Origin: Nakamurella multipartita DSM 44233
GTDB taxonomy: Bacteria; Actinomycetota; Actinomycetes; Mycobacteriales; Nakamurellaceae
Reading direction: 5' to 3'
Length of the DNA stretch: 64,000 bases
Assembly (NCBI RefSeq): GCF_000024365.1
Contig: NC_013235.1
Span: forward strand, 3,968,001-4,032,000
Part shown: positions 1 to 64,000 of the stretch, in pieces
How the letters are laid out: each line of letters starts with the position of its first letter
Position numbering within the stretch: the first letter of the stretch is position 1
Notes under the pieces: model-generated
The model's database searches: none
Seen by the model: the letters and a program-made list of their open reading frames with translations, nothing else
Told to the model about the DNA's origin: nothing
Program-made: the position numbers and the translations under genes

Positions 1-706
1 TGGAACACGAAGCATCGCGACATCGCGCGGCGCGGGCAACGAATCCACCGGACCACCTCCCGCCACAGCATGCGCCGCCGACCCGCCCCAAGGCCGACAA
101 CGCGCCCACGTTCGTGCAGTCAACAAGCGAGGCCTTGTTGGAGTCGATGGTGTCGCGGCGTTCGGCCCGCTTGGCTTCCCGCTGCGCGTCGGTCATCTCG
201 CTCGGGTCGGGACGGCCGGCGCCGCTGCCCCAGCGGGTGTGGTGGCCGTGCTCCCGGAAGTTCTGGCAGACGACGTCGGTGGTCAAGCCCCGGGCAAGCA
301 CCTCAGCGACCGCTCCTCCATCGCTCCGATCCACGTCGTCGTCATGGTCGTCCGGCTCGGGGTCGTCTGGGTCGTCGTCGGCTACGGTCCAGCCGGCGGG
401 CACCTGGTCGGCCGGGAAGTAGTCGACGTCCTCCCGGACGACGACGGCGTGGCCGGGGCAACTGATGTGGTCCTGGTCCTGGATGCGGCGACCGGCCTAG
501 TCGAGTAGGTGTTGCACGTACTCGGTGTGGTCGTGGTGCACTTCGGCCTCCTGCAGCACGGTGATGCCGGCAGCGTCGAGTTCAGCGGCGTAGGCATCGA
601 TCCGGGCCTGCTCGTCGCGGCGGTCTCGCAGCTGCTGGGCGACATGGTCGAATCGGCCGGTCTTAGCCGCCGCGACCAGCGCCTTGACCGCCTCGGTGTC
701 GGACTC
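1..706 (-). pseudogene. ParB-like partition protein, C-terminal fragment with in-frame stop
   Basis: On the minus strand one frame reads as the C-terminal part of the large ParB/RepB/Spo0J-like proteins of actinobacterial plasmids and islands. It contains the stretch TEAVKALVAAAKTGRFDHVA, a charged helix with DRRDEQAR, then CPGH and a VVCQNFREHGH motif. A TAG at 497-499 interrupts the frame, and the same protein-like reading continues on both sides of it. The N-terminal ParB nuclease domain and HTH are absent. Resemblance fades upstream of about 706, near the recombinase gene that starts at 767. I infer a remnant of a plasmid or integrated element. The family call rests on recalled motifs, so confidence is moderate. 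Confidence 0.5.
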
Positions 707-766
707 GATTATGTGGACAACAGCGGGTGGCGGTCGGGTGTCGTACCAGCATGCTGTGGTGCCTGG

Positions 767-1878
767 ATGCGAGTCCAGGTGCATCGACAAGACGGTGTCG
801 TGGCTGCGGTCGCCGTTGTCACGGCCGATGGTCTCGAGGTCGATTGCGCCGCCCGGTTCCTGCGGCACGTCCTTGATTCTGGGTGCAGCCCGAACACCGC
901 GGCCGCCTACGGGTACGACTTGAAGTATCTGTTCGAGTTCCTCGCTGAACGTGGGCTCGATTGGCGGGACTTCCGACCTGCGGTGGCGTTGGAGTTCCTG
1001 GGCTGGCTTCGTCGGCGGCCTTCCCGACGGCCGGCGCAGCGGTTGGGGATCTCGGCGACAGTGCCCGCGGGCCGGCTGTTGGCGCCGGCGACGGTGGCCC
1101 GGGCATTGGCCACCGTGTCGAGCTTCTACGGGTGGGCCGTGATCGCCGAGGAGTTCGCGGGTGAGAACCCGATGCGTCGGCAGTCGGATCTGGCCTCGCT
1201 GATGCACCTGCCCGGCGGCAACCGTTCACGGGTGGAGCGAGCCGGCAACGACCGGTGTCCCGAGAGGTCCGGATCCGGCTGCCGATGCGGCTGCCCCGGC
1301 CGATGAGCGAGGCCGATGTGACCGCCCTGCTCGGCAGCCTGAAGAACCTGCGGGATCTGTCGATGGTGCTGTTGATGCTCGACGGTGGCCTCCGGCCGGG
1401 TGAGGTGCTTGGGTTGCAGCTGACCGACATCGCTTACGGGCGGCGGCGGGTGACCGTGCGCAAACGCGACGACCACCCCCGCGGCGCGCGGGGAAAGTCC
1501 CGCCAGGAACGGGTCGTTGATCTGGCCGAACCGCGCACATTGGACGCGGTCAGCCGATACGTACTCCACGAGCGGCCCCTCGATGCCGACAGCCCGTTCG
1601 TGTTCCTGGTCGGCGGCCGCGGCAGCCGCCGGGACGTGCCGTTGTCGTATGACGCGTTGGTGAGAATGTTCGCCCGCCGGCTCGACGCCCTGGGTCTGCG
1701 GTCACCGGACAAGACACCACACGCGCTGCGGCACACCCATGCCACCGCGATGTGGGAGGCGGGCATGCGAGAGATGGCTCTCCAGGCCCGGTTGGGACAC
1801 GCATCGCCGGAATCGACCCGGGTCTCTGATCACCAGGTCAGGGCCGAATACATCGCCGCGCTGGGCATGGACCGATGA
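767..1878 (+). pseudogene. Tyrosine recombinase (Tn554 TnpA-like), frameshifted and lacking catalytic Tyr
   Basis: This is a phage-integrase-family recombinase in two frames. The N-terminal SAM-like core-binding domain reads from an ATG at 767 (CSPNTAAAYGYDLKYLFEFL). Around 1250 the frame is lost, and the catalytic domain continues in another frame (readable from 1255) to 1878. Catalytic motifs include DGGLRPGEVLGLQL with Arg I, then HALRHTHATAMWEAG (HxxR) and LGHASPEST. Family members normally read something like STRIYTRVSD at the active-site Tyr; here the text is STRVSD, as if four codons between two Thr-Arg repeats were lost, removing the nucleophile. The gene overlaps the next recombinase by ATGA at 1875-1878. 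The enzyme should be inactive on two counts. Confidence 0.75.
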
Positions 1879-3973
1879 GTTCGCCGTCGATCGCTGCGCT
1901 CACTGTTGAACCACCCGGAACCGGACGGTGGCGGATTCATGCCCGGATCGAGGACTACCGGTCCTGGGTGCGCGAGTACATCCCGCACGAGGCCGTCCGG
2001 TGGGAGCGGATACGCGCCTACCGGCGATTCACCGAGACCTGGCCCGACCTGGAGGAATGGTTCACCGCACCGCTACCGGTCCGACTGGGATTCACCGGCG
2101 GGGAGCTCCGGCCGACGGGTCGCACCGAGATGCACCGGGCGAACGGCTACCTGATCTACCTGTCGCTCGTCGGTGGCGTGGGATTGGATTTCGACCTCCT
2201 GTTGGGCCGCAAGTACACCCGCCCCTTCAGCGTTCCCGGCGGCGGGAACGGCCTGGGCGTCGACCTGGCCATGTTCGACCGCTGGGTGGCCAGGATGGTC
2301 GAGCTCGGATACCCGCAAGCGGGGGCCCGCGGATACCTGATGTGGGCGCTCGGCCGGCTGGTCCTGCACCGGGGAGACCCGGACCTGACCGCGATCACCG
2401 CAGATGACCTGTTCGCGTTGGGGAACGCGGTCCGCGACTTCGGCGCCCGACCGGACTACCAGCAATTGCGCCGCGCCCTGTTCACGGTTAGCGGAGCAGC
2501 GGACACCGGTCACACCGGTGACCAGTTCATCCGCACGCACCTGGCGAAGCTGCACGCCGCCCACGTGCTGCTGTTCAACGAGGGCCAGGTGGGCCAGGCC
2601 CCGCAGGTCGGCACCCGTCAGCGGATCGGCTGGGCGGACCGGCTGCTCCCGGAACCATGCCCGCCGGCGATCCGCGCCGTCGTCGAGCGCTATCTACGGC
2701 TGCGGTTGGAAGCCAAGTTCGACCGGCCCCAGACCGTCCGGTTGACCCGAGAAGGGCTCCGCCGCCTGGTCAACTGGCTCGCCAAGGTGCACCCGGAGAT
2801 CACCAACCTGCGCCAGCTGGATCGGTCGCTGATCGAGGACTACCTGCAATGGTTGCCGGGCTGCCTCAGTCAACAGACCGGGCAACCGCTCACTCCGAGC
2901 ACCGTCGCGTCGGCGATCAGTGCGGTCGGGGCGTTCTGCCGGGACACCGCGGTCTGGGGCTGGACCGACGTCCCCGGCCGACCGCTGGTCACGACCCGAG
3001 ACACTCCGAAACAACCCAAACCACTACCCAGGTTCCTCCCTGCGGACGAACTGGCGGCGATCATGACCGCCATCGATGCCCTGGCCGATCCCGCGCAGCG
3101 CGCCGCCCTGCTGTTGCTGCGGTGGTCAGGGGCCCGGCGTGACGAGATCCGCCGGCTCACCTGGGACTGCCTGGACCACGACCTCCACGGCAACCCGCGG
3201 CTGCGGATCCCGGTCGGCAAGTCCTACACGGAAAGGATCGTCCCACTGCATCCGGACGCCGCAGCGGCGTTGCGCGGCGCGATCACCGCGGCGAAAGCAC
3301 AGAACGCGATCGCCCGGCACGATCAGCACGCCAGCCGCGCGGTCAACTACGTGTTCATGCGCCACGGGAAGCTCCTGTCCAAGACAACCCTGTTCGACGA
3401 CGCGTTCCGCACGGTGTGTGGCGCCGCCGGTCTGCTCGACGCGCACGGCGTCCCCAAGGTCAGCGCGCACCGGTTCCGGCACACCCTGGGCACCCAGCTC
3501 GCCGAGGGCGGCGCCCGGATCCAAACGATCATGGCAATCCTCGGGCACCGCAGCGCTGAGATGTCCCTCGTGTATTCGCGGATCTCTGACCCGGAGATTC
3601 GCCGGCAATACGAAACCGCGCTCGCCGGCGGCGGCCGGATAGCCGGCCCTGCGGCCGACGCGCTGCTCCACGACAAGCTCGACTACCAGGCAGTTCACTG
3701 GTTGCAGACCAACTTCCTCAAGACCGAACTCGAACTGGGGCACTGTCTCGGCTGCCCGCCGAAGGGCCCTGCGAATGCGATCTCGTGCTGACCTGCCCGA
3801 AGTTCCTGACCAGCACCGAGTACGTCCCCCGGCTACAGGCCCGGATGGTCCGCGAGGACGAATTGATCGCCGACGCAGAACACCGAGGCTGGGAACGTGA
3901 AGCAGAACGGCACCGCTGCACCCAACAACGCATCGCGGCGTTGCTCAAGGACCTGTCCCTCGGCACGGAATGA
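1875..3973 (+). pseudogene. Large tyrosine recombinase (Tn554 TnpB-like), C-terminal frameshift
   Basis: This is a long integrase-family protein, uninterrupted for 638 codons to 3791. Catalytic motifs are intact: Arg I in RWSGARRDEIRRLTWDC, HRFRHTLGTQLAEGG, and LGHRSAEMSLVYSRISD with the nucleophilic Tyr. The usual Cys-rich tail is shifted. After GHC at about 3743, the expected continuation (RLPAEGPCECDLVLTCPKFL and a helical end to 3973) lies in the +1 frame, so one base appears to be missing. Length and the ATGA overlap with the preceding recombinase resemble TnpA/TnpB of Tn554-type transposons. No TnpC-like gene is visible afterwards. Loss of the Zn-like tail may or may not abolish activity. 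Confidence 0.75.
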
Positions 3974-4007
3974 ACCGGCCGAACCGCGAACCAGCTGCGC
4001 GACACGA

Positions 4008-4262
4008 TCAAGAGTCCGGCTCGATGGCGATCTCGTGGAGCATCGCGACCACCGCCGTTGACGGATCCACCAACTCCATCCGACCACCACCGTCGACGAT
4101 GCGCTGCCGCACGTCGAGCAGCACGTCCAGCCCGGCTCGGTCGATCAGCGTCACGCCGTTCAAGTCGAGCATCACCCACATCGGGCCACTGTCCGAGCCG
4201 ATGGCCTGGGCAAACCGGAACTCCATGACGCGGACATCTGTCGCCGTCACCGATCCGGCCAC
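4008..4262 (-). CDS. STAS-domain protein (anti-sigma-factor antagonist-like), probably 5' truncated
   Basis: This encodes 84 residues of a STAS fold: GSVTATDVRVMEFRFAQAI, then MWVMLDLNGVTLIDRAGLDV and a C-terminal helix (LLDVRQRIVDGGGRMELV). The conserved Asp-Arg-Ala-Gly segment stands where SpoIIAA-type proteins carry the phosphorylatable Ser/Thr loop (D-S/T-x-G), so that residue appears to be replaced. The first beta strand is short or absent. The only available start is a GTG at 4260-4262, exactly where homology to soxA begins on the other strand. I infer that rearrangement removed the real 5' end. The fragment may not be expressed. Confidence 0.55.
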   Translation of the reverse strand: MAGSVTATDVRVMEFRFAQAIGSDSGPMWVMLDLNGVTLIDRAGLDVLLDVRQRIVDGGGRMELVDPSTAVVAMLHEIAIEPDS

Positions 4263-6616
4263 CAGCCGCCAACCCCGACGTCCAGGTCCTTTCCCGGACC
4301 AACGCGTTCGGGGTGTACGACGACGGCGCGGTCCGCGCCGTGCAGCGCCGCACCGACCACCTCGACCGGGCCCCGGCCGGCGTCGCCCGGCACCGGGTCT
4401 GGCGGATCCGGGCCCGCCAGATCATTCTCGCCACCGGCGCCCACGAACGTCCGATCGTCTTCGCCGACAACGACCGCCCCGGCATCCTGCTGGCCGGCGC
4501 CGCCCGCAGCTACCTGCACCGCTACGGGGTGCTCGTGGGCCACCGGGTCGTCGTGTTCACCACCAACGACAGCGCCTACGCCGCCGCCGCCGACCTCGCC
4601 GACGCCGGCGTCCAGGTCGCCGCCGTCGTCGACACCCGCCCGCAGTCCCCCGACGTCGCGACCGGCATGTGCCGGGACCGGGGCATCCCGGTGCGAACCG
4701 GCAGCGTCGTCAGCGGCACCGACGGCACCGACCGGGTCACCGCCGTGCACATCACGTCGGCCACCGGCGACGGCACGGACGAGGTGGTGCAGTGCGACGC
4801 GCTGCTCGTCTCCGGCGGCTGGAACCCCGCCGCGCAGCTGTTCAGTCATTCCGGCGGGAAGCTGCGCTACTCCGCCGAGCTCGGCGCGTTCCTGCCCGCG
4901 TCGTCCCTGCCCGCGGTCCGGGTCGCCGGCGCCGCGGCCGGCGACCTGGATTTCGACGGCTGCGTGGCCGGCGGCCGGGACGCCGCCACCGCGGCGTTGC
5001 TCGCGCTCGGCATGGCCGCCGGACCGGCCGCGGACCTGCCGCGCAGCTCCGCCCTGCCGGGCGAGAACCCGCCCGCCGTCCTGTGGTCCGTGCCGGCCCC
5101 CGCCGACGCCCCCGGCCGGGTGCCGGCCGTCGCCGGCGCCCGGGTCCCCGACGACACCCGGTTCGTGGACCTGCAACGGGACGCCACCGTCGCCGACGTC
5201 CTGCGCGCGACCGGCGCGGGACTGCGCTCGGTGGAGCACGTCAAGCGGTACACCACCATCGGCACCGCCCACGACCAGGGCAAGACCTCCGGCGTCCTCG
5301 CCTCCGGGATCATCGCCGACGCCCTCGGCGTCGACATCGCCGACCTGGGCACCACCACCTTCCGTCCCCCGTACGCGCCGGTGCTGTTCGCCGCCCTCGC
5401 CGGCCGGGACCGGGGAGACCTGTTCGACCCGATCCGGACCACCGCCATCCACCCGTGGCACGTCGAGAACGGCGCCGAGTTCGAGGATGTCGGGCAGTGG
5501 AAACGACCCTGGTACTTCCCCCGCGGCGGTGAGGACATGTCCGCCGCGGTGCGCCGGGAATGCCGCGCGGCCCGCACCGGGGTCGCCATCATGGACGGTT
5601 CCACCCTGGGCAAGATCGACGTGCAGGGACCGGACGCCGGATGGTTCCTGGACATGCTCTACACGAACCTGATGAGCTCGCTGAAGGTCGGTTTCATCCG
5701 GTACGGCGTGATGTGCGGACCCGACGGCATGGTCATCGACGACGGCACCGTCATCCGGGTCGCCCAGGACCGCTTCCTGGTCACCACCACCACCGGCAAC
5801 GCCGCGAAGATCCTGGATTGGATGCAGGAATGGCTGCAAACCGAATGGCCGCAGCGCAAGGTCACCGCGACGTCGGTGACCGAGCACTGGGTCACCATCC
5901 CGCTGGTCGGCCCCCGCTCCCGGGATGTGCTCGCCGCGGTCACCACCGACCTGGATGTGTCCAATGACGCGTTCGGGTTCATGACCTGGCGGGACACCAG
6001 CATCGCCGGGGCGCCGGTGCGGGTCTGCCGGATCAGCTTCTCCGGCGAGCTGGCCTACGAGGTCAACGTCCGCGCGTGGGAGGGTTTGGAGGTCTGGCAG
6101 GCCCTGATCGCCGCCGGTGAACCGTTCGGCATCACCCCCTACGGCACCGAGACGATGCACGTGCTGCGCGCCGAAAAGGGTTTCCCCATCATCGGTCAGG
6201 AAACCGACGGCACCGTCACCCCGCAGGACCTCGGCATGTCGTGGGCCGTGTCCAAGAAGAAGGTCGACTTCCTGGGCAAACGGTCCTTCGCCCGGCCGGA
6301 GAACCAACGGGCCGACCGCAAACAACTGATCGGCATCCTGCCCGACGACCCCACGATCGTGTTGCCGGAGGGCAGCCAGATCGTGGAGACCGCAACCCTC
6401 ACCGTCCCGGTGACCACCCCGGTGCCGATGCTCGGGCACGTCACCTCCAGCTACCACAGCGAGGCGCTGGGCCGCGGGTTCGCGCTCGCCATGATCCGCG
6501 CCGGCCGGGACCGCATCGGGCAGCACCTGCACGCCTACGCCGGGGCCGACCTCATCCCGGTCACCGTGACCGAATCCGTGCTCTACGACAAGGAAGGTGC
6601 CCGCCGTGACGGCTGA
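4263..6616 (+). pseudogene. soxA: Sarcosine oxidase alpha subunit, 5' truncated
   Basis: Heterotetrameric sarcosine oxidase oxidises sarcosine to glycine and passes the methyl group to tetrahydrofolate; SoxA is its large subunit. Recognisable homology begins at about 4263 (AANPDVQVLSRTNAFGVYDD), with no start codon of its own, and continues to 6616. It keeps part of the dinucleotide-binding region (QIILATGAHERPIVFADNDR) and the complete C-terminal aminomethyltransferase-like domain (about 5460-6600). Family members are about 950 residues, so roughly 170 N-terminal residues are missing, including the ferredoxin-like segment and first Rossmann glycine motif. soxB, soxD and glyA, usual upstream neighbours, are absent. 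An internal GTG at 4313 could start a shortened protein, but holoenzyme function is unlikely. Confidence 0.85.
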
Positions 6617-7244
6617 CCTGAGCATCCGACCCGGCCCCAGTATCCGACGCAGTCCCCTGCGCGACTGGGCGAGCACCCTGACCGAGCTGGCCCCGGCGGT
6701 CACCCTCACCGAACGGCCCTACCTCACCCACACCACGGTCTGGGTCGACCCGACCTCCGATGCCGGGCAGGCCATCTCCACCGGCCTGGGTGTCCCGTTC
6801 CCCGCCGCCGGCGCCTTCACCCAGGGCCGCACCCGGTTCGGCGACGTGCAGGTGCTGTGGATGGGCCCGGCCGAGTTCCTGATCATCAGCCCGGACGGCA
6901 CCGACATCGACGTCCAGGTCGCCATCGATTCCTGGCTCGGCGGCCGGTGGGCCGCGGTCGTCGACGTGTCCGCGCAACGCACGATCGTCACCCTGTCCGG
7001 CCGGCACGCCCGGGACGTGCTCGCCCACGGCTGCTCGGCCGACCTGCACCCGCGGATCGCCCCCACCGGCACGTGCATCGCCACCCTGCTGGCGCAGACC
7101 GGGATCGTCCTGCAGGTGCTGGACGCCGAGGCCGGCGACTTCCAGCTGCTGGTCCGGTCCTCCTTCGCCGGGTACTTCGCGGCGTGGGTCGCCGACGCCG
7201 CCGCCGAGTACGCCGACCCGGTTCAGCTCGCGGAATCGCTGTGA
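6606..7244 (+). CDS. soxG: Sarcosine oxidase gamma subunit
   Basis: SoxG is the small gamma subunit of heterotetrameric sarcosine oxidase and resembles the GcvT/aminomethyltransferase fold. Typical segments are VQVLWMGPAEFLIISPDG and WAAVVDVSAQRTIVTLSG, with a C-terminal LLVRSSFAGYFAAW. Two GTG codons are possible, at 6597 and 6606. An AAGGAA sequence about ten bases upstream favours 6606, giving 212 residues. The gene overlaps the end of soxA and shares GTGA with the following serine deaminase. It looks intact, but without soxB, soxD and full soxA nearby it probably has no complex to join. Confidence 0.9.
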   Translation: MTADLSIRPGPSIRRSPLRDWASTLTELAPAVTLTERPYLTHTTVWVDPTSDAGQAISTGLGVPFPAAGAFTQGRTRFGDVQVLWMGPAEFLIISPDGTDIDVQVAIDSWLGGRWAAVVDVSAQRTIVTLSGRHARDVLAHGCSADLHPRIAPTGTCIATLLAQTGIVLQVLDAEAGDFQLLVRSSFAGYFAAWVADAAAEYADPVQLAESL

Positions 7245-8644
7245 CCATCAGCGTGTTCGACCTGTTCAAGATCGGTATCGGGCCGTCCAGCTCACACACC
7301 GTCGGGCCGATGAAGGCCGCCGGCATGTTCGTGCAGGAGCTGACCGACACCGGGACCGCGGCCGCGGTGGCCGGGCTGCGGGTCGAGCTGTTCGGCTCGC
7401 TCGGCGCGACCGGGCACGGCCACGGCAGCGTCGGCGCGGTCGTCCTCGGGCTGCTCGGCCACGCGCCGGACCAGGTCGACCCGGCCGCCGTGCAGGGCGA
7501 GATCCAGGCCGTCCGGGAGACCGGGAAGCTGGAGCTGCCCGGCGGCCGGCCGATCCGGTTCTCGGTGGACGAGGACATCGTGCTGCACCGCCGCAAACGG
7601 TTGGACTTCCACACCAACGGCATGCGATTCCACGCCGTGGACGATGCCGGCCGCACGGTGGGCCGGCGCGAGTACTTCTCGGTCGGTGGCGGGTTCGTCC
7701 TCGGCGAGGATGAGATCGGTGCCGCCGCCGTCGTGGTCGACCCCACCCCGGTGCCCTACCCGTTCCGGACCGGGGCGCAGCTGCTCGCCCACGTCACCGC
7801 GACCGGGCTGCCGATCAGCGCCATCGTGCTCGCCAACGAGAACGCCCGGCGGCCCGAACAGGACACCCGGGAAGGACTGTTGCGGATCTGGCAGGTCATG
7901 CAGGACTGCGTGACCCGCGGCTGCCGGACCGGCGGGGTGCTACCCGGCGGACTCAAGGTCCGCCGCCGCGCCGAAGCGCTGCACCAGCAGCTGCTGTCCG
8001 GCCAGAACCACGCCGACCCGCTGCGGGCGATGGAATGGATCACCCTGTGGGCCCTGGCGGTCAACGAGGAGAACGCCGCGGGCGGCCGGGTCGTCACCGC
8101 GCCGACGAACGGGGCCGCCGGAATCATCCCCGCCGTGCTGCACTACTACACCCGGTTCGTGCCCGGCGCCGATGACGACGGGGTGATCCGGTTCCTGCTG
8201 ACCGCCGCCGCGATCGGAATCCTGTTCAAGGAGGGCGCATCCATCTCCGGGGCCGAGGTCGGCTGCCAGGGCGAGGTCGGATCGGCCTGCGCCATGGCCT
8301 CGGCCGGGCTGGCCGAGGTCCTCGGCGGCACCCCGCAGCAGGTCGAGAACGCCGCCGAGATCGGCATCGAGCACAACCTCGGGCTGACCTGCGACCCTGT
8401 CGGCGGACTGGTCCAGATCCCCTGCATCGAACGGAACGCGGTCGCCTCCGTCAAGGCCATCACCGCAGCCCGGATGTCCATTGCCGGCGACGGTCAGCAC
8501 CACGTATCGCTGGACAAGGCGATCAAGACCATGCGGGAGACGGGCGCCGACATGAGCGTCAAGTACAAGGAAACCGCCCGTGGCGGCTTGGCCCTCAACG
8601 TCATCGCCCCGAGCCCCGTCACCCTGAACATCGTCGAATGCTGA
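7241..8644 (+). CDS. sdaA: L-serine ammonia-lyase, single-chain
   Basis: This enzyme deaminates L-serine to pyruvate and ammonia using a [4Fe-4S] cluster. The protein has 467 residues, with the alpha and beta domains fused. The N-terminus carries [20 protein letters not shown]. The C-terminal domain has [35 protein letters not shown] and [18 protein letters not shown], which hold the conserved cysteines. The GTG start lies inside the soxG stop (GTGA), so the two are translationally coupled. In sarcosine/glycine-betaine catabolic operons it channels serine, made from glycine and a one-carbon unit, to pyruvate. Confidence 0.93.
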
Positions 8645-8651
8645 GACCGCC

Positions 8652-9506
8652 ATGACCGGATCCTTCGTGCTCACCTTGAGCTGCCCGGAACAACCGGGCA
8701 TCGTGCACGCCGTCACCACCGTGCTGAACGACCACGGCTGCGACATCACCGAACACCAACAGTTCGACGACCCGATGAACGGCAAACTCTTCCTGCGCAC
8801 CGCCTTCACCGCGCCGGCCGGCGGCTGCGTCGCGGACGCCCTGCGCACCGGGTTCGCCTCGATCGCCGACGCCTTCGCCATGACCTGGCAGCTGCACGAC
8901 GCCACCCACCGCACCCGCATCCTGATCATGGCGTCCAAATTCGACCACTGCCTGACCGACCTGCTCTACCGGTGGCGCACCGGATCCCTCGGCGGCCAGG
9001 TCGCCGCGGTCGTGTCCAACCACCAAGACCTGGCCCACCTCGCCGACACCGCCCGCGTGCCGTTCGTGCACATCCCGGTCACCGCCGACAGCAAACCCGC
9101 CGCCGAACACCACCTGCTGCAGGTGATCGACCAGCAGGACATCGACCTGGTCGTGCTGGCCCGCTACATGCAGGTGCTGTCCGACCCACTGTGCCGAACC
9201 CTGCACGGCCGGGCGATCAACATCCACCACTCGTTCCTGCCCAGCTTCACCGGCGCCAAGCCCTACCACCAGGCCTACGAACGGGGCGTCAAGTACGTCG
9301 GCGCCACCGCGCATTACGTCACCGCCGAACTCGACGAAGGACCGATCATCGAGCAGGAGCTCACCCGCGTCGACCACCGCCGCGCTCCCGAGGACCTGAT
9401 CGCCGTCGGCCGGGACGCCGAACGACTCGCCCTCGCCCGGGCGGTCACCTGGCACTGCCAACACCGCATCCTGCTCAACGGCAACCGCACCATCGTGTTC
9501 AACTGA
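8652..9506 (+). CDS. purU: Formyltetrahydrofolate deformylase
   Basis: PurU hydrolyses 10-formyl-THF to formate and THF and so recycles folate. The 284-residue protein has an N-terminal ACT domain (FVLTLSCPEQPGIVHAVTTV) and a formyltransferase-like catalytic domain with INIHHSFLPSFTGAKPYHQA and YVTAELDEGPIIEQ. It starts seven bases after sdaA, so it is in the same operon. Its presence is typical of sarcosine/glycine-betaine operons, where demethylation loads THF with one-carbon units that must be discharged. Confidence 0.93.
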   Translation: MTGSFVLTLSCPEQPGIVHAVTTVLNDHGCDITEHQQFDDPMNGKLFLRTAFTAPAGGCVADALRTGFASIADAFAMTWQLHDATHRTRILIMASKFDHCLTDLLYRWRTGSLGGQVAAVVSNHQDLAHLADTARVPFVHIPVTADSKPAAEHHLLQVIDQQDIDLVVLARYMQVLSDPLCRTLHGRAINIHHSFLPSFTGAKPYHQAYERGVKYVGATAHYVTAELDEGPIIEQELTRVDHRRAPEDLIAVGRDAERLALARAVTWHCQHRILLNGNRTIVFN

Positions 9507-9610
9507 TCGTCCGCCCGGGCCACCCGGAATCACCCGACCGCCGCAGCTCGATCACCAGGGATCCCGGACCCACACCGGTGGCACGCCGCCCGACCACCAG
9601 GGAGATCCGC

Positions 9611-10801
9611 ATGAGGAGCACAGAGCTCGGCCGGCGCGGCCCCGGACACCGGGAAGGCGCACGGCTGAACATGGACGTGCTGCCCGGCCCAGCACCCACA
9701 CGAACCCACCGCACAACCAGGTCCGACCCTCGGATCGAACCGGACCCAACGGCCGGATCCGCACCGCCCCGATCAACGGCCATGGCCTACTTCGACGGCC
9801 TGCTGGCCACCGACCTGATCGAGACCGCCGACCTGACCCTCGACCCCGGCGTGCTCGACCGTGGCGGGTGGTGGGCCGTGCTGATCACCTTCGAGGGCGC
9901 GATGACCGGCTACCGATTCCGCACGGTGACCCGAACATCCCTCCCGTCGCCCAGGACCGCGTGGACCGGGCCGACGCCAGGACGCTGGCGCACGTCGCTG
10001 AACCGCGGCGCCTATCAGGCCGGCGTCCGTCGCATCCACCGGCTCATCGAGGCCGGTGAGGTCTACCAGGTCAACCTCTGCCGGATGCTGTCCGCTCCCC
10101 TGGCCGACCAGGCCGACCCCATCGCCCTGGCGCACCGGCTGGCCCGCGGCAACCCCGCCCCCTACCAGGGAATGCTCCGCCTGGGTGACGGACCGCGATC
10201 GGACTGGGTGGTGACCGCCTCCCCGGAACTGTTCCTGTCCCGCCACGGTAACCTGCTCACCTCCTCGCCGATCAAGGGCACCACCGGACCCGGAGAGCCG
10301 TTCCTGGACAAGGACTACCCGGAGAACGTCATGATCACCGACCTGGTCCGCAACGACCTCGGCCGGATCAGCCGGCCAGGAACGGTCAGGGTCACCGAAC
10401 TCCTGCAACGACAGGAACATCCAGGGCTGGCCCACCTGGTCTCCACCGTCCAGGCACGCATCCTCCCCACCACCGGCTGGGGTGACATCCTGGCCGCCAC
10501 CCTGCCCCCCGGATCCGTCACCGGCGCGCCGAAACTCAGCGCCCAGCAGATCATCTCAGAACTGGAACCCATCCCACGCGGTCCGTACTGCGGCGCCATC
10601 GGGTACGTCGACGCCGACACCGGCCACGCACAACTCGCGGGCGGCATCCGCACCTTCTTCACCCGCCACGACGCGCACGGGCGCCGCAGCCTGCACTTCG
10701 GCACCGGCGCCGGCATCACCTACGCATCGGACCCGGCCGCCGAGTGGGCCGAAACCGAACTGAAGGCCGCCCGGCTCATCGCACTGACCGACCAAAGGTG
10801 A
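9611..10801 (+). CDS. pabB: Chorismate-binding enzyme, aminodeoxychorismate synthase component I-like
   Basis: The protein is a chorismate-binding (TrpE/PabB) enzyme expected to aminate chorismate to 4-amino-4-deoxychorismate for folate synthesis. Key segments are IEAGEVYQVNLCRMLSAPL, SPELFLSRHGNLLTSSPIKG, NVMITDLVRNDLGRI, LPPGSVTGAPKLSAQQII and GPYCGAIGYVD, with a C-terminal FGTGAGITYASDP. The ATG at 9611 follows AGGGAG with six bases between, the best ribosome site available. Sequence before residue 57 is low-complexity, and an internal ATG at 9782 is where homology really begins. The N-terminal half is shorter than in most PabB proteins. No amidotransferase subunit is adjacent. It supports the one-carbon theme of the preceding operon. 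Confidence 0.85.
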   Translation: MRSTELGRRGPGHREGARLNMDVLPGPAPTRTHRTTRSDPRIEPDPTAGSAPPRSTAMAYFDGLLATDLIETADLTLDPGVLDRGGWWAVLITFEGAMTGYRFRTVTRTSLPSPRTAWTGPTPGRWRTSLNRGAYQAGVRRIHRLIEAGEVYQVNLCRMLSAPLADQADPIALAHRLARGNPAPYQGMLRLGDGPRSDWVVTASPELFLSRHGNLLTSSPIKGTTGPGEPFLDKDYPENVMITDLVRNDLGRISRPGTVRVTELLQRQEHPGLAHLVSTVQARILPTTGWGDILAATLPPGSVTGAPKLSAQQIISELEPIPRGPYCGAIGYVDADTGHAQLAGGIRTFFTRHDAHGRRSLHFGTGAGITYASDPAAEWAETELKAARLIALTDQR

Positions 10802-10891
10802 ACAACCGCCGACGCTGCCAACTCCCACCGACGGCAGGGATCCGGCAGCGGACGGGCGAACCCACCCGTTATCGCCGAGTCTCACAACGGA

Positions 10892-11101
10892 TCAGGCATC
10901 CATCCGGAAACCGACCTTCATTCGGACCTGATAGTGACCGACCTGGTTATTCACGATATGACCGCGGATCTCGCTCACTTCGAACCAGTCCAACCCACGT
11001 AATGTGCTGGACGCCCGCGCAATACCGGCCTCGATCGCGGCCTCTACACCATCCGGCGACGTTCCTACGACCTCCGTCACGCCGTACACGTGAGCGCTCA
11101 T
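10892..11101 (-). CDS. Dodecin family flavin-binding protein
   Basis: Dodecins are small dodecameric proteins that store or buffer flavins. The 69-residue product begins MSAHVYGVTEVVGTSPDGVE, continues with a helix (AAIEAGIARASSTLRG) and ends in strands including LDWFEVSEIRGHIV and GHYQVRMKVGFRMD, the full length of the family. The ATG at 11101 fits the family; an in-frame upstream ATG at 11134 would add residues with no counterpart. It is transcribed alone. Confidence 0.88.
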   Translation of the reverse strand: MSAHVYGVTEVVGTSPDGVEAAIEAGIARASSTLRGLDWFEVSEIRGHIVNNQVGHYQVRMKVGFRMDA

Positions 11102-11236
11102 GGACTCTCCTTCGTCGCGAATGCCGAACCCCAACCTGCTGAGTGAACCACGCCCAGCAGGTTCCGGTCTCCGGCGCGACCTATGGCACCCAACGGTGCA
11201 GGCGGTCGCCCTCTATCGGGCCTTGCCGCATCGGCG

Positions 11237-11275
11237 GCTTCACCCGCCCTGCCAATGCGGCGGGGCGGGTGAAGC
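11237..11275 (-). terminator. Stem-loop downstream of the lysine-rich microprotein
   Basis: A perfect 13-bp inverted repeat (GCTTCACCCGCCC and its complement) with a 13-base loop lies just after the stop codon of the 15-codon ORF at 11284. No U-tract follows on either strand. It may act as a bidirectional hairpin terminator or 3'-stabilising structure. Confidence 0.55.
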
Positions 11276-11283
11276 TGACGGTA

Positions 11284-11331
11284 CTACTTCTTGCCCTTCT
11301 TGACCTTCTTCGCCTTCTTGCCCTTCGCCAT
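11284..11331 (-). CDS. 15-residue lysine-rich microprotein
   Basis: This ORF of 15 codons plus stop encodes MAKGKKAKKVKKGKK, in which nine of 15 residues are lysine. It is preceded by a strong purine-rich ribosome site (GGAGGGAGGG) about four bases before the ATG, and its stop is followed by a perfect 13-bp stem-loop. Start, ribosome site, tidy repetitive Lys-Gly-Ala pattern and terminator together suggest a real micro-gene. Its charge predicts binding to nucleic acid or another polyanion. It lies 62 bp from the palindrome array. No experimental support is available here. Confidence 0.5.
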   Translation of the reverse strand: MAKGKKAKKVKKGKK

Positions 11332-11392
11332 GGAACCCTCCCTCCGGCCGGTCGACCCAACTGGCGTCGGCCGGCATCTTGCGTGCGTCGTG

Positions 11393-11455
11393 GTCAACTA
11401 TGCGTTGACGACACGGTCAACTTTCTGTTGACCCTGCCGTCAACATAGTATTGAC
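11393..11455. promoter_or_regulatory. Array of three palindromes (GTCAAC-N5-GTTGAC) with 23-bp period
   Basis: Three copies of an inverted repeat GTCAAC-N5-GTTGAC lie at 11393-11409, 11416-11432 and 11439-11455; the last right arm is ATTGAC. Starts are exactly 23 bp apart, and spacers between palindromes are 6 bp, so half-sites alternate every 11-12 bp on one face of the helix. The third copy overlaps the -35 box of the small HTH gene at 11485. This is the layout of a cooperative repressor operator, possibly autoregulatory. Confidence 0.75.
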
Positions 11456-11484
11456 ACCGACGAAAAGCAAGTTAGCCTCACGAC
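11451..11484 (+). promoter_or_regulatory. Sigma-70-type promoter giving a leaderless start
   Basis: TTGACA (11451-11456) and TAGCCT (11473-11478) are separated by 16 bp. The GTG start codon at 11485 lies seven bases after the -10 box, where transcription should begin, so the mRNA would be leaderless. There is no ribosome site before the GTG, which agrees. Confidence 0.55.
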
Positions 11485-11727
11485 GTGACGGACGCCCTGC
11501 ACACCAGACGATTCGACCGTGCATTGGAGTCATTGCGGGGAGTTCCTGATCCACTCCTGCGGTTGGAGGCGATACGTCGCTCACGCAAGGCACTGGACGA
11601 CCTGGAAACCGCCACGGTGATCGCCGCCCGGGCACAGGGCGCCAGTTGGCGCGACATCGGTGCGGTGTACGGGCTGAGCAAACAAGGAGCTCAACAGCGA
11701 TTTCGAGCAGCAATTCCTGGCGGCTGA
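11485..11727 (+). CDS. Small HTH DNA-binding protein
   Basis: The 80-residue protein has a helical N-terminal half (residues 10-50, DRALESLRGVPDPLLRLEAI) and a C-terminal helix-turn-helix resembling sigma region 4 (ARAQGASWRDIGAVYGLSKQ, then GAQQRFR). Small proteins of this build are common in actinobacteria and usually unstudied. It starts with a GTG at the predicted transcription start. The palindrome array covers its promoter, so I infer that it represses itself and perhaps nearby genes. No effector domain is present. Confidence 0.7.
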   Translation: MTDALHTRRFDRALESLRGVPDPLLRLEAIRRSRKALDDLETATVIAARAQGASWRDIGAVYGLSKQGAQQRFRAAIPGG

Positions 11728-11898
11728 TTGCCGGTCGCCCACAGGTCCCCCACCTCGGGAGGTTGTCATCCGCTCTTGGGGTCGTGATTCTCGGTTGGAT
11801 CGGCATTTCGGTGCGACCGACGTGCCCCTCACCGTTGGTGAGGGGCACGGGTGACGACGGTCCAGCAGCGGCACTGCTCGATGCGAGGAATTTCCGTG

Positions 11899-12326
11899 TC
11901 AAGATCGGGGGAGCTGCGCCTTTCCCGTCGCCTTCACCTTGCCGCGCAGCGCGAGGAAGAGCAGCACCAGGCCGATGGTGAGCAGGATGTGCCCCAGTCC
12001 GGCGATGCCGGCGATGGCACTTCCTGCGGACACGCCGAGAACCGTCATACTGCCGTGCACGGTCAACATCGTCGCAGTCAGGACAAGGCCGGCGTTGTAG
12101 ATCCAGAAGAATGGCGTGAACAATCGACTGTCGGACAGGGTGAAAGCCTTCTCCAGGGTGAGGATGACGAGGAAGAACAGCATGCCCAACGCCAACAGGT
12201 GAGTGTGCACGGTGGATAGCTGGGTGTCCCCGACGAAGTCCTGCGCCTTGGTCAGTTCCCGGTAGTACAGACGGAGGCCAGGCCCAGGACTGTGTAGAGG
12301 GCGGCGGAGTAGTAGAGCCTGATCAT
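11899..12326 (-). pseudogene. DUF2871 membrane protein, frameshifted
   Basis: The DUF2871 family consists of small proteins with four membrane helices and unknown function. The 5' part reads MIRLYYSAALYTVLGLA from an ATG at 12326. At about 12274 one base is out of register; in the neighbouring frame the family sequence continues (LYYRELTKAQDFVGDTQLST, then VHTHLLALGMLFFLVILTLE) to 11899. Both parts match the family order, so this is a recent frameshift or a sequencing error. It is followed by the ABC exporter genes on the same strand but not coupled to them. Confidence 0.75.
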
Positions 12327-12411
12327 TTCAAATGTTCCTTCGGTGGCTAGATCTCGGCAATGGGTGGCGGTCGGTCGGTGCGGTTGATCCCTCTGGTGAT
12401 CGCGCCTGGGG

Positions 12412-13113
12412 CTAGTGGGCGGCGCTGAACTCGGGGCGGGTGGGAGCGAGACTGAGGCGGCCGTCGGTCATCGCGGCTGTCCGGTCGGCCAGCGGCAGGT
12501 ATTGCAGGTCGTGGGTAACCACGATGGTGGCGGTGCGCTGTTCGACGGTCACCTCGCGCAGCATCTGCATCACGGCGTGGCCGCGGTCGTGGTCCAGCGC
12601 GGAGGTCGGTTCGTCCACCAGCAACAAGGCGGGCTCCCCCATCAACGCCCGGGCGATGCCGACGCGCTGCCGCTCACCGCCGGACAGTTGGTGCGGCCGT
12701 TTTCCGGACTTGGTGGTCAGGCCGACCCGATCGAGCAACCACCGGGCCCGGTCCAAGGCTGCCTCGCGGGGACTGCGCGTGAGGTGGCTGACCAGCAGCA
12801 GCTGATCAAGGACGGTCAGCGACGGCAGCAGGTTGGCCTGCTGGAAGACGAAACCGATGCGTTCCCGGCGGACCCGATCCAGAGCTGCCCGGTCCAGGCC
12901 GGCCAGCAGGATGCCGTCGATGCTGACGGTCCCGGAGTCCGGGGCGATCAACGCGCCGGCCACCGCGAGGAGGCTGGACTTGCCGGAGCCGGATGGTCCC
13001 GTGACGGCAAATATTTCGCCGGGGCCGACCTGCAGGCTCACCCGGTCCAGCGCGGTCAGCCGCTGTTCCCCATCGGGGTAGGTGAGATGGACGGTGTCAA
13101 GGATGAGAGTCAT
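12412..13113 (-). CDS. ABC transporter ATPase (LolD/MacB/FtsE type)
   Basis: This 233-residue ATPase powers an FtsX/MacB-type exporter. It has Walker A GPSGSGKSS (about residue 40), Q-loop FVFQQANLLPSL, signature LSGGERQRVGIARAL, Walker B ALLLVDEPTSALD and the H-loop VVTHD. Its ATG overlaps the permease stop (ATGA, 13110-13113), so the two are coupled, with the permease first. Such pairs export peptides or lipids, or sense envelope stress, and are often controlled by an adjacent two-component system, as here. Confidence 0.92.
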   Translation of the reverse strand: MTLILDTVHLTYPDGEQRLTALDRVSLQVGPGEIFAVTGPSGSGKSSLLAVAGALIAPDSGTVSIDGILLAGLDRAALDRVRRERIGFVFQQANLLPSLTVLDQLLLVSHLTRSPREAALDRARWLLDRVGLTTKSGKRPHQLSGGERQRVGIARALMGEPALLLVDEPTSALDHDRGHAVMQMLREVTVEQRTATIVVTHDLQYLPLADRTAAMTDGRLSLAPTRPEFSAAH

Positions 13114-14177
13114 CGGGATGCTCCAAGGGCGGTGAGGGGGTCGACCTGGCTGACGTTGCGGACGGCGACGGCGGCGCCGAGCAGACCAACCGCAATCATG
13201 ATCAACAGCGGGAGGGCGACGGTGGCGGGTTGCAGGACGAACGGGACGACCGTGGCGGCCAAGGCGCCTAGGCCGGTAGCCACCAGGGCGCCGAGGCCGG
13301 CGCCGACGAGCAGCACGAGTGCGGCTTGTCCCAGAGCGTCGCGCAGCAGATACCCACGGGTGCCACCGATGGCGCGGACGACAGCCAGGTCGTGGGCCCG
13401 TTGCATGGTCCAGACCGTGAAGAAGCTGCCCACGACCAGCACCGAGATCCCGACCAGTAGCCAGCGCATCAGATTGAGCGAACTCTGTTCGGAGGTGAAT
13501 CCACCGACGGCATCAAAAGCCGCCTCCCGGGTGACGGTGGTGGTGCCGCCGGCCAGGTCGATGGCGACGGTCTCCGCGGTGCCGGGGTCAACGGCGACCG
13601 CGGTGATGGTGTCGGCGTGAGCGATCTGCTGCCAGGTGTCGATGTCGGTATAGAGAACGGGCAGGTGAGCCAGCGACGTATCGGTGACAATGCTGGCCAC
13701 CACGACCTGCTGACCGGCGACGGTCACGGTCTCGCCGGTCTGCAGGTCCGCATCCTCGGCCAGGGCGCGGGTGAGTGCGATCTGGCCCGCACCGGGGACA
13801 TGGCCGGCCAGCAATGGCGGGAACAGGGTGGGGTCGGTGCCGATCACCGTGACTGCCGCGGCGGCGTCCGCGGACTGCAGCCGAGTGGTGGAGATCCCCA
13901 CCGGATGAGCGGCACGAACACCGGGCACTGTCGCGATACGGCGTGCGGTGTCGGCGGGCAATGAACTAGTGGCGAACGCGACGGACTGTCCCGCGGTGGG
14001 CGGTGCCAGGCTGATGTCGGTGGTTGGTAGAGCCGCGACCGCGGAGACGCTGGCCGCGGAAAGGCCGGCGGTCAGGCCGGTGAGCAGGACGACCATCAAG
14101 GTCATCAGGCCGATGACGGCACTGATCAGAGTGAACCGTCCTCGGGCGAATCGAAGATCACGCAGGGCTATGAACAT
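13110..14177 (-). CDS. FtsX-like ABC transporter permease
   Basis: The 355-residue permease begins MFIALRDLRFARGRFTLISA with a first membrane helix near residues 15-45, then a large extracytoplasmic MacB-like domain (about 45-220), then three helices in the C-terminal FtsX domain (LLVGISVLVVGSFFTVWTMQ onward). I chose the ATG at 14177 because it starts the conserved segment; upstream in-frame sequence is not protein-like. It is divergent from the split histidine kinase, 134 bp away, forming a kinase-regulator-exporter module. Confidence 0.88.
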   Translation of the reverse strand: MFIALRDLRFARGRFTLISAVIGLMTLMVVLLTGLTAGLSAASVSAVAALPTTDISLAPPTAGQSVAFATSSLPADTARRIATVPGVRAAHPVGISTTRLQSADAAAAVTVIGTDPTLFPPLLAGHVPGAGQIALTRALAEDADLQTGETVTVAGQQVVVASIVTDTSLAHLPVLYTDIDTWQQIAHADTITAVAVDPGTAETVAIDLAGGTTTVTREAAFDAVGGFTSEQSSLNLMRWLLVGISVLVVGSFFTVWTMQRAHDLAVVRAIGGTRGYLLRDALGQAALVLLVGAGLGALVATGLGALAATVVPFVLQPATVALPLLIMIAVGLLGAAVAVRNVSQVDPLTALGASR

Positions 14178-14311
14178 GCCTCCATGCTGGTCTACCGGCC
14201 GCGCTGCGACATCGGGCTGGCGATGGGGTTTTCCAGGTCGAAGGACTTGCCCGAATGCCGATCGAAAGTTGCAGGTCACCACGGGCTTGCCCGGACTAGG
14301 GTGGCCAGACG

Positions 14312-14808
14312 ATGAGCGAGGCAACTATCGACCCGCCGGCTGCCCTCGCCCTGCTCCGGCGTGCCGAGCACGTGCTGTTCGTTGTCCTGTTGCTGGTCGG
14401 CGCCGGTCGCTGCGTCACCGAAAAGGACCACGCCGTCGCCGCCGTGGTCGGCGCTTCGGCGCTGCTCGGTTGGTACGTGTTGGGATTGGTGTTGGCGCGA
14501 CGTTCGGCAGGGCATGCCGTCGCGCTGGTCTGGCTGCTGATCCTGACGGTCGGGTGGGGCGCCCTGATCGCGCTGTCGGCGAACTTTGTGTGGTTGGCGT
14601 TTCCGCTGATGCTGCTGTACCTGCAGCTGACGCCGCTGCGGTTCGCGATGCCAGCCGTTCTGGTGCTCACCGCGGCCACCATTGCGGGCCTCGGTGCGCA
14701 CCGCGGTCAGCTCGACACGGCCGCGGTGATCGGGCCGATCTTGGGCGCGGGAGTCGCTACCGTCATCACCCTGGTGTATCAGGGGTTGCGGCGGGAAAGC
14801 GAAACCCG
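14312..14808 (+). pseudogene. Sensor histidine kinase, N-terminal half (split by IS256)
   Basis: This is the membrane-sensor part of a NarL-type kinase. About five hydrophobic helices are visible (for example HVLFVVLLLVGAG, ALVWLLILTVGWGALIALSA, FAMPAVLVLTAATIAGL), followed by the start of the cytoplasmic linker (LVYQGLRRESETR). The gene is cut at 14808 by an IS256-family element. With the copy CGAAACCCG as target duplication, joining 14808 to 17895 restores one frame of exactly 397 codons including stop. The fragment runs into the element and stops at 14845. Confidence 0.85.
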
Positions 14809-14862
14809 GAGGCTGTCAAGTTTTCTGTGTAAGTCGCGATGTTGATCTTGGGTTGGGGTTGG

Positions 14863-16251
14863 TCAGCTGATCCTGGGGGTGATGCGGTCGGGGTATTGGA
14901 TGGCCAGTGCACCGAGCGCGGGTTTCCAACCGGTGGTGACCTGGCCCTCGACGAGCCGGCCCTCGGCGGTGCGTCCGACTCGTTTGCCCTTCTCCGCGGC
15001 CCGGTCCCGGGCGCGTTTGTCCTCGATATCGCGGATGGCCAGCCACAGCAGCTTGACCACTGCGTCGTCGTTGGGGAAGTGCCCGCGGTTCTTGATGATC
15101 TTGCGGAGCTGGTAGTTCAACGACTCGATCGCGTTCGTGGTGTAGATGATCTTGCGGACCGGCCATGGGAACGCCAGGAACGGGATGAACCGGTCCCAGG
15201 CGTCCTGCCAGGTCCGCAGGCAGGCCGGGTAGCGGCGGGCCAGATCGGTCTCGGCGAACGTCAACAGCGCCGTCTCGGCGGCGTCCACGGTCGGGGCGGT
15301 GTAGATCGTCTTGAGCTGGGCCACGACAGCCCGCCGGTCGGTGTAGGACACGAACCGCATCGAGGCCCGGATCAGGTGGACCACACACGTTTGGACGGTC
15401 GTCCGCGGCCAGGTCGCCTCGATCGCCTCGGGTAGCCCGGTCAGCCCGTCGCAACACACGATCAGCACGTCCTTGACGCCCCGGTTGGCCAGCTCGGCGC
15501 AGACCCCGGCCCAGAACTTGGCGCCCTCGGTGGACTGCACCCAGATCCCCAGCACGTGCTTGATCCCGGCCATATCGACGCCGACGGCGATGTACGCGCT
15601 CTTGTTCCGAACCTGGTGCCCGTCGCGGACCTTCACCACGATCGCGTCCAGGTACATGATCGGGTAGAGCTCTTCCAACGGCCGGGACTGCCAGGCCTTG
15701 ACCTCTTCCAGGACCGCGTCGGTGATCTTGCTGATCGTGTCGTGGGACAGCTCGGTGCCCAGTGTCCGGGCCAGATGGGCCTGGATATCGCGGACGGTCA
15801 TGCCGCCGGCGTAGAGGCTGATGATCTGCTCGTCCAACCCGCCCAGGCGGCGTTGGCCCTTGGGCACCAGCCGCGGCTCGAACGTCGACTTGCGGTCCCG
15901 CGGCACGCTCAACGGAACCGGACCGACCTCGGTCGAGAGCGTTTTCGGGGTGTGCCCGTTCCGACTGTTCGGCGAGCCCCGACCAGCCGGGTCGCCCGCT
16001 TCGTAGCCCAGGTGCCCGGTCAATTCCGCGGCCAGGCCTCGTTCGAGCACAGCCTTGATCATCTCCGGCAAGAACCCGCCCTCGCCGGTCAACCTGACCC
16101 CGCCGGCCTCGGCGCGGTCGATCAACTCATCCAGCCACACGTCGTCGGCCAGCAACTCCCGCAGCTGCCGACCAGTCGACCGGGCCGGACCCGGCACCTC
16201 ATCATCGACCGGCGACGACGGCACCGATGAGGACTGCTCGGTCATGGTCAT
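14863..16251 (-). CDS. IS256-family transposase
   Basis: This 462-residue Mutator-type DDE transposase has conserved acid blocks MYLDAIVVKVRDGH, VCCDGLTGLPEAI and IYTTNAIESLNYQLRKII, with a zinc-like CVVHLIR segment between. It appears full-length. The nested insertion separates it from its right-end repeat just upstream of its start, which may silence it. It is clearly different from the second IS256 copy in this window. Confidence 0.95.
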   Translation of the reverse strand: MTMTEQSSSVPSSPVDDEVPGPARSTGRQLRELLADDVWLDELIDRAEAGGVRLTGEGGFLPEMIKAVLERGLAAELTGHLGYEAGDPAGRGSPNSRNGHTPKTLSTEVGPVPLSVPRDRKSTFEPRLVPKGQRRLGGLDEQIISLYAGGMTVRDIQAHLARTLGTELSHDTISKITDAVLEEVKAWQSRPLEELYPIMYLDAIVVKVRDGHQVRNKSAYIAVGVDMAGIKHVLGIWVQSTEGAKFWAGVCAELANRGVKDVLIVCCDGLTGLPEAIEATWPRTTVQTCVVHLIRASMRFVSYTDRRAVVAQLKTIYTAPTVDAAETALLTFAETDLARRYPACLRTWQDAWDRFIPFLAFPWPVRKIIYTTNAIESLNYQLRKIIKNRGHFPNDDAVVKLLWLAIRDIEDKRARDRAAEKGKRVGRTAEGRLVEGQVTTGWKPALGALAIQYPDRITPRIS

Positions 16252-16338
16252 GTTTTGCTTCTGACTTCGTGTCAGAGATCGGCGTGTTGATCAGCCAACA
16301 TCCGACGACTCCTTCGACCCGTCTCGGAGGATCCGAAG

Positions 16339-16683
16339 ATGACCCAACCCGATCGTGGCAAGGACCGTGCCGGCCGGCGCACCAAGCGGTTCCTGACGCC
16401 CTCGGAGAAGTACGAGATCTGGCTGCAACTGGTCCGGCAGGAGGTGACGATCGCCGAGGCCGCCGAGCAGCAGCAGGTCGACCGATCAACGATCATGCGG
16501 ATACGCACCGTCGCCAAGGAGGGTGCGTTGGCCGCGCTCGCTGCGTCCAAGCCCGGCGTCGCGGCGGCGCAGCGGGACTACGAGATGGAGGCCGCGAAAG
16601 CCGAGATCGCCCGGCTGTCCGAGGCGGTCAAGCAGATGGCGGTCAAGCTCACCCTGGTCGAGGGAAAAGGCGGCTGGGCCTAG
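16339..16683 (+). CDS. IS3-like transposase OrfA
   Basis: The 114-residue OrfA has an N-terminal HTH (LTPSEKYEIWLQLVRQEVTI, then AEAAEQQQVDRSTIMRI) and a C-terminal coiled-coil-like segment (AKAEIARLSEAVKQMAVKL). Near its end is the heptamer GGGAAAA (16662-16668), a classic -1 slippery site. Slipping there joins it in frame to the DDE domain downstream, giving an OrfAB fusion. Confidence 0.85.
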   Translation: MTQPDRGKDRAGRRTKRFLTPSEKYEIWLQLVRQEVTIAEAAEQQQVDRSTIMRIRTVAKEGALAALAASKPGVAAAQRDYEMEAAKAEIARLSEAVKQMAVKLTLVEGKGGWA

Positions 16684-17771
16684 ATGGCCGGGTCCCGCGC
16701 CGCGTCGAGGCGGCCATCAAGGATCAGCTGCTCACGCTGCTGGACCAGGCGCTGGACGCCGGCTGGTCCCTACGCGACGCGTGCGGCGTACTGGAGCTGC
16801 CCGAGCGACGCGCGTACCGCTGGTTGGACCGCCGAGCCGAGGGACGGTTGGCCGACTCGCCGCCGGGCGGGTCGCCGATGCACGGCCTGCTCGACGATGA
16901 GGTGGCCGCGGTCCTGGCCTTGTTCGACGAGTGGGGCGAGACCGACCGCAGTCATCGCAAGCTGGCCCACCGGGGCTCCTACCTGGGCCGGGTATGGGTG
17001 TCACCATCAACGGTGCGGCGAGTGTTGTTCCTGGCGGACAAGCACTTCCGGCCGCTGCCCAAGCCCGGCCGCAGCTCCAAGCGGCCGTTCCCGGAATGGG
17101 CCGAGTACAAGCCGAACAGTCTGTGGATCTACGACACAACGCACTTCACCAGGGCCGGGATGGCGGTGCTGATCGTGGAGGACCTGGTCTCCCGCAAGTG
17201 GCTGAGCACGGTCGTGTCGGCCGAGGAGACCTCGACGCAGGTGCAGGTCGGCTTCACCCGCGCCCTGCACGCCGAGGGGCTGCTACAGCTGGTCGACGCC
17301 CGGCACGACGACGGCCGCGTCGACCTGGGCGTCGACGACGAGCACCGGCCGATCCTGCTGGCGATCTCGGACAACGGCCCGCAGATGACCTCCGGGTCGA
17401 CCCGCGAGTTCATGGCGTTGTGCGCGATCGCCCAGCACTTCGGCCGGCCCGGCACACCGACCGACCAGGCGTGGATCGAGAGCCTCAACGGGCACCTCAA
17501 GGCCGAGTACCCGCACCTCCTGGCCATCCGCGACCCGGCTACGCTGCGTGCCGAACTGGACCAGGTGCGGGCGCACTATAACGGGGTCCGGCTGCACCAG
17601 GGCATCGGCTACGTCTGTCCCAACGACGAACACCAAGGACGAGGAGCCCAGATCCGCAAGGCCCGCCAGGCCGGCCTGGAAACCGCCCGCCAACGACGGC
17701 TAACCTGGCACCGCGAGCACCGGAACGACCAACACCAACCACCCGCCCCGGAGCCCGACGATGTTGGCTAA
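16665..17771 (+). CDS. IS3-like transposase OrfB (DDE domain, via -1 frameshift)
   Basis: The catalytic half of the transposase lies in the -1 frame relative to OrfA. It carries the DDE residues in WIYDTTHF, ISDNGPQM and TDQAWIESLNGHLKAEYPHL, and a C-terminal YNGVRLHQGIGYV. No good independent start is seen near 16665, so production as an OrfAB frameshift fusion at GGGAAAA is the natural reading. Confidence 0.85.
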   Translation, partial: KRRLGLDGRVPRRVEAAIKDQLLTLLDQALDAGWSLRDACGVLELPERRAYRWLDRRAEGRLADSPPGGSPMHGLLDDEVAAVLALFDEWGETDRSHRKLAHRGSYLGRVWVSPSTVRRVLFLADKHFRPLPKPGRSSKRPFPEWAEYKPNSLWIYDTTHFTRAGMAVLIVEDLVSRKWLSTVVSAEETSTQVQVGFTRALHAEGLLQLVDARHDDGRVDLGVDDEHRPILLAISDNGPQMTSGSTREFMALCAIAQHFGRPGTPTDQAWIESLNGHLKAEYPHLLAIRDPATLRAELDQVRAHYNGVRLHQGIGYVCPNDEHQGRGAQIRKARQAGLETARQRRLTWHREHRNDQHQPPAPEPDDVG

Positions 17772-17894
17772 TCAAACGCCGAAATGCGTCATTAAGTCAG
17801 ACACACGTCAGTCATGATCCGCTCCTTCGCGAGGCACCCGCCTCAGCATCCGATCGCGGTTCCTACACAGACCATCTGACACGCCCGAAACCCG

Positions 17895-18588
17895 CGCCCG
17901 GCTGGTCACCGAACTCACCGCGGCCCAGCAGCGGCTCGCCGCGACCGAGCGGCGGGCCGGGACTCTCGTCGAGCGGGACCGGCTGGCCCGTGAGCTCCAC
18001 GACACCGTCGCCCAGAGTCTGGCCAGCATCGTCCTGCTGCTCCGATCAGCCAGTCGCAGCTACATCGATGCGCCCGAGCCTGCCCGGCGACAGGTGGACA
18101 CCGCGTTGGAAGCGGCCCGGTCCGCGCTGGACGACACCCGTCGCATGGTCCGCGCCCTCGCCCCCGCCGAGCTGGTCGACCGGCCACTGGACAAGGCCCT
18201 GCAGCGGATCCTGCACACCAGCAGCCAACTCGGATTGCACACGTCGTTCGTGGTGGACGGCGAACCCACGCCATTGCCCACACCGGTCACGGTGGCGTTG
18301 TTGCGCGTCGCGCAGGGCGCCGTGGCGAACGTCACGGCACACGCGGCAGCGACCAGGGTCGGTGTCACCCTCACCTTTCAGCCGGACGCGGTGAGCCTGG
18401 ACATCGTCGATGACGGAAGCGGTTTCGACCCCGATGACATCACACCGTCGGCCACCGCCGGGACCGGGTTCGGGCTGCGCGCCATGCGTAGCCGGCTCGC
18501 CGAGGTCGGTGGAACCCTTGTCGTGGAGTCGAGCCCGGACAACGGCACCGCCATCAGCGCCATCATCCCGATCGAAGGAGTCACCTGA
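17895..18588 (+). pseudogene. Sensor histidine kinase, C-terminal half (split by IS256)
   Basis: This is the kinase core of the gene begun at 14312. It has a HisKA_3 H-box (RDRLARELHDTVAQSLASIV) and an HATPase domain with N-box region LLRVAQGAVANVTAHAA, G1 DIVDDGSGFDP and G2 GTGFGLRAMRSRLAEVGG. The frame joins perfectly to the N-terminal half after removal of the insertion plus one 9-bp repeat. It could only be expressed as a soluble fragment from a promoter in the element. Its stop overlaps the response-regulator start. Confidence 0.88.
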
Positions 18589-19217
18589 TGACCACCCGCG
18601 TCCTGCTCGTCGATGACCACCCCGTGGTCCGTCGCGGGGTTCGCGCGACCATTGAGGTCGACGAGACGATCACCGTCGCCGGGGAGGCCGGCAGCGGTGA
18701 ACAGGCCCTGGCCCTGCTCGCCGAGGTCGAACTGGCCGTTGATGTGGTTCTGCTGGACCTGCAGCTGGGGGCCGGTATCGACGGGGCGGAAACCACCCGA
18801 CGGATACAACGGCTGCCCCGGCCGCCCCGGGTTCTGGTGCTCACCACCTACGACACCGATGCGGACATTCTGCCCGCCATCGAGGCCGGCGCGACCGGCT
18901 ACCTGCTCAAGGACACTGACCCCGCCGAGCTGATCGCGGCCATCCACGCCGCAGCCGCGGGCGACACAGTCCTTGCGCCGTCCGTGGCGACCAGGCTGGT
19001 ATCCCGGGTCCGCGCACCCGGGATCATGCTCACCCCCCGGGAAACCCAGGTCCTGCAGATGGTCGCCGATGGGCTGAGCAACCAAGGCATCGCCAAGGAA
19101 CTGTTCATCACCGAAGCCACCGTCAAGTCTCACCTCGTGCAGGTCTTCACCAAACTCGGCGTCGACAGCCGCACCGCGGCGACCGCGGCCGCGAGGCAGC
19201 GGGGCCTGATCCGCTGA
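18588..19217 (+). CDS. NarL/FixJ-family response regulator
   Basis: The 209-residue regulator has a receiver domain (VLLVDDHPVVRRGVRA, phospho-accepting Asp in DVVLLDLQLG, LTTYDTD, and Lys in GYLLKDTDP) and a C-terminal LuxR HTH (LTPRETQVLQMVADGLSNQG, then IAKELFITEATVKSHLVQVF). The ATG overlaps the kinase stop (ATGA). It was made to pair with the kinase now split by IS256, so it is probably an orphan unless another kinase phosphorylates it. Likely targets are the divergent ABC exporter genes. Confidence 0.93.
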   Translation: MTTRVLLVDDHPVVRRGVRATIEVDETITVAGEAGSGEQALALLAEVELAVDVVLLDLQLGAGIDGAETTRRIQRLPRPPRVLVLTTYDTDADILPAIEAGATGYLLKDTDPAELIAAIHAAAAGDTVLAPSVATRLVSRVRAPGIMLTPRETQVLQMVADGLSNQGIAKELFITEATVKSHLVQVFTKLGVDSRTAATAAARQRGLIR

Positions 19218-19717
19218 TCGCAGGAATCGAATCCTCGTCTCCCAACAGTTCAGGCGAGGTCCAGGCCGGAACGAGCCCAGCGCGTTGAGCGGAGCGCGGC
19301 CACCGGCCAATAGGCCGGGCTCCATGCTGGACTCACCGCACGAGGTGTCACACCTCGCCGCGCACAATCCGGTTGCTGGGAGTCGAGCTGAGATTGTCCA
19401 GAATGGACAGGGTTCGGGGCTAGCCGCGGATCCTCAGTCCGTCGTCGGATGGCTCCACCCCGGTGCCTCGAAAGGCGAACCTGCCGGTGGCGCTCGGTCA
19501 CGCCGGAGATCGCACTGCAGGTGGACCCGGTCACGCCTGTCTGGGTCCCGGCCGCGTCCCGTCGTCGCCCAGTCGTTCAGCCTCATCTGGTGCTGTCCCG
19601 GTTTCGGCACCGACCACGGATGACCGCACGTTTCGGTGCGCGGGCACCCCGGACCGGTAACCGCCGGATGCGGTCCGGGTGCGAACCTTTCCGGCGGACA
19701 CCCGGTGGCCGAGTTGC
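19218..19717. other. Intergenic region, no gene recognised
   Basis: About 500 bp between the response regulator and a membrane-protein gene. Open frames on both strands look like codon shadows without family motifs. The only structure noted is a short hairpin, CCGGCC-AATA-GGCCGG at 19303-19318, which could terminate the regulator transcript. Confidence 0.5.
19303..19318 (+). terminator. Short GC-rich hairpin after the response regulator
   Basis: The inverted repeat CCGGCC with loop AATA lies 85 bp downstream of the stop at 19217. It lacks a U-tract, so terminator activity is uncertain. Confidence 0.3.
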
Positions 19718-20158
19718 CTACCGGTGACGCAGAACAGACAAGAACAAGCCGACCGGGATGCTCACCGCCAGCAGAGCGGCCAACCCGCGGTACAGCATCA
19801 ACTGCCACCGCCGATGGCTCCGCGACCGGCGAACGTGGTACAGGAAAAGGCCCAACGCAGCGGCCAGTCCTGCCCCTCCGACGCCGACGACGAGTGCCGA
19901 GCCGGTCAGCGTTCCGGTGACCACCGCTGCCGAGCCCGCGTTCCACGCGAAAAGTTCCACGACCACCATCGACGGGCTCGGTGCCCGGACGGCGAGCAGC
20001 CACTGACCCACTCCGAGGCCTATCTGGGCGACACCGGCGACGAGCACGAGGTAGGCGGCCACCCAGGACCCGGCGCGGAATCCCGTTGGGCCGGTCACTG
20101 CGGCCACCAGGCCGCCGGCGATGACGCAGCCGAAACCAACAGCGACGAATCCCTCCAT
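19718..20158 (-). CDS. Small integral membrane protein of unknown function
   Basis: The 146-residue protein has four predicted membrane helices: FVAVGFGCVIAGGLVAAVTG, AAYLVLVAGVAQIGLGVGQW, a third in AGSAAVVTGTLTGSALVVGV, and LMLYRGLAALLAVSIPVGLF near the end. A basic loop (HVRRSRSHRRWQ) precedes the last helix. I chose the ATG at 20158 because the hydrophobic protein begins there; an upstream extension to 20422 is possible but low-complexity. No named family was recognised. Confidence 0.6.
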   Translation of the reverse strand: MEGFVAVGFGCVIAGGLVAAVTGPTGFRAGSWVAAYLVLVAGVAQIGLGVGQWLLAVRAPSPSMVVVELFAWNAGSAAVVTGTLTGSALVVGVGGAGLAAALGLFLYHVRRSRSHRRWQLMLYRGLAALLAVSIPVGLFLSVLRHR

Positions 20159-20809
20159 CGAGTCCCACCGCGTCCGCCGATCCTGGGTGGCGAGCCGCTC
20201 TGGGCTCACGTCCAAGTCCCTGATTCCGGATCCGCCATCACCGTCACGCGATGTCCCGGTGGATTGGCATCGAATGCGCCGACACGTCGGCATGGCGGAT
20301 TGCCGGATCTCGGACGGCGCGGAACGCAACGGGCCGAGCACGGTTGCGGCTGCAGACAGCCTTAGCACAAGTGTCGTTGTCGTCAGCGGTCGGTGCCCGC
20401 ACGCCCAGGACGCACCCACCAACCGTGACCCGGCCCAGGTCGATTATCGGAGTGATCAAACCGCGGTCCGGTCGGGAGTCTGACGCTGCGGTGGTCGCCC
20501 CTCGAGAATGCACGGTGGCCTTCGACTCTCGTTGGTCGCCACCGACTTGCGGCCAGACGCCCTTCAACGGCACTGACCGCCTCGCGGCCACGGATGCCAC
20601 CGACGCCTCGAGCCGAGTTGGATGCGGGGTCGCGAGTACGCCCTGGCCCTCCCGCATAGTCACGCCCGATATCGTGAAGAGCCTTGACGTCCAGATGGTT
20701 TGATCGCGGCCGTGCTTCGATGATCGAATGCTAGTGCCGCCCATGCGCTGCTCCCTCTCTTGCCCGCAGGGGTTTCGTCAGCATCACCACAATTACTACA
20801 ATAACCACC
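20159..20809. other. Intergenic region, no gene recognised
   Basis: About 650 bp between the membrane protein and a divergent HTH regulator. No frame shows family motifs or a ribosome site. Its right end contains the regulator's promoter (TACAAT at 20797-20802). Confidence 0.5.
20797..20809 (+). promoter_or_regulatory. -10 box implying a leaderless start
   Basis: TACAAT ends eight bases before the GTG at 20810, which puts the transcription start on the start codon. No ribosome site precedes the GTG. No clear -35 box is visible. Confidence 0.45.
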
Positions 20810-21562
20810 GTGAAAACGAGTGGTTCCGGCCCCCTCGGCCCCATCCCGGTACGGGGACCCGACCCTCACGGTCGGCTCTCCGGCCAACGCGCTGCGGTCC
20901 TCGAGCTCCTCCAACAGCAGGACGTGCCGATGACCATCACTGAGGTCGCCGGAGAGTTCGGCGTGCATCAGAACACCGCACGCGAACATCTCGAAGCCCT
21001 GGCGGGCCGCGGGCTGGCGGTGCGGGCTCAGCAGACAGGCCGCAGCCGCGGCCGGCCAGCCTGGGCCTATGCGGCCGCTGTCGACAACGTCGAGCCCGAC
21101 CAACGGCTCCGCGACTACGCCGGCTTGGCCACGGCGTTGGCTGCGCACCTGAGCCTGACCAGCAACGACCCGGTGCCCGAGGCCGTGCAAGCCGGACGGG
21201 TCTGGGGTCGCGAACTCATCGGTGACGCTCCGATCGCGGCGCCGCGGACATCTGCGGCCAAGGCGAGGCGGCGGATCGTCGAGCTCTTGCGTGACCTAGG
21301 CTTCGATCCTGTGGCGGACCAGTCCGCCCGCTCGGTGAGATTGCGGCGCTGCCCTCTGCTTGATGCCGCCAAGCGATACCCGCAGGTCGTCTGCCAGGTG
21401 CACCTGGGCATCGTTCGCGGGGCCATGGACGTGCTAGGCGGCAGCCCGGAGCGCACTGCGATCACGCCGTTCGCCGAGCCGGGCGCATGTCGACTACAAC
21501 TATTGACCCCGCAACTGCCCACCCGGCCCACGATCGTCGGCGTTCGTGGCGAGACGTGCTGA
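20810..21562 (+). CDS. HTH regulator with Cys-containing C-terminal domain (SufR-like)
   Basis: The 250-residue protein has an N-terminal winged HTH (residues 25-80, LSGQRAAVLELLQQQDVPMT and VHQNTAREHLEALAGRG) and a C-terminal domain with RRCPLLDAAKRYPQVVCQVH. The arrangement Cys-Pro, then Val-Cys-x-x-His, recurs in two other regulators in this window and resembles metal- or Fe-S-binding regulators such as SufR. It stands alone, with a probable leaderless transcript. The ligand and targets are unknown; a redox or NO-sensing role is inference. Confidence 0.75.
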   Translation: MKTSGSGPLGPIPVRGPDPHGRLSGQRAAVLELLQQQDVPMTITEVAGEFGVHQNTAREHLEALAGRGLAVRAQQTGRSRGRPAWAYAAAVDNVEPDQRLRDYAGLATALAAHLSLTSNDPVPEAVQAGRVWGRELIGDAPIAAPRTSAAKARRRIVELLRDLGFDPVADQSARSVRLRRCPLLDAAKRYPQVVCQVHLGIVRGAMDVLGGSPERTAITPFAEPGACRLQLLTPQLPTRPTIVGVRGETC

Positions 21563-21576
21563 TCGGACAGCTTTGA

Positions 21577-22410
21577 CTACTTGCGCTTGGCAACGGTCAA
21601 CAAGACCACGGCGTCTTCGAGTGCTACCAGGTCGTGGCGGCGGTCGGGAACGATGAGCAGATCCCCCGGCGAGCCCTCCCAGGCTTCACCCGCGGAGGCG
21701 AGTCGGACCCGACCTTGCAGGACGTGCACTGTTGCCTCGCCTGGGTTCTCGTGCTCGCTGAGCTTGTTTCCGGCGACGAGTGCGATCATGGTTTGCCGCA
21801 GCACGTTCTCGTGTCCGCCAAAGACCGTGGACGCGCTGCGCCCGCTGGAGACCGATGTCGCGATCGCGAGCTGGTGGCGGGCGAGGGCGGTCAGGGAGGA
21901 TTTGAGCATGTCGGCCTTCGCAGGTTGTGGTTGACCGATCGATTCGGTCTGGACCGTTGGGTCGTCGGGTCGTTGGTCCGGCCAGGTCGGCGGGGCAAGA
22001 CTGGCGTCAAGTCGGCGCAGCTCGTCGCGGTGCAGCGCGCTGAGGTGAGCCAATGTCTGCTCGCCGTCCTCGGTCAGTTGAATGCGGACCATGCGCGCAT
22101 CGTCCGGATGCGGGCCACGGTCCACCAGTCCACGGGCCTGGGCTCGGTTGACCAGCTCCACGACGCTGTGATGGCGCAGCTGAAGCCGGTCCGCGAGCTC
22201 TCGGACCGTCGCCCATTCCCGGTCGGGGAATCCTTTCAGCGCGAGCAGCAGCTGGTACTGCTGGGGGGTGACCCCGTGAGCACGCACCGTTTCCTCGCTG
22301 AAACGCAGGTAGCGGCGGATCCCCGAACGGAACCGGGCGAGCGCCTCGAAGTCGTGCTTCGTCAGCGCCCCCGGGCGGGGCGCCTGAGCGGGTGCCGCAG
22401 CTCTCTTCAC
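21577..22410 (-). CDS. MarR-family regulator fused to a cupin domain
   Basis: The N-terminal half (residues 18-145) is a MarR winged HTH: RFSEETVRAHGVTPQQYQLL, ATVRELADRLQLRHHSVVEL and the wing RGPHPDDARMVRIQLT. The C-terminal 100 residues form a single cupin barrel (IALVAGNKLSEHENPGEATV, HVLQGRVRLA, GDLLIVPDRRHDLVAL). The cupin probably binds the ligand that releases the repressor. It starts with GTG nine bases from a perfect 33-bp palindrome, which implies direct autoregulation and control of the divergent DUF3040 gene. Confidence 0.85.
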   Translation of the reverse strand: MKRAAAPAQAPRPGALTKHDFEALARFRSGIRRYLRFSEETVRAHGVTPQQYQLLLALKGFPDREWATVRELADRLQLRHHSVVELVNRAQARGLVDRGPHPDDARMVRIQLTEDGEQTLAHLSALHRDELRRLDASLAPPTWPDQRPDDPTVQTESIGQPQPAKADMLKSSLTALARHQLAIATSVSSGRSASTVFGGHENVLRQTMIALVAGNKLSEHENPGEATVHVLQGRVRLASAGEAWEGSPGDLLIVPDRRHDLVALEDAVVLLTVAKRK

Positions 22411-22419
22411 CCACCAACT

Positions 22420-22452
22420 CTATCGTATCACGACAATATCGTGATACGATAG
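22420..22452. promoter_or_regulatory. Perfect 14+14 bp palindromic operator
   Basis: CTATCGTATCACGA is followed by a 5-base spacer and its exact reverse complement. It lies between the divergent MarR-cupin gene and the gene at 22501, nine bases from the MarR start. It is AT-richer than its surroundings and probably holds both core promoters. It is the likely MarR-cupin binding site. Confidence 0.8.
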
Positions 22453-22500
22453 ACCTTGGGTGTTGCGGTGTGATCCTCGACCCCTCGTCGGAGGTGCGGT

Positions 22501-22770
22501 GTGCTCAGCGATCACGAGCGGGAGGCGTGGCGCGAACTCGAGCGCCAGTTCACTGCCGGCGAACCGGATCCCGGTGTGCCCTCCTCTCCTGGCCGCGCGA
22601 GTCGTGGGCAGTCAGGGGTTCTCGGCTCGTTACTGATCATGACTGTGCTTTTCCTCGCGGTGATCGAGTTGATGGCCGGTTCGCTCCCTGGTGCGCTCAT
22701 GTTCGGCTCCGTGGGCTGGCTGATCCGGTGGGTTGGGTTGCCCTCCCGTGACGACTCGCCGCCGCCGTGA
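22501..22770 (+). CDS. DUF3040-family small membrane protein
   Basis: The 89-residue protein begins MLSDHEREAWRELERQFTA, the amphipathic DUF3040 start (LS-x-H/R-E), followed by hydrophobic segments GVLGSLLIMTVLFLAVIELM and a short second helix (GALMFGSVGWLIRWVGL). Family function is unknown; members are common in actinobacterial stress clusters. It starts with GTG and is divergent from the MarR-cupin gene across the palindrome. Confidence 0.7.
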   Translation: MLSDHEREAWRELERQFTAGEPDPGVPSSPGRASRGQSGVLGSLLIMTVLFLAVIELMAGSLPGALMFGSVGWLIRWVGLPSRDDSPPP

Positions 22771-22830
22771 CAGATCGCGGCTTCGGGGATTCGTTACTCG
22801 CGACAAGGCGGAAAGTGGAGAGGCAAACCA

Positions 22831-23685
22831 ATGACAATCGGATACATATTCTTGGCAATTGCGGCGGTGGCCGTGGTGCTCCTGGGGTCGAGCGTTCGCG
22901 TGATCACCCAGTTCGAACGAGGCGTCGTGTTCCGCTTCGGACAGCTCCGTTCGGAGATTCGTGGACCGGGGCTGGCCCTGATCGTTCCGTTCGTTGATCG
23001 TCTGCAGAAGGTCAACATGCAGATCATCACGCAACCGGTGCCCGCCCAGGACGGCATCACCAGGGACAACGTCACCGTCCGGGTGGACGCGGTCCTGTAC
23101 TACCGGGTGGTCGACCCGGGACGGGTGGCCGTCGATGTCCAGGACTACGGTTCGGCGATCCTGCAGGTTGCACAGGCCTCGCTCCGCTCGATCATCGGGA
23201 AAAGTGAGCTTGACGACCTTCTTTCCAACCGGGAAAAGCTCAACCAGGGGCTGGAGCTGATGATCGACAACCCGGCCGTCGGGTGGGGGGTGCACATCGA
23301 CCGCGTCGAAATCAAGGACGTCGCGCTGCCCGAGTCGATGAAGCGGTCCATGTCACGGCAGGCGGAAGCCGAACGTGAGCGTCGCTCACGCGTCATCATC
23401 GCCGAGGGCGAGCTGCAGGCGTCGCAGAAGCTGGCAGAGGCGGCGGAGGTCATGGCCGAGCATCCCGCCGCGCTCCAGCTGCGGCTGCTGCAAACCGTGG
23501 TGGAGGTGGCCGCGGAGAAGAACTCCACCCTGGTTCTGCCGTTCCCGGTTGAGCTGCTCCGCTTCCTTGAACGCGCGACTCCCCCGGACACCAGTAGTCG
23601 CGCGCTGAGCACCACGGAATCGTCAGCTTCCGCGAGCAACGGCAAGGACCCAGACATGCTGGATCGAATCTGGACCCGAACGTGA
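22831..23685 (+). CDS. Slipin/stomatin-like SPFH (band 7) protein
   Basis: The 284-residue protein has one N-terminal membrane helix (YIFLAIAAVAVVLLG) and an SPFH domain: ITQFERGVVFRFGQLRSEIR, PGLALIVPFVDRLQKVNMQI and LRSIIGKSELDDLLSNREKL. A long coiled-coil region follows (SRQAEAERERRSRVIIAEGE). Stomatins form membrane microdomain scaffolds and often pair with an NfeD protease partner, which is not seen here. The Ser-rich tail after residue 250 is likely disordered. It lies 60 bp after the DUF3040 gene. Confidence 0.9.
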   Translation: MTIGYIFLAIAAVAVVLLGSSVRVITQFERGVVFRFGQLRSEIRGPGLALIVPFVDRLQKVNMQIITQPVPAQDGITRDNVTVRVDAVLYYRVVDPGRVAVDVQDYGSAILQVAQASLRSIIGKSELDDLLSNREKLNQGLELMIDNPAVGWGVHIDRVEIKDVALPESMKRSMSRQAEAERERRSRVIIAEGELQASQKLAEAAEVMAEHPAALQLRLLQTVVEVAAEKNSTLVLPFPVELLRFLERATPPDTSSRALSTTESSASASNGKDPDMLDRIWTRT

Positions 23686-23775
23686 GACCTCACCTCACCG
23701 TGATCGGCGCCGATTCGTGCACGGTGGGAGCGGCTGTTCCGACGTGGTCGGGGTTGCTCGGCTGGAGACCGTAAG

Positions 23776-24003
23776 ATGCGCATCGCAACGGTTGTCCTCG
23801 TATTCGCCAGCCTCGCCGTGATCCTCTCGCTCCTCGGGATCATGTTGGTGCACTGGCACCGGTTCCGCGCCGAGACCGACCGTTACCGCGCCTGGCAGTC
23901 GGTGTTCGGGCCGCGCGGAGCGAAGGTGGCCCTCACCGTCGGGTTCGTTGCGCTCGCCGTCCTGACCGGGGCCCTCGGTGCCTTCCAGGTGCAACCGACG
24001 TGA
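23776..24003 (+). CDS. Small two-helix membrane protein
   Basis: The 75-residue protein has two membrane helices, IATVVLVFASLAVILSLLGI and VALTVGFVALAVLTGALGAF, joined by a basic loop (HRFRAETDRYRAWQ). No family was recognised. It is 90 bp after the stomatin gene on the same strand and may be co-transcribed. Confidence 0.55.
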   Translation: MRIATVVLVFASLAVILSLLGIMLVHWHRFRAETDRYRAWQSVFGPRGAKVALTVGFVALAVLTGALGAFQVQPT

Positions 24004-24175
24004 TGACACAGGACTGTCTTGCCGAACACGCTCCGCGGCCGGACATCTTCATCATTCCAAGGGGCCAGATTGGAAGAGCAGCTTCCTCGGTCCAGGCTTG
24101 TGGACAAGGTCCGATCGGCTCCGCCCGACGCGGACTCGGAGTCAACGGCACTCGCAGGAAACGGGGATCGGGGCC

Positions 24176-25174
24176 ATGAAGGCGGCGTTGGGATTGTCGG
24201 AATCGGCGACGCGACGGGTGGTGGCGGCAGCGGGCCAGGCACCGTCGCTGTTCAACACCCAGCCGTGGCGGTTCCGGCTCGCCCCCGACCGCATCGAGAT
24301 CCACCCCGACCGGGGTCGCCGGCTGATCGCCCACGACCCCGACGACCGGGAACTACGGATCGCCTGCGGCGCCGCGCTGTTCAACCTCCGGTTGGCCCTG
24401 CACGCGCACGGCGTGACCCCGGTGGTGACCATCCAACCCGGCGAGACCCCGGACGCCCTGGCCGTCATCCGGCCCGGCCCGGTGACCGTGCAATCCCGCG
24501 ACGACGCCGCCCTGTACGCGATGATCGAACGGCGCCGAACCAACCGACAACCCTTCCTGGACGCCGGCGTTCCGGCCAGTGATCGGCGTCTGCTGATCCG
24601 GGCGGCCGCCGACGAGCACACGGTGTTGCACGCCATCGATCACGCAGAACGGACCGGACTCCGGAGCATCGTCGCCGCGGCCGACCGGCGACAACGTGAC
24701 GACCCGGCCTGCCGGGCCGAACTGCAGGCCTGGACCGGGTTCGGGCACCGCCGGCCGGACGGAGTGCCGCTGTCCGCGGCCGGACCCAGACCCGAACCCC
24801 ACGACCCGTGGGCGTACCGGGACCTCGGACGCAGGTTCTCCGGGGTTCGGGTCAGTGACAGTCCGTCCAGAGCCGAACCATTCGTCGTCGTTCTGGCCAC
24901 CGTCAGCGACCGGCCTGCCGAGCAGATACAGGCTGGACAGGCGCTACAGCGGGTGCTTTTGAACGCGACCTCGCTCGGGCTCACCGCGTCCTTCCTGTCC
25001 CAGCCCATCGAGGTCACCGAGAACCGCCGGCAACTGCGCCAGCTCCTACCGTGCCGGTTGCACCCGCAGACCGTTCTGCGTCTGGGGTTCAGCTCGCCTG
25101 TCACGACGTCAACGCCACGACGCGATCCGGCAGACCTCATCGCACGGACTTCGCTGAGCAGTCCTGGCAGGTGA
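24176..25174 (+). CDS. Acg-family nitroreductase-like flavoprotein (copy 1)
   Basis: The 332-residue protein resembles mycobacterial Acg proteins, nitroreductase-fold FMN binders lacking normal reductase activity and induced by hypoxia/NO through DosR. Motifs include AAGQAPSLFNTQPWRFRLA, the IERRRTNRQPFLDA segment and C-terminal AGQALQRVLLNATSLGLTAS and FLSQPIEV. The first 388 bp are nearly identical to the inverted copy at 33600-33988, while the rest is only moderately similar, pointing to gene conversion. The ATG at 24176 is supported by that alignment. Confidence 0.88.
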   Translation: MKAALGLSESATRRVVAAAGQAPSLFNTQPWRFRLAPDRIEIHPDRGRRLIAHDPDDRELRIACGAALFNLRLALHAHGVTPVVTIQPGETPDALAVIRPGPVTVQSRDDAALYAMIERRRTNRQPFLDAGVPASDRRLLIRAAADEHTVLHAIDHAERTGLRSIVAAADRRQRDDPACRAELQAWTGFGHRRPDGVPLSAAGPRPEPHDPWAYRDLGRRFSGVRVSDSPSRAEPFVVVLATVSDRPAEQIQAGQALQRVLLNATSLGLTASFLSQPIEVTENRRQLRQLLPCRLHPQTVLRLGFSSPVTTSTPRRDPADLIARTSLSSPGR

Positions 25175-25370
25175 CCGTCCGGGGTGCAGGAACTCGGCGG
25201 GTGGGTGCGACACCTGTCCTCGACGGGAAATGGGGTGCTGACCTTCCCGCCGACGCCGCCCCCTGATATGGAGACCGATCTGCGCCGTACGGGTGCTGGG
25301 TCGGCACGAATGCTGCTACCCATGGGTGATTCGGTGGCCGCCGCCAGTACCGTTCCGTCGAGATCCTCGG

Positions 25371-27341
25371 CTAGTTCGACCCTTCCGGACGCTGTCGTAT
25401 CGCGGGCAGGAGCCCACCGGCCAGGACCATGCCGACCTGCCGACCCGACAGCCGATGACTGGTGATGTAGTCCCGTCCGCGGGTGGCATTGTGGATCTGG
25501 ACGACCGCGGAGCCCCTGCGCAGCGTGGTCCGCAGATCCTCCAGGATCAGCACGTCGCCCTGCTCGATGCTCCGGTAGTCGTCCGGGTCGGTGAACTCCA
25601 GGGCCAGGACCCCGAAATTCGCCAGGTTCTGCCAATGAATTCGAGCGAACGACACCGCCAGGACGGCCCGCAGACCGAGATAGCGGGGGGCGATCACCGC
25701 GTGTTCCCGGGACGAGCCCTGCCCGTAGTTCGCGCCGGCGACCACAAGGTGTCCGCTGCCGTCCCGGCCGGCCAGCACCCGGTGCGAGTAGCTGTCATCG
25801 AGCTGCCCGAAGGTGAATTCGGCCAGCCTGGGGATGTTGCTGCGATACGGCAGCACCCGGGCGCCGGCCGGCAGGATTTCGTCGGTGGACACGTCATCGC
25901 CGACCTTGAGCGCGACCGGCGCCTCGATCCGACTCGGCAACGGACCGAAATCGGGTAGCGAGGAGATGTTCGGCCCTTTCACCAGCACGATCTGACCGGC
26001 CCGCGGGGCCGGCAGAGGTGGTTCGAGCATGGCGGTGTTCACGCTGGACCGGCTCGGCAGCTCGATCCGCGGGTAGTCGATTCCGAGCAACCCCGGCAAG
26101 TCACGGGGATCGGTGATCCGGCCGGTCAGCGCGGCCGCCGCCGCGGTTTCCGGGGAACACAGATAGACGGAGTCGTCGGTGGTTCCGGATCGCCCCGGAA
26201 AGTTGCGGGGGAAGGTCCGCAGGCTGTTACCGCCGACCGCGGGGGCCTGACCCATCCCGATGCAGCCCATGCAGCCGGATTGGTGCAGCCTGGCCCCCGC
26301 CGCGATCAGGTCGAGGGTGCCGCCCATCTTCGTGAGATCCTGCAGGATCTGCCGGGAGGTCGGGTTGATATCGAAGGACACCCCGGGGTGGGTCTGCCGG
26401 CCGCGCACGATTGCGGCGACGACGGCGAAGTCGCGCAGCCCCGGGTTGGCCGACGACCCGACCACGACCTGCTGCACATCCCGGCCGGCCACCTCGTGCA
26501 CGGGGTGCACGTTGCCCGGTGAACTGGGCAGTGCGATCAACGGTTCCAGGGTGGAAAGATCGATGGTCTCGGCGATGTCATACGTGGCGTCGTCGTCGGC
26601 GACCAGCTCGACGAAGTCGTCCTCCCGCCGCTCCGCCCGCAGGAACGTCCGGACCTGGTCGTCCGCCGGGAACACCGTGGTGGTGGCGCCGAGTTCCGCG
26701 CCCATGTTCGCGATGACATGTCGGTCCATCGCGGTCAGCCGGGCCAGCCCCGGACCGTGATACTCGATGATCCGGTTCACGCCGCCCTTGACGCCGTGTC
26801 GGCGGAGCATCTCCAGGATGACGTCCTTCGCGCTCACCCAGGCCGGCAGCGCACCGGTCAGCCGGACACCCCAGATCTGCGGCATCCGCAGGTAGACCGG
26901 TTCACCGGCGATGGCCGTGGCCACCTCGATGCCGCCGAGCCCGATCGCCAGCATGCCCAGCGAGCCGGCGGCCGGGGTGTGACTGTCCGAGCCGACCATC
27001 GTCTTCCCCGGGATCCCGAATCGCTGCATGTGGGTGGGGTGCGAAACCCCGTTGCCGGCCTTGGAGTACCACAGCCCGAACCGTTGGCAGGCCGACCGCA
27101 GGAAGGCGTGGTCCTCGGCGTTCTTGCTGTCGGTCTGTAGCAGGTTGTGGTCGACGTACTGCACGGAAACCTCGGTGCGGGCCCGGTCGAGCCCGAGGGC
27201 TTCCAGCTCCAGCATCACCATGGTGCCGGTGGCGTCCTGGGTGAGGGTCTGGTCGATCCGGATCCCGACCTCCCGTCCGGGGGTCATCTCCCCGGACACC
27301 AGATGGGTGGCGATCAGCTTCTGGGCGACGTTGCGTCCCAT
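25371..27341 (-). CDS. Aconitate hydratase (Aquifex-type/LeuC-like single chain)
   Basis: The 656-residue protein is an aconitase-superfamily [4Fe-4S] hydratase. Motifs include MVGSDSHTPAAGSLGMLAIG, VVGSSANPGLRDFAVVA, the cluster segment HQSGCMGCIGMGQAP, and in the swivel domain GDDVSTDEILPAG and GQGSSREHAVIAPRYLGLRA. It is shorter than the AcnA type of about 900 residues and matches the shorter class. The ATG at 27341 follows GAGGAG with seven bases between. It is last in a leftward series with the FAD reductase and transaldolase genes. Confidence 0.87.
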   Translation of the reverse strand: MGRNVAQKLIATHLVSGEMTPGREVGIRIDQTLTQDATGTMVMLELEALGLDRARTEVSVQYVDHNLLQTDSKNAEDHAFLRSACQRFGLWYSKAGNGVSHPTHMQRFGIPGKTMVGSDSHTPAAGSLGMLAIGLGGIEVATAIAGEPVYLRMPQIWGVRLTGALPAWVSAKDVILEMLRRHGVKGGVNRIIEYHGPGLARLTAMDRHVIANMGAELGATTTVFPADDQVRTFLRAERREDDFVELVADDDATYDIAETIDLSTLEPLIALPSSPGNVHPVHEVAGRDVQQVVVGSSANPGLRDFAVVAAIVRGRQTHPGVSFDINPTSRQILQDLTKMGGTLDLIAAGARLHQSGCMGCIGMGQAPAVGGNSLRTFPRNFPGRSGTTDDSVYLCSPETAAAAALTGRITDPRDLPGLLGIDYPRIELPSRSSVNTAMLEPPLPAPRAGQIVLVKGPNISSLPDFGPLPSRIEAPVALKVGDDVSTDEILPAGARVLPYRSNIPRLAEFTFGQLDDSYSHRVLAGRDGSGHLVVAGANYGQGSSREHAVIAPRYLGLRAVLAVSFARIHWQNLANFGVLALEFTDPDDYRSIEQGDVLILEDLRTTLRRGSAVVQIHNATRGRDYITSHRLSGRQVGMVLAGGLLPAIRQRPEGSN

Positions 27342-27456
27342 GGGTTTACTCCTCGTCATCCCCGGGCGCACAAGGGATTCGTTTCGGCACCGCGGTTCTG
27401 CCATCGGATGGCGTGATGCAAGAACCGCCGGCCGTTTCGGGTGGGCGGATCGGCGG

Positions 27457-28689
27457 TCAGGACTCGAGGAGGGCCTCCAACGGGGTCCGGGGATCGGTGA
27501 GTCGGCCGACGTCGATCGTCTCGCCGGTCTTGATCAGCGCCGCGATGGTATCGGTGACGTCCCAGGTGTTGACATTCATTCCGGCCAGTAGCCGGCCGCG
27601 CTGAAGCCAGAATGCGATGAACTCGCCGCTGCCGACCTCGCCACGGAGGACGACCTGGTCGTAGCCGCCGGGTTGGGTGTATCCGGTGTATTCCATGCTC
27701 AGGTCGTACTGGTCGGTGAAGAAGTACGGCAACCGGTCGTACGCGGCGTCCTGGCCGAGCATCGATCGGGCGGCGACCGGGCTCTGGTGCAGGGCGTTGG
27801 CCCAGTGCTCCACCCGCAGGTGACGGCGCAGCAGCGGGTGGTAAGCGTTCGCGACATCCCCTGCGGCATAAACATCGTCGTGGGAAGTGTGCAGGTGCTC
27901 ATCGACCCAGATGCCGTTGTCGATCTTCAATCCGGCCTGCTCGGCCAGGTGCGTGTTGGGGGTGATGCCGGCTCCGATGATGACGTCGTCCGCGGGGATG
28001 TGACTGCCGTCGGTCAGTTGTACGCCGGTCGCGTGGTCGCCCTCGCCGGTGATCTCGGCGGTCTGCACACCACACCGCAGGTGTACCCCGTTCCGACGGT
28101 GCAGGTCGGTGAGGATCTGCGCGACCTGGACGCCCAGCACCCGCAGCAGCGGCAGCCCCCCTGCTTCCAGGACGGTGACCTCGATCCCCGCGGCCCGGGC
28201 CGCAGCCGCGGTTTCCAGGCCGATCCAACCGCCGCCGATGATCGCGACGCGGGAGGCGGTGCGGAACATCACCTTGATCCGATCGCTGTCATCGAGTCGC
28301 CGCAGGTACCGTCCGCGGCCCGAAACGGCGCCGGGTATGTCGAGTCGCCGCGGCGAGGACCCGGTGGTCAGCAGCAACTTTCGGTAGCCGAGTTGACTTC
28401 CGTCGGCGAGGGTCACCTCGTGCCCGGCCGGGTCGATCCCGCTGACCGCGACGCCGGTGCGCAAATCGATGCCCTGGTCGGCATACCAGTGCCGGGGATG
28501 CACGAACGTGGCGTCCCGGTCGGCCCGGCCCATCAGATAGTCCTTGGACAGCGGCGGCCGCTCATACGGGGGGTCGGTTTCCTCCCCGATCAACACCACC
28601 CGGCCGGTGAAGCCCTCCTCGCGCAGCGTCTGCGCGGCGGTGGCCCCGGCCAGACCGGCTCCGACGATGACGAACGGGTCATCAGGCAT
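27457..28689 (-). CDS. NAD(P)/FAD-dependent ferredoxin reductase-like oxidoreductase
   Basis: The 410-residue protein has two Rossmann motifs, [20 protein letters not shown] for FAD and [20 protein letters not shown] for NAD(P)H, and the FAD-closing motif VYAAGDVAN. The C-terminal domain (about 315-410) matches rhodocoxin/putidaredoxin reductase-type enzymes that reduce ferredoxins. It overlaps the end of the transaldolase gene by eight bases, so it is translationally coupled. The ferredoxin made at 36065 is a possible partner, which is inference. Confidence 0.9.
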
Positions 28690-29836
28690 GAGGCACGGTC
28701 CTTCCGAAGGCGGGGACCGGGTCGTGCAGGGCGGCGGCCACCTGGTGACTCAGCCGGTCCCAGCTGGCCGTGAACGCCGTGACGGCCTGGTCTTCCAGGG
28801 TTTGCACGACGTCCCGGTAGTCGACGCCCACGGCGGCCAGCCGGACCAGCACCCGCTGGGCACCGGCGTAGTAGCCGCGGATCGAATCCTCGGGAATCAC
28901 GCCGTGGTCGGCGACCGCCTGCAAAGTGCCCTCCGGCATGGTGTTCACCACGCCGGGTGCGACAAGATCGACGACGTAGCGGGTGTCGGGGTAGGCGGGG
29001 TCCTTCACCGAGGTCGAGGCCCACAGCGGACGTTGCGGGTGGGCGCCGAGGGCGGCCAGGGCCAGCCACTGCGGCGAGGCGAGCATCCGCTCGTAGTGGG
29101 CGTAGGCGATCCGGGCGTTCGCGATCCCTGCGGCGCCGCGGAGCGCGGCGGCTTCCCGGGTTCCGATCTGGTGCAGGCGCCGGTCGATCTCGGTGTCGAC
29201 GCGGCTGACGAAGAACGAGGCCACCGACCCGATTCTGGAGACGTCGTGGCCGGCCCGATGCGCGGCCAGCAGGCCGTCGAGGAACGCCTGCAGAACCTCG
29301 TCGTAGCGGGTCAGGGAGAAGATCAGGGTGACGTTCACGCTGATCCCCTGGGCCAGGCAGGCGGCGATCGCGGGGATGCTCGGCTTGGTGGCCGGGATCT
29401 TGATGTACAGGTTGGGCCGGCCGACCAGCCGCCACAACGCCTGCGCCGCCGAGATGGTGGCCTCGGTGTCGTCGGCGAGCCGGGGGTCGACCTCGATCGA
29501 GACCCGCCCGTCGACGCCGTCGGTGGTGTCGAACACCGGCCGCAGGACGTCGCAGGCGGCTCGCACATCGGTGGCGGTGAGCACGCGCAGTGCCTCGGTG
29601 ACGTCGACGCCGCGGACGGCCAGGTCACGGATCTGGGGGGTGTAGGCGTCGCTGCGGGTGATCGCCGCGGTGAAGATGGTGGGGTTCGTGGTGACCCCGA
29701 CGACGTACCGGTCCCGGACCAGGGTCGCCAGGCTGCCCGAGGTGAGCCGGTCCCGACTCAGGTCGTCCAGCCAGATCGACACTCCGGCCGCGGTCAGGGC
29801 CTGCAGTGGATCGGTCATCACGGAATGTTCTGTCAT
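28682..29836 (-). CDS. tal: Transaldolase
   Basis: The 384-residue TalB/actinobacterial-type transaldolase transfers a dihydroxyacetone unit in the pentose phosphate pathway. Motifs include [35 protein letters not shown], the Schiff-base Lys in [16 protein letters not shown], and [20 protein letters not shown]. The ATG at 29836 follows AAGGAG by about a dozen bases; a second ATG at 29818 is possible. Its placement between folE and a ferredoxin reductase gene is unusual and suggests a stress-time supply of NADPH or pentose. Confidence 0.92.
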
Positions 29837-29955
29837 CTGAGGTGTCGCTCCTTCCCGCCGTGGGGCGGGGAACGGGTCGATGTCGGACGTCAGGAAGTTC
29901 TGCCGAAATCCCTGGTATCCGTTGGTCGGCGAGCTGGTCGAGGCCGGTGGGTCGG

Positions 29956-30636
29956 TCATGGCCGACGCCGGTTCGTCGGCCGCGGCAGGGCGAGGGCGAA
30001 GAACTCGGCGCGGGCGGCGGCGTCCTGCCGCAGGTGCCCCTGCACGGCCGAGGTGACGGTGGTGACCCCGTCGGCGTGGACACCACGCATCGTCATGCAC
30101 AGGTGCTCGGCCTCGATGACCACGCCCACGCCTCGGGGCTCCAGGGTGGTCTGCAGCCAGTCGGCGACCTGCTGGGTCAGCCGCTCCTGCACCTGGGGCT
30201 GCCGGGCGAACAACTCCACCACCCGGGCCAGCTTCGACAACCCGAGGATCCGGTCTCCGGGCAGGTACCCGACGTGGGCGACCCCGACGAACGGCAACAG
30301 ATGGTGCTCGCACACCGACTGCACCGGAATGGCCCGGGCGAGCACCATCTCGTCGTAGCCGTCGTCGTTGGGGAAGGTGGTCAGGTCGAAGGGCCGGGGG
30401 GTGAACATCTCTGCGTAGGCCCGGGCCATCCGGCCCGGGGTGTCCCGTCGATTCTCGGTGGCCACGTCCACGCCGAGCGCGGCCAGGAAGGCGGCCGCGG
30501 CGCGTTCCGCGGCGGCCAGATCGACCGGTGCCGTCGGGTGGACCACCCGCAGCGGGTGATGATGACGCCGGTTGACCGGTTCCGGCGGCCCGGGGCGGGG
30601 CCGTGCGCTGGGGGACTGCGGGAGAGCCGCGGTCAC
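29956..30636 (-). CDS. folE: GTP cyclohydrolase I
   Basis: FolE makes 7,8-dihydroneopterin triphosphate from GTP, the first step of folate synthesis. The 226-residue protein carries [20 protein letters not shown], the zinc-ligand segment [20 protein letters not shown], and [20 protein letters not shown]. The GTG at 30636 overlaps the DoxX stop (GTGA). Core folE genes normally sit beside folP/folB/folK, so this copy in a stress operon may be a second isozyme. Confidence 0.92.
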
Positions 30637-31085
30637 GACAGCGTCTCCGTCCGCGCCGGCCGCGGCGCAGTCCGGCGGAACGTGGCGGCCAGCCGGGCCA
30701 ACGCCAGAGCGGCCAGCAGCAGACCGACGTCGCGGACCGCGACGTCGTAGAAGCCGGGGATGAGCAGCAGGTTGACGATGATCCCGGCCAGCCAGGCCGC
30801 GACGACGTACCCGCCGATCAGCGGCCGGACCGCCACCAGAATCCCCGCCGCGATCTCCACGACCCCGACCACATACATGACCTGCTGGGCGGTGCCGGGC
30901 ACGAGGGAATCGACCCACGGGGCCAGGTAGCCCGGCCAGTCGGTGAGCACATTGACGAACTTGTCCAGCCCGAACACGATGGGCGCCACCGTGAACGCCG
31001 ACCGCAACAGCAGGAACGCCTGGTACGCCGGGTCGTGCAGCTGGCCGGCGCGGGTGGCCCGGTCACGGGTGGGGTGGGTCGTCAT
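30633..31085 (-). CDS. DoxX-family membrane protein
   Basis: The 150-residue protein has four helices ([59 protein letters not shown], and [18 protein letters not shown]) matching the DoxX fold. DoxX proteins are linked to redox and thiol stress in actinobacteria. It is first in the leftward operon doxX-folE-tal-reductase and divergent from an HTH regulator across inverted motifs. Confidence 0.82.
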
Positions 31086-31096
31086 TGCGCCTCCAG

Positions 31097-31164
31097 CTCT
31101 AAAGGACAGTATCTTTTACGCTAGACTGACAGTTTTCTTAAGTCAAGGTTGGTGTCCCTTAGAG
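31097..31164. promoter_or_regulatory. Inverted motif pair CTCTAAAGGAC / GTCCCTTAGAG
   Basis: CTCTAAAGGAC at 31097-31107 and its near reverse complement GTCCCTTAGAG at 31154-31164 bracket the divergent promoters of doxX and the HTH regulator. A related sequence, CTCTAAACTATGGGAC, lies in the fdxA promoter at 36012-36027. This is a candidate operator for the adjacent regulator or its paralogue. Confidence 0.45.
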
Positions 31165-31175
31165 GATGGGGTCGG

Positions 31176-31877
31176 ATGGCTGCGCAAGATTTTGCTGATC
31201 GAGTGACCGGTCTGGCGGCCCTGGCCGACCCGGTCCGCCGTGAGCTGTACCTGTTCGTGGCCGCCCAATCCGAACCGGTCAGCCGAGACCGGGCCGCCGA
31301 AGGCGTCGCCGTCCCACGGCACACGGCGAAATTTCACCTGGACAAACTGGTCGAGCAGGGTCTGCTGGACACCGAGTTCCAACGACTGTCCGGCCGGCGG
31401 GGCCCCGGCGCCGGACGACCCACCAAGCTGTACCGGCGGTCCGGCCGGGAACTGTCGGTGACCCTGCCCGAACGCCGGTACGACCTCGCCGGGCAGCTGT
31501 TCGCCCAGGCCATCGACGACTCCACCCGGGCCGGCGCACCGGTGCTGGACGCGGTGCACACCGCCGCCGCCGAGTACGGCCGGACCCTCGGGACCCAGGC
31601 GCGGCAGGCTCTGGGCCCACGACCCGGGCCAGCACAACGGGCCGCCGCGGTGTGCGCCGTCCTGGCCGCGCACGGATACGAACCCCGACGTGTGGACTCG
31701 AGTGTCATCCTGGTCAACTGTCCGTTCGACGCGTTGGCTCGAGACCACACCGACCTGGTCTGCGGGATGAACCTCGCCCTGCTCGGCGCGGTCGCCGACC
31801 GGGTCGGTGACGGGACACTGACGGCCCGGCTGGACCCGGCAGACGACCGCTGCTGCGTCGTGCTGAACACCCCGTGA
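31176..31877 (+). CDS. HTH regulator with Cys-containing C-terminal domain (SufR-like)
   Basis: The 233-residue protein has an ArsR-like winged HTH (residues 8-75: LADPVRRELYLFVAAQSEPV and RHTAKFHLDKLVEQGLLDTE, wing GRPTKLYRR) and a C-terminal effector domain with VNCPFDALARDHTDLVCGMN. It shares the Cys-Pro/Val-Cys pattern with the genes at 20810 and 36406. The ATG at 31176 is preferred over an upstream TTG because conserved sequence begins there. It is divergent from the doxX operon and likely controls it. Confidence 0.8.
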   Translation: MAAQDFADRVTGLAALADPVRRELYLFVAAQSEPVSRDRAAEGVAVPRHTAKFHLDKLVEQGLLDTEFQRLSGRRGPGAGRPTKLYRRSGRELSVTLPERRYDLAGQLFAQAIDDSTRAGAPVLDAVHTAAAEYGRTLGTQARQALGPRPGPAQRAAAVCAVLAAHGYEPRRVDSSVILVNCPFDALARDHTDLVCGMNLALLGAVADRVGDGTLTARLDPADDRCCVVLNTP

Positions 31878-31936
31878 CCGCTCGGAGCGACGCCGCGGCC
31901 CGCCAACCCGTAGCGGCGACGCCGCACCGTGCATGG

Positions 31937-32305
31937 TCACGGTGACATCCCGGTTGGCGGCGGGTCCTGCATTCTGTCCCAGAGCCGGCCGAGCCGTCGA
32001 CGCAGCGCGCTTTCCAACCCCTGCTGAGGGACGGCTCGGACGCCTGAGCACAGCAGCCACACCCCCCAGCACATGGCCAAGAAGCCGATCAGGCTCGTGA
32101 CGACACCCCACCCGGGCGACGCCTGGGCCAGGACCGCGCCGGCCATGAAGGCGACCAGGCCGAATATGAAGATCACCGAACCCCACCCGGACCGGCCGCG
32201 GCGGCGCCGGGAACCCGCCATGCTGGCGAAGAACTCCGGGTCTTCGGCCTGCACTCGCTGCTGGATCTCATCGAGTATCCGCTGTTCGTGGTGGGATAGT
32301 TTCAT
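31937..32305 (-). CDS. DUF3040-family membrane protein
   Basis: The 122-residue protein begins MKLSHHEQRILDEIQQRVQA, the diagnostic DUF3040 start, then has two helices (SVIFIFGLVAFMAGAVLAQA and GVVTSLIGFLAMCWGVWLLC). Function is unknown. Its ATG overlaps the stop of the universal stress protein gene (ATGA at 32302-32305), so it is coupled to a stress gene. Confidence 0.85.
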   Translation of the reverse strand: MKLSHHEQRILDEIQQRVQAEDPEFFASMAGSRRRRGRSGWGSVIFIFGLVAFMAGAVLAQASPGWGVVTSLIGFLAMCWGVWLLCSGVRAVPQQGLESALRRRLGRLWDRMQDPPPTGMSP

Positions 32306-32943
32306 CGGAAACCCGCCCCCAGCAGGGCCTCCCGACCCTTGTGGTGCGTGCGCTGCCCGAGCGCGATCGGATCCGGAACGTGCCGGACGACGACGACCGG
32401 GCAGGAGGCGCGCGCGGCGACGTGTTCGCTGACCGAGCCGAGCAGCCGGCCCGGCAGCGCCACGTGACCACGGGATCCAACGACGAGAAGGTCGGCCCCC
32501 TGGGCGGCGGCGACGAGCACCTCGGCCGGGTGCCCCCGGGTCACCGTTCCGGTAACCCGACCCGCGTCCTCACCCAGCGCGACATCCAGCGCATCGGCCA
32601 GCGCGGCCCGGGCGTTCTCGGCCCAGTCGATGTCCAAGGACCCGAACTCCATCCCCGACGTGCTGGGGTACTCCCAACTGATCACCGCCTCCACGGCCGC
32701 CCCGATCAGGTCGGCCTGCCCGGCCGCCCAGCGCAACGCATCGACGGAGGCAGGAGAGCCGTCGACCCCCACCACGATCCGCGGGGTCGCATCTTTCGCG
32801 GCCGGCTCCCCCGCCGGCGCCGCGGCAACCGGGACCGACCCCTCGACTTCCACCCTGGTTGACGGCGCCGGTGGCCGTCGATCCGAACCCGGCTGGTAGC
32901 TATTGCGACCCCATTGCCCGTCGGTCGCGAGTTTTCGCATCAT
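32302..32943 (-). CDS. Universal stress protein (UspA family)
   Basis: The 213-residue protein has one Usp domain after a 55-residue Ala/Pro-rich leader. The ATP-binding pattern is present: IVVGVDGSPASVDALRWA at the start and GSRGHVALPGRLLGSVSEHV near the end, followed by SCPVVVV. In mycobacteria, Usp genes belong to the hypoxia regulon together with Acg proteins, as here. The leader is of uncertain extent; the start at 32943 may be early. Confidence 0.87.
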   Translation of the reverse strand: MMRKLATDGQWGRNSYQPGSDRRPPAPSTRVEVEGSVPVAAAPAGEPAAKDATPRIVVGVDGSPASVDALRWAAGQADLIGAAVEAVISWEYPSTSGMEFGSLDIDWAENARAALADALDVALGEDAGRVTGTVTRGHPAEVLVAAAQGADLLVVGSRGHVALPGRLLGSVSEHVAARASCPVVVVRHVPDPIALGQRTHHKGREALLGAGFR

Positions 32944-32992
32944 GTCCTGTCCTTAAGAGTGTCAAGCATTTTCCACTGACGAGGCGGTCGAC

Positions 32993-33988
32993 TCAGGGGG
33001 CGGCACCGACCGGTTCCGGCAGCAGCAGGTCCGTCGCGTCCCGCCGCGGGGTTTTCGCCACCGGCGCCCCGAAGCCCAGGCGCAGCACCGCCTGCGGGTA
33101 CCGGCCGTCGCCCAGCAGCCGACGCAAACGCCGTCGCTGCTCGGCGACCTCGATGGGCTGGGACAGGAAGGACGCGCTCAGCCCCAGTGCAGTCGCGGTC
33201 AACAACACCCGTTGCAGGGCCTGACCGGCCTCGACCTGGCAGGCCGGTCCATCCATCCAGGTGGACAGCACCACCACGAACGGTTCCGCCTCGAAGTCCC
33301 CGTCCGGGGGCCGGACATGGGCGTAGCCGTTGCCCAAATCCCGATACGCCCAGAGGTCGTGGGATTCAGGTCTCGGCCCGGCCGCGGCCAACGGCACCCC
33401 GTCCGGGTGGCCATGCCGATCACCGGCCCAGGCCTCCAGTTCGGCCCGGCAGACCACGTCGTCACGTTGCCGCTGGTCGGCGGCCGCGACCAGGCACCGC
33501 AGCTCGAACCGCTCCGCCGGCGTGACCATCGTCCGAAAGTCCGCGCCTTCGACGGCCGCCGCATAGGTCAGCACCCGCCGATACGCTTCCGGCATCGGAG
33601 CGTCCAGGAAGGGTTGTCGGTTGGTTCGGCGCCGTTCGATCATCGCGTACAGGGCGGCGTCGTCGCGGGATTGCACGGTCACCGGGCCGGGCCGGATGAC
33701 GGCCAGGGCGTCCGGGGTCTCGCCGGGTTGGATGGTCACCACCGGGGTCACGCCGTGCGCGTGCAGGGCCAACCGGAGGTTGAACAGCGCGGCGCCGCAG
33801 GCGATCCGTAGTTCCCGGTCGTCGGGGTCGTGGGCGATCAGCCGGCGACCCCGGTCGGGGTGGATCTCGATGCGGTCGGGGGCGAGCCGGAACCGCCACG
33901 GCTGGGTGTTGAACAGCGACGGTGCCTGGCCCGCCGCCGCCACCACCCGCCGCGTCGCCGATTCCGACAATCCCAACGCCGTCCTCAT
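32993..33988 (-). CDS. Acg-family nitroreductase-like flavoprotein (copy 2)
   Basis: The 331-residue paralogue of the gene at 24176 shares residues 4-129 almost exactly, in DNA as well as protein, then diverges abruptly after the segment TNRQPFLDA. The remainder keeps family motifs (AGQALQRVLLTATALGLSAS, FLSQPIEVAEQRRRLRRLL). It precedes the Usp and DUF3040 genes on the same strand, a layout like DosR-regulated clusters. A role in hypoxia or nitrosative stress is inferred from the family. Confidence 0.88.
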   Translation of the reverse strand: MRTALGLSESATRRVVAAAGQAPSLFNTQPWRFRLAPDRIEIHPDRGRRLIAHDPDDRELRIACGAALFNLRLALHAHGVTPVVTIQPGETPDALAVIRPGPVTVQSRDDAALYAMIERRRTNRQPFLDAPMPEAYRRVLTYAAAVEGADFRTMVTPAERFELRCLVAAADQRQRDDVVCRAELEAWAGDRHGHPDGVPLAAAGPRPESHDLWAYRDLGNGYAHVRPPDGDFEAEPFVVVLSTWMDGPACQVEAGQALQRVLLTATALGLSASFLSQPIEVAEQRRRLRRLLGDGRYPQAVLRLGFGAPVAKTPRRDATDLLLPEPVGAAP

Positions 33989-34147
33989 GACGTTCGAACC
34001 TCTTCCTGTGTTCTGTCGACCCGGGTCGGTCGAGTTACGGTTGTCCTTCGTGGTGGCCCCCCTGACCGGGCAGGACCCGGTGCGGGGGGCGGGGAAGCGC
34101 CGGACCAGCGGGAGGACCGTCCCGACGGTCGGCAGCGTGGCTCATGT

Positions 34148-35896
34148 CTACGTCTTGTCCGGGTTCGTCGAGGCAGTTCCGACACCAAGGGGCGGTCTGG
34201 ACTCGGCGGCCCGCAGCGGCCGCCAGCCGCGGTGCGGGTGCGCCTCGGTCCGCATCCGGTCGACCATGTGTGGATGATGCAGTTCGAACGCCGGCCGCTC
34301 GGACCGGATCCGGGGCAGCGAGGTGAAGTTGTGCCGCGGCGGCGGGGAACTGGTGGCCCACTCCAGGGAGTTGCCGTATCCCCACGGGTCGTCCGCCGTC
34401 GTGATCTCGCCGTACCGCCAGGACTTCACCACGTTCCACACGAACGGCAGCACCGAGGCACCCAGCACGAACGACCCGATGGTCGAGATCGTATTCAGTG
34501 TCGTGAACCCGTCGGTGGGCAGGTAATCCGGATACCGGCGGGGCATCCCCATGTTGCCCAGCCAATGCTGAATCAGGAACGTCAAGTGGAAGCCCACGAA
34601 GGTGGTCCAGAAATGTAGCCGGCCCAGCCTTTCGTCCAGGAACCGGCCGGTCATCTTCGGGAACCAGAAATATATCCCTGAATAGGTGGCGAACACGATC
34701 GTCCCGAACAGCACGTAATGGAAGTGCGCAACCACGAAGTAGCTGTCGGTGACGTGGAAGTCGATCACTGGTGAGGCCAGCATCACGCCGGTCAAGCCGC
34801 CGAACAAGAAGGTCACCAGGAACCCGCAGGCGAACAGCATCGGTGTCTCGAAGGAGATCTGCCCGCGCCACATGGTCCCGATCCAGTTGAAAAACTTGAT
34901 GCCCGTGGGAACCGCGATCAAAAAGCTCATCAGCGAGAAGAAGGGCAACAGCACTGCGCCCGTCGCGAACATGTGGTGCGCCCACACCGCCGAGGACAGC
35001 GCCGCGATGCCCATCGTCGCGAACACCATCCCGCGGTACCCGAAGACCGGTTTGCGAGAGAACACCGGAATGACCTCGGTGACGATGCCGAAGAACGGGA
35101 TGGCCACGATGTACACCTCGGGATGCCCGAAGAACCAGAACAGGTGCTGGTACAGGATTGCGCCGCCGTTGGCGGGGTCGAGCACGTGCGATCCGAAGTG
35201 CCGATCGGCGGCCAGGCCAAGGAGCGCGGCAGTCAGGATCGGGAACGCGATCAGCACCAGGATCGAGGTGATCAAAATGTTCCAGGTGAAGATCGGTAGT
35301 CGCCACATCGTCATGCCCGGGCAGCGCAGGCAGATCACCGTGGTGATCATGTTCACGGCACCCAGGATGGTGCCCAGACCGGACACCGCCAGGCCCATGA
35401 TCCACAGGTCGCCGCCCACCCCGGGCGAGTTCTGCACCCCGGACAACGGGACATACGCGGTCCAGCCGAACGCCGCTGCCCCACCCGGGGTGAAGAATCC
35501 GGAGATGGCGATCAGCGCGCCGAACACGTACAGCCAGTACGAGAAGGCGTTCAGCCGGGGGAACGCCACGTCGGGGGCGCCGAGCTGCAGGGGCAGCACG
35601 TAATTGGCGAAACCGAACACCACCGGCGTCGCGTAGAACAGCAGCATGATCGTGCCGTGCATCGTGAACAACTGGTTGTACTGTTCCGGCGCGAGGAACT
35701 GCAGACCCGGCCGGGCCAGTTCGGCCCGCATCAGCAACGCCAGCAGGCCGCCGACCACGAAGAACACGAACGACGTGACGATGTACATCACGCCCAGCAC
35801 CTTCGGGTCGGTCGTCCTCAGGTACCCCAGGAACCGGTGACCCCGGGGGCGCGGAAGCGGCCGAGAGATCACCGGATGTGGTGTCACAGCGGTCAA
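34148..35896 (-). CDS. ctaD: Cytochrome c oxidase subunit I (aa3-type), stand-alone
   Basis: The 582-residue haem-copper oxidase subunit I has the usual twelve-helix pattern. Haem and copper ligands are visible: His in [26 protein letters not shown] with the Tyr-linked Cu ligand, [11 protein letters not shown], and [12 protein letters not shown]. The K-channel segment [12 protein letters not shown] is present. No ctaC or ctaE is nearby, so this is probably an accessory subunit I paired with subunits encoded elsewhere. It is divergent from fdxA. Confidence 0.94.
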
Positions 35897-35996
35897 CTCA
35901 ACCCCCTCCGACCGTGTCGAGGACTGGCCGGGAGCGCGCCCCGGAGCGCCGGCCCGGTGGATATCGCCTCGCGGGACACTCCCCGCCCACCTTTTT

Positions 35997-36027
35997 TTGA
36001 GGGCCGCTATCCTCTAAACTATGGGAC
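35997..36027 (+). promoter_or_regulatory. Predicted fdxA promoter with overlapping CTCTAAA...GGGAC motif
   Basis: TTGAGG (35997-36002) and TATGGG (36020-36025) are 17 bp apart. CTCTAAACTATGGGAC (36012-36027) overlaps the -10 box and resembles the inverted motifs near 31100-31164, so regulation by one of the SufR-like proteins is plausible. Confidence 0.45.
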
Positions 36028-36064
36028 GTGCAGGGGGAAGTCAACTGAGCAGAGAGGTGCCGCC

Positions 36065-36409
36065 GTGACCTATGTCATCGCCGAGCCGTGTATCGACGTG
36101 CTGGACCGGGCCTGCGTGGAGGAATGCCCGGTGGACTGCATCTACGAAGGTGCCCGGGCGCTGTACATCCACCCCGACGAGTGCGTCGACTGCGGCGCCT
36201 GCGAACCGGTATGCCCGGTCCAGGCGATCTTCTACGAGGACGACGTCCCGAACCAATGGGAGGCGTTCACCGACGACAACGCGCGGTTTTTCACCGACAC
36301 CCTGCCCGGACGTTCCCAGCCCGTCGCATCCCCCGGCGGCGCGACCACGATCGGCCGGCTCGGGGTCGACACCAACCTCGTCGCCGCCCATCCACCGGTC
36401 AGCACATGA
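36065..36409 (+). CDS. fdxA: Seven-iron ferredoxin
   Basis: The 114-residue ferredoxin has two cluster-binding motifs: CIDVLDRACVEECP near residues 9-22 and CVDCGACEPVCP near 41-52. This is typical of FdxA ([3Fe-4S]/[4Fe-4S]) of actinobacteria, which is induced by hypoxia or acid in mycobacteria. The GTG at 36065 follows AGAGAGG by a few bases. It overlaps the next regulator by ATGA, so electron carrier and regulator are made together. Confidence 0.93.
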   Translation: MTYVIAEPCIDVLDRACVEECPVDCIYEGARALYIHPDECVDCGACEPVCPVQAIFYEDDVPNQWEAFTDDNARFFTDTLPGRSQPVASPGGATTIGRLGVDTNLVAAHPPVST

Positions 36410-37134
36410 TGACCGACCAGTCGGACATCCCCGACGACACACCGACCGACCCCACCGCATCCAAGCCCCGGCGGCGGCTGCTCAAGCTGCTGCGCCGCAG
36501 CACCATCCCCTTGGACGTCTACCAGCTTGCCGAGGCGACCGGGCTGCACATCACCACCGTCCGATTCCACCTGGACGTGCTCGTCAAAGCCGGACAGGTC
36601 AGCGCACAGAAGACCCCAAGGACCACCCCTGGTCGACCCCGCACCGTCTACGCCGCCCACGCCGAGGAATCCCCTCCCGACGGCTATCGGCCCCTCGCCG
36701 CCCTGCTCGCCGCCAACCTCGGCCCCACCCCACGCACCCGCCGCCGCCGCGCCGAAAAGGCCGGCCGGGACTGGGCAACCAGCCTCATCCCCACCGTCGA
36801 CGATGTCGCCACCCCAGACGAGGCTGCGCACCGAATCGTCGACTTGTTCGCCGAGATGAACTTCGACCCCGAGCTCGTTCACCCCGCCTCGGCCACCGGT
36901 GAACGGGAGATCCGGCTCCGCGCCTGCCCCTACCGGGACGTCGCCCGGGAACATCCCGACGTGGTCTGCGCCATCCACCTCGGGCTCCTGGAGGGTGCGC
37001 TCACCCAACTCGGCAAACCACTCACCACGGTGCGCCTGGTGCCGTTCGTCAAACCCCACCTGTGCCTGGCGTACCTGACCCCCCAACCCACGCCTTCAGC
37101 AGCATCACCGACAACCTCCACCATCGGGGCCTGA
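36406..37134 (+). CDS. HTH regulator with Cys-containing C-terminal domain (SufR-like)
   Basis: The 242-residue protein has a winged HTH (residues 22-80: RRRLLKLLRRSTIPLDVYQL and TGLHITTVRFHLDVLVKAGQ) and a C-terminal domain with LRACPYRDVAREHPDVVCAI, then HLGLLEGAL. The CPYRD...VxC pattern is close to mycobacterial SufR-type repressors. Its start overlaps the fdxA stop. I infer an Fe-S-, NO- or oxygen-responsive autoregulator of the fdxA operon. Confidence 0.82.
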   Translation: MMTDQSDIPDDTPTDPTASKPRRRLLKLLRRSTIPLDVYQLAEATGLHITTVRFHLDVLVKAGQVSAQKTPRTTPGRPRTVYAAHAEESPPDGYRPLAALLAANLGPTPRTRRRRAEKAGRDWATSLIPTVDDVATPDEAAHRIVDLFAEMNFDPELVHPASATGEREIRLRACPYRDVAREHPDVVCAIHLGLLEGALTQLGKPLTTVRLVPFVKPHLCLAYLTPQPTPSAASPTTSTIGA

Positions 37135-37137
37135 GCG

Positions 37138-37569
37138 ATGACGGCAGCCGGACAGGTCATCGGCGCGGCCACCGCGTTCATCTGGCTGGGGATGGTACTG
37201 GCCATTTCGTTCCTGGAGACACCCCTGAAATTCCGGGCCCCAGGGATCACGCTGCCACTCGGCCTGGGCATCGGCCGGCTCGTCTTCCGAGCCCTAAACG
37301 TCACCGAGATCATTTTTGCAGCACTGCTTCTCGCCGCGCTGATGGCGTCCCGACCGATTGCTACGATCTGGGTCCTGCTCGGCGTCACCGGAGCATTCCT
37401 GGCCGCCCAGACCGGGCTGCTACGGCCACGTCTCGACAGACGCGCCGGACAGATCATCACCGGCCAGAGCCCACCCGCATCCCGGCTGCACCTAGCGTAC
37501 GTCGCCCTCGAGGTCCTCAAGGTCGCCGCGCTGGTCACGCTCGGCACCCTGCTGATCACCAGCCCATGA
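37138..37569 (+). CDS. Four-helix membrane protein of unknown function
   Basis: The 143-residue protein has four hydrophobic helices (VIGAATAFIWLGMVLAISFL, ALNVTEIIFAALLLAALMAS, IATIWVLLGVTGAFLAAQ, and a last one in LEVLKVAALVTLGTLLI). Conserved-looking polar residues are E27 and P29 in FLETPLKFRAPGI. It starts three bases after the HTH regulator, so it is in the fdxA operon. No family name was recognised. Confidence 0.75.
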   Translation: MTAAGQVIGAATAFIWLGMVLAISFLETPLKFRAPGITLPLGLGIGRLVFRALNVTEIIFAALLLAALMASRPIATIWVLLGVTGAFLAAQTGLLRPRLDRRAGQIITGQSPPASRLHLAYVALEVLKVAALVTLGTLLITSP

Positions 37570-37838
37570 AGAAAGTCGAGCATGACCTTCACAGAACCGA
37601 CCTACAACCCTGGTTTGAGCGGTCGCCCCCAGGTATGACGCAGCAGGCGTTCCCCGTGTGTGCTGAGTCGAGAGAAGGTCTGCGCCACCTGCGCCCTTCA
37701 CCGGGACCAGTGAGTCGACCCTGCCCAGACGCGGTGACCCCTGCCGACCGAACCAACCAAACGCGTGCCATCCGGCCCATGCCGAGTCGTGCACGTTCCT
37801 GCGACACGAAAGAACCCACCGTCAGGAGGTCATTGCAA

Positions 37839-38216
37839 ATGATCGACCAACACGCGGTGCAGGTGCGGCGCATCTACGACGAACCCCGCACCGACGACGG
37901 CACCCGCGTCCTCGTGGACCGGCTCTGGCCCCGCGGAATGTCCAAAGCCCGCGCACGACTGAACGAATGGTGCCGAACGGTGGCCCCGTCCACGGAGCTG
38001 CGGACCTGGTACCACCACGAACCGGAACGCTTCGAGGAGTTCACCCGCCGCTACCTTGACGAACTCGCCACCCCCGAACAAGCCGCAGCGCTCGCACACC
38101 TGCGTGACCTCGCCAACCACAACTCGCTGACATTGCTCACCGCAACCAAATCAACCGCCCTCAGCGAGGCAGCGGTTCTAGCGACCCTGTTGACATCTTC
38201 GGGAACCCGACCGTGA
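37839..38216 (+). CDS. DUF488-family protein
   Basis: The 125-residue protein matches the short DUF488 type, with VRRIYDEPRTDDGTRVLVDR, LWPRGMSKARARLNEW and a C-terminal LTLLTATKSTALSEAAVLA. The family function is unknown; some members sit in respiratory or NO-related clusters. The ATG at 37839 follows AGGAGG with ten bases between. It is 270 bp after the membrane protein, a stretch in which I see nothing else. Confidence 0.85.
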   Translation: MIDQHAVQVRRIYDEPRTDDGTRVLVDRLWPRGMSKARARLNEWCRTVAPSTELRTWYHHEPERFEEFTRRYLDELATPEQAAALAHLRDLANHNSLTLLTATKSTALSEAAVLATLLTSSGTRP

Positions 38217-38841
38217 TGACCAGCGGCCGGCAGGGCCGCCGCAATCGGTCCGCCAGTCGTCTCGCCGCTGCCCATGGACCACGCGACACCGACGTCGGCA
38301 TCGCCCCGATCGATCACACCTACAAACACTCTTCGGTCGAAGATGTACCGGGTGCCGCCTGCAGCCGATCACCGGACGACCTCTGGTTCCGCGCGGGGAT
38401 GGTGCACCGAGGCGCGCCGTTCGTGGGGGAGGCTCGGCAAGACCGAGGCCCTGGACGACTTCGACTCGCCGATGGAGATCTCAAGGATCCGGCCTTGGAA
38501 GTGCTCGATTCCACCAGGGTGTATCCAGGTTACGGCGACGACATCACCCCTTGGGCGGGAACGAGACAGCCCCTCGGAATAATCCGTCCATGGCTACTGA
38601 ATGATCTCATTGACGCATCAATGCCGATGATCGCGAGAGAGCCTGGTCGACCGGTTGCGATGCAGCTAGCGGCGCTCGTTGGTGTAATCGTCCGCGGCGG
38701 GGTGGCCTGTACGGTCGTTCACAGCGGTGCCGTCCGGTACCAGTCAGACATCGGGTATGACAGCCCGGGGTCAGACGACCGAATCGCAAATGAATGGCTG
38801 CACTGTTTGAAGAGTATTTCCGATACGGGTGAGGAGCTACC
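38217..38841 (+). other. Gene-poor region with a probable MBL-fold hydrolase remnant
   Basis: No intact gene is seen in 625 bp. At about 38500-38590 two adjacent frames read STRVYPGYGDDIT and then PLGRERDSP, which resembles the C-terminal YPGHGDDTTLGRER segment of metallo-beta-lactamase-fold hydrolases with a 1-base frameshift. The rest is too degraded to assign. The region ends with the hmp ribosome site GAGGAG. Confidence 0.35.
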
Positions 38842-40080
38842 ATGCTTTCCGATCGATCCAGGCCCATCATCAAGGCAACCCTCGCTCCCGTCGCCGGCAA
38901 CATCGACCAGATAGCGCGGCGCTTCTACGAGCACATGTTCGGTGCTCACCCGGATCTGCTCGATGGCACCTTCAACCGCGGCAACCAGGCCGAAGGCACC
39001 CAACAGGCGGCGTTGGCCGGTTCGGTTGCCACCTTCGCCGCGGCGCTGGTGAACACACCGGAGCAAGAACCGGAGCATCTGCTGTCTCGGATCGCCCACA
39101 AGCACGCGTCGCTGGGGATTCGACCCGATCAGTACCAGGTCGTCCACGACAATCTGTTCTGGGCCATCGCCGACGTCCTCGGTGACGCGGTCACCCATGA
39201 GGTCGCCGCCGCCTGGGACGAGGTTTACTGGCTGATGGCGTACGCGTTGATCAATCAGGAGCGCGGCCTGTACAGCGCCCGTGGGGTCCGCCCCGAGATT
39301 GTATGGCGGGACTGGGAGGTCGTGGAAAGGATCCCCGAGACCGACGACGTGGTCACGTTCCGGGTCAAGCGGATTGACGACCGGCTGGTCAAGACCTCGC
39401 TGCCGGGTCAGTACGTCACAGTCCGGATGCTCATGCCGGACGGAGTGCACCAGCCGCGGCAGTACAGCCTGACCCGCGCCGACGACGGCAAGCACCGGCA
39501 GTTCGCCGTCAAGCGGGTGCACGGCGGCGGCAAACCCGACGGGGAGGTGTCCAACCTGCTGTATCACTCGGTGGCGGTGGGCGACCGCATCACCATGTCG
39601 CCGCCGTTCGGTGACGTGGTCCTGGACGACTCCGGCCGCCCGGTCGTCTTCGTCAGCGCCGGCATCGGCATCACCCCCATGGCCGGCATGCTGTCCCATC
39701 TTGTTGCCGCCGGGTCCGGTTTGAACGTCACCGTGCTGCATGCGGACGTCGACGAGGCGTCCTGGCCGCTGCGGCAGCAGATCCTGGCCGACATCCGCGC
39801 CCTGCCCAACGGTTCGATCCACGTCTGGTTCGAACGCGGGCCCAACTGCAGCCTGCCCGTCGACGGCGTTCGTCAAGGCCTCATGGACCTGGCCGCTGTA
39901 AGCCTGGCCGAAAACGCCACCTATTACCTGTGCGGGCCGGTGCCGTTCATGCAGGCAGTGCGCAGCTCGCTGATCGACCGCGACGTCGCGGCCCACGACA
40001 TCAAGTACGAGGTGTTCGGCCCGGACCTGTGGCAGGGCGACCTGGCCACCGAGCCGATACCAGGAGCCGCCACGAGATGA
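38842..40080 (+). CDS. hmp: Flavohaemoprotein, nitric oxide dioxygenase
   Basis: Hmp converts NO and O2 to nitrate using NAD(P)H. The 412-residue protein has an N-terminal globin domain (residues 1-140: NIDQIARRFYEHMFGAHPDL, proximal-His region LLSRIAHKHASLGIRPDQY), an FAD domain (PRQYSLTRADDGK) and an NAD domain (FVSAGIGITPMAGML, TYYLCGPVPFM, YEVFGPD). It sits, but for the 17-kb transposon, next to a hemerythrin-like gene and narGHJI, which together make and detoxify NO. Confidence 0.94.
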   Translation: MLSDRSRPIIKATLAPVAGNIDQIARRFYEHMFGAHPDLLDGTFNRGNQAEGTQQAALAGSVATFAAALVNTPEQEPEHLLSRIAHKHASLGIRPDQYQVVHDNLFWAIADVLGDAVTHEVAAAWDEVYWLMAYALINQERGLYSARGVRPEIVWRDWEVVERIPETDDVVTFRVKRIDDRLVKTSLPGQYVTVRMLMPDGVHQPRQYSLTRADDGKHRQFAVKRVHGGGKPDGEVSNLLYHSVAVGDRITMSPPFGDVVLDDSGRPVVFVSAGIGITPMAGMLSHLVAAGSGLNVTVLHADVDEASWPLRQQILADIRALPNGSIHVWFERGPNCSLPVDGVRQGLMDLAAVSLAENATYYLCGPVPFMQAVRSSLIDRDVAAHDIKYEVFGPDLWQGDLATEPIPGAATR

Positions 40081-40104
40081 CAAAACGTACCCGCCCCCCG
40101 GCAG

Positions 40105-40142
40105 GGGGTCGGCTTAGCAGCGGAACGATTCCGGGTGCTTTC
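40105..40142 (+). repeat. Left terminal inverted repeat of the Tn3 element
   Basis: Begins GGGGTCGGCTTAGCAGCGGA, the GGGGTC...GGAA pattern of Tn3-family ends, 25 bp after the hmp stop. It is preceded by target copy GGCAG. It pairs with 57086-57123. Confidence 0.85.
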
Positions 40143-40200
40143 GTGATCATGTGACCCGGGCACAGCCGGCTCGGCGTGGATTGGCTTCGGTGGTTGATGG

Positions 40201-40839
40201 TCAGCTCGCAGGCGCTCGACGGGCTCGGACCTGTTTCGGCTTGCCCTTCACCGGCGGCGACGTTTGCGCATCGGCGCGTGCGACTGCTCGGTAGATCGTG
40301 GAACGGGTGACAGGGAACAGTTCCTCGAGTTCGCCAATGGTGTGCTCGCCGCCGCGGTACAGCTCGACCAAATGGGCTTCCTGCTTCGGGCTGAGCTTGG
40401 GCTGCTTGCCGCGCAGCCGGCCCTTGGCGCGGGCGACGGCCATGCCCTCGCGTGTTCGAGCACGGGCCAGATCGGCCTCGAACTCGGCGATCATGGACAG
40501 GGTCGTGAACAGGAGCCGCCCGACCGGATCGGTGGGATCGTGCAGCGAGCCGCCGATGTTCAGCCGCACTCCGCCGGCGGTGAGCTCGTCGACGATGTCG
40601 CGGGCGTCGGGCACGGAGCGGGCTAGCCGGTCGAGCTTGGTGACGACAAGCGTGTCGCCGCGGCGGCAGGCCACGAGGGCTTGGCGCAGGCCGGGTCGAT
40701 CGCGGTTGGTGCCGGTCAGGCCGTGGTCGACGTAGATGCGTTTCGGGTCGACATCCAACGCGACGAGCGCGTCGTGCTGTGCGGTGAGGTCTTGATCGAC
40801 GGTGGAGACCCGGGCGTAGCCGATCTTGACTTCGGTCAC
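40201..40839 (-). CDS. tnpR: Serine recombinase, Tn3-type resolvase
   Basis: The 212-residue resolvase/invertase has the catalytic Ser in IGYARVSTVDQDLTAQ, then DTLVVTKLDRLARS, the long E-helix MIAEFEADLARARTREGMA, and a C-terminal HTH (GGEHTIGELEELFPVTRSTI). In replicative Tn3 transposition it resolves cointegrates at a res site, probably in the 180-bp gap upstream (40840-41018). It lies 58 bp inside the left end of the transposon. Confidence 0.92.
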   Translation of the reverse strand: MTEVKIGYARVSTVDQDLTAQHDALVALDVDPKRIYVDHGLTGTNRDRPGLRQALVACRRGDTLVVTKLDRLARSVPDARDIVDELTAGGVRLNIGGSLHDPTDPVGRLLFTTLSMIAEFEADLARARTREGMAVARAKGRLRGKQPKLSPKQEAHLVELYRGGEHTIGELEELFPVTRSTIYRAVARADAQTSPPVKGKPKQVRARRAPAS

Positions 40840-41018
40840 GGGACCAGTGTGCCGGTTGGCCTCCCTGCACCGGGACGATTCACCGAACCAGTCTTACGGG
40901 ACGCCGGCGGCGCGGCCCGCTCGGTCGGCGTCGTCGCGTCGTCGGTGTGCCGTAGAAGGTTCGGCTAACGGAACAGAATCGATGGCGTTCCACGGGGTAT
41001 CCGGGGTTCTGGTGGTGA

Positions 41019-41351
41019 TCAGGCAGCGTCTCCCCGATGTGGGGTAATCCGTTGGCGTCGAGAGCGTTTCTTGCTGATGGTGGGTGGAGGTAGGTCGTTG
41101 GTGGCCAGCACGTGGTCGGCGATGTGACGCATTTTGCGGTTGCTGTGCTGGCTGGCGGCCCGCAGGGCGCGTAACGCTTGCTCTGGGGTCCAGCGGTGGC
41201 GGTGCATGAGGATGCCTTGAGCGGCGGCGATGGTCCGGTTGCTGGCCAGGGCGGTCGCCAGGTTGGCGGCCCGCCGGGCCTGGCTGATCGCGGTGAGAGC
41301 CAACGCCAGCCCGGCGACGGCCAGGTGGATGTCGTCCTCGGCTGCTGCCGG
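41019..41351 (-). pseudogene. GAF-ANTAR regulator, C-terminal part (split by IS21)
   Basis: This is the ANTAR RNA-binding domain of a split gene: LTAISQARRAANLATALASN, then RTIAAAQGILMHRHRWTPEQ and ALRALRAASQHSNRKMRHIA, followed by a basic tail (KKRSRRQR). It joins in frame to the GAF part at 44067-44552 when the IS21 element and one GAAGGC copy are removed, giving a 272-residue protein. The piece has no obvious start of its own; an ATG lies in the N-terminal helix at about 41303. Confidence 0.85.
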
Positions 41352-41500
41352 GAAGGCTGGTTGTGTCAGGTTTGAGTGGCCCCGCCGGAGCAGGGAATCG
41401 CAGGTTTGAGTGGCCCCACCTGCGACTCTCCGGGCAGGTTCTGTCAGGTTTGGGTGGCCCCACCTGATCGTCGTCGGAGGCGACGACGTCAGGAGGAGAC

Positions 41501-43171
41501 GTGAGGTCCAAGGTCATGCTGTTCGAACAGATCCGGCGGGATTCCCGGGTGGAGGGCTTGTCGGTGCGGGCGTTGGCCAAGCGCCACCATGTGCACCGTC
41601 GAACGGTGCGGCAAGCGTTGGCGTCGGCGGCGCCGCCGGAGCCGGCCCGGCGCAGGTGGCAGTCCCGCAAGATCGACCCGTTCGTGACCGCGATCGACGC
41701 AATGTTGCGGTCGGATCTGACGGCCCCGCGCAAGCAGCGACACACCACGGTGCGGATCCTGGACCGGTTGGTCGAGGAGCATCAGGCGACCGGGTTGTCG
41801 TATTCGACGCTGCGGGCCTATGTCGCCCAGCGGCGGCGGGAGATCTGGGCTGAGGCGGGGGGCCGGCCGTTGGCGGAGGTGTTCGTCCCGCAGACGCATC
41901 AGCCGGCCGCCGAGGGTGAGGTCGACTTCGCCGAACTGTGGGTGGATCTGCCCGCCGGTCGGACGAAGTGCTACCTGTTCACGATGTGGTTGTGCTTCTC
42001 GGGTCGGTCGGTGCATCGGGTGTTCCCGACTCAGTCGCAGGAGGCGTTCCTCGAGGGTCATATCGCCGCGTTCACCGAGCTGGGTGGTGTTCCAACGGTG
42101 CACGTGAAGTACGACAACCTCAAGTCCGCGGTCTCGGCCGTGCTGTTCGGCACCGACCGGCGGCGGACCGAGAACGAGCGGTGGGTGCTGTTCCGTTCGC
42201 ACTACCAATTCGATGGGTTCTATTGCCTGCCCGGCGTCCACGGAGCCCACGAAAAGGGCGGTGTGGAGGGCGAAGGCGGCCGGTTCCGGCGCAACCATCT
42301 GGTCCCGGTGCCGAAGGTGAAATCGTTGGCCGAGCTGAATGTTCGGCTGGCCAAGGCGGACCGGGCCGATGACCACCGGCGGATCAACGGCCGGGTGCGC
42401 ACCGTGGGCGAGATGTTCGCCATCGAGCAGCCCCTGCTCCGGCCGTTGCCGACCGAGGTGTTCGAACCGGGCCTGTCGTTGAACCCGCGGGTCGACCGGC
42501 ACGCCCGGATCATGGTGCGTAACTGTCAGTACTCGGTGCCAGCCAAGTTCATCGGACGCCGGGTCCGGGTCCACCTCCGGGCGGGTGAGGTGATCGTGTT
42601 GGATGGCCGGACCGTCATCGCCACCCACGAGCGGTCGGGCCGTAAGGGCGCCCAGGTGTTGGACCTGGATCACTACCTGGAGGTGCTCAAGTACAAACCC
42701 GGCGCCCTGCCCGGGGCGACCGCCCTGGTCCAGGCTCGCGCCTGCGGGGCGTTCACCAGTGCGCACGAGGCGTTCTGGGCGGCGGCCCGCAAGGCTCACG
42801 GCGACGCCGCCGGCACCCGGGAACTGATCGACGTGCTGCTGCTGCATCGGCACATGCCGGCGGTCGACGTCGTCGCCGGGTTGACCGCCGCCCTGCGAGT
42901 CGGCGCGACCCAGGCCGATGTGGTGGCCGTGGAAGCCCGCAAACAGCAGCGTGGGGCCACGCAACCCGAGCATCCCGTCGGTCAGGACGACAGTGCCGGG
43001 CAGCGGGTGGTCAGTCTGACCGAGCGGCGGCTGTCCGACCCGACCGCGGTGATCGCCGGGCTGCCGCCGGATTCCCGGCCGTTGCCGTCGGTCGACCGTT
43101 ACGACGAGCTGCTCACCCGCCGCAAGACCGCGCCGCCGGCGGCGGACCTGTCGAAAGGCAACGTGTCATGA
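41501..43171 (+). CDS. istA: IS21 transposase IstA
   Basis: The 556-residue DDE transposase has an N-terminal HTH (LSVRALAKRHHVHRRTVRQAL), the catalytic region starting EVDFAELWVDLPAGRTKCYL, Asp in VHVKYDNLKSAV and Glu in HEKGGVEGEGGRFRRNHLVP. The start at 41501 follows GGAGAC. Its stop overlaps istB (ATGA). It appears intact and is very similar to the istA of the second IS21 in this window. Confidence 0.95.
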   Translation: MRSKVMLFEQIRRDSRVEGLSVRALAKRHHVHRRTVRQALASAAPPEPARRRWQSRKIDPFVTAIDAMLRSDLTAPRKQRHTTVRILDRLVEEHQATGLSYSTLRAYVAQRRREIWAEAGGRPLAEVFVPQTHQPAAEGEVDFAELWVDLPAGRTKCYLFTMWLCFSGRSVHRVFPTQSQEAFLEGHIAAFTELGGVPTVHVKYDNLKSAVSAVLFGTDRRRTENERWVLFRSHYQFDGFYCLPGVHGAHEKGGVEGEGGRFRRNHLVPVPKVKSLAELNVRLAKADRADDHRRINGRVRTVGEMFAIEQPLLRPLPTEVFEPGLSLNPRVDRHARIMVRNCQYSVPAKFIGRRVRVHLRAGEVIVLDGRTVIATHERSGRKGAQVLDLDHYLEVLKYKPGALPGATALVQARACGAFTSAHEAFWAAARKAHGDAAGTRELIDVLLLHRHMPAVDVVAGLTAALRVGATQADVVAVEARKQQRGATQPEHPVGQDDSAGQRVVSLTERRLSDPTAVIAGLPPDSRPLPSVDRYDELLTRRKTAPPAADLSKGNVS

Positions 43172-43959
43172 CCGCACCGATTCGCCGCCGCCGCGGCCTG
43201 ACCGAGCAGGCCGCGTCCGCGGCGATCGACACGGCCTGCCGGCAACTACGCCTGCCGACCGTCCGCGGGCTGGTCACCGACATGGTCACCGTCGCGGAGA
43301 AGGAACAACTCACCTACCAGGGATTCCTCGCCGAGCTACTCCTGGCCGAATGCGACGACCGGGCCCGTCGCCGCTCTGTCCGCCGGGTCAAGGCGGCCGG
43401 CTTTCCACGAGAGAAGTGGCTGGCCGATTTCGACTTCGACGCGAACCCGAACATCAACTCGGCGACCATCCACACCCTGGCCGGATGCGGCTGGATCCGC
43501 GCCGGGCAACCGTTATGCCTGATCGGAGACTCCGGCACCGGCAAGTCGCATCTGCTGATCGGGTTGGGCACCGCCGCCGCGGAGAACGGGTTCCGGGTGA
43601 AATACACCCTGGCCACCAAGCTGGTGAACGAACTCGTGGAGGCCGCCGACGACAAGATCCTGGCCAAGACCATTGCCCGATACGGACGGGTTGATCTTCT
43701 CTGCATCGATGAACTCGGCTATATGGAACTCGACAAACGCGGCGCGGAGCTACTTTTCCAGGTTCTCACCGAACGGGAAGAGAAGAACTCCGTGGCCATC
43801 GCCTCCAACGATTCCTTCTCCGGCTGGACAAAAACGTTCACCGACGCCCGCCTCTGCGCCGCGATCGTCGACCGGCTCACCTTCGGCGGGAACATCATCG
43901 AGACCGGAACCGACTCCTACCGGCTGGCCCGGACCAAGGCCCAACAAGCCGCCAGCTAA
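43168..43959 (+). CDS. istB: IS21 helper ATPase IstB
   Basis: The 263-residue AAA+ ATPase assists IstA in target selection. Walker A is GDSGTGKSHLLIGLG, Walker B VDLLCIDELGYMELD, with sensor region VAIASNDSFSGW. The start overlaps istA. It is intact and full-length. Confidence 0.95.
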   Translation: MTAPIRRRRGLTEQAASAAIDTACRQLRLPTVRGLVTDMVTVAEKEQLTYQGFLAELLLAECDDRARRRSVRRVKAAGFPREKWLADFDFDANPNINSATIHTLAGCGWIRAGQPLCLIGDSGTGKSHLLIGLGTAAAENGFRVKYTLATKLVNELVEAADDKILAKTIARYGRVDLLCIDELGYMELDKRGAELLFQVLTEREEKNSVAIASNDSFSGWTKTFTDARLCAAIVDRLTFGGNIIETGTDSYRLARTKAQQAAS

Positions 43960-44066
43960 GACCCATCAACGTCAAGCTCCAGGCGGGGATCCGCTAAACC
44001 AACCTCGCCCACGGGTGGAGCCAACCAAACCTGACATGGTGGGGCCAACCAACGTTGACAAACCCA

Positions 44067-44552
44067 GAAGGCGGTGGGGCTGGTGGAGTAGAGGTTCAGC
44101 GTGGTGTCCGGGTGTCCGGCGCGGGTGAGTGGGTAGCTCAGGACGGCCCGCACCGGGCCCGCGATCAGGGCGCGGCTGAGGTATGCCGGCCATCGGGTCT
44201 CGGTGGTGAGGTCGCTGACGATGATGGTGCTGTCGGCGATGGCGGCCAGGGCCGGTCCTTGCCCGGTCTGGTACTCGATGGCATCGAGGGCGGCGGCCGT
44301 CACGGCGGTGGCCGCGACCGTCCGCGGGCGGCGCGGGTCGGCGTCGGTGAGCTGGGTCAGCGACGCGCACACCGCCCCGGGCACCATCGTGCACGCCAGG
44401 GCCAGCGCCTCGGTCAGCGGGTCCTGGCCGTGGACCGGCTGACCGATCTGGCCGGATAGACGGATCAGCTGTGCGGCTGCGCCGGCCGGCGTGTCCACAG
44501 CCGCCGACCGGCGCCACGGCACGGATGTCGGGGCCACCAGGATCCTCCCCAT
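44067..44552 (-). pseudogene. GAF-ANTAR regulator, N-terminal part (split by IS21)
   Basis: This is the GAF domain half: LIRLSGQIGQPVHGQDPLTE, VCASLTQLTDADPRRPRTVA, YQTGQGPALAAIADSTIIVS and SYPLTRAGHPDTTLNLYSTS. It is cut by IS21 after SPTAF. The 162 codons here plus 111 at 41019-41351 make one frame. The native protein would sense a small ligand or redox signal and act on RNA through ANTAR, typically as an antiterminator. Confidence 0.85.
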
Positions 44553-44701
44553 CGACTCAGACCAGGCTCACCACCCGTGGGCCGGGGTCTGCCCGGCGGG
44601 AGGTGCGATGCCGCCACAGCAGCAGAGACCGGTGAGCCTCGCGGGTTTCGGTATCGGCGGTGTTCCTCCCGGGTGGGCAGACCCAGGCCCGCGGTCGGCG
44701 G

Positions 44702-45178
44702 TCAGCCGCCCGAGGCGGCCGCGTCCACGGTCTCCCGGGTCTTCTCGCCACCGCCGGCGGTGATGGCCTGGTCCGCGGCGCCGTCTTCATGGCTAATGCT
44801 GATCTTGCGGGGCTTGGCCCTCTCGGCGACCGGGATCACCAACCGCAGCACCCCGTCCCGGTAGGTCGCCGCGATGCGGTCCAGGTCCAGGTTGTCGCCC
44901 AGCACCAGCTGCCGGCTGAACACTCCCCGGGGTCGTTCCGCGGCCAGGAACTCGGATGCTTCGTCCACGGCCGGCCGTTGCGCGGTCACCGTCAACACGT
45001 TGCGTTCCACGTCCAGGTCGACCGAGCCCGGGTCCACCCCCGGCAGGTCGAACTCGACCAGGAACCGATCGTCGGCCCGCCAGGCGTCCATCAACATCGC
45101 CGACGGTCGGGCGTTGGTCCCCAGCAGTTGCTGGGTGATCCGGTCGAAATCCCGGAACGGATCGGTCCGCATGAGCAT
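44702..45178 (-). CDS. Hsp20/alpha-crystallin small heat-shock protein
   Basis: The 158-residue holdase chaperone has an N-terminal arm starting [18 protein letters not shown] and an alpha-crystallin domain (residues 35-135) with [37 protein letters not shown] and the terminal [20 protein letters not shown]. Its tail is acidic/Ala-rich. Of several clustered starts I took the ATG at 45178, beyond a GGGAGGTGG sequence. It is divergent from an ANTAR gene, with a conserved 20-bp motif between them, and is cargo of the Tn3 element. Confidence 0.92.
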
Positions 45179-45242
45179 CACCAGCCACCTCCCATTGGTC
45201 TGTTCGTTCGTGTGCCCAACCCGCCCGATACCTCACACGAGC

Positions 45243-45262
45243 GGTATAGATTTGTTGTAGCA
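45243..45262. promoter_or_regulatory. 20-bp motif shared by hsp20 and MerR/HspR promoters (copy 1)
   Basis: TATAGATTTGTTGTAGCA (45245-45262) lies between divergent hsp20 and the ANTAR gene. Its twin is upstream of the MerR-like gene at 46825-46844, 18 of 20 positions identical. It may be a promoter core or the binding site of the HspR-like protein. Confidence 0.6.
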
Positions 45263-45287
45263 CTCGCGGAGCGTTCCCGCAAGCGGG

Positions 45288-46136
45288 ATGGTGATGACGA
45301 TGAGCCAAGCGAACGAGATCGGGTGGACCGGGGCAAGCGGCTGGTCGGCCGCCGGTGCGCCCGATGACGGCAGTCCGGGCCAGGGGCGGGTCGCCCTGCG
45401 GCGGGTGTTGGCCGGGCTGCGCCATCTGGAGGCCTCGCCCGAGCCGGTCCGGGTGTTCACCGAGCTGGCTGCGGTGTGTGTGCCCGCCCTGTGCGACGAG
45501 TGTCTGATCCAGATCGCCGAGCACGGCCGCCGCCCCTACCGGATCCGGCGGAGGTGGCCGGACACGACCGGCACCGCCCCGTCGGTGACCGACGAGGCGT
45601 TCAGCGTGGTGACCCAGGGCCGGGGAACACCGCTGGACGGGGGCAGAACCGGCGGCGCCATCGTGGAGACCGTCGCCCGAGACGTGCTGGCTCGCTTCAC
45701 CAATCCGCCCGGCGGTGGGCCGGACTACCACGGTGTGCTGGTGTGCCGGTGGACCGGGGGGCATGGCCCCGACGCGAGCGACGCCGCTCTGGTCGGGGTG
45801 TTCACCGACCATGCCGTCGCGCTTGTCCACCGTGAACGCACCACCGGTAGGGCCCACCCCCGCGACATGGTCCCGCACGTCGCGTCCGCGCTGACCGCCG
45901 CGCAGCGGGTGGCCGCCGCATCCGGCATCCTGACCGCCCTGCACCACCTGACCCCGGCCCAGGCCCGCCAGCTGCTGCACCGAGCCAGCGAGCACACCCA
46001 TCGTCCGATCCTGGACATCGCCGACATGGTGCTGCGCACCGGCGCTCTGCCCGGCGCCCGGCAACCACCGCCCGTCCACCCACCGAACGGATCGATGACC
46101 GCACCCTCGGCCGGCGCGCCGACACCCCCCAGCTGA
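45288..46136 (+). CDS. GAF/ANTAR-type regulator
   Basis: The 282-residue protein has a GAF-like sensor region (residues 35-195, LRHLEASPEPVRVFTELAAV to DAALVGVFTDHAVALVHRER) and a C-terminal ANTAR-like three-helix domain (SALTAAQRVAAASGILTALH, then HLTPAQARQLLHRASEHTHR). The tail is Pro-rich and disordered. Several ATG codons are clustered; I took 45288, but 45300 is equally good. It is likely an RNA-binding antiterminator that responds to stress. It is divergent from hsp20 within the Tn3 cargo. Confidence 0.78.
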   Translation: MVMTMSQANEIGWTGASGWSAAGAPDDGSPGQGRVALRRVLAGLRHLEASPEPVRVFTELAAVCVPALCDECLIQIAEHGRRPYRIRRRWPDTTGTAPSVTDEAFSVVTQGRGTPLDGGRTGGAIVETVARDVLARFTNPPGGGPDYHGVLVCRWTGGHGPDASDAALVGVFTDHAVALVHRERTTGRAHPRDMVPHVASALTAAQRVAAASGILTALHHLTPAQARQLLHRASEHTHRPILDIADMVLRTGALPGARQPPPVHPPNGSMTAPSAGAPTPPS

Positions 46137-46398
46137 TCAGTCACCGACCGCCCGTGACGCACCGGGCCGAACACCAACACGCACAGCGGGCACCCACACG
46201 CACAGCGGGGCGGCCACCGAACGGTGGCCGCCCCGTGTTGCACGCCCTCATGGGTGGACCGGACCGGTGGAACCGCATCGTCCGTCGACGCGCATGCGGT
46301 TGGCCCGAGTCCATACCACCGGGTTGTCCGCATCCCTACTTGAAACCGGTTCCCTTGGCCCAGCACCGCCCGCCGGGCGTGCAGACGACTCAACTCAC

Positions 46399-46791
46399 TC
46401 AGACGCAAATCCCTTCATCCACCTGCGATCGCACCGACCTCCCCTCATCGCTTGCCACGGAACTCGACCGGACACCTGCCGGAGGAGAACGCTGCCGCCG
46501 CAGCCCGCCCGGTGGCCACCACCCGCCCAGAGCCCACCGGCGCCCCCGGCCCCGCGCATCAGCGCGGCCCCGGCGCCCGCTCGACCGGGCCCGGTCCACC
46601 ACCAGTCCCAGCCACCGACACACCACCCGTACCCGGGATTCCGCCGGCTCGCTCACGATCCCGGCGAACTCCAGCTCCAGCCACTCCTCGTCCTCGCAGA
46701 CCAACGCCCAGAACTGCGCGTCGACTGCCCCGGCACTGAGCGCCGTCCCCGTGTCCACCCGACCGGCCATCGCGGAATCACCACCTGCCAC
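46399..46791 (-). CDS. Conserved-type hypothetical protein, uncertain
   Basis: The 130-residue frame has a plausible acidic, folded N-terminal part (VDAQFWALVCEDEEWLELEF, then AGIVSEPAESRVR) reminiscent of short actinobacterial hypothetical proteins with an EWL-x-x-EF-x-x-IV pattern. The second half is Arg/Gly/Pro-rich and may be out of frame. Start could be 46791 or the ATG at 46767. No function can be given. The 260 bp before it (46137-46398) hold nothing recognisable. Confidence 0.4.
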   Translation of the reverse strand: MAGGDSAMAGRVDTGTALSAGAVDAQFWALVCEDEEWLELEFAGIVSEPAESRVRVVCRWLGLVVDRARSSGRRGRADARGRGRRWALGGWWPPGGLRRQRSPPAGVRSSSVASDEGRSVRSQVDEGICV

Positions 46792-46824
46792 CTACTCGCT
46801 CAACCACACGGATCTGTGTCTGCT

Positions 46825-46844
46825 GGTGTAGATTTGTTATAGCA
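46825..46844 (+). promoter_or_regulatory. 20-bp motif shared by hsp20 and MerR/HspR promoters (copy 2)
   Basis: TGTAGATTTGTTATAGCA (46827-46844) lies 32 bp upstream of the MerR-like start and matches the hsp20 intergenic copy at 45243-45262. TATAGC within it could be a -10 box. Confidence 0.6.
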
Positions 46845-46875
46845 TTGTCGGCAGCCAGGGGCAAGGGATGACAAC

Positions 46876-47328
46876 GTGAATGACAGTCCGAGCCCTCCCC
46901 CGCCAGCCAGCGACGGCACCACCGGCGTCTACAGCATCGCCGTGGCCGCCGAACTGTCCGGAATGAGCGTGCAGGCCCTACGCCTGTACGAACGCAAAGG
47001 ACTCCTGCAACCCCAGCGCACCGCCGGCGGCACCCGCCGCTACAGCGACACCGACATCGTCCGGCTGCGCCGCATCCACAAACTCATCGACGACGGCATC
47101 AACCTGACCGGCATCGCCCGAGTCCTCGGCCTGGAAGACGACAACACCACCATCCGCGGCCATAACCACAACCTCCGGGCCGACAACCGCACCCTGCGGG
47201 CCCAGAACAGCCAGTTGACCACCGAAAACGCCGACCTCCGCGCCGCCTCGACCAACGCCCTGCAGACCACCACCGACGCCCTCACCGCTGACCCTTCATC
47301 GGCCAAACCAGCAACCCCGAGGAGCTGA
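46876..47328 (+). CDS. MerR-family regulator, HspR-like
   Basis: The 150-residue protein has a MerR HTH (residues 18-85: YSIAVAAELSGMSVQALRLY, ERKGLLQPQRTAGGTRRYSD, then RRIHKLIDDGINLTGIARVL) followed by a coiled coil rich in Asn/Arg (LRADNRTLRAQNSQLTTENA). HspR repressors of heat-shock genes have this MerR build, so control of the nearby hsp20 is likely. The GTG start follows AAGGGA by eight bases. The tail is disordered. Confidence 0.85.
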   Translation: MNDSPSPPPPASDGTTGVYSIAVAAELSGMSVQALRLYERKGLLQPQRTAGGTRRYSDTDIVRLRRIHKLIDDGINLTGIARVLGLEDDNTTIRGHNHNLRADNRTLRAQNSQLTTENADLRAASTNALQTTTDALTADPSSAKPATPRS

Positions 47329-47541
47329 CACACAGCCGCGCCTGCACCCGCCGCAACGGCACGCCGCCACCCACATTCACGACGCGGGCCCAGCGAGCCA
47401 CCGCAAGGCACGGTCGGGTGCATGCTGACGCCCGTCCATCGTCGTGCCGCTGAACGATCCCCATACGGGCACCTTGCCCGTGCCGGTGGCCGCTGGCTAG
47501 CGTGCGTGCGGTGACGGCCATCCGAGCCGGCTGGAGGCGAG

Positions 47542-47929
47542 ATGCCGGTTCGCTACCTGTCCGACCCTGAGCTTGCCCGGCTGAGCAGTTGGCCGGACGA
47601 GATCGACGTCGCCGACGTGGTCACCTACTTCACGTTGTCCAGCGATGACCTGTCCTGGGTCGCGGGCTTCAACCGGGTCGAGAACCGGTTGGGTGTGATG
47701 GTGCAGCTGTGCGCTTTGCCGTGGCTGGGCTGGGTCCCGGACGACCTGAGCGCGTGCCCGGTGGCGGCCCTGGACCGCTTGGCCGCCGCATTGGCGGTCG
47801 CCCCTGATCAGGCGGCCGGCTTGCTGGTGGCCTATGGCGGCTGGCGGGGAGAGACCCGCCGCACCCACCGGGCCCAGGTGCTGGCACGGCTCGGCTGGCG
47901 GTGGTGTGCCGCCGGCGAGCGCAAGCAGC
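47542..47929 (+). pseudogene. tnpA: Tn3-family transposase TnpA, N-terminal fragment
   Basis: This is the start of a Tn3 TnpA (DUF4158 region): YLSDPELARLSSWPDEIDVA, then YFTLSSDDLSWVAGFNRVEN and GVMVQLCALPWLGWVPDDL. It is cut after KQ-L by an IS3-family element. With the 4-bp copy CAGC removed, codon 130 (C at 47929 plus TC at 49201) rejoins the downstream part as KQLDEFLLARALEHD. The 210 bp upstream (47329-47541) hold no gene. Confidence 0.88.
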
Positions 47930-47958
47930 TAGAGCGTAATCGATTTCGTGGACACCGC

Positions 47959-48843
47959 TTAAGCGGCGAGTTCGTGAATGTTCCTATAGCCTAGCTCGTA
48001 TTCTGAAGGTGTCAAGTAGTCGAGCGTGGAATGTCTCCGGGTGCGGTTATGGTAGGCTTCGATCCAGCTAAATGTCTCCGTTTTCAATTGGTTGATTGTC
48101 GGCCATGGACGATTGTGGATGAGTTCTTTCTTGTAGGTCGCGAAGAATGATTCCGCTACGGCGTTGTCCCAGCACACCCCGGTTCGACCCAGGGAACGCC
48201 GGATGTCGTTCTTCCTGCAGAAGTCAGCGAATTCCTGACTCGTATACTGGGTTCCGCGGTCGCTGTGGAAGATCACCCCGGCCGGCGGCCGACGGCGGTC
48301 CAGGGCCATCTGGAGGGCATCGAGGACCAGACTGGTACGCATGTGGTCGGCGACCGCCCAGCCGACGACCATCCGGGAGTGCAGGTCGATCACGGTGGCG
48401 ACGTACGCCCAACCGGTCCACGTCTTGACGTAGGTGATGTCGCCGCACCAGGCCTTGTCCGGCGCCGGCGCGGTGAAGTTGCGACCGATCAGGTCGGGCG
48501 CCGACACCGGTTTGGCCCCAGCGATCGTGGTTCGCCGCCACGCCTTGGGATGGCGTCCCTGCAGACCAGCGGCCTGCATCAGGCGGTGGATGCGGGCCAG
48601 GCCGCAGCGGATGCCCTCCGCGGCCAGGCCGGCCCGGACACGGCGCACGCCGGGGTTGCCCCGGCCCTGCTGGTGGATCCGGCGGATCCGGCTGGTCAGG
48701 TCGATGTCGGTCAGCTTCCGGTGACTGACCGGCCGGGTCCGCCACGCGTAGTACCCGGAACGGGACACGCCCAGCTGCTGGCACATGAACTCGACGGGGA
48801 ACTCGCCGGCATCGGCCCAGTCCGCGATAGCAGCGAAGATCAC
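47959..48843 (-). CDS. IS3-family transposase OrfB
   Basis: The 294-residue DDE integrase-core protein has Asp in AWCGDITYVKTWTGWAYVA, Asp in FHSDRGTQYTSQEF and Glu in CWDNAVAESFFATYKKELIH, with the HTH_21 start RIRRIHQQGRGNPGVRRV. It ends HNRTRRHSTLDYLTPSEYE. It overlaps OrfA; an A7 run (48873-48879 on the plus strand as T7) is a likely -1 slippery site producing OrfAB. Confidence 0.93.
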   Translation of the reverse strand: MIFAAIADWADAGEFPVEFMCQQLGVSRSGYYAWRTRPVSHRKLTDIDLTSRIRRIHQQGRGNPGVRRVRAGLAAEGIRCGLARIHRLMQAAGLQGRHPKAWRRTTIAGAKPVSAPDLIGRNFTAPAPDKAWCGDITYVKTWTGWAYVATVIDLHSRMVVGWAVADHMRTSLVLDALQMALDRRRPPAGVIFHSDRGTQYTSQEFADFCRKNDIRRSLGRTGVCWDNAVAESFFATYKKELIHNRPWPTINQLKTETFSWIEAYHNRTRRHSTLDYLTPSEYELGYRNIHELAA

Positions 48844-49130
48844 TGCTGGTCTTTCGCGAACCAGGCCGCCACTTTTTTTGCGAACTCAGCCTCCATGCGC
48901 AGTCGAGGTACTTCTTTGCGGAGTCGTTCGAGTTCGGCGCGCTCGTCCTCGTCGAGCGGCCGCTGCGATTCCTCGCCGTCGTCGCGGGCCTTCTTCACCC
49001 ATTTCCCTAACGTCATTTCGTGGACACCGATGCTCCGGGCGATCTCAGCGATCGAATCGCCCGAATCGAGCACCAACCTTACGGCGTGGCCCTTGTATTC
49101 ATCGGTGAATCGGCGACGTGTCGAACCCAC
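48840..49130 (-). CDS. IS3-family transposase OrfA
   Basis: The 96-residue HTH protein begins RRRFTDEYKGHAVRLVLDSG, then SIAEIARSIGVHEMTLGKWV, with a C-terminal leucine-zipper-like ELERLRKEVPRLRMEAEFAK. It ends just after the A7 slippery run. It is the DNA-binding half of the transposase. Confidence 0.92.
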   Translation of the reverse strand: MGSTRRRFTDEYKGHAVRLVLDSGDSIAEIARSIGVHEMTLGKWVKKARDDGEESQRPLDEDERAELERLRKEVPRLRMEAEFAKKVAAWFAKDQQ

Positions 49131-49200
49131 TCATTCTCCTCAGGTCCCATGACCCGGGCAAGCCATCTGCCTGTCTACGAAACCCGATACGGTCTACAGC

Positions 49201-51826
49201 TCGATGAGTTCCTGCTCGCCCGCGCGTTGGAGCACGACGCGCCCACGCTGCTGCTGCAGATGGCCTGCGACTGGCTACGCGGGGAACACATCGTCCGGCC
49301 GGCGGTCGACGCGCTGGCCCGGCGGGTCGCGTCCGCGCGTGATGCCGCCCGCGCGGAGACCTATCACCGTCTCCGGCCGTTGCTGTCCCCGCCTCGGCCG
49401 CGACAGCTCGACGGGCTGCTCGACGTCGACCCGGATCTGGGGATCACCCGGCTGACCTGGCTGCGCCGCGGCGCGACGGCCGCGACCCCGGAGGTGCTCA
49501 AGGCCGAGATCGACAAGCTGGAATTCCTGCGTGGGCACGGCGCCGACACCCTGGACCTTTCCCGGCTGCCGGCCGGCCGGCGCCGGCTGCTGGCCGAGAT
49601 CGGCCGGCGTTCCACCAACCAAGCCCTGCAGCGTGCCGATGTCGACCGCCGGCATCCGGTGCTGCTGGCCACGCTCGCCGAGACCTACGTCGAGGTGCTC
49701 GACGAGCTGGTCCAACTGCTCGACCAGGCCCTGGCCGGCGCGGAGTCCCGCGCCCGGCACGAGCTGTCGCAGCGGCTGGTCGACCGCGCGAAGGCCGAAG
49801 CCGACCGCGCCCGGCTGCTCGATGAGATCCTCGACGTGCTGGCCGATCCGAGCGTCGCCGACGCCGCCGCCGGCCGCCTGGTGCGCCAACGGGTCGGTAT
49901 GCCGCGTCTGGTCGCTGCGCGCCGGCCCGCCGGGGAACGCGAGCAGCGCGACCACGGCCACTTCGATCTGCTCGCCGCCCGCTACAAATACCTGCGCACC
50001 TTCACCCCAGCCGTGATTGCGTCGCTGCCGCTGACCGGCAACACCGCCAGCCCGGCCGTCAGGTCCCTGCTCGACGCAGTCGCCGTGCTGCGGGAGCTGA
50101 ACACGGCCGGACGAAGCATGGTGCCCGACGACGCGGCCACGGCGGAGGCGACGTCATTCGTCCCGGCCCGCTGGCGCGACTACCTGGACGCGACCCGCGG
50201 ACAGGGCCGCGGCGCGGCCTACCGGCACTACTGGGAACTCGCCGTGCTGTACGGGGTGCAGGCCGGGCTGCGTTCGGGTGACCTGTGGGTGCCCGGCTCA
50301 CGCCGGTACACCGACCCCGCCGCCCTGCTGTTGCCGGTCGAGCGGTGGGCCGTCCAACGCGACGACTTCTGCACCCTCACCGGAGCCGACGCGAACCCGC
50401 ACCGGCAACTCGACCGACTCGACGGCGAACTGCACTCGGCGATCGCCTCTCTGGAGGCCGTGCTGGCCGACCCCTCGGCCGAAGGCCTGGCCCGCCTCGG
50501 CGACGACGGTGATCTGATCGTGTCGCCGCTCGCCGCTGAGCAGGTCCCGGCCGCAGCGGACGAACTCGCCGCGGCGTGTGCCACCCGGCTACCGCGCGTG
50601 CAGCTGCCGGCACTGCTGATCGAGGTCGACCAGATGACCGGGTTCAGCCAGGAGTTCACCCATGCCGGCGGCGCCCAGCCCCGCAACCCTGATCTGCGCC
50701 GCAACCTGTACGCGGCGTTGATCACCTACGCCTGCAACCTCGGCTACGCCGGGATGGCCGACGCCTCCGGCATCTCCGAAGACCAACTGGCCTGGACCTC
50801 CCAGTGGTACCTGCGGCAAGACACGCTGCGCGCAGCAAACACCCGGCTGGTCAACGCCCACCACGCGAATCCACTCGCTGCCCTGTGGGGCGGCGGCACC
50901 CTGTCCTCGTCCGACGGGCAACGGTTCCCGCAGCGCGGCCGCAGCCTCACCGCCCGCGCCCTGTCCCGGTACTTCCTCGACGAGGGCACCACCACTTACA
51001 CCCACGTCTCCGATCAACACTCCACGTACGGCACCAAGGTCATCCCGACGACCTGGCGCGAAGCCGTCGCCGTGCTGGACGAGATCTTCGGCAACCCCAC
51101 CGATCTGCCGCTCGGCGAGCACACCGTCGACACCGCCGGCCAAACGCTGGCGACGTTCGCGATCTTCCACCTCGCCGGGTTGCAGTTCTCCCCACGCATC
51201 CGCGACATCGGCCGCCTACAGCTCTACCGCCTCGGCGCAGCATCGACCTGGCGCGCCCGCTACCCGCACGCCGGACCGCTGCTCGGCCAACCGATCCAGA
51301 CCCAGCTGATCGCCGAGCACTGGAACGACATGCTCCGCCTGGTGGGCTCGATGAAGTTCGGGCACACCACCGCCAGCCTGCTCATCGCCAAGCTGCACGC
51401 CAGCAGTCGGCAATCCAGCCTGGCCAGGGCGCTGCACGAGTACGGCCGGCTGATCCGCACGATCTACGTCTGCCGTTACGTCGCCGACGAAGAACTCCGT
51501 CGCCGGGTGCGGCGTCAGCTGAACAAGGGCGAGAGCCTGCACGCGCTGCGCCGCGACCTGTTCTTCGCCCACCAAGGCCACGTCCGCCGACGGCACCTCG
51601 ACGACCAGATCGACCAGGCCCTGTGCCTGACCCTGGTGACCAACGCCTGCGTGCTGTGGACCACCACCTACCTCGCCGACGCGCTCGATGCCCTCCGCAT
51701 GGAAGGACATGACGTCGACGACGAGATCGCCGCCCACCTCACCCCGCGCAGCACGACCACATCAACTTCTACGGCACGTATTCCTTCGATCTCGACGCCG
51801 AACTACGCCGCGAAGGACACCGGCCA
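49201..51826 (+). pseudogene. tnpA: Tn3-family transposase TnpA, main fragment
   Basis: This is the bulk of TnpA (about 870 codons), including the DDE catalytic region: LPALLIEVDQMTGFSQEFTH with the first Asp, the Tyr-Thr-His-Val-Ser-Asp-Gln segment (TTYTHVSDQHSTYGTKVIP), and EYGRLIRTIYVCRYVADEEL. At about 51742 one base is missing: the expected tail QHDHINFYGTYSFDLDAELR lies in the next frame. It is then interrupted at 51826 by an IS256 element; the last codons (PLHVTA, stop) lie at 53221-53241. Two further lesions therefore follow the IS3 insertion. Confidence 0.9.
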
Positions 51827-53214
51827 GGGACTGTCCAACAAACGGTGTTTCTGGCCTGACACGCTGGGCGTTGCTCGGCGGGGAAGGTGCCGTGATGACC
51901 GCGACACTCAATGGTGTGCCTAGGAAGAAGCCGGTCGAGGAGTCGGCCGAACAGCGGGCGGCTGCGGAGCTGGTGCGGCTGGCCAAGGAACAGGGCTTGT
52001 CGTTGACGGGCCCGGACGGGTTGCTCAAGCAGCTGACCAAGGCGGTCCTGCAGACCGCTCTGAACGAGGAGATGACCGAGCACCTCGGGTATGAAAAGCA
52101 CGACCCGGCCGGTGCCGGGTCGGGCAACATCCGCAACGGCACCCGGGCCAAGACGGTCCTGACCGAGGCTGCCGGCACGGTTGAGATCGACGTGCCGCGC
52201 GATCGGGCCGGCACGTTCGAGCCGCAGATCGTGCGCAAGCGGCAGCGCCGGTTGTCCGGTGTCGATGAGGTGGTGTTGTCGTTGTACGCCAAGGGTTTGA
52301 CCACCGGGGAGATCAGCGCCCACTTCGCCGAGATCTACGGGGCGTCGGTGTCCAAAGAGACCATCAGCCGGATCACCGACAAGGTCATCGAGGAGATGAA
52401 CGAATGGGCGGTGCGGCCCCTGGACGAGATCTACGCCGCGGTGTTCATCGACGCCATCGTGGTCAAGGTTCGGGACGGGCAGGTCGGGAACCGCCCGTTC
52501 TACGCCGCGATCGGGGTCAGCCTGGACGGGGAACGGGACATCCTGGGGTTGTGGGCCGGGACCGGCGGTGAGGGCGCCAAGTTCTGGATGAGCGTGCTCA
52601 CCGACCTGCGGAACCGGGGTGTGAAAGACACCTTCTTCGTAGTCTGCGACGGGCTCAAGGGACTGCCCGAGGTGGTGACCAACGTCTGGCCCCAGGCCAT
52701 CGTGCAGACGTGCATCATCCATCTGATCCGCAACACGTTCCGGCTGACTTCCCGCAGGTACTGGGATGAGCTCAAACGCGACGTCAAACCGATCTACACC
52801 GCGGTGAATGCCACGGCGGCGCGGGCTGCGTTCGATGACCTGACCGAAAAATGGGGTGCCCGGTACCCGGCGGTGATCCGGCTGTGGGACAACGCCTGGG
52901 CCGAGTTCATCCCGTTCTTGGACTACGACGTCGAGATCCGCAAGGTGCTGTGCAGCACCAACGCGATCGAGAGCTTGAACGCCCGCTACCGGCGAGCGAT
53001 CAAGGCCCGCGGACACTTCCCGTCCGAACAAGCAGCGATGAAGTGCCTGTACCTGGTCACCAGATCACTGGACCCCACCGGCGCCGGCCGGGCACGATGG
53101 ACGATGCGATGGAAACCGGCCCTGAACGCCTTCGCGATCACCTTCAGCGACCGATTCCCAGCAGCAGAGACCTACTAATGGAAACCGCCGGAAACACCGT
53201 TCATGCGATAGACC
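51827..53214. mobile_element. IS256-family element B in tnpA
   Basis: The ends share AACGGTGTTTC and GGC inverted (51842-51855 and 53189-53200). It is flanked by the 9-bp repeat CACCGGCCA at 51818-51826 and 53215-53223. It contains one plus-strand transposase. Removing it restores the final codons of tnpA. Confidence 0.87.
51895..53178 (+). CDS. IS256-family transposase
   Basis: The 427-residue Mutator-type transposase has DDE blocks AVFIDAIVVKVRDGQVGNRP, FFVVCDGLKGLPEVV and CSTNAIESLNARYRRAIKAR, and TCIIHLIRNTFR. It starts at ATG 51895, after GGGAAGG some distance upstream. It is full-length and distinct from the IS256 copy at 14863. Confidence 0.95.
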   Translation: MTATLNGVPRKKPVEESAEQRAAAELVRLAKEQGLSLTGPDGLLKQLTKAVLQTALNEEMTEHLGYEKHDPAGAGSGNIRNGTRAKTVLTEAAGTVEIDVPRDRAGTFEPQIVRKRQRRLSGVDEVVLSLYAKGLTTGEISAHFAEIYGASVSKETISRITDKVIEEMNEWAVRPLDEIYAAVFIDAIVVKVRDGQVGNRPFYAAIGVSLDGERDILGLWAGTGGEGAKFWMSVLTDLRNRGVKDTFFVVCDGLKGLPEVVTNVWPQAIVQTCIIHLIRNTFRLTSRRYWDELKRDVKPIYTAVNATAARAAFDDLTEKWGARYPAVIRLWDNAWAEFIPFLDYDVEIRKVLCSTNAIESLNARYRRAIKARGHFPSEQAAMKCLYLVTRSLDPTGAGRARWTMRWKPALNAFAITFSDRFPAAETY

Positions 53215-53414
53215 CACCGGCCACTCCACGTGACCGCCTGACCAACCCAGCAAGATCACCTGAGTGTGTGAGGTTTGGGTGGCCCCACTTGTCCGGGGAA
53301 TGTCGTTGTTGAGTGGCCCCACCTGCGACTCGCCGGGCAGCTTGTGTCAGGTTTGAGTGGCCCCACCTGATCGTGATCGGCATCTGCGGATGCCGACCGG
53401 TCAGGAGGACTGGG

Positions 53415-55109
53415 ATGAGGTCCAGAGTGGTGCTGTTCGAGCAGATCCGACGTGATTCCCGGATCGAGGGCCTGTCGGTGCGGGCGCTGGCCAAACGTCA
53501 CCATGTTCATCGGCGCACGGTGCGCCAAGCGTTGGCGTCCGCGACTCCACCGCCGCCGGCCCGCCGGGTGTGGAAGCGAACGAAGATCACCCCGTTCGCG
53601 GCGGCGATCGATGACATGTTGCGGGCGGATCTGACGGCCCCACGGAAGCAGCGCCACACGGTGGTACGGATCCTGGACCGGTTGGTCGACGAACACGGCG
53701 CGACGGATCTGACCTATGGGACGGTCCGGGCGTATGTGGCGCAGCGGCGCCCGGAGATCAACGCCGAGGCCGGGCGGCCGGTCGCTGAGGTCTTCATCGC
53801 ACAAACGCATCAGCCCGGGGCGGAGGCCGAGGTCGACTTCGCCGAGTTGTGGGTGGACCTGCCGGCCGGGCGGACCAAGTGCTACTTGTTCACGCTGCGG
53901 CTGTGTTTCTCCGGTCGGGCGGTCCACCGGGTGTTCGCGACCCAGTCGCAGGAGGCGTTCCTGGAAGGTCACATCGACGCGTTCACCGAGCTGGGCGGGA
54001 TCCCGGTCAAGCACATCAAGTACGACAACTTGAAGTCCGCAGTCACGACGGTGCTGTTTGGGAACAACCGACGGCGGACCGAGAACGACCGATGGGTGCT
54101 GTTCCGGTCCCATTACCAGTTCGACTCGTTCTACTGCATGCCCGGCGTGGACGGCGCCCACGAGAAGGGTGGAGTCGAGGGTGAGGGTGGCCGATTCCGC
54201 CGCAACCACCTCGTCCCGGTCCCGAAAGTGGCCTCGTTGGCCGAGCTGAACGTCCGGCTCGCGAAGGCGGACCGGGCCGATGATCACCGCCGAATCAGCG
54301 GACAGGTCCGCACCGTCGGTGACATGTTCGCCATCGAGCAACAGATGCTGCACCCGTTGCCCGTGGAGGTGTTCGAACCGGGCCTGACGATGAACCCGCG
54401 GGTCGATCGGCACGCCCGGATCATGGTCCGCAACGTGCAGTACTCGGTCCCGGCCCGGTTCATCAACCGGCGGGTCCGGGTCATCTTGCGGTCCAACGAG
54501 GTGATCGTGTTCGACGGTCGCACCCAGCTCGTCCGGCACGAACGGTCCAGCCGGAAAGGCTCCCAGGTGCTGGTCCTGGATCACTACCTGGAGGTGCTGC
54601 GGTTCAAGCCCGGCGCCCTGCCCGGGGCGACGGCATTGGTCCCGGCCCGGGCGAACGGGTCGTTCACCACCGTGCACGAGGCGTTCTGGGCGGCCGCCCG
54701 GAAAGCTCACGGCGACGCGGCGGGCACCCGGGAACTGATCGAGGTGTTGTTGTTGCACCGGCACATGACCCATGCCGATGTCGTCGCCGGTCTGCAGGCC
54801 GCCCTCACGGTCGGCGCGAGCAACGCCGACGTCGTCGCTGTCGAGGCCCGCAAACACCAGACCGCAGCGGGTGGGGCCGGCCAACGGCACCATCCCGTCG
54901 ATCAGAACGCGGGCGTTGAGCAACGTGTTGTCAGCCTGACCGAACGCCGGCTCGCCGATCCGGCTGCGGTCATCGCCGGGCTACCGACAGACTCCAGGCC
55001 GTTGCCGTCCGTCGCTGAGTACGACGAGCTGCTGATCCGGCGCCGCATCACACCGACCGAGACCACCACCACCATTGATGTCGCCGCGCAGAAGGGGAAC
55101 GTGTCATGA
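53415..55109 (+). CDS. istA: IS21 transposase IstA
   Basis: The 564-residue DDE transposase, starting at ATG 53415, is very similar throughout to the IstA at 41501 (RVVLFEQIRRDSRIEGLSVR; EVDFAELWVDLPAGRTKCYL; HEKGGVEGEGGRFRRNHLVP). Its stop overlaps istB by ATGA. It appears intact, so this cargo-bearing IS21 could be mobile. Confidence 0.95.
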   Translation: MRSRVVLFEQIRRDSRIEGLSVRALAKRHHVHRRTVRQALASATPPPPARRVWKRTKITPFAAAIDDMLRADLTAPRKQRHTVVRILDRLVDEHGATDLTYGTVRAYVAQRRPEINAEAGRPVAEVFIAQTHQPGAEAEVDFAELWVDLPAGRTKCYLFTLRLCFSGRAVHRVFATQSQEAFLEGHIDAFTELGGIPVKHIKYDNLKSAVTTVLFGNNRRRTENDRWVLFRSHYQFDSFYCMPGVDGAHEKGGVEGEGGRFRRNHLVPVPKVASLAELNVRLAKADRADDHRRISGQVRTVGDMFAIEQQMLHPLPVEVFEPGLTMNPRVDRHARIMVRNVQYSVPARFINRRVRVILRSNEVIVFDGRTQLVRHERSSRKGSQVLVLDHYLEVLRFKPGALPGATALVPARANGSFTTVHEAFWAAARKAHGDAAGTRELIEVLLLHRHMTHADVVAGLQAALTVGASNADVVAVEARKHQTAAGGAGQRHHPVDQNAGVEQRVVSLTERRLADPAAVIAGLPTDSRPLPSVAEYDELLIRRRITPTETTTTIDVAAQKGNVS

Positions 55110-55897
55110 ATCAGCCACTACGTCGACGTCGGGGACTGACCGAGCAGGCCGCCGCCGCGGCGATCGATCAGGCTTGCCGGCAACTCCGGCTACCGACGGT
55201 CCGCGGCCTGGTCCCGGACCTGGCCGTCGTCGCGGAGAAGGAACAACTCACCTACCAAGGTTTCCTGGCCGAGCTGTTGTTGTCCGAGTGCGACGACCGG
55301 AACCGGCGCCGCTCGATCCGCCGGGTCAAAGCCGCCGGGTTTCCCCGTGAGAAGTGGCTGGCCGATTTTGATTTCGAGGCGAACCCGAACATCAACCCGG
55401 CCACGATCCACACCCTGGCGAACTGCAACTGGATCCACACCGGGCAACCGCTGTGCCTGATCGGTGACTCCGGCACCGGCAAGAGCCACCTGTTGATCGC
55501 ATTGGGCACCATCGCCGCGGAGAACGAGTACCGGGTGAAATACACGCTCGCGACCAAGCTGGTCAACGAGCTCGTCGAGGCCGCCGACGACAGGGTCCTG
55601 GCCAAGACGATCGCCCGCTACGGCCGTGTCGACCTGCTTTGCATCGACGAACTCGGCTATATGGAACTCGACAAGCGAGGCGCCGAACTCCTGTTCCAAG
55701 TGCTGACCGAACGCGAGGAGAAGAACTCCGTCGCCATCGCCTCCAACGAGTCCTTCTCCGGTTGGACGAAGACGTTCACCGACCCGCGGCTCTGCGCCGC
55801 GATCGTGGACCGGCTCACCTTCGGTGGCAACATCATTGAGACCGGCACCCAATCCTTCCGGCTCGCCCACACCAAAGCCGCCCAACTCGCCAGCTGA
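55106..55897 (+). CDS. istB: IS21 helper ATPase IstB
   Basis: The 263-residue AAA+ protein has Walker A GDSGTGKSHLLIALG and Walker B VDLLCIDELGYMELD. It is the same length as the other IstB, to which it is closely similar. It is followed, 15 bp on, by the convergent end of the CDF transporter gene. Confidence 0.95.
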   Translation: MNQPLRRRRGLTEQAAAAAIDQACRQLRLPTVRGLVPDLAVVAEKEQLTYQGFLAELLLSECDDRNRRRSIRRVKAAGFPREKWLADFDFEANPNINPATIHTLANCNWIHTGQPLCLIGDSGTGKSHLLIALGTIAAENEYRVKYTLATKLVNELVEAADDRVLAKTIARYGRVDLLCIDELGYMELDKRGAELLFQVLTEREEKNSVAIASNESFSGWTKTFTDPRLCAAIVDRLTFGGNIIETGTQSFRLAHTKAAQLAS

Positions 55898-55912
55898 CCC
55901 ACTGCTGCCGGG

Positions 55913-56647
55913 TCACCGGCAGCAATCGCACCCGCCGCCACAGCCGGCCACCTCACCGGCGGCCGCGATCGGAGCGGAAACGGCTCGATCAGCCGGTGTC
56001 GGGGCGCAGCAGGCGTCGCCCTTCCACGCATCCCGGCCTTCTTTGACGGCCACCGCGGCGATGACCAGCGCGGCGATCGGGTCCGCCCAGGACCAGCCCA
56101 GCAGCGAGTTCAACGCCAAACCGACCAGCAGCACCCCCGACAGGTAGGTGCACAACAGTGTCTGCTTGGAGTCCGCCACCGCGGACCGTGAGTTGAGCTG
56201 CCGGCCGGCGCGGCGCTGCCCCCAGGACAGCCAGGGCATCACCAATAGGCTCACCGCGGCAAGTATCAGCCCGACCGTGGAATGGCGAGCCTGCGTGTCA
56301 CCGAACAGCGAGGTGACCGCGTCAAAGGCGACATAGGCGGCGAGCGCGAAGAACGACCAGGCGATGATCCGCAGCGCGGTCCGTTCCCGGGCCTGCGGGT
56401 CTTTCGCGGCGAACTGCCACGCCACCGCGGCCGCCGATGTCACTTCGATGACCGAGTCCAGACCGAACCCGATCAGCGCCGACGACGACGCGACCGTGCC
56501 GGCGCTGATCGCAACGACCGCCTCGATCACGTTGTAGGCGATCGTGGCCGTCACGAACCACCGGATCCGCCGCGACAACACCGCTCGACGAGCCGCATCC
56601 GGACCCGCCGACGGCAACGACAACGGCACCGTGGCCATCAGCAGCAC
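55913..56647 (-). CDS. Cation diffusion facilitator (CDF) family metal transporter
   Basis: The 244-residue protein has about five to six membrane helices (FVTATIAYNVIEAVVAISAG, LIGFGLDSVIEVTSAAAVAW, IIAWSFFALAAYVAFDAVTS, VGLILAAVSLLVMPWLSW, LSGVLLVGLALNSLLGW, DPIAALVIAAVAVKEG). Acidic residues in helix 2 (LDSVIE) and helix 5-6 (ADP) fit the metal site. The usual C-terminal cytoplasmic domain is replaced by a short Cys-rich tail (DACCAPTP... CGGGCDCCR). It overlaps the end of the ArsR gene, so it is co-expressed with it. Confidence 0.85.
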   Translation of the reverse strand: MLLMATVPLSLPSAGPDAARRAVLSRRIRWFVTATIAYNVIEAVVAISAGTVASSSALIGFGLDSVIEVTSAAAVAWQFAAKDPQARERTALRIIAWSFFALAAYVAFDAVTSLFGDTQARHSTVGLILAAVSLLVMPWLSWGQRRAGRQLNSRSAVADSKQTLLCTYLSGVLLVGLALNSLLGWSWADPIAALVIAAVAVKEGRDAWKGDACCAPTPADRAVSAPIAAAGEVAGCGGGCDCCR

Positions 56648-56964
56648 CCATCAGAGTCGACCGCGCAATGCGCCGGGTCGACCGCGAGGACCACCCCAAG
56701 CAGGTCCGTCAACGCGTGCCCAAGCCTGCCGTCAGCCAGCTCATACCGGGTGCGCCGGCCCTCCGGCACCGCGACCACCAACCCGCAACCACGCAGACAC
56801 CCAAGATGGTTCGACAGACTTTGACGCGAAACCCCGAGAAGCTCAGCCAGTTCCGCCGGATAACCCGGCGTTTCCCGCAACGCCAACAACACCCGCACCC
56901 GCGTCGGATCCGACAGCGCGTGCCCGAACCGGGCCAACACCGGGGCATGCGAGAGAAGTTCCAC
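56638..56964 (-). CDS. ArsR-family metal sensor, CmtR-like
   Basis: The 108-residue winged HTH has ALSDPTRVRVLLALRETPGY, LLGVSRQSLSNHLGCLRGCG and a wing EGRRTRYELAD. Cys56, Cys60 and Cys100 match the ligand set of Cd/Pb sensor CmtR (Cys57, Cys61, Cys102). The C-terminus DSDGCC adds two more Cys. It should repress itself and the coupled CDF gene until Cd or Pb binds. It is cargo of IS21 element B. Confidence 0.9.
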   Translation of the reverse strand: MELLSHAPVLARFGHALSDPTRVRVLLALRETPGYPAELAELLGVSRQSLSNHLGCLRGCGLVVAVPEGRRTRYELADGRLGHALTDLLGVVLAVDPAHCAVDSDGCC

Positions 56965-57085
56965 GCATCAGACAGTACATCACGCGATGGATTCATCCAA
57001 CGATTGACAGCCCCCGGCCGGCATCCGCCTGGGGCCATCCCAACCTGACGAGCTGGGGCCACCCAGCCTTGACAAACTCAATCAC

Positions 57086-57123
57086 CAAAACACCCAGATC
57101 CGTTCCGTTGCTACGGCGACCCG
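57086..57123 (-). repeat. Right terminal inverted repeat of the Tn3 element
   Basis: Read inward from 57123 it begins CGGGTCGCCGTAGCAACGGA, matching the left repeat at 29 of 38 positions. It is followed by target copy GGCAG at 57124-57128. IS21 element B is inserted at its inner edge. Confidence 0.85.
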
Positions 57124-57184
57124 GGCAGTGGCTGCGGCCCTGGACCGGCAGGAAGGTACCCGTCGACCGTTGGTCCGATGCGGC

Positions 57185-57622
57185 TCAGTCCTGCATCAGG
57201 GTAGGGCTGTGAATGCTTTCCCACTGGTCATCGGACAAGTAGGCCAACGCGGACGGGAAGAGACCATTTTCTTCTCGATCGATATGACTCTTGAGAAGCA
57301 ACACAAGATGGGGCACGTGCGACAAATCACCGGCCACGATCGCATCGATGTGCCGGTCGAGTTCGTCATGCTCGGCGCACAGTTCCTCGATGTGCTCAGT
57401 GAATAGGTCGTCCTTTTTCATTTCGGCGAACACACCGTTTTCCTCCCGCCGGGCGTGCGGGTGCAGCTTGCCGGCGAGCTCGTGGGCGGCGGCCCGGCCG
57501 GCCTCGACGTCACCGTCTCGGTGGGCAGCGGTCAGCCGGTAAGCACAGGCGGCGATGTCCTCATGTTCCTTGCTGAGCTTGGCGATCATCGGGATGTTGC
57601 GGCAGCCGCAGTAACTGCACAT
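57185..57622 (-). CDS. Hemerythrin-like HHE-domain protein
   Basis: The 145-residue protein has a di-iron HHE signature: His in KLSKEHEDIAACAYRL, HPHARREENGVF, HIEELCAEHDELDRHI and the final HIDREENGLFP. An N-terminal MCSYCGCRNIP adds three cysteines. Such proteins bind O2 or NO, or repair Fe-S clusters. It is seven bases after narI and same-strand, so it belongs to the nar operon, consistent with protection from nitrosative stress. Confidence 0.9.
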   Translation of the reverse strand: MCSYCGCRNIPMIAKLSKEHEDIAACAYRLTAAHRDGDVEAGRAAAHELAGKLHPHARREENGVFAEMKKDDLFTEHIEELCAEHDELDRHIDAIVAGDLSHVPHLVLLLKSHIDREENGLFPSALAYLSDDQWESIHSPTLMQD

Positions 57623-57628
57623 TGGGTG

Positions 57629-58363
57629 TCACCATCCTCGACGTTTGGGCCGGGAGCCGACCGGGTTGCCGGGGCGGCCGGCGTCCCGGGACCGGTAGAC
57701 GATGTAGGGGCGGAACAGGTACGCGACCGGCGCGCTGAACGCGTGGACCAGCCGGGTGAACGGCCAGAGAGCGAACAGCGCCAGGCCGATGATCGCGTGC
57801 AGCTGGTAGCTCAGCGGGGCACCGGCCATCGCCGCGCCGTCCGGCCGCAGGAGGAAGATCGACCGGAACCAGACCGACACCGTCTCGCGGTAGTTGTACG
57901 GCTCCCCGACGATGCCCGAGCCGACCATGGTGGTGGCCAGGCCGGCGACGATCGCCAGAACCAGCACCAGGTACATCAGCTTGTCGTTGCGGGTGGTGGC
58001 CATGAACACCGGACCCTTCGTGCGCCGCCGGTACACCAGGATGATCACCCCGGCCAGCGTGCAGACGCCGGCGATCGTGCCGAGCAGTACCGCCTGCACG
58101 TGGTAGGCCGTCTCACTCAGACCGACCGCGTGGGTCCAGCTCTCGGGAATCACCAGGCCGATGACGTGGCCGACGATGACCACCAGGATGCCGAAGTGGA
58201 ACAGCGGGCTGCCGATCCGCAACAGCTTGCTCTCGTACAGCTGGGAGGAGCGGGTGGTCCAGCCGAACTTGTCGTAGCGGTAGCGCCACCAGAGCCCGAC
58301 CGCCAGGATCGCGATCGTCACGTACGGCACGATCGACCAGAACAGCGCCCCGGCGCTCATCAC
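57629..58363 (-). CDS. narI: Respiratory nitrate reductase gamma subunit
   Basis: The 244-residue cytochrome b membrane anchor has five helices (LFWSIVPYVTIAILAVGLWW; PLFHFGILVVIVGHVIGLVI; VQAVLLGTIAGVCTLAGVII; YLVLVLAIVAGLATTMVG; LHAIIGLALFALWPFTRLVH). Haem ligands are His in helices 2 and 5. It oxidises quinol and passes electrons to NarH. The ATG overlaps the narJ stop (ATGA). Confidence 0.94.
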   Translation of the reverse strand: MMSAGALFWSIVPYVTIAILAVGLWWRYRYDKFGWTTRSSQLYESKLLRIGSPLFHFGILVVIVGHVIGLVIPESWTHAVGLSETAYHVQAVLLGTIAGVCTLAGVIILVYRRRTKGPVFMATTRNDKLMYLVLVLAIVAGLATTMVGSGIVGEPYNYRETVSVWFRSIFLLRPDGAAMAGAPLSYQLHAIIGLALFALWPFTRLVHAFSAPVAYLFRPYIVYRSRDAGRPGNPVGSRPKRRGW

Positions 58364-59073
58364 AGTGCCTTCCCAGCGGCAAATCTCGGGTTCGGGCCGA
58401 GCAGCAGGTCGACCGGGCCGGACCGGGGACCGGCCGGGGCGGCCGGCCCGGCCAGCGGGTACGGGTCGAGGCCGACCGCCTCCGCCGGCGGACCCTGCAT
58501 GATCAACCGGCGGGCCAGCAGCAGGTCCTGCTCGCCGGGCGGCGGTAGCGTCGCGGCCACCGCCTGCACGACGTCCGCGTACGCGGAGTCCATGGCCTGC
58601 AACCCCTCGTGCAGCAGGTCGATCGACGTCCGGTGGTCGGCGAGCAGCCGGTACCCGGCGTCCTCGTCGACGGTGGCGGCGAACTCGAGCACCACCGCCA
58701 GATGGTCGGGCAGCTCACCGGCCGGCGGGACCGCCCCGACCGCCCGGTAGGCCGACGCGAACTCCAGCAGGGCCACGCCGCGGCCGCGGGTGTCACCGGC
58801 CGTGTAGTACGTCAGGAACAGCGTGCGCCGGCGGCGCCAGTCGAACGTGTCGACGTACCGGATGGCGGCGTCGACCGTCGGCTGCTCGGCGAGCCGGTCC
58901 ACGCTGCGACGCAACGGCTCTCCGGCGGCCGGCGGCAGCGCCCGGATCGCCGCGCGAACCAGGGCCAACCGGTCGACCCAGGCCTCGTCGGGGTAGGCCA
59001 GCAGCAGGGACGCGGACTGCCAGATCACCCGGCGGTCGGCGGTTCGGTCGGTCTCTCGGCGGCGCAGTCTCAT
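58360..59073 (-). CDS. narJ: Nitrate reductase assembly chaperone
   Basis: The 237-residue all-helical TorD-like chaperone inserts the molybdenum cofactor into NarG. Segments include ASLLLAYPDEAWVDRLALVR, the hallmark YVDTFDWRRRRTLFLTYYTA, and LPDHLAVVLEFAATVDEDAG. The ATG at 59073 overlaps the narH stop, and its own stop overlaps narI. Confidence 0.92.
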   Translation of the reverse strand: MRLRRRETDRTADRRVIWQSASLLLAYPDEAWVDRLALVRAAIRALPPAAGEPLRRSVDRLAEQPTVDAAIRYVDTFDWRRRRTLFLTYYTAGDTRGRGVALLEFASAYRAVGAVPPAGELPDHLAVVLEFAATVDEDAGYRLLADHRTSIDLLHEGLQAMDSAYADVVQAVAATLPPPGEQDLLLARRLIMQGPPAEAVGLDPYPLAGPAAPAGPRSGPVDLLLGPNPRFAAGKAL

Positions 59074-60755
59074 GCCTGCTCCTCGCGTCCGGTCGCCCGG
59101 GGCGAGCCGGGCCGCGGGGTGAACATCGACTCCGGGGTCCCCTTGCCGTCCCAGTTGAGCAGGTTGACCCGGGACCGGTGGCCCCCGCGCACGCCGAGCT
59201 CCTCGGTGGTCTGCCGTTCCCGCAACGCCTGGAACGTCTCCACCGCGACCGGTACCGGTGACCCGCTGGCCTCGCCGAACGGGCCGGAGTCGTACATGCC
59301 CGGCCCCCCGTCGAAGTCCAGCGCGCAATCGGTCACCGACTCCTCCAGCCGATGGCCCTGGGCCGCGTAGGCGGTCGGGATGACGTACCGCTGCTCGTAC
59401 TTGGCGATCGCCAGCAGCCGGTACATCTCGTACATCGATTCCTCGCTCATCCCCACCGAGGCCGGGATCGAGGGGTCCGGCTCGCGTTCCAGGTTGTGGT
59501 CACGCATGTAGGCGCGCATGGCCGCCAGCGTGCGCAGCACCCGGTCGACCGGCGCGGTGTCGCCGGCGGTGAACAACCCGGCCAGGTACTCGATCGGGAT
59601 GCGCAACGCCGAGATCGCACCGAACAGGTTGTCCACGTCCTCGCCGTCGTGCGCCTCCCGGCTGATCGCGTCGACGACCGGCGACAGCGGCGGCACGTAC
59701 CAGACCATCGGCATGGTGCGGTATTCCGGATGCAGCGGCAGCGCCACCTGGTACTGCTTGATCAACGCGTACACCGGCGATCGGCGCGCGGCCTCCAACC
59801 ACTCGTCGGTGACGCCGTTCTCCCGGGCGGCGGCGGCCACGGCCGGGTCGGACGGGTCCAGCAGCAGGTCCAACTGGGCCTGGTACAGGTCCTGCTCGCG
59901 TTCGGTCGAGGCGGCGGCCAGCACCTTGTCGGCGTCGTACAGCAGCAGCCCGAGGTAGCGCAGCCGGCCCACACAGGTCTCGGAACACACGGTGGGTAAA
60001 CCCACCTCGATCCGCGGGTAGCAGAACGTGCACTTCTCGGCCTTGCCGGTCCGGTGGTTGAAGTACACCTTCTTGTAGGGGCAGCCGGACACGCACATCC
60101 GCCAGCCGCGGCACTTGTCCTGGTCGACCAGCACGATGCCGTCCTCGGCCCGCTTGTACATCGCCCCGGACGGGCACGACGCCACGCACGACGGGTTCAG
60201 GCAGTGCTCGCAGATTCGGGGCAGGTAGAACATGAACGCCTGCTCGAGTTCCAGCTTGATCTTGTCGCTGACCTGGGCGAGCACCGGGTCACCGGCCAGG
60301 ATCTCCGGAGAACCGCCGAGGTTGTCGTCCCAGTTCGCCGACCAGGTCACCTTCATCGGCTCGCCGGAGAGCAGGCTGCGGGGCGGGGCCGTCGGCATGT
60401 GCTCGCCCAGCGGCGCGGTCGTCAGGTTCTCGTAGTCGTAGGTCCAGGGCTCGTAGTAGTCCTCGATCGAGGGCATCTTCGGGTTCGAGAAGATGTTCAG
60501 CAGCTTCTTGAACCGCCCGCCGGCCCGCAGCCGGAGCCGGCCGCGCGAGTCGCGGACCCAGCCACCCTCCCAGCGGTCCTGATTCTCGTAGGTGCGCGGA
60601 TAGCCCTGCCCGGGGCGGGTTTCCACGTTGTTGAACCACACGTACTCGACCCCGGACCGGTTGGTCCAGGCCTGCTTGCAGGTCACCGAGCAGGTGTGGC
60701 AGCCGATGCACTTGTCCAGGTTCATCACCATGGCCAGTTGCGCCATCACACGCAT
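59070..60755 (-). CDS. narH: Respiratory nitrate reductase beta subunit
   Basis: The 561-residue Fe-S subunit has cysteine clusters CIGCHTCSVTCKQAW, CEHCLNPSCVASCPSG, CRGWRMCVSGCPYK (Trp in place of a Cys, as in NarH for the [3Fe-4S] centre) and CTFCYPRIE. It carries electrons from NarI to NarG. The start overlaps the narG stop by one base (TGATG). Confidence 0.95.
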   Translation of the reverse strand: MRVMAQLAMVMNLDKCIGCHTCSVTCKQAWTNRSGVEYVWFNNVETRPGQGYPRTYENQDRWEGGWVRDSRGRLRLRAGGRFKKLLNIFSNPKMPSIEDYYEPWTYDYENLTTAPLGEHMPTAPPRSLLSGEPMKVTWSANWDDNLGGSPEILAGDPVLAQVSDKIKLELEQAFMFYLPRICEHCLNPSCVASCPSGAMYKRAEDGIVLVDQDKCRGWRMCVSGCPYKKVYFNHRTGKAEKCTFCYPRIEVGLPTVCSETCVGRLRYLGLLLYDADKVLAAASTEREQDLYQAQLDLLLDPSDPAVAAAARENGVTDEWLEAARRSPVYALIKQYQVALPLHPEYRTMPMVWYVPPLSPVVDAISREAHDGEDVDNLFGAISALRIPIEYLAGLFTAGDTAPVDRVLRTLAAMRAYMRDHNLEREPDPSIPASVGMSEESMYEMYRLLAIAKYEQRYVIPTAYAAQGHRLEESVTDCALDFDGGPGMYDSGPFGEASGSPVPVAVETFQALRERQTTEELGVRGGHRSRVNLLNWDGKGTPESMFTPRPGSPRATGREEQA

Positions 60756-63700
60756 CAGTACTGCACCTCCTGCGAGCGCCGGCGAACCATGGTGACCTCG
60801 TCACGCTGGTTCCCGGTCGGCCCGAGATAGTTGAACGCGAAGGACATCTGGGCGTAGCCGCCGGCCAGATGGGTGGGCTTGACCAGCAACCGGGTCAGCG
60901 AGTTGTGAATGCCGCCCCGGGTGCCGGTGGTCTCGGTCAGCGGCATGTCGATGGTCCGTTCCTGGGCGTGGTGCACGTAGACCACCCCCTCGGGCATCCG
61001 GTGGGACACGATGGCCCGCAACACCATCACCCCGTTGCGGTTGACCGCCTCGACCCAGTCGTTGTCGGCCACCCCGATCTTGGCGGCGTCGGCGCCGCTG
61101 ATCCACATGGTCGGCCCGCCCCGGGACAGCGAGAGCATGAACAGGTTGTCCTGGTACTCGGAATGGATGGACCATTTGGAGTGCGGGGTCAGGTACCGCA
61201 CGCACAGGCCCAGACCCTCGGTAGTGTCGCCGATCCGGGGCTCGCCGAACAGGCCCTGGATGTCCAGCGGCGGCCGGAACACCGGCAACTGCTCGCCCAG
61301 CTCCTCCATCCAGTCGTGATCGACGTAGAAGTGCATGCGGCCGGTGAGGGTGTGCCAGGGCTTGAGCTCCTCCACGTTCACGGTGAACGGCGCGTAGCGC
61401 CGGCCGCCGGTCTCGCTGCCCGACCACTCGGGGCTGGTGATCACCGGGACCGGGCGGGCGGCGGTGTCGGCGTAGCTGATCCGCTTCTCCTCGCTGCCCT
61501 CGGCCAGGTGCACCAGCGGGCGTCCGGTCCGCCGCTCCAGCTGCCGGAAACCCTCGACCGCCAGCCGGCCGTTGGTCGTGCCGGCCAGGGCCAGGATGGT
61601 GTCGGCCATCTTCACCGCGGTGTCGATGGCCGGGCGTCCCGCTCCGGCCCCGTGATCCATCACTCCGTGCCGCGCGGCCAGCTCGCCGACCTCCCGATCT
61701 GGGATGACGGTGACCGCCTTGGTCGTCACCCCGAGGGTGTCCACCAGCGGACCCAACGTCTCCCACTGCTGGGCCAGCGCCGGGTAGTCGCGGGTGACGA
61801 CGGCGATCTGCCCCATCGTCCGGCCCGGCACCGGCACCTCCCCGGTGGCCCGCCAGTCCCGTTGCGTGCCGTGCGGGTAGGCGGTCTCCCCCGGGGTGTC
61901 GTGCTGCAGCGGCGTCATCACCACGTCCTGCCGCACGCCCAGATGAGTGGCCGCCAGCCGGGAGAAGACCCGGGCGATGGTGTGGAACGCGTCGAAGTCC
62001 GACCGGGTCTCCCACGGCGGGTCGATGGCCGGGCTGAACGCGTGCACGTACGGGTGCATGTCGGTGGAGGACAGGTCGGCCTTCTCGTACCAGGTGGCCG
62101 CGGGCAGCACGACATCCGAGAGCAGGGTGGTCGAGGTCATCCGGAAGTCCAGCGACAGCATCAGATCGAGCTTGCCCGCCGGTGTCCGGTCGACCCAGGT
62201 GACGTCCCGCGGCCGCAACGGCTCCGGTGTCGGGTCGGCCCGCAGGTTCGAGGTCGTCCCGAGCAGGTGCCGCAGGAAGTACTCGTTGCCCTTGCTGGAC
62301 GAGCCGAGCAGGTTGGCCCGCCAGGCGGTGAGCACCCGCGGCCAGTTGCCCGGGTCGTCCGGGTCGGTGACGGCCAGCTTGAGCTGTCCGGACGCCAGCT
62401 GCGCGGCGACGTACTGCGGCGCCGGCACTCCGGCGGCTGCCGCCTCGTCGGCCAGATCCAGGCTGCTGCGGTCGAATTGGGGGAAGAACGGCATCCACCC
62501 CATGGCCACGGATGCGGCCAGCACGTCCATGGTGTGCATCCCGGCGAACCGGCCCCGGCCCAGCGGCGAGGCCAGGGCGTCGGCCCGGTACCCGTCGTAG
62601 CGCCACTGGTCGGTGTGCGCGTACCAGTAACCGGTGCCAATCATCTGCCGCGGCGGGCGCACCCAGTCGCTAGCCATCGCCATGGTCGCCCAACCGGTGA
62701 TCGGCCGGCACTTCTCCTGGCCGACGTAGTGGGCCCAGCCGCCACCGTTGCGACCCATCGACCCGGTCAGGATCAACATCGCCAGGATGGCCCGGTAGGT
62801 GGCATCGCCGTGGAACCACTGGCAGATCCCGGCGCCCATGATGATCATCGAGCGGCCGCCGGATTCCTCGGCGTTGCGGGCGAACTCGCGGGCCACCCGG
62901 ATCGCCTGGGCCGCGGACACCCCGGTGATCGGCTCCTGCCAGGCCGGCGTGTAGGGCTCGGCGGCGTCGTCGTATCCGGCCGGCCAGCTGCCCGGCAGCC
63001 CGGACCGGTGGACCCCGTACTGGGCCAGCATCAGATCGAACACCGTGCAGCACAGCCGGTCCCCCACCCGGCGCACCGGGACCCCGCGGGTGAGCACCGC
63101 CGCCCGGCCGTCCGGGGTGTCGAACCGGGTGAGCAGCACCGGCACCGACTCGCCGGGATCGGCCAGCACGGTCAGCTGCGGCACGACCCCGGCCAGGTCC
63201 AGGTTCCATTTGCCCACCCCCGAGTCCGTATAACGGAACCCGAGAGATCCGTGGGGCGCGACCACCTCGCCGGTGCGGCCGTCCACCAGGACCGGCTTGA
63301 AGGCCGCGCCTTCGGATTCGTCCCCGAGGTCGGCGGCGGTCAGGTTCTTGCCGGGCACGTAGGCCCCGTCCCGCTCCTCCAACGCGATCAGGAACGGCAG
63401 ATCGGTGTACTGCCGGACGTAGTCGACAAAGAACGGGGTGCGCTTCTCCACCAGGAATTCCCGCAGGATGACGTGCCCCATGGCCATGCCCAGCGCGCCG
63501 TCGGTGCCGGCCGCGCAGGGCATCCACTCGTCGGCGAACTTCGTGTTGTCGGCGTAGTCGGGACTGACCGTGACGACCTTGGTGCCGCGGTAGCGGACCT
63601 CGGCCATCCAGTGCGCGTCCGGGGTCCGGGTGACCGGGACGTTGGAGCCCCACAGCATGAGATAGGAGGCGTCCCACCAGTCCCCGGACTCGGGCACGTC

Positions 63701-64000
63701 GGTCTGATCGCCGAACACCTGCGGTGAGGCCACCGGCAGGTCGGCGTACCAGTCGTAGAACGAGGTCATCGCCCCGCCCATCAGCTCGACGAACCGGGAG
63801 CCGGCCGCGTGCGAGACCATGGACATGGCCGGGATCGGCGAGAAGCCGGCGATCCGGTCCGGCCCGTAGCGCTTGATGGTGTGCACGTGGGCGGCGGCGA
63901 TCATCTCGCACGCCTCGTCCCAGCTCACCCGGACCAGGCCGCCCTTGCCGCGGGCCTGCTGGTAGCGGCGGCGACGCTCCGGATCGTCCTGGATCTCGGC
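60755..64000 (-). CDS. narG: Respiratory nitrate reductase alpha subunit (5' end beyond window)
   Basis: This is the catalytic Mo-bis-MGD subunit, which reduces nitrate to nitrite. The visible 1081 codons lack the N-terminal [4Fe-4S] region. Motifs include VSWDEACEMIAAAHVHTIKR, the YADLPVASPQVFGDQTDVPE segment with its Mo-ligand Asp, MLWGSNVPVTRTPDAHWMAE and QSPVPE-like later elements. The coding sequence continues past 64000. It leads the operon narGHJI-hemerythrin, with every junction overlapping or close. Confidence 0.94.
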   Translation of the reverse strand, partial: AEIQDDPERRRRYQQARGKGGLVRVSWDEACEMIAAAHVHTIKRYGPDRIAGFSPIPAMSMVSHAAGSRFVELMGGAMTSFYDWYADLPVASPQVFGDQTDVPESGDWWDASYLMLWGSNVPVTRTPDAHWMAEVRYRGTKVVTVSPDYADNTKFADEWMPCAAGTDGALGMAMGHVILREFLVEKRTPFFVDYVRQYTDLPFLIALEERDGAYVPGKNLTAADLGDESEGAAFKPVLVDGRTGEVVAPHGSLGFRYTDSGVGKWNLDLAGVVPQLTVLADPGESVPVLLTRFDTPDGRAAVLTRGVPVRRVGDRLCCTVFDLMLAQYGVHRSGLPGSWPAGYDDAAEPYTPAWQEPITGVSAAQAIRVAREFARNAEESGGRSMIIMGAGICQWFHGDATYRAILAMLILTGSMGRNGGGWAHYVGQEKCRPITGWATMAMASDWVRPPRQMIGTGYWYAHTDQWRYDGYRADALASPLGRGRFAGMHTMDVLAASVAMGWMPFFPQFDRSSLDLADEAAAAGVPAPQYVAAQLASGQLKLAVTDPDDPGNWPRVLTAWRANLLGSSSKGNEYFLRHLLGTTSNLRADPTPEPLRPRDVTWVDRTPAGKLDLMLSLDFRMTSTTLLSDVVLPAATWYEKADLSSTDMHPYVHAFSPAIDPPWETRSDFDAFHTIARVFSRLAATHLGVRQDVVMTPLQHDTPGETAYPHGTQRDWRATGEVPVPGRTMGQIAVVTRDYPALAQQWETLGPLVDTLGVTTKAVTVIPDREVGELAARHGVMDHGAGAGRPAIDTAVKMADTILALAGTTNGRLAVEGFRQLERRTGRPLVHLAEGSEEKRISYADTAARPVPVITSPEWSGSETGGRRYAPFTVNVEELKPWHTLTGRMHFYVDHDWMEELGEQLPVFRPPLDIQGLFGEPRIGDTTEGLGLCVRYLTPHSKWSIHSEYQDNLFMLSLSRGGPTMWISGADAAKIGVADNDWVEAVNRNGVMVLRAIVSHRMPEGVVYVHHAQERTIDMPLTETTGTRGGIHNSLTRLLVKPTHLAGGYAQMSFAFNYLGPTGNQRDEVTMVRRRSQEVQY

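Follow-up and report, generated by a model that had tools for sequence, protein, structure and literature searches.

Insertion sequences (IS) are usually expected to carry only the genes for their own transposition. Those with passenger genes are known as transporter IS (tIS) and occur in a number of families (PMC9330008, PMC7986276, PMC3129680). As in tIS, two IS ends in the element described here, termed element B, enclose genes unrelated to transposition, namely those for a CDF transporter and an ArsR protein. The relevant parts of the cited tIS papers contain no IS21 example, whereas here many related IS21 elements use one slot for different cargo. Composite transposons likewise move enclosed genes by means of IS, but they need two flanking IS copies, whereas B has a single istAB. 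Stand-alone CmtR-like/CDF pairs of actinobacteria share gene order, strand and promoter motif with B; unlike B, they have no enclosing IS at the loci examined. In Frankia, an ArsR protein is encoded beside CzcD, and such Frankia proteins have been grouped with CmtR as well as with SrnR, which is linked to nickel (PMC4531530). No IS21 element with passengers was found described in the open-access literature searched, the coverage of which was partial, making this weak evidence of absence. We regard B as a well-bounded case of the known tIS kind; because tIS are known but IS21 members of that kind were not found described, its novelty lies in the family and in the recurring slot.

The window analyzed here is a stretch of 64,000 nucleotides from the genome of Nakamurella multipartita DSM 44233 (NC_013235.1, positions 3,968,001 to 4,032,000). 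Element B occupies 3820 bp of it, opens with TGAG and closes with CTCA, as seen by inspection of the sequence, and contains istA, istB, a CDF transporter gene and an ArsR/SmtB regulator gene, which were recognized by profile HMM matches and all have open frames (Table 1). The terminal inverted repeats, internal repeats and short (6-bp) target duplication by which the IS21 family is recognized are all present. The terminal repeats match at 22 of 28 positions, and the ends with their duplication score 28 against a maximum of 22 among 20 block-shuffled controls. The istB start falls inside the end of istA in an overlapping frame, and both proteins exceed their NCBIfam cut-offs. The istA start is inferred to be the ATG that follows AGGAGG, although the frame is open from a GTG at 53313; numbered from that GTG, residues D175, D238, E284 and E289 of IstA are near-invariant in an alignment of 52 rows. 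The CDF and ArsR genes point toward istB, with 15 bases between the istB and CDF stops, and the hairpin located there is possibly a two-way terminator, as inferred from sequence alone. B is present as a single copy in its 6.06-Mb single-contig genome.

Table 1. Features of element B, its target site and the sister element A (window coordinates).
Feature	Position	Strand	Remarks
Element A, passenger-free sister IS21	41358..44066	+	duplication GAAGGC
Target duplication ATCACC, left copy	53255..53260	.	single copy in empty site
Element B, IS21-family with passenger genes	53261..57080	+	ends, duplication, empty site
B left terminal repeat	53261..53288	+	followed by two more GTGGCCCCACCTG-type repeats to ~53369
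istA	53415..55109	+	NF033546, 219.4 bits vs cut-off 160
istB, helper ATPase	55106..55897	+	NF038214, 243.9 bits vs cut-off 200; GDSGTGKS motif
9-bp hairpin between istB and CDF stops	55903..55924	.	z -2.19; 8/200 shuffles fold as well or better
Passenger 2, CDF transporter	55913..56638	-	PF01545, 52.1 bits vs gathering score 26.6; alternative GTG start at 56647
Passenger 1, CmtR-like ArsR/SmtB regulator	56638..56964	-	stop overlaps CDF ATG by one base
Passenger promoter/operator region	56965..57005	-	TGTACTGT at 56972-56979
B right end, two repeats	57024..57080	+	terminal repeat 57053-57080; 43/57 identical to element A right end
Target duplication ATCACC, right copy	57081..57086	.	single copy in empty site
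End of interrupted Tn3-family element (inferred), target of B	57087..57124	-	empty-site identity stops at 57124; one copy in window

An uninterrupted copy of the B target, without B, was found in the same genome at C1:3964220-3964303, 3.7 kb before the window. The left flank of B (window 53215-53260) is identical to C1:3964220-3964265 at 45 of 46 bases, and the right flank (window 57081-57124) to C1:3964260-3964303 at all 44; the two alignments overlap by six bases, which are the lone ATCACC, and base 53260 joins 57081. The CDF and ArsR genes are absent from this copy, as is the IS256 element by which the Tn3 end in the window is disrupted. The duplication starts 22 bases downstream of a Tn3-family tnpA stop codon, and the target stretch to the right of B is inferred, again from sequence alone, to be the terminal repeat of a Tn3-family element. 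Since the empty site joins 53260 to 57081 with one ATCACC, the metal genes lie within the inserted unit, and istAB and the passengers were inserted together as one unit with exact boundaries. The tIS criterion that IS and passengers insert as a unit is met by the empty site of B, and also by relatives with several copies of a unit.

Element A, located 9.2 kb upstream of B, has ends of the same structure and only istAB as genes, with 107 bp from the istB stop to the right end; the margin of its end score is small (26 versus a control maximum of 25). The IstB proteins of A and B are 88% identical, while the right ends (Table 1) and the left ends (126 of 167 alignment columns) are each 75% identical. 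Because the right and left ends diverge equally from those of element A, the right end of B is not foreign. The genome contains three more copies of A; insertions with 6-bp duplications disrupt two of them, the third is truncated on its right side, and metal passengers are absent from all three. Element A and its copies are thus plain IS21 elements with the end structure of B but without its passengers. A sequence-only reading of the locus had proposed that matching ends and an ATCACC duplication enclose istA, istB and the CDF and ArsR genes at 53261-57080, which held on the evidence of the ends, the controls and the empty site; that istAB look intact, which held for frames and profile scores; that element A, about 9 kb away, has the same ends and istAB only, which held with the small margin given above; and that the metal genes are an added cargo of IS21, which is supported by the empty site and the comparison of ends.

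Among solved structures, the closest to the B regulator is CmtR (E 1.7e-28, as compared with 3.8e-8 for SrnR); the regulator misses the NCBIfam cut-off for CmtR (NF047906, 131.5 versus 150 bits). It has Cys56, Cys60 and Cys100, the former two aligning with the Cys pair of CmtR, whose Cys ligands are at positions 57, 61 and 102, and by this measure it has the CmtR Cys set. Cys56 and Cys60 are conserved in 92 of 92 relatives, and Cys100 in 69 of 89. The CmtR-type Cys set at 56, 60 and 100 that had been proposed earlier is therefore present, with a variable Cys100, whereas the proposed Cd/Pb specificity remains an inference, given the missed cut-off. The CDF protein has a Cys-rich tail and no recognized C-terminal dimerization domain in the profile search, falls below the TIGR01297 superfamily cut-off (52.9 versus 82.35 bits) and has no match among solved structures; used as a query, it finds a single match in its own genome, inside B. 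Upstream of the regulator, a TGTAY..T motif was found within 60 bp in 88 of 93 relatives, as compared with 0.8% for random sequence with a comparable composition. A set of 8-base words, which was picked after inspecting the very sequences counted, occurs 6-9 bases further up in 66 of the 93. Element B carries TGTACTGT; the position of the 8-base words is taken by TGAATCCA, which is outside the word set but resembles it. As the promoter region sits between the regulator and the right end of B, the cassette supplies its own promoter. Efflux of Cd, Pb or Zn by this cassette is likely, although it is inferred, there being no metal or expression data.

In actinobacteria, the CDF/ArsR pair is frequently found without IS21. 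In a sample of 117 loci, a CDF match was found in 103, and 99 of these also had an ArsR match, whereas istAB matches were found in only two of the 103, namely B itself and L104, where an IstB fragment lies about 4 kb off. This sample comprised the best 80 of at least 576 genome-contig candidates, with flanks of up to 6 kb, and further loci with 1.5-kb flanks, a few loci being counted twice. Within the order, 153 of 397 genomes match the istB-plus-passenger query at 1e-60, and among the scored matches from these 397 genomes IS21 and CDF/ArsR occur together only in the window's genome; this count rests on a partial match list with two candidates scored per genome. None of the 315 matching plasmid records covers 80% of B, and the one matching phage record matches in the IS part only. 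Close IstB relatives are uncommon: at 1e-100 they were found in 24 of 345 genomes of the class, and at 1e-95 in 12 of 377 genomes of the order, both counts including the window's genome. Thus, a search for other copies with the same ends and cargo, which the earlier reading had called for, found none among the scored matches from genomes of the order, nor in plasmids and phages.

IS21 loci, compared here for what lies in the slot from istB to the right end, were taken from genome searches, one viral contig and 12 of 315 plasmid matches. Their ends were sought as TG..CA repeats with a duplication against block-shuffled controls, and a locus was considered resolved if it had a duplication of at least 6 bases and a score above all 20 controls. 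A uniform run on 63 loci gave 29 resolved loci, representing 22 distinct elements, and 34 unresolved ones. Five of the 22 elements (A, L152, L161, L170 and L184) have 60-107 bp after istB, and 17 have 334-4500 bp. Nine long-slot elements possess a recognized or annotated passenger: B, the mercury unit described below, and elements with a metallophosphoesterase (L146), DUF3024 (L166), a pRiA4b ORF-3-like protein (the G237 unit), DUF7945 (L182), mscL (L188), an HTH protein (L190) and a GntR-type regulator (L199). In five others, the open frames either belong to no known family or carry a hypothetical annotation (L141, L167, L168, L186 and L189), and two have short tails with no recognized gene (L159 and L176). 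Finally, the slot of L163 holds an IS630-like transposase, and this element may be a nested IS rather than a passenger carrier. Since the 63 loci were chosen for similarity to B, the proportion that carries passengers cannot be read as a survey estimate. The frequent presence of passengers among resolved relatives of B goes beyond anything claimed in the earlier reading.

Among other loci, the ends match at L148, L156, L165 and L169 without a duplication being present, and the scores of L173, L179, L196 and L197 were not above controls in the uniform run. Matching ends at unresolved loci enclose a CDF protein with a dimerization domain (L165), a GNAT acetyltransferase (L169), a glyoxalase (L173) and a phosphotransferase (L179). 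The score is sensitive to the shuffles, as L186 equalled its control in the first look and exceeded it in the uniform run; L174, borderline at first look, was excluded from that run, istB is absent from L140, and L206-L208 were left out of the analysis. The IstB search of viral contigs gave two loci, L146 and the partial match L147, of which only L146 was analyzed. PADLOC matched none of 10 passenger proteins, and many passenger frames had no Pfam match. In a midpoint-rooted tree of IstA and IstB (52 rows after removal of duplicates and short matches, no support values considered), B is sister to the A copies, and neighbouring branches differ in their passengers. Two related elements of G016 have the IS part in common (87.6%) but differ in the tail. 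These observations suggest that cargo has been gained, lost or exchanged repeatedly in one slot; the route of capture is not shown.

Several cargo units are present at more than one site. G237 has four copies of a 4553-bp element, which are identical to one another and have the duplications TGGGTG, ACTCTA, TGTGGG and ATCACT. The mercury unit was found at four sites with the duplications CGAGAA, AGCGAG, TACTCA and ACATGAG, its istAB being followed by ccdA, a redoxin gene, a hypothetical gene, merB, merA and a MerR regulator gene. The copies in G194 and in R. fascians (plasmid NZ_CP015221.1) are identical at 7177 of 7183 bases; the unit of M. dioxanotrophicus has 7173 bp, with istAB unannotated, and in Rhodococcus sp. 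NJ-530 the same ends are 10.4 kb apart and the extra part has site-specific integrase genes. Like B, the 7183-bp mercury unit consists of istAB, metal-resistance passengers with their own regulator and then the right end, with a 6-bp duplication; unlike B, its passengers run from ccdA to MerR, it occupies four sites and its IstB is 79% identical to that of B. Identical or nearly identical cargo units are thus found at several sites with separate duplications in two relatives, the G237 unit and the mercury unit. In addition, the genome G001, which is of the same genus as the window, has two copies of a 2999-bp DUF7945 element, only one of them with a duplication, and two Microbacterium sp. No. 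7 plasmids carry a 3911-bp trpS unit that is 100% identical between them and has no duplication at either site.

Taken as a whole, it is very likely that B is a tIS of the IS21 family that moves metal genes as a 3820-bp unit, within a group with variable cargo in its slot. In the proposed mechanism, IstA, helped by IstB, would act on the outer ends, and all DNA between them, metal genes included, would insert as a single unit and give rise to the 6-bp duplication. The CmtR-like repressor would bind to the promoter region of its own cassette, immediately inward of the right end, and be released by a soft metal, e.g., Cd(II), Pb(II) or Zn(II), which the CDF pump would then export. B would belong to an actinobacterial IS21 group in which the stretch from istB to the right end holds different passengers from one member to another. 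The enzymology, which is taken from knowledge of IS21, the present activity of B, the metal and the acquisition of cargo are all inferred, and movement of B itself after cargo capture rests on one insertion only, as it is a single copy. A bolder reading, which we favour by a narrow margin, is that the large actinobacterial IS21 group is a general gene-carrying platform, the slot of which would be refilled repeatedly with self-contained cassettes (metal sensor and pump, mercury resistance, channel, regulators, enzymes) that would move as units among plasmids, chromosomes and genera and be annotated as IS21 plus neighbours.

A composite transposon as the present structure was rejected, since B has one istAB and no two flanking IS copies. 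A composite origin is possible: the metal genes would first have lain between two copies of IS21, of which the left one then lost its inner end and the right one most of its length by deletion, so that a single istAB and an isolated right end are left; such a unit would still be mobile now, which is compatible with the main reading. This origin is favoured by the IS-like sequence on the right being only 57 bp long and by the other IS21 copies of the genome, some of which are interrupted or truncated, whereas no remnant of a second istAB lies beside the right end of B in the sequence examined, and the compact layout recurs with other passengers in many relatives. A chance neighbourhood, in which an IS21 without passengers happens to lie next to a CDF/ArsR pair of the chromosome and the right end comes from something else, is all but excluded: the pair is common without IS21, but here it is enclosed by matching ends and a duplication, the empty site contradicts this explanation, and the right ends of B and element A are homologous. 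A foreign right end was rejected, as both ends are equally diverged from A and, according to the empty site, arrived together. The sequence-only reading had named two observations that would refute it, neither of which was made: a right end belonging to another element is contradicted by the 75% identity at each end and by the empty site, and a CDF/ArsR pair at this locus without IS21 by the empty site, which lacks the pair, and by the sole CDF match in the genome being inside B.

With regard to the cassette, the regulator could possibly sense another metal, e.g., Ni(II) or Zn(II), in which case it would not be a Cd/Pb module. The missed CmtR cut-off and the variable Cys100 are in line with this explanation, as is the grouping in PMC4531530 of such Frankia proteins, beside CzcD, with CmtR and the nickel-linked SrnR. 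On the other hand, CmtR is a much closer match than SrnR among solved structures, and the two residues that correspond to the CmtR pair are Cys in every relative compared.

In the main reading, that of a tIS within the IS21 family, a metal-responsive efflux operon, the response of which is inferred, belongs in B to an IS, and in at least two genera a related IS21 holds mercury-resistance genes. If this pattern holds, many actinobacterial genes annotated beside IS21 would be cargo, and the constant slot would make the capture, retention and exchange of genes by IS testable.

The Tn3-family tnpA gene in the window is broken by an IS256-family element, whose 9-bp duplication was identified by comparison with the empty site, a copy of the Tn3 end in the same genome that lacks this element and the IS21-family element carrying CDF and ArsR passenger genes (element B). 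The right part of tnpA occurs in two copies, separated by approximately 53–60 kb and enclosing much of the window between them; for the copy in the window, no left end was found. The window also contains nitrate reductase genes (gamma, delta, beta, alpha), and a part of this region has a second copy (95% identical) in the same genome. Among the genomic copies of element A, the passenger-free sister IS21, two (L136 and L138) are each split by an insertion of ~1.4–1.5 kb, one near the istA start and the other within istA, with the outer duplications CACGCG and TCCGCA.

Coordinates of the features described
Feature	Sequence	Positions
IS256-family element	window	51827-53214
9-bp duplication, left copy	window	51818-51826
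9-bp duplication, right copy	window	53215-53223
tnpA right part	window	49020-57124
tnpA right part (L135)	G000:C1	3961599-3964303
Nitrate reductase genes	window	57629-63928
Duplicated part	window	57631-59400
Its second copy	G000:C1	998006-999775
Mercury-resistance IS21 unit	L195	4846-12028
Mercury-resistance IS21 unit	L150, L201, L202	
4553-bp IS21 unit	L177, L178, L203, L204	
3911-bp IS21 unit	L194	4879-8789
3911-bp IS21 unit	L200	301-4211
CDF transporter	L165	4974-6254

IS21 units with other passengers were found at several sites. A mercury-resistance unit occupies four sites in Rhodococcus plasmids, Mycobacterium plasmids and one further genome, with ends common to all and a separate duplication at each. 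Four identical copies of a 4553-bp unit with a pRiA4b ORF-3-like passenger reside in one genome, flanked by four different 6-bp duplications. A 3911-bp unit carrying a tryptophanyl-tRNA synthetase gene is 100% identical between two Microbacterium sp. No. 7 plasmids, with no duplication at either site. Finally, in locus L165 the stretch separating istB from a matching right end (22/28) holds a CDF transporter that differs from that of element B and has a dimerisation domain; a duplication is absent, and this gene possibly represents a second, independent metal cargo.
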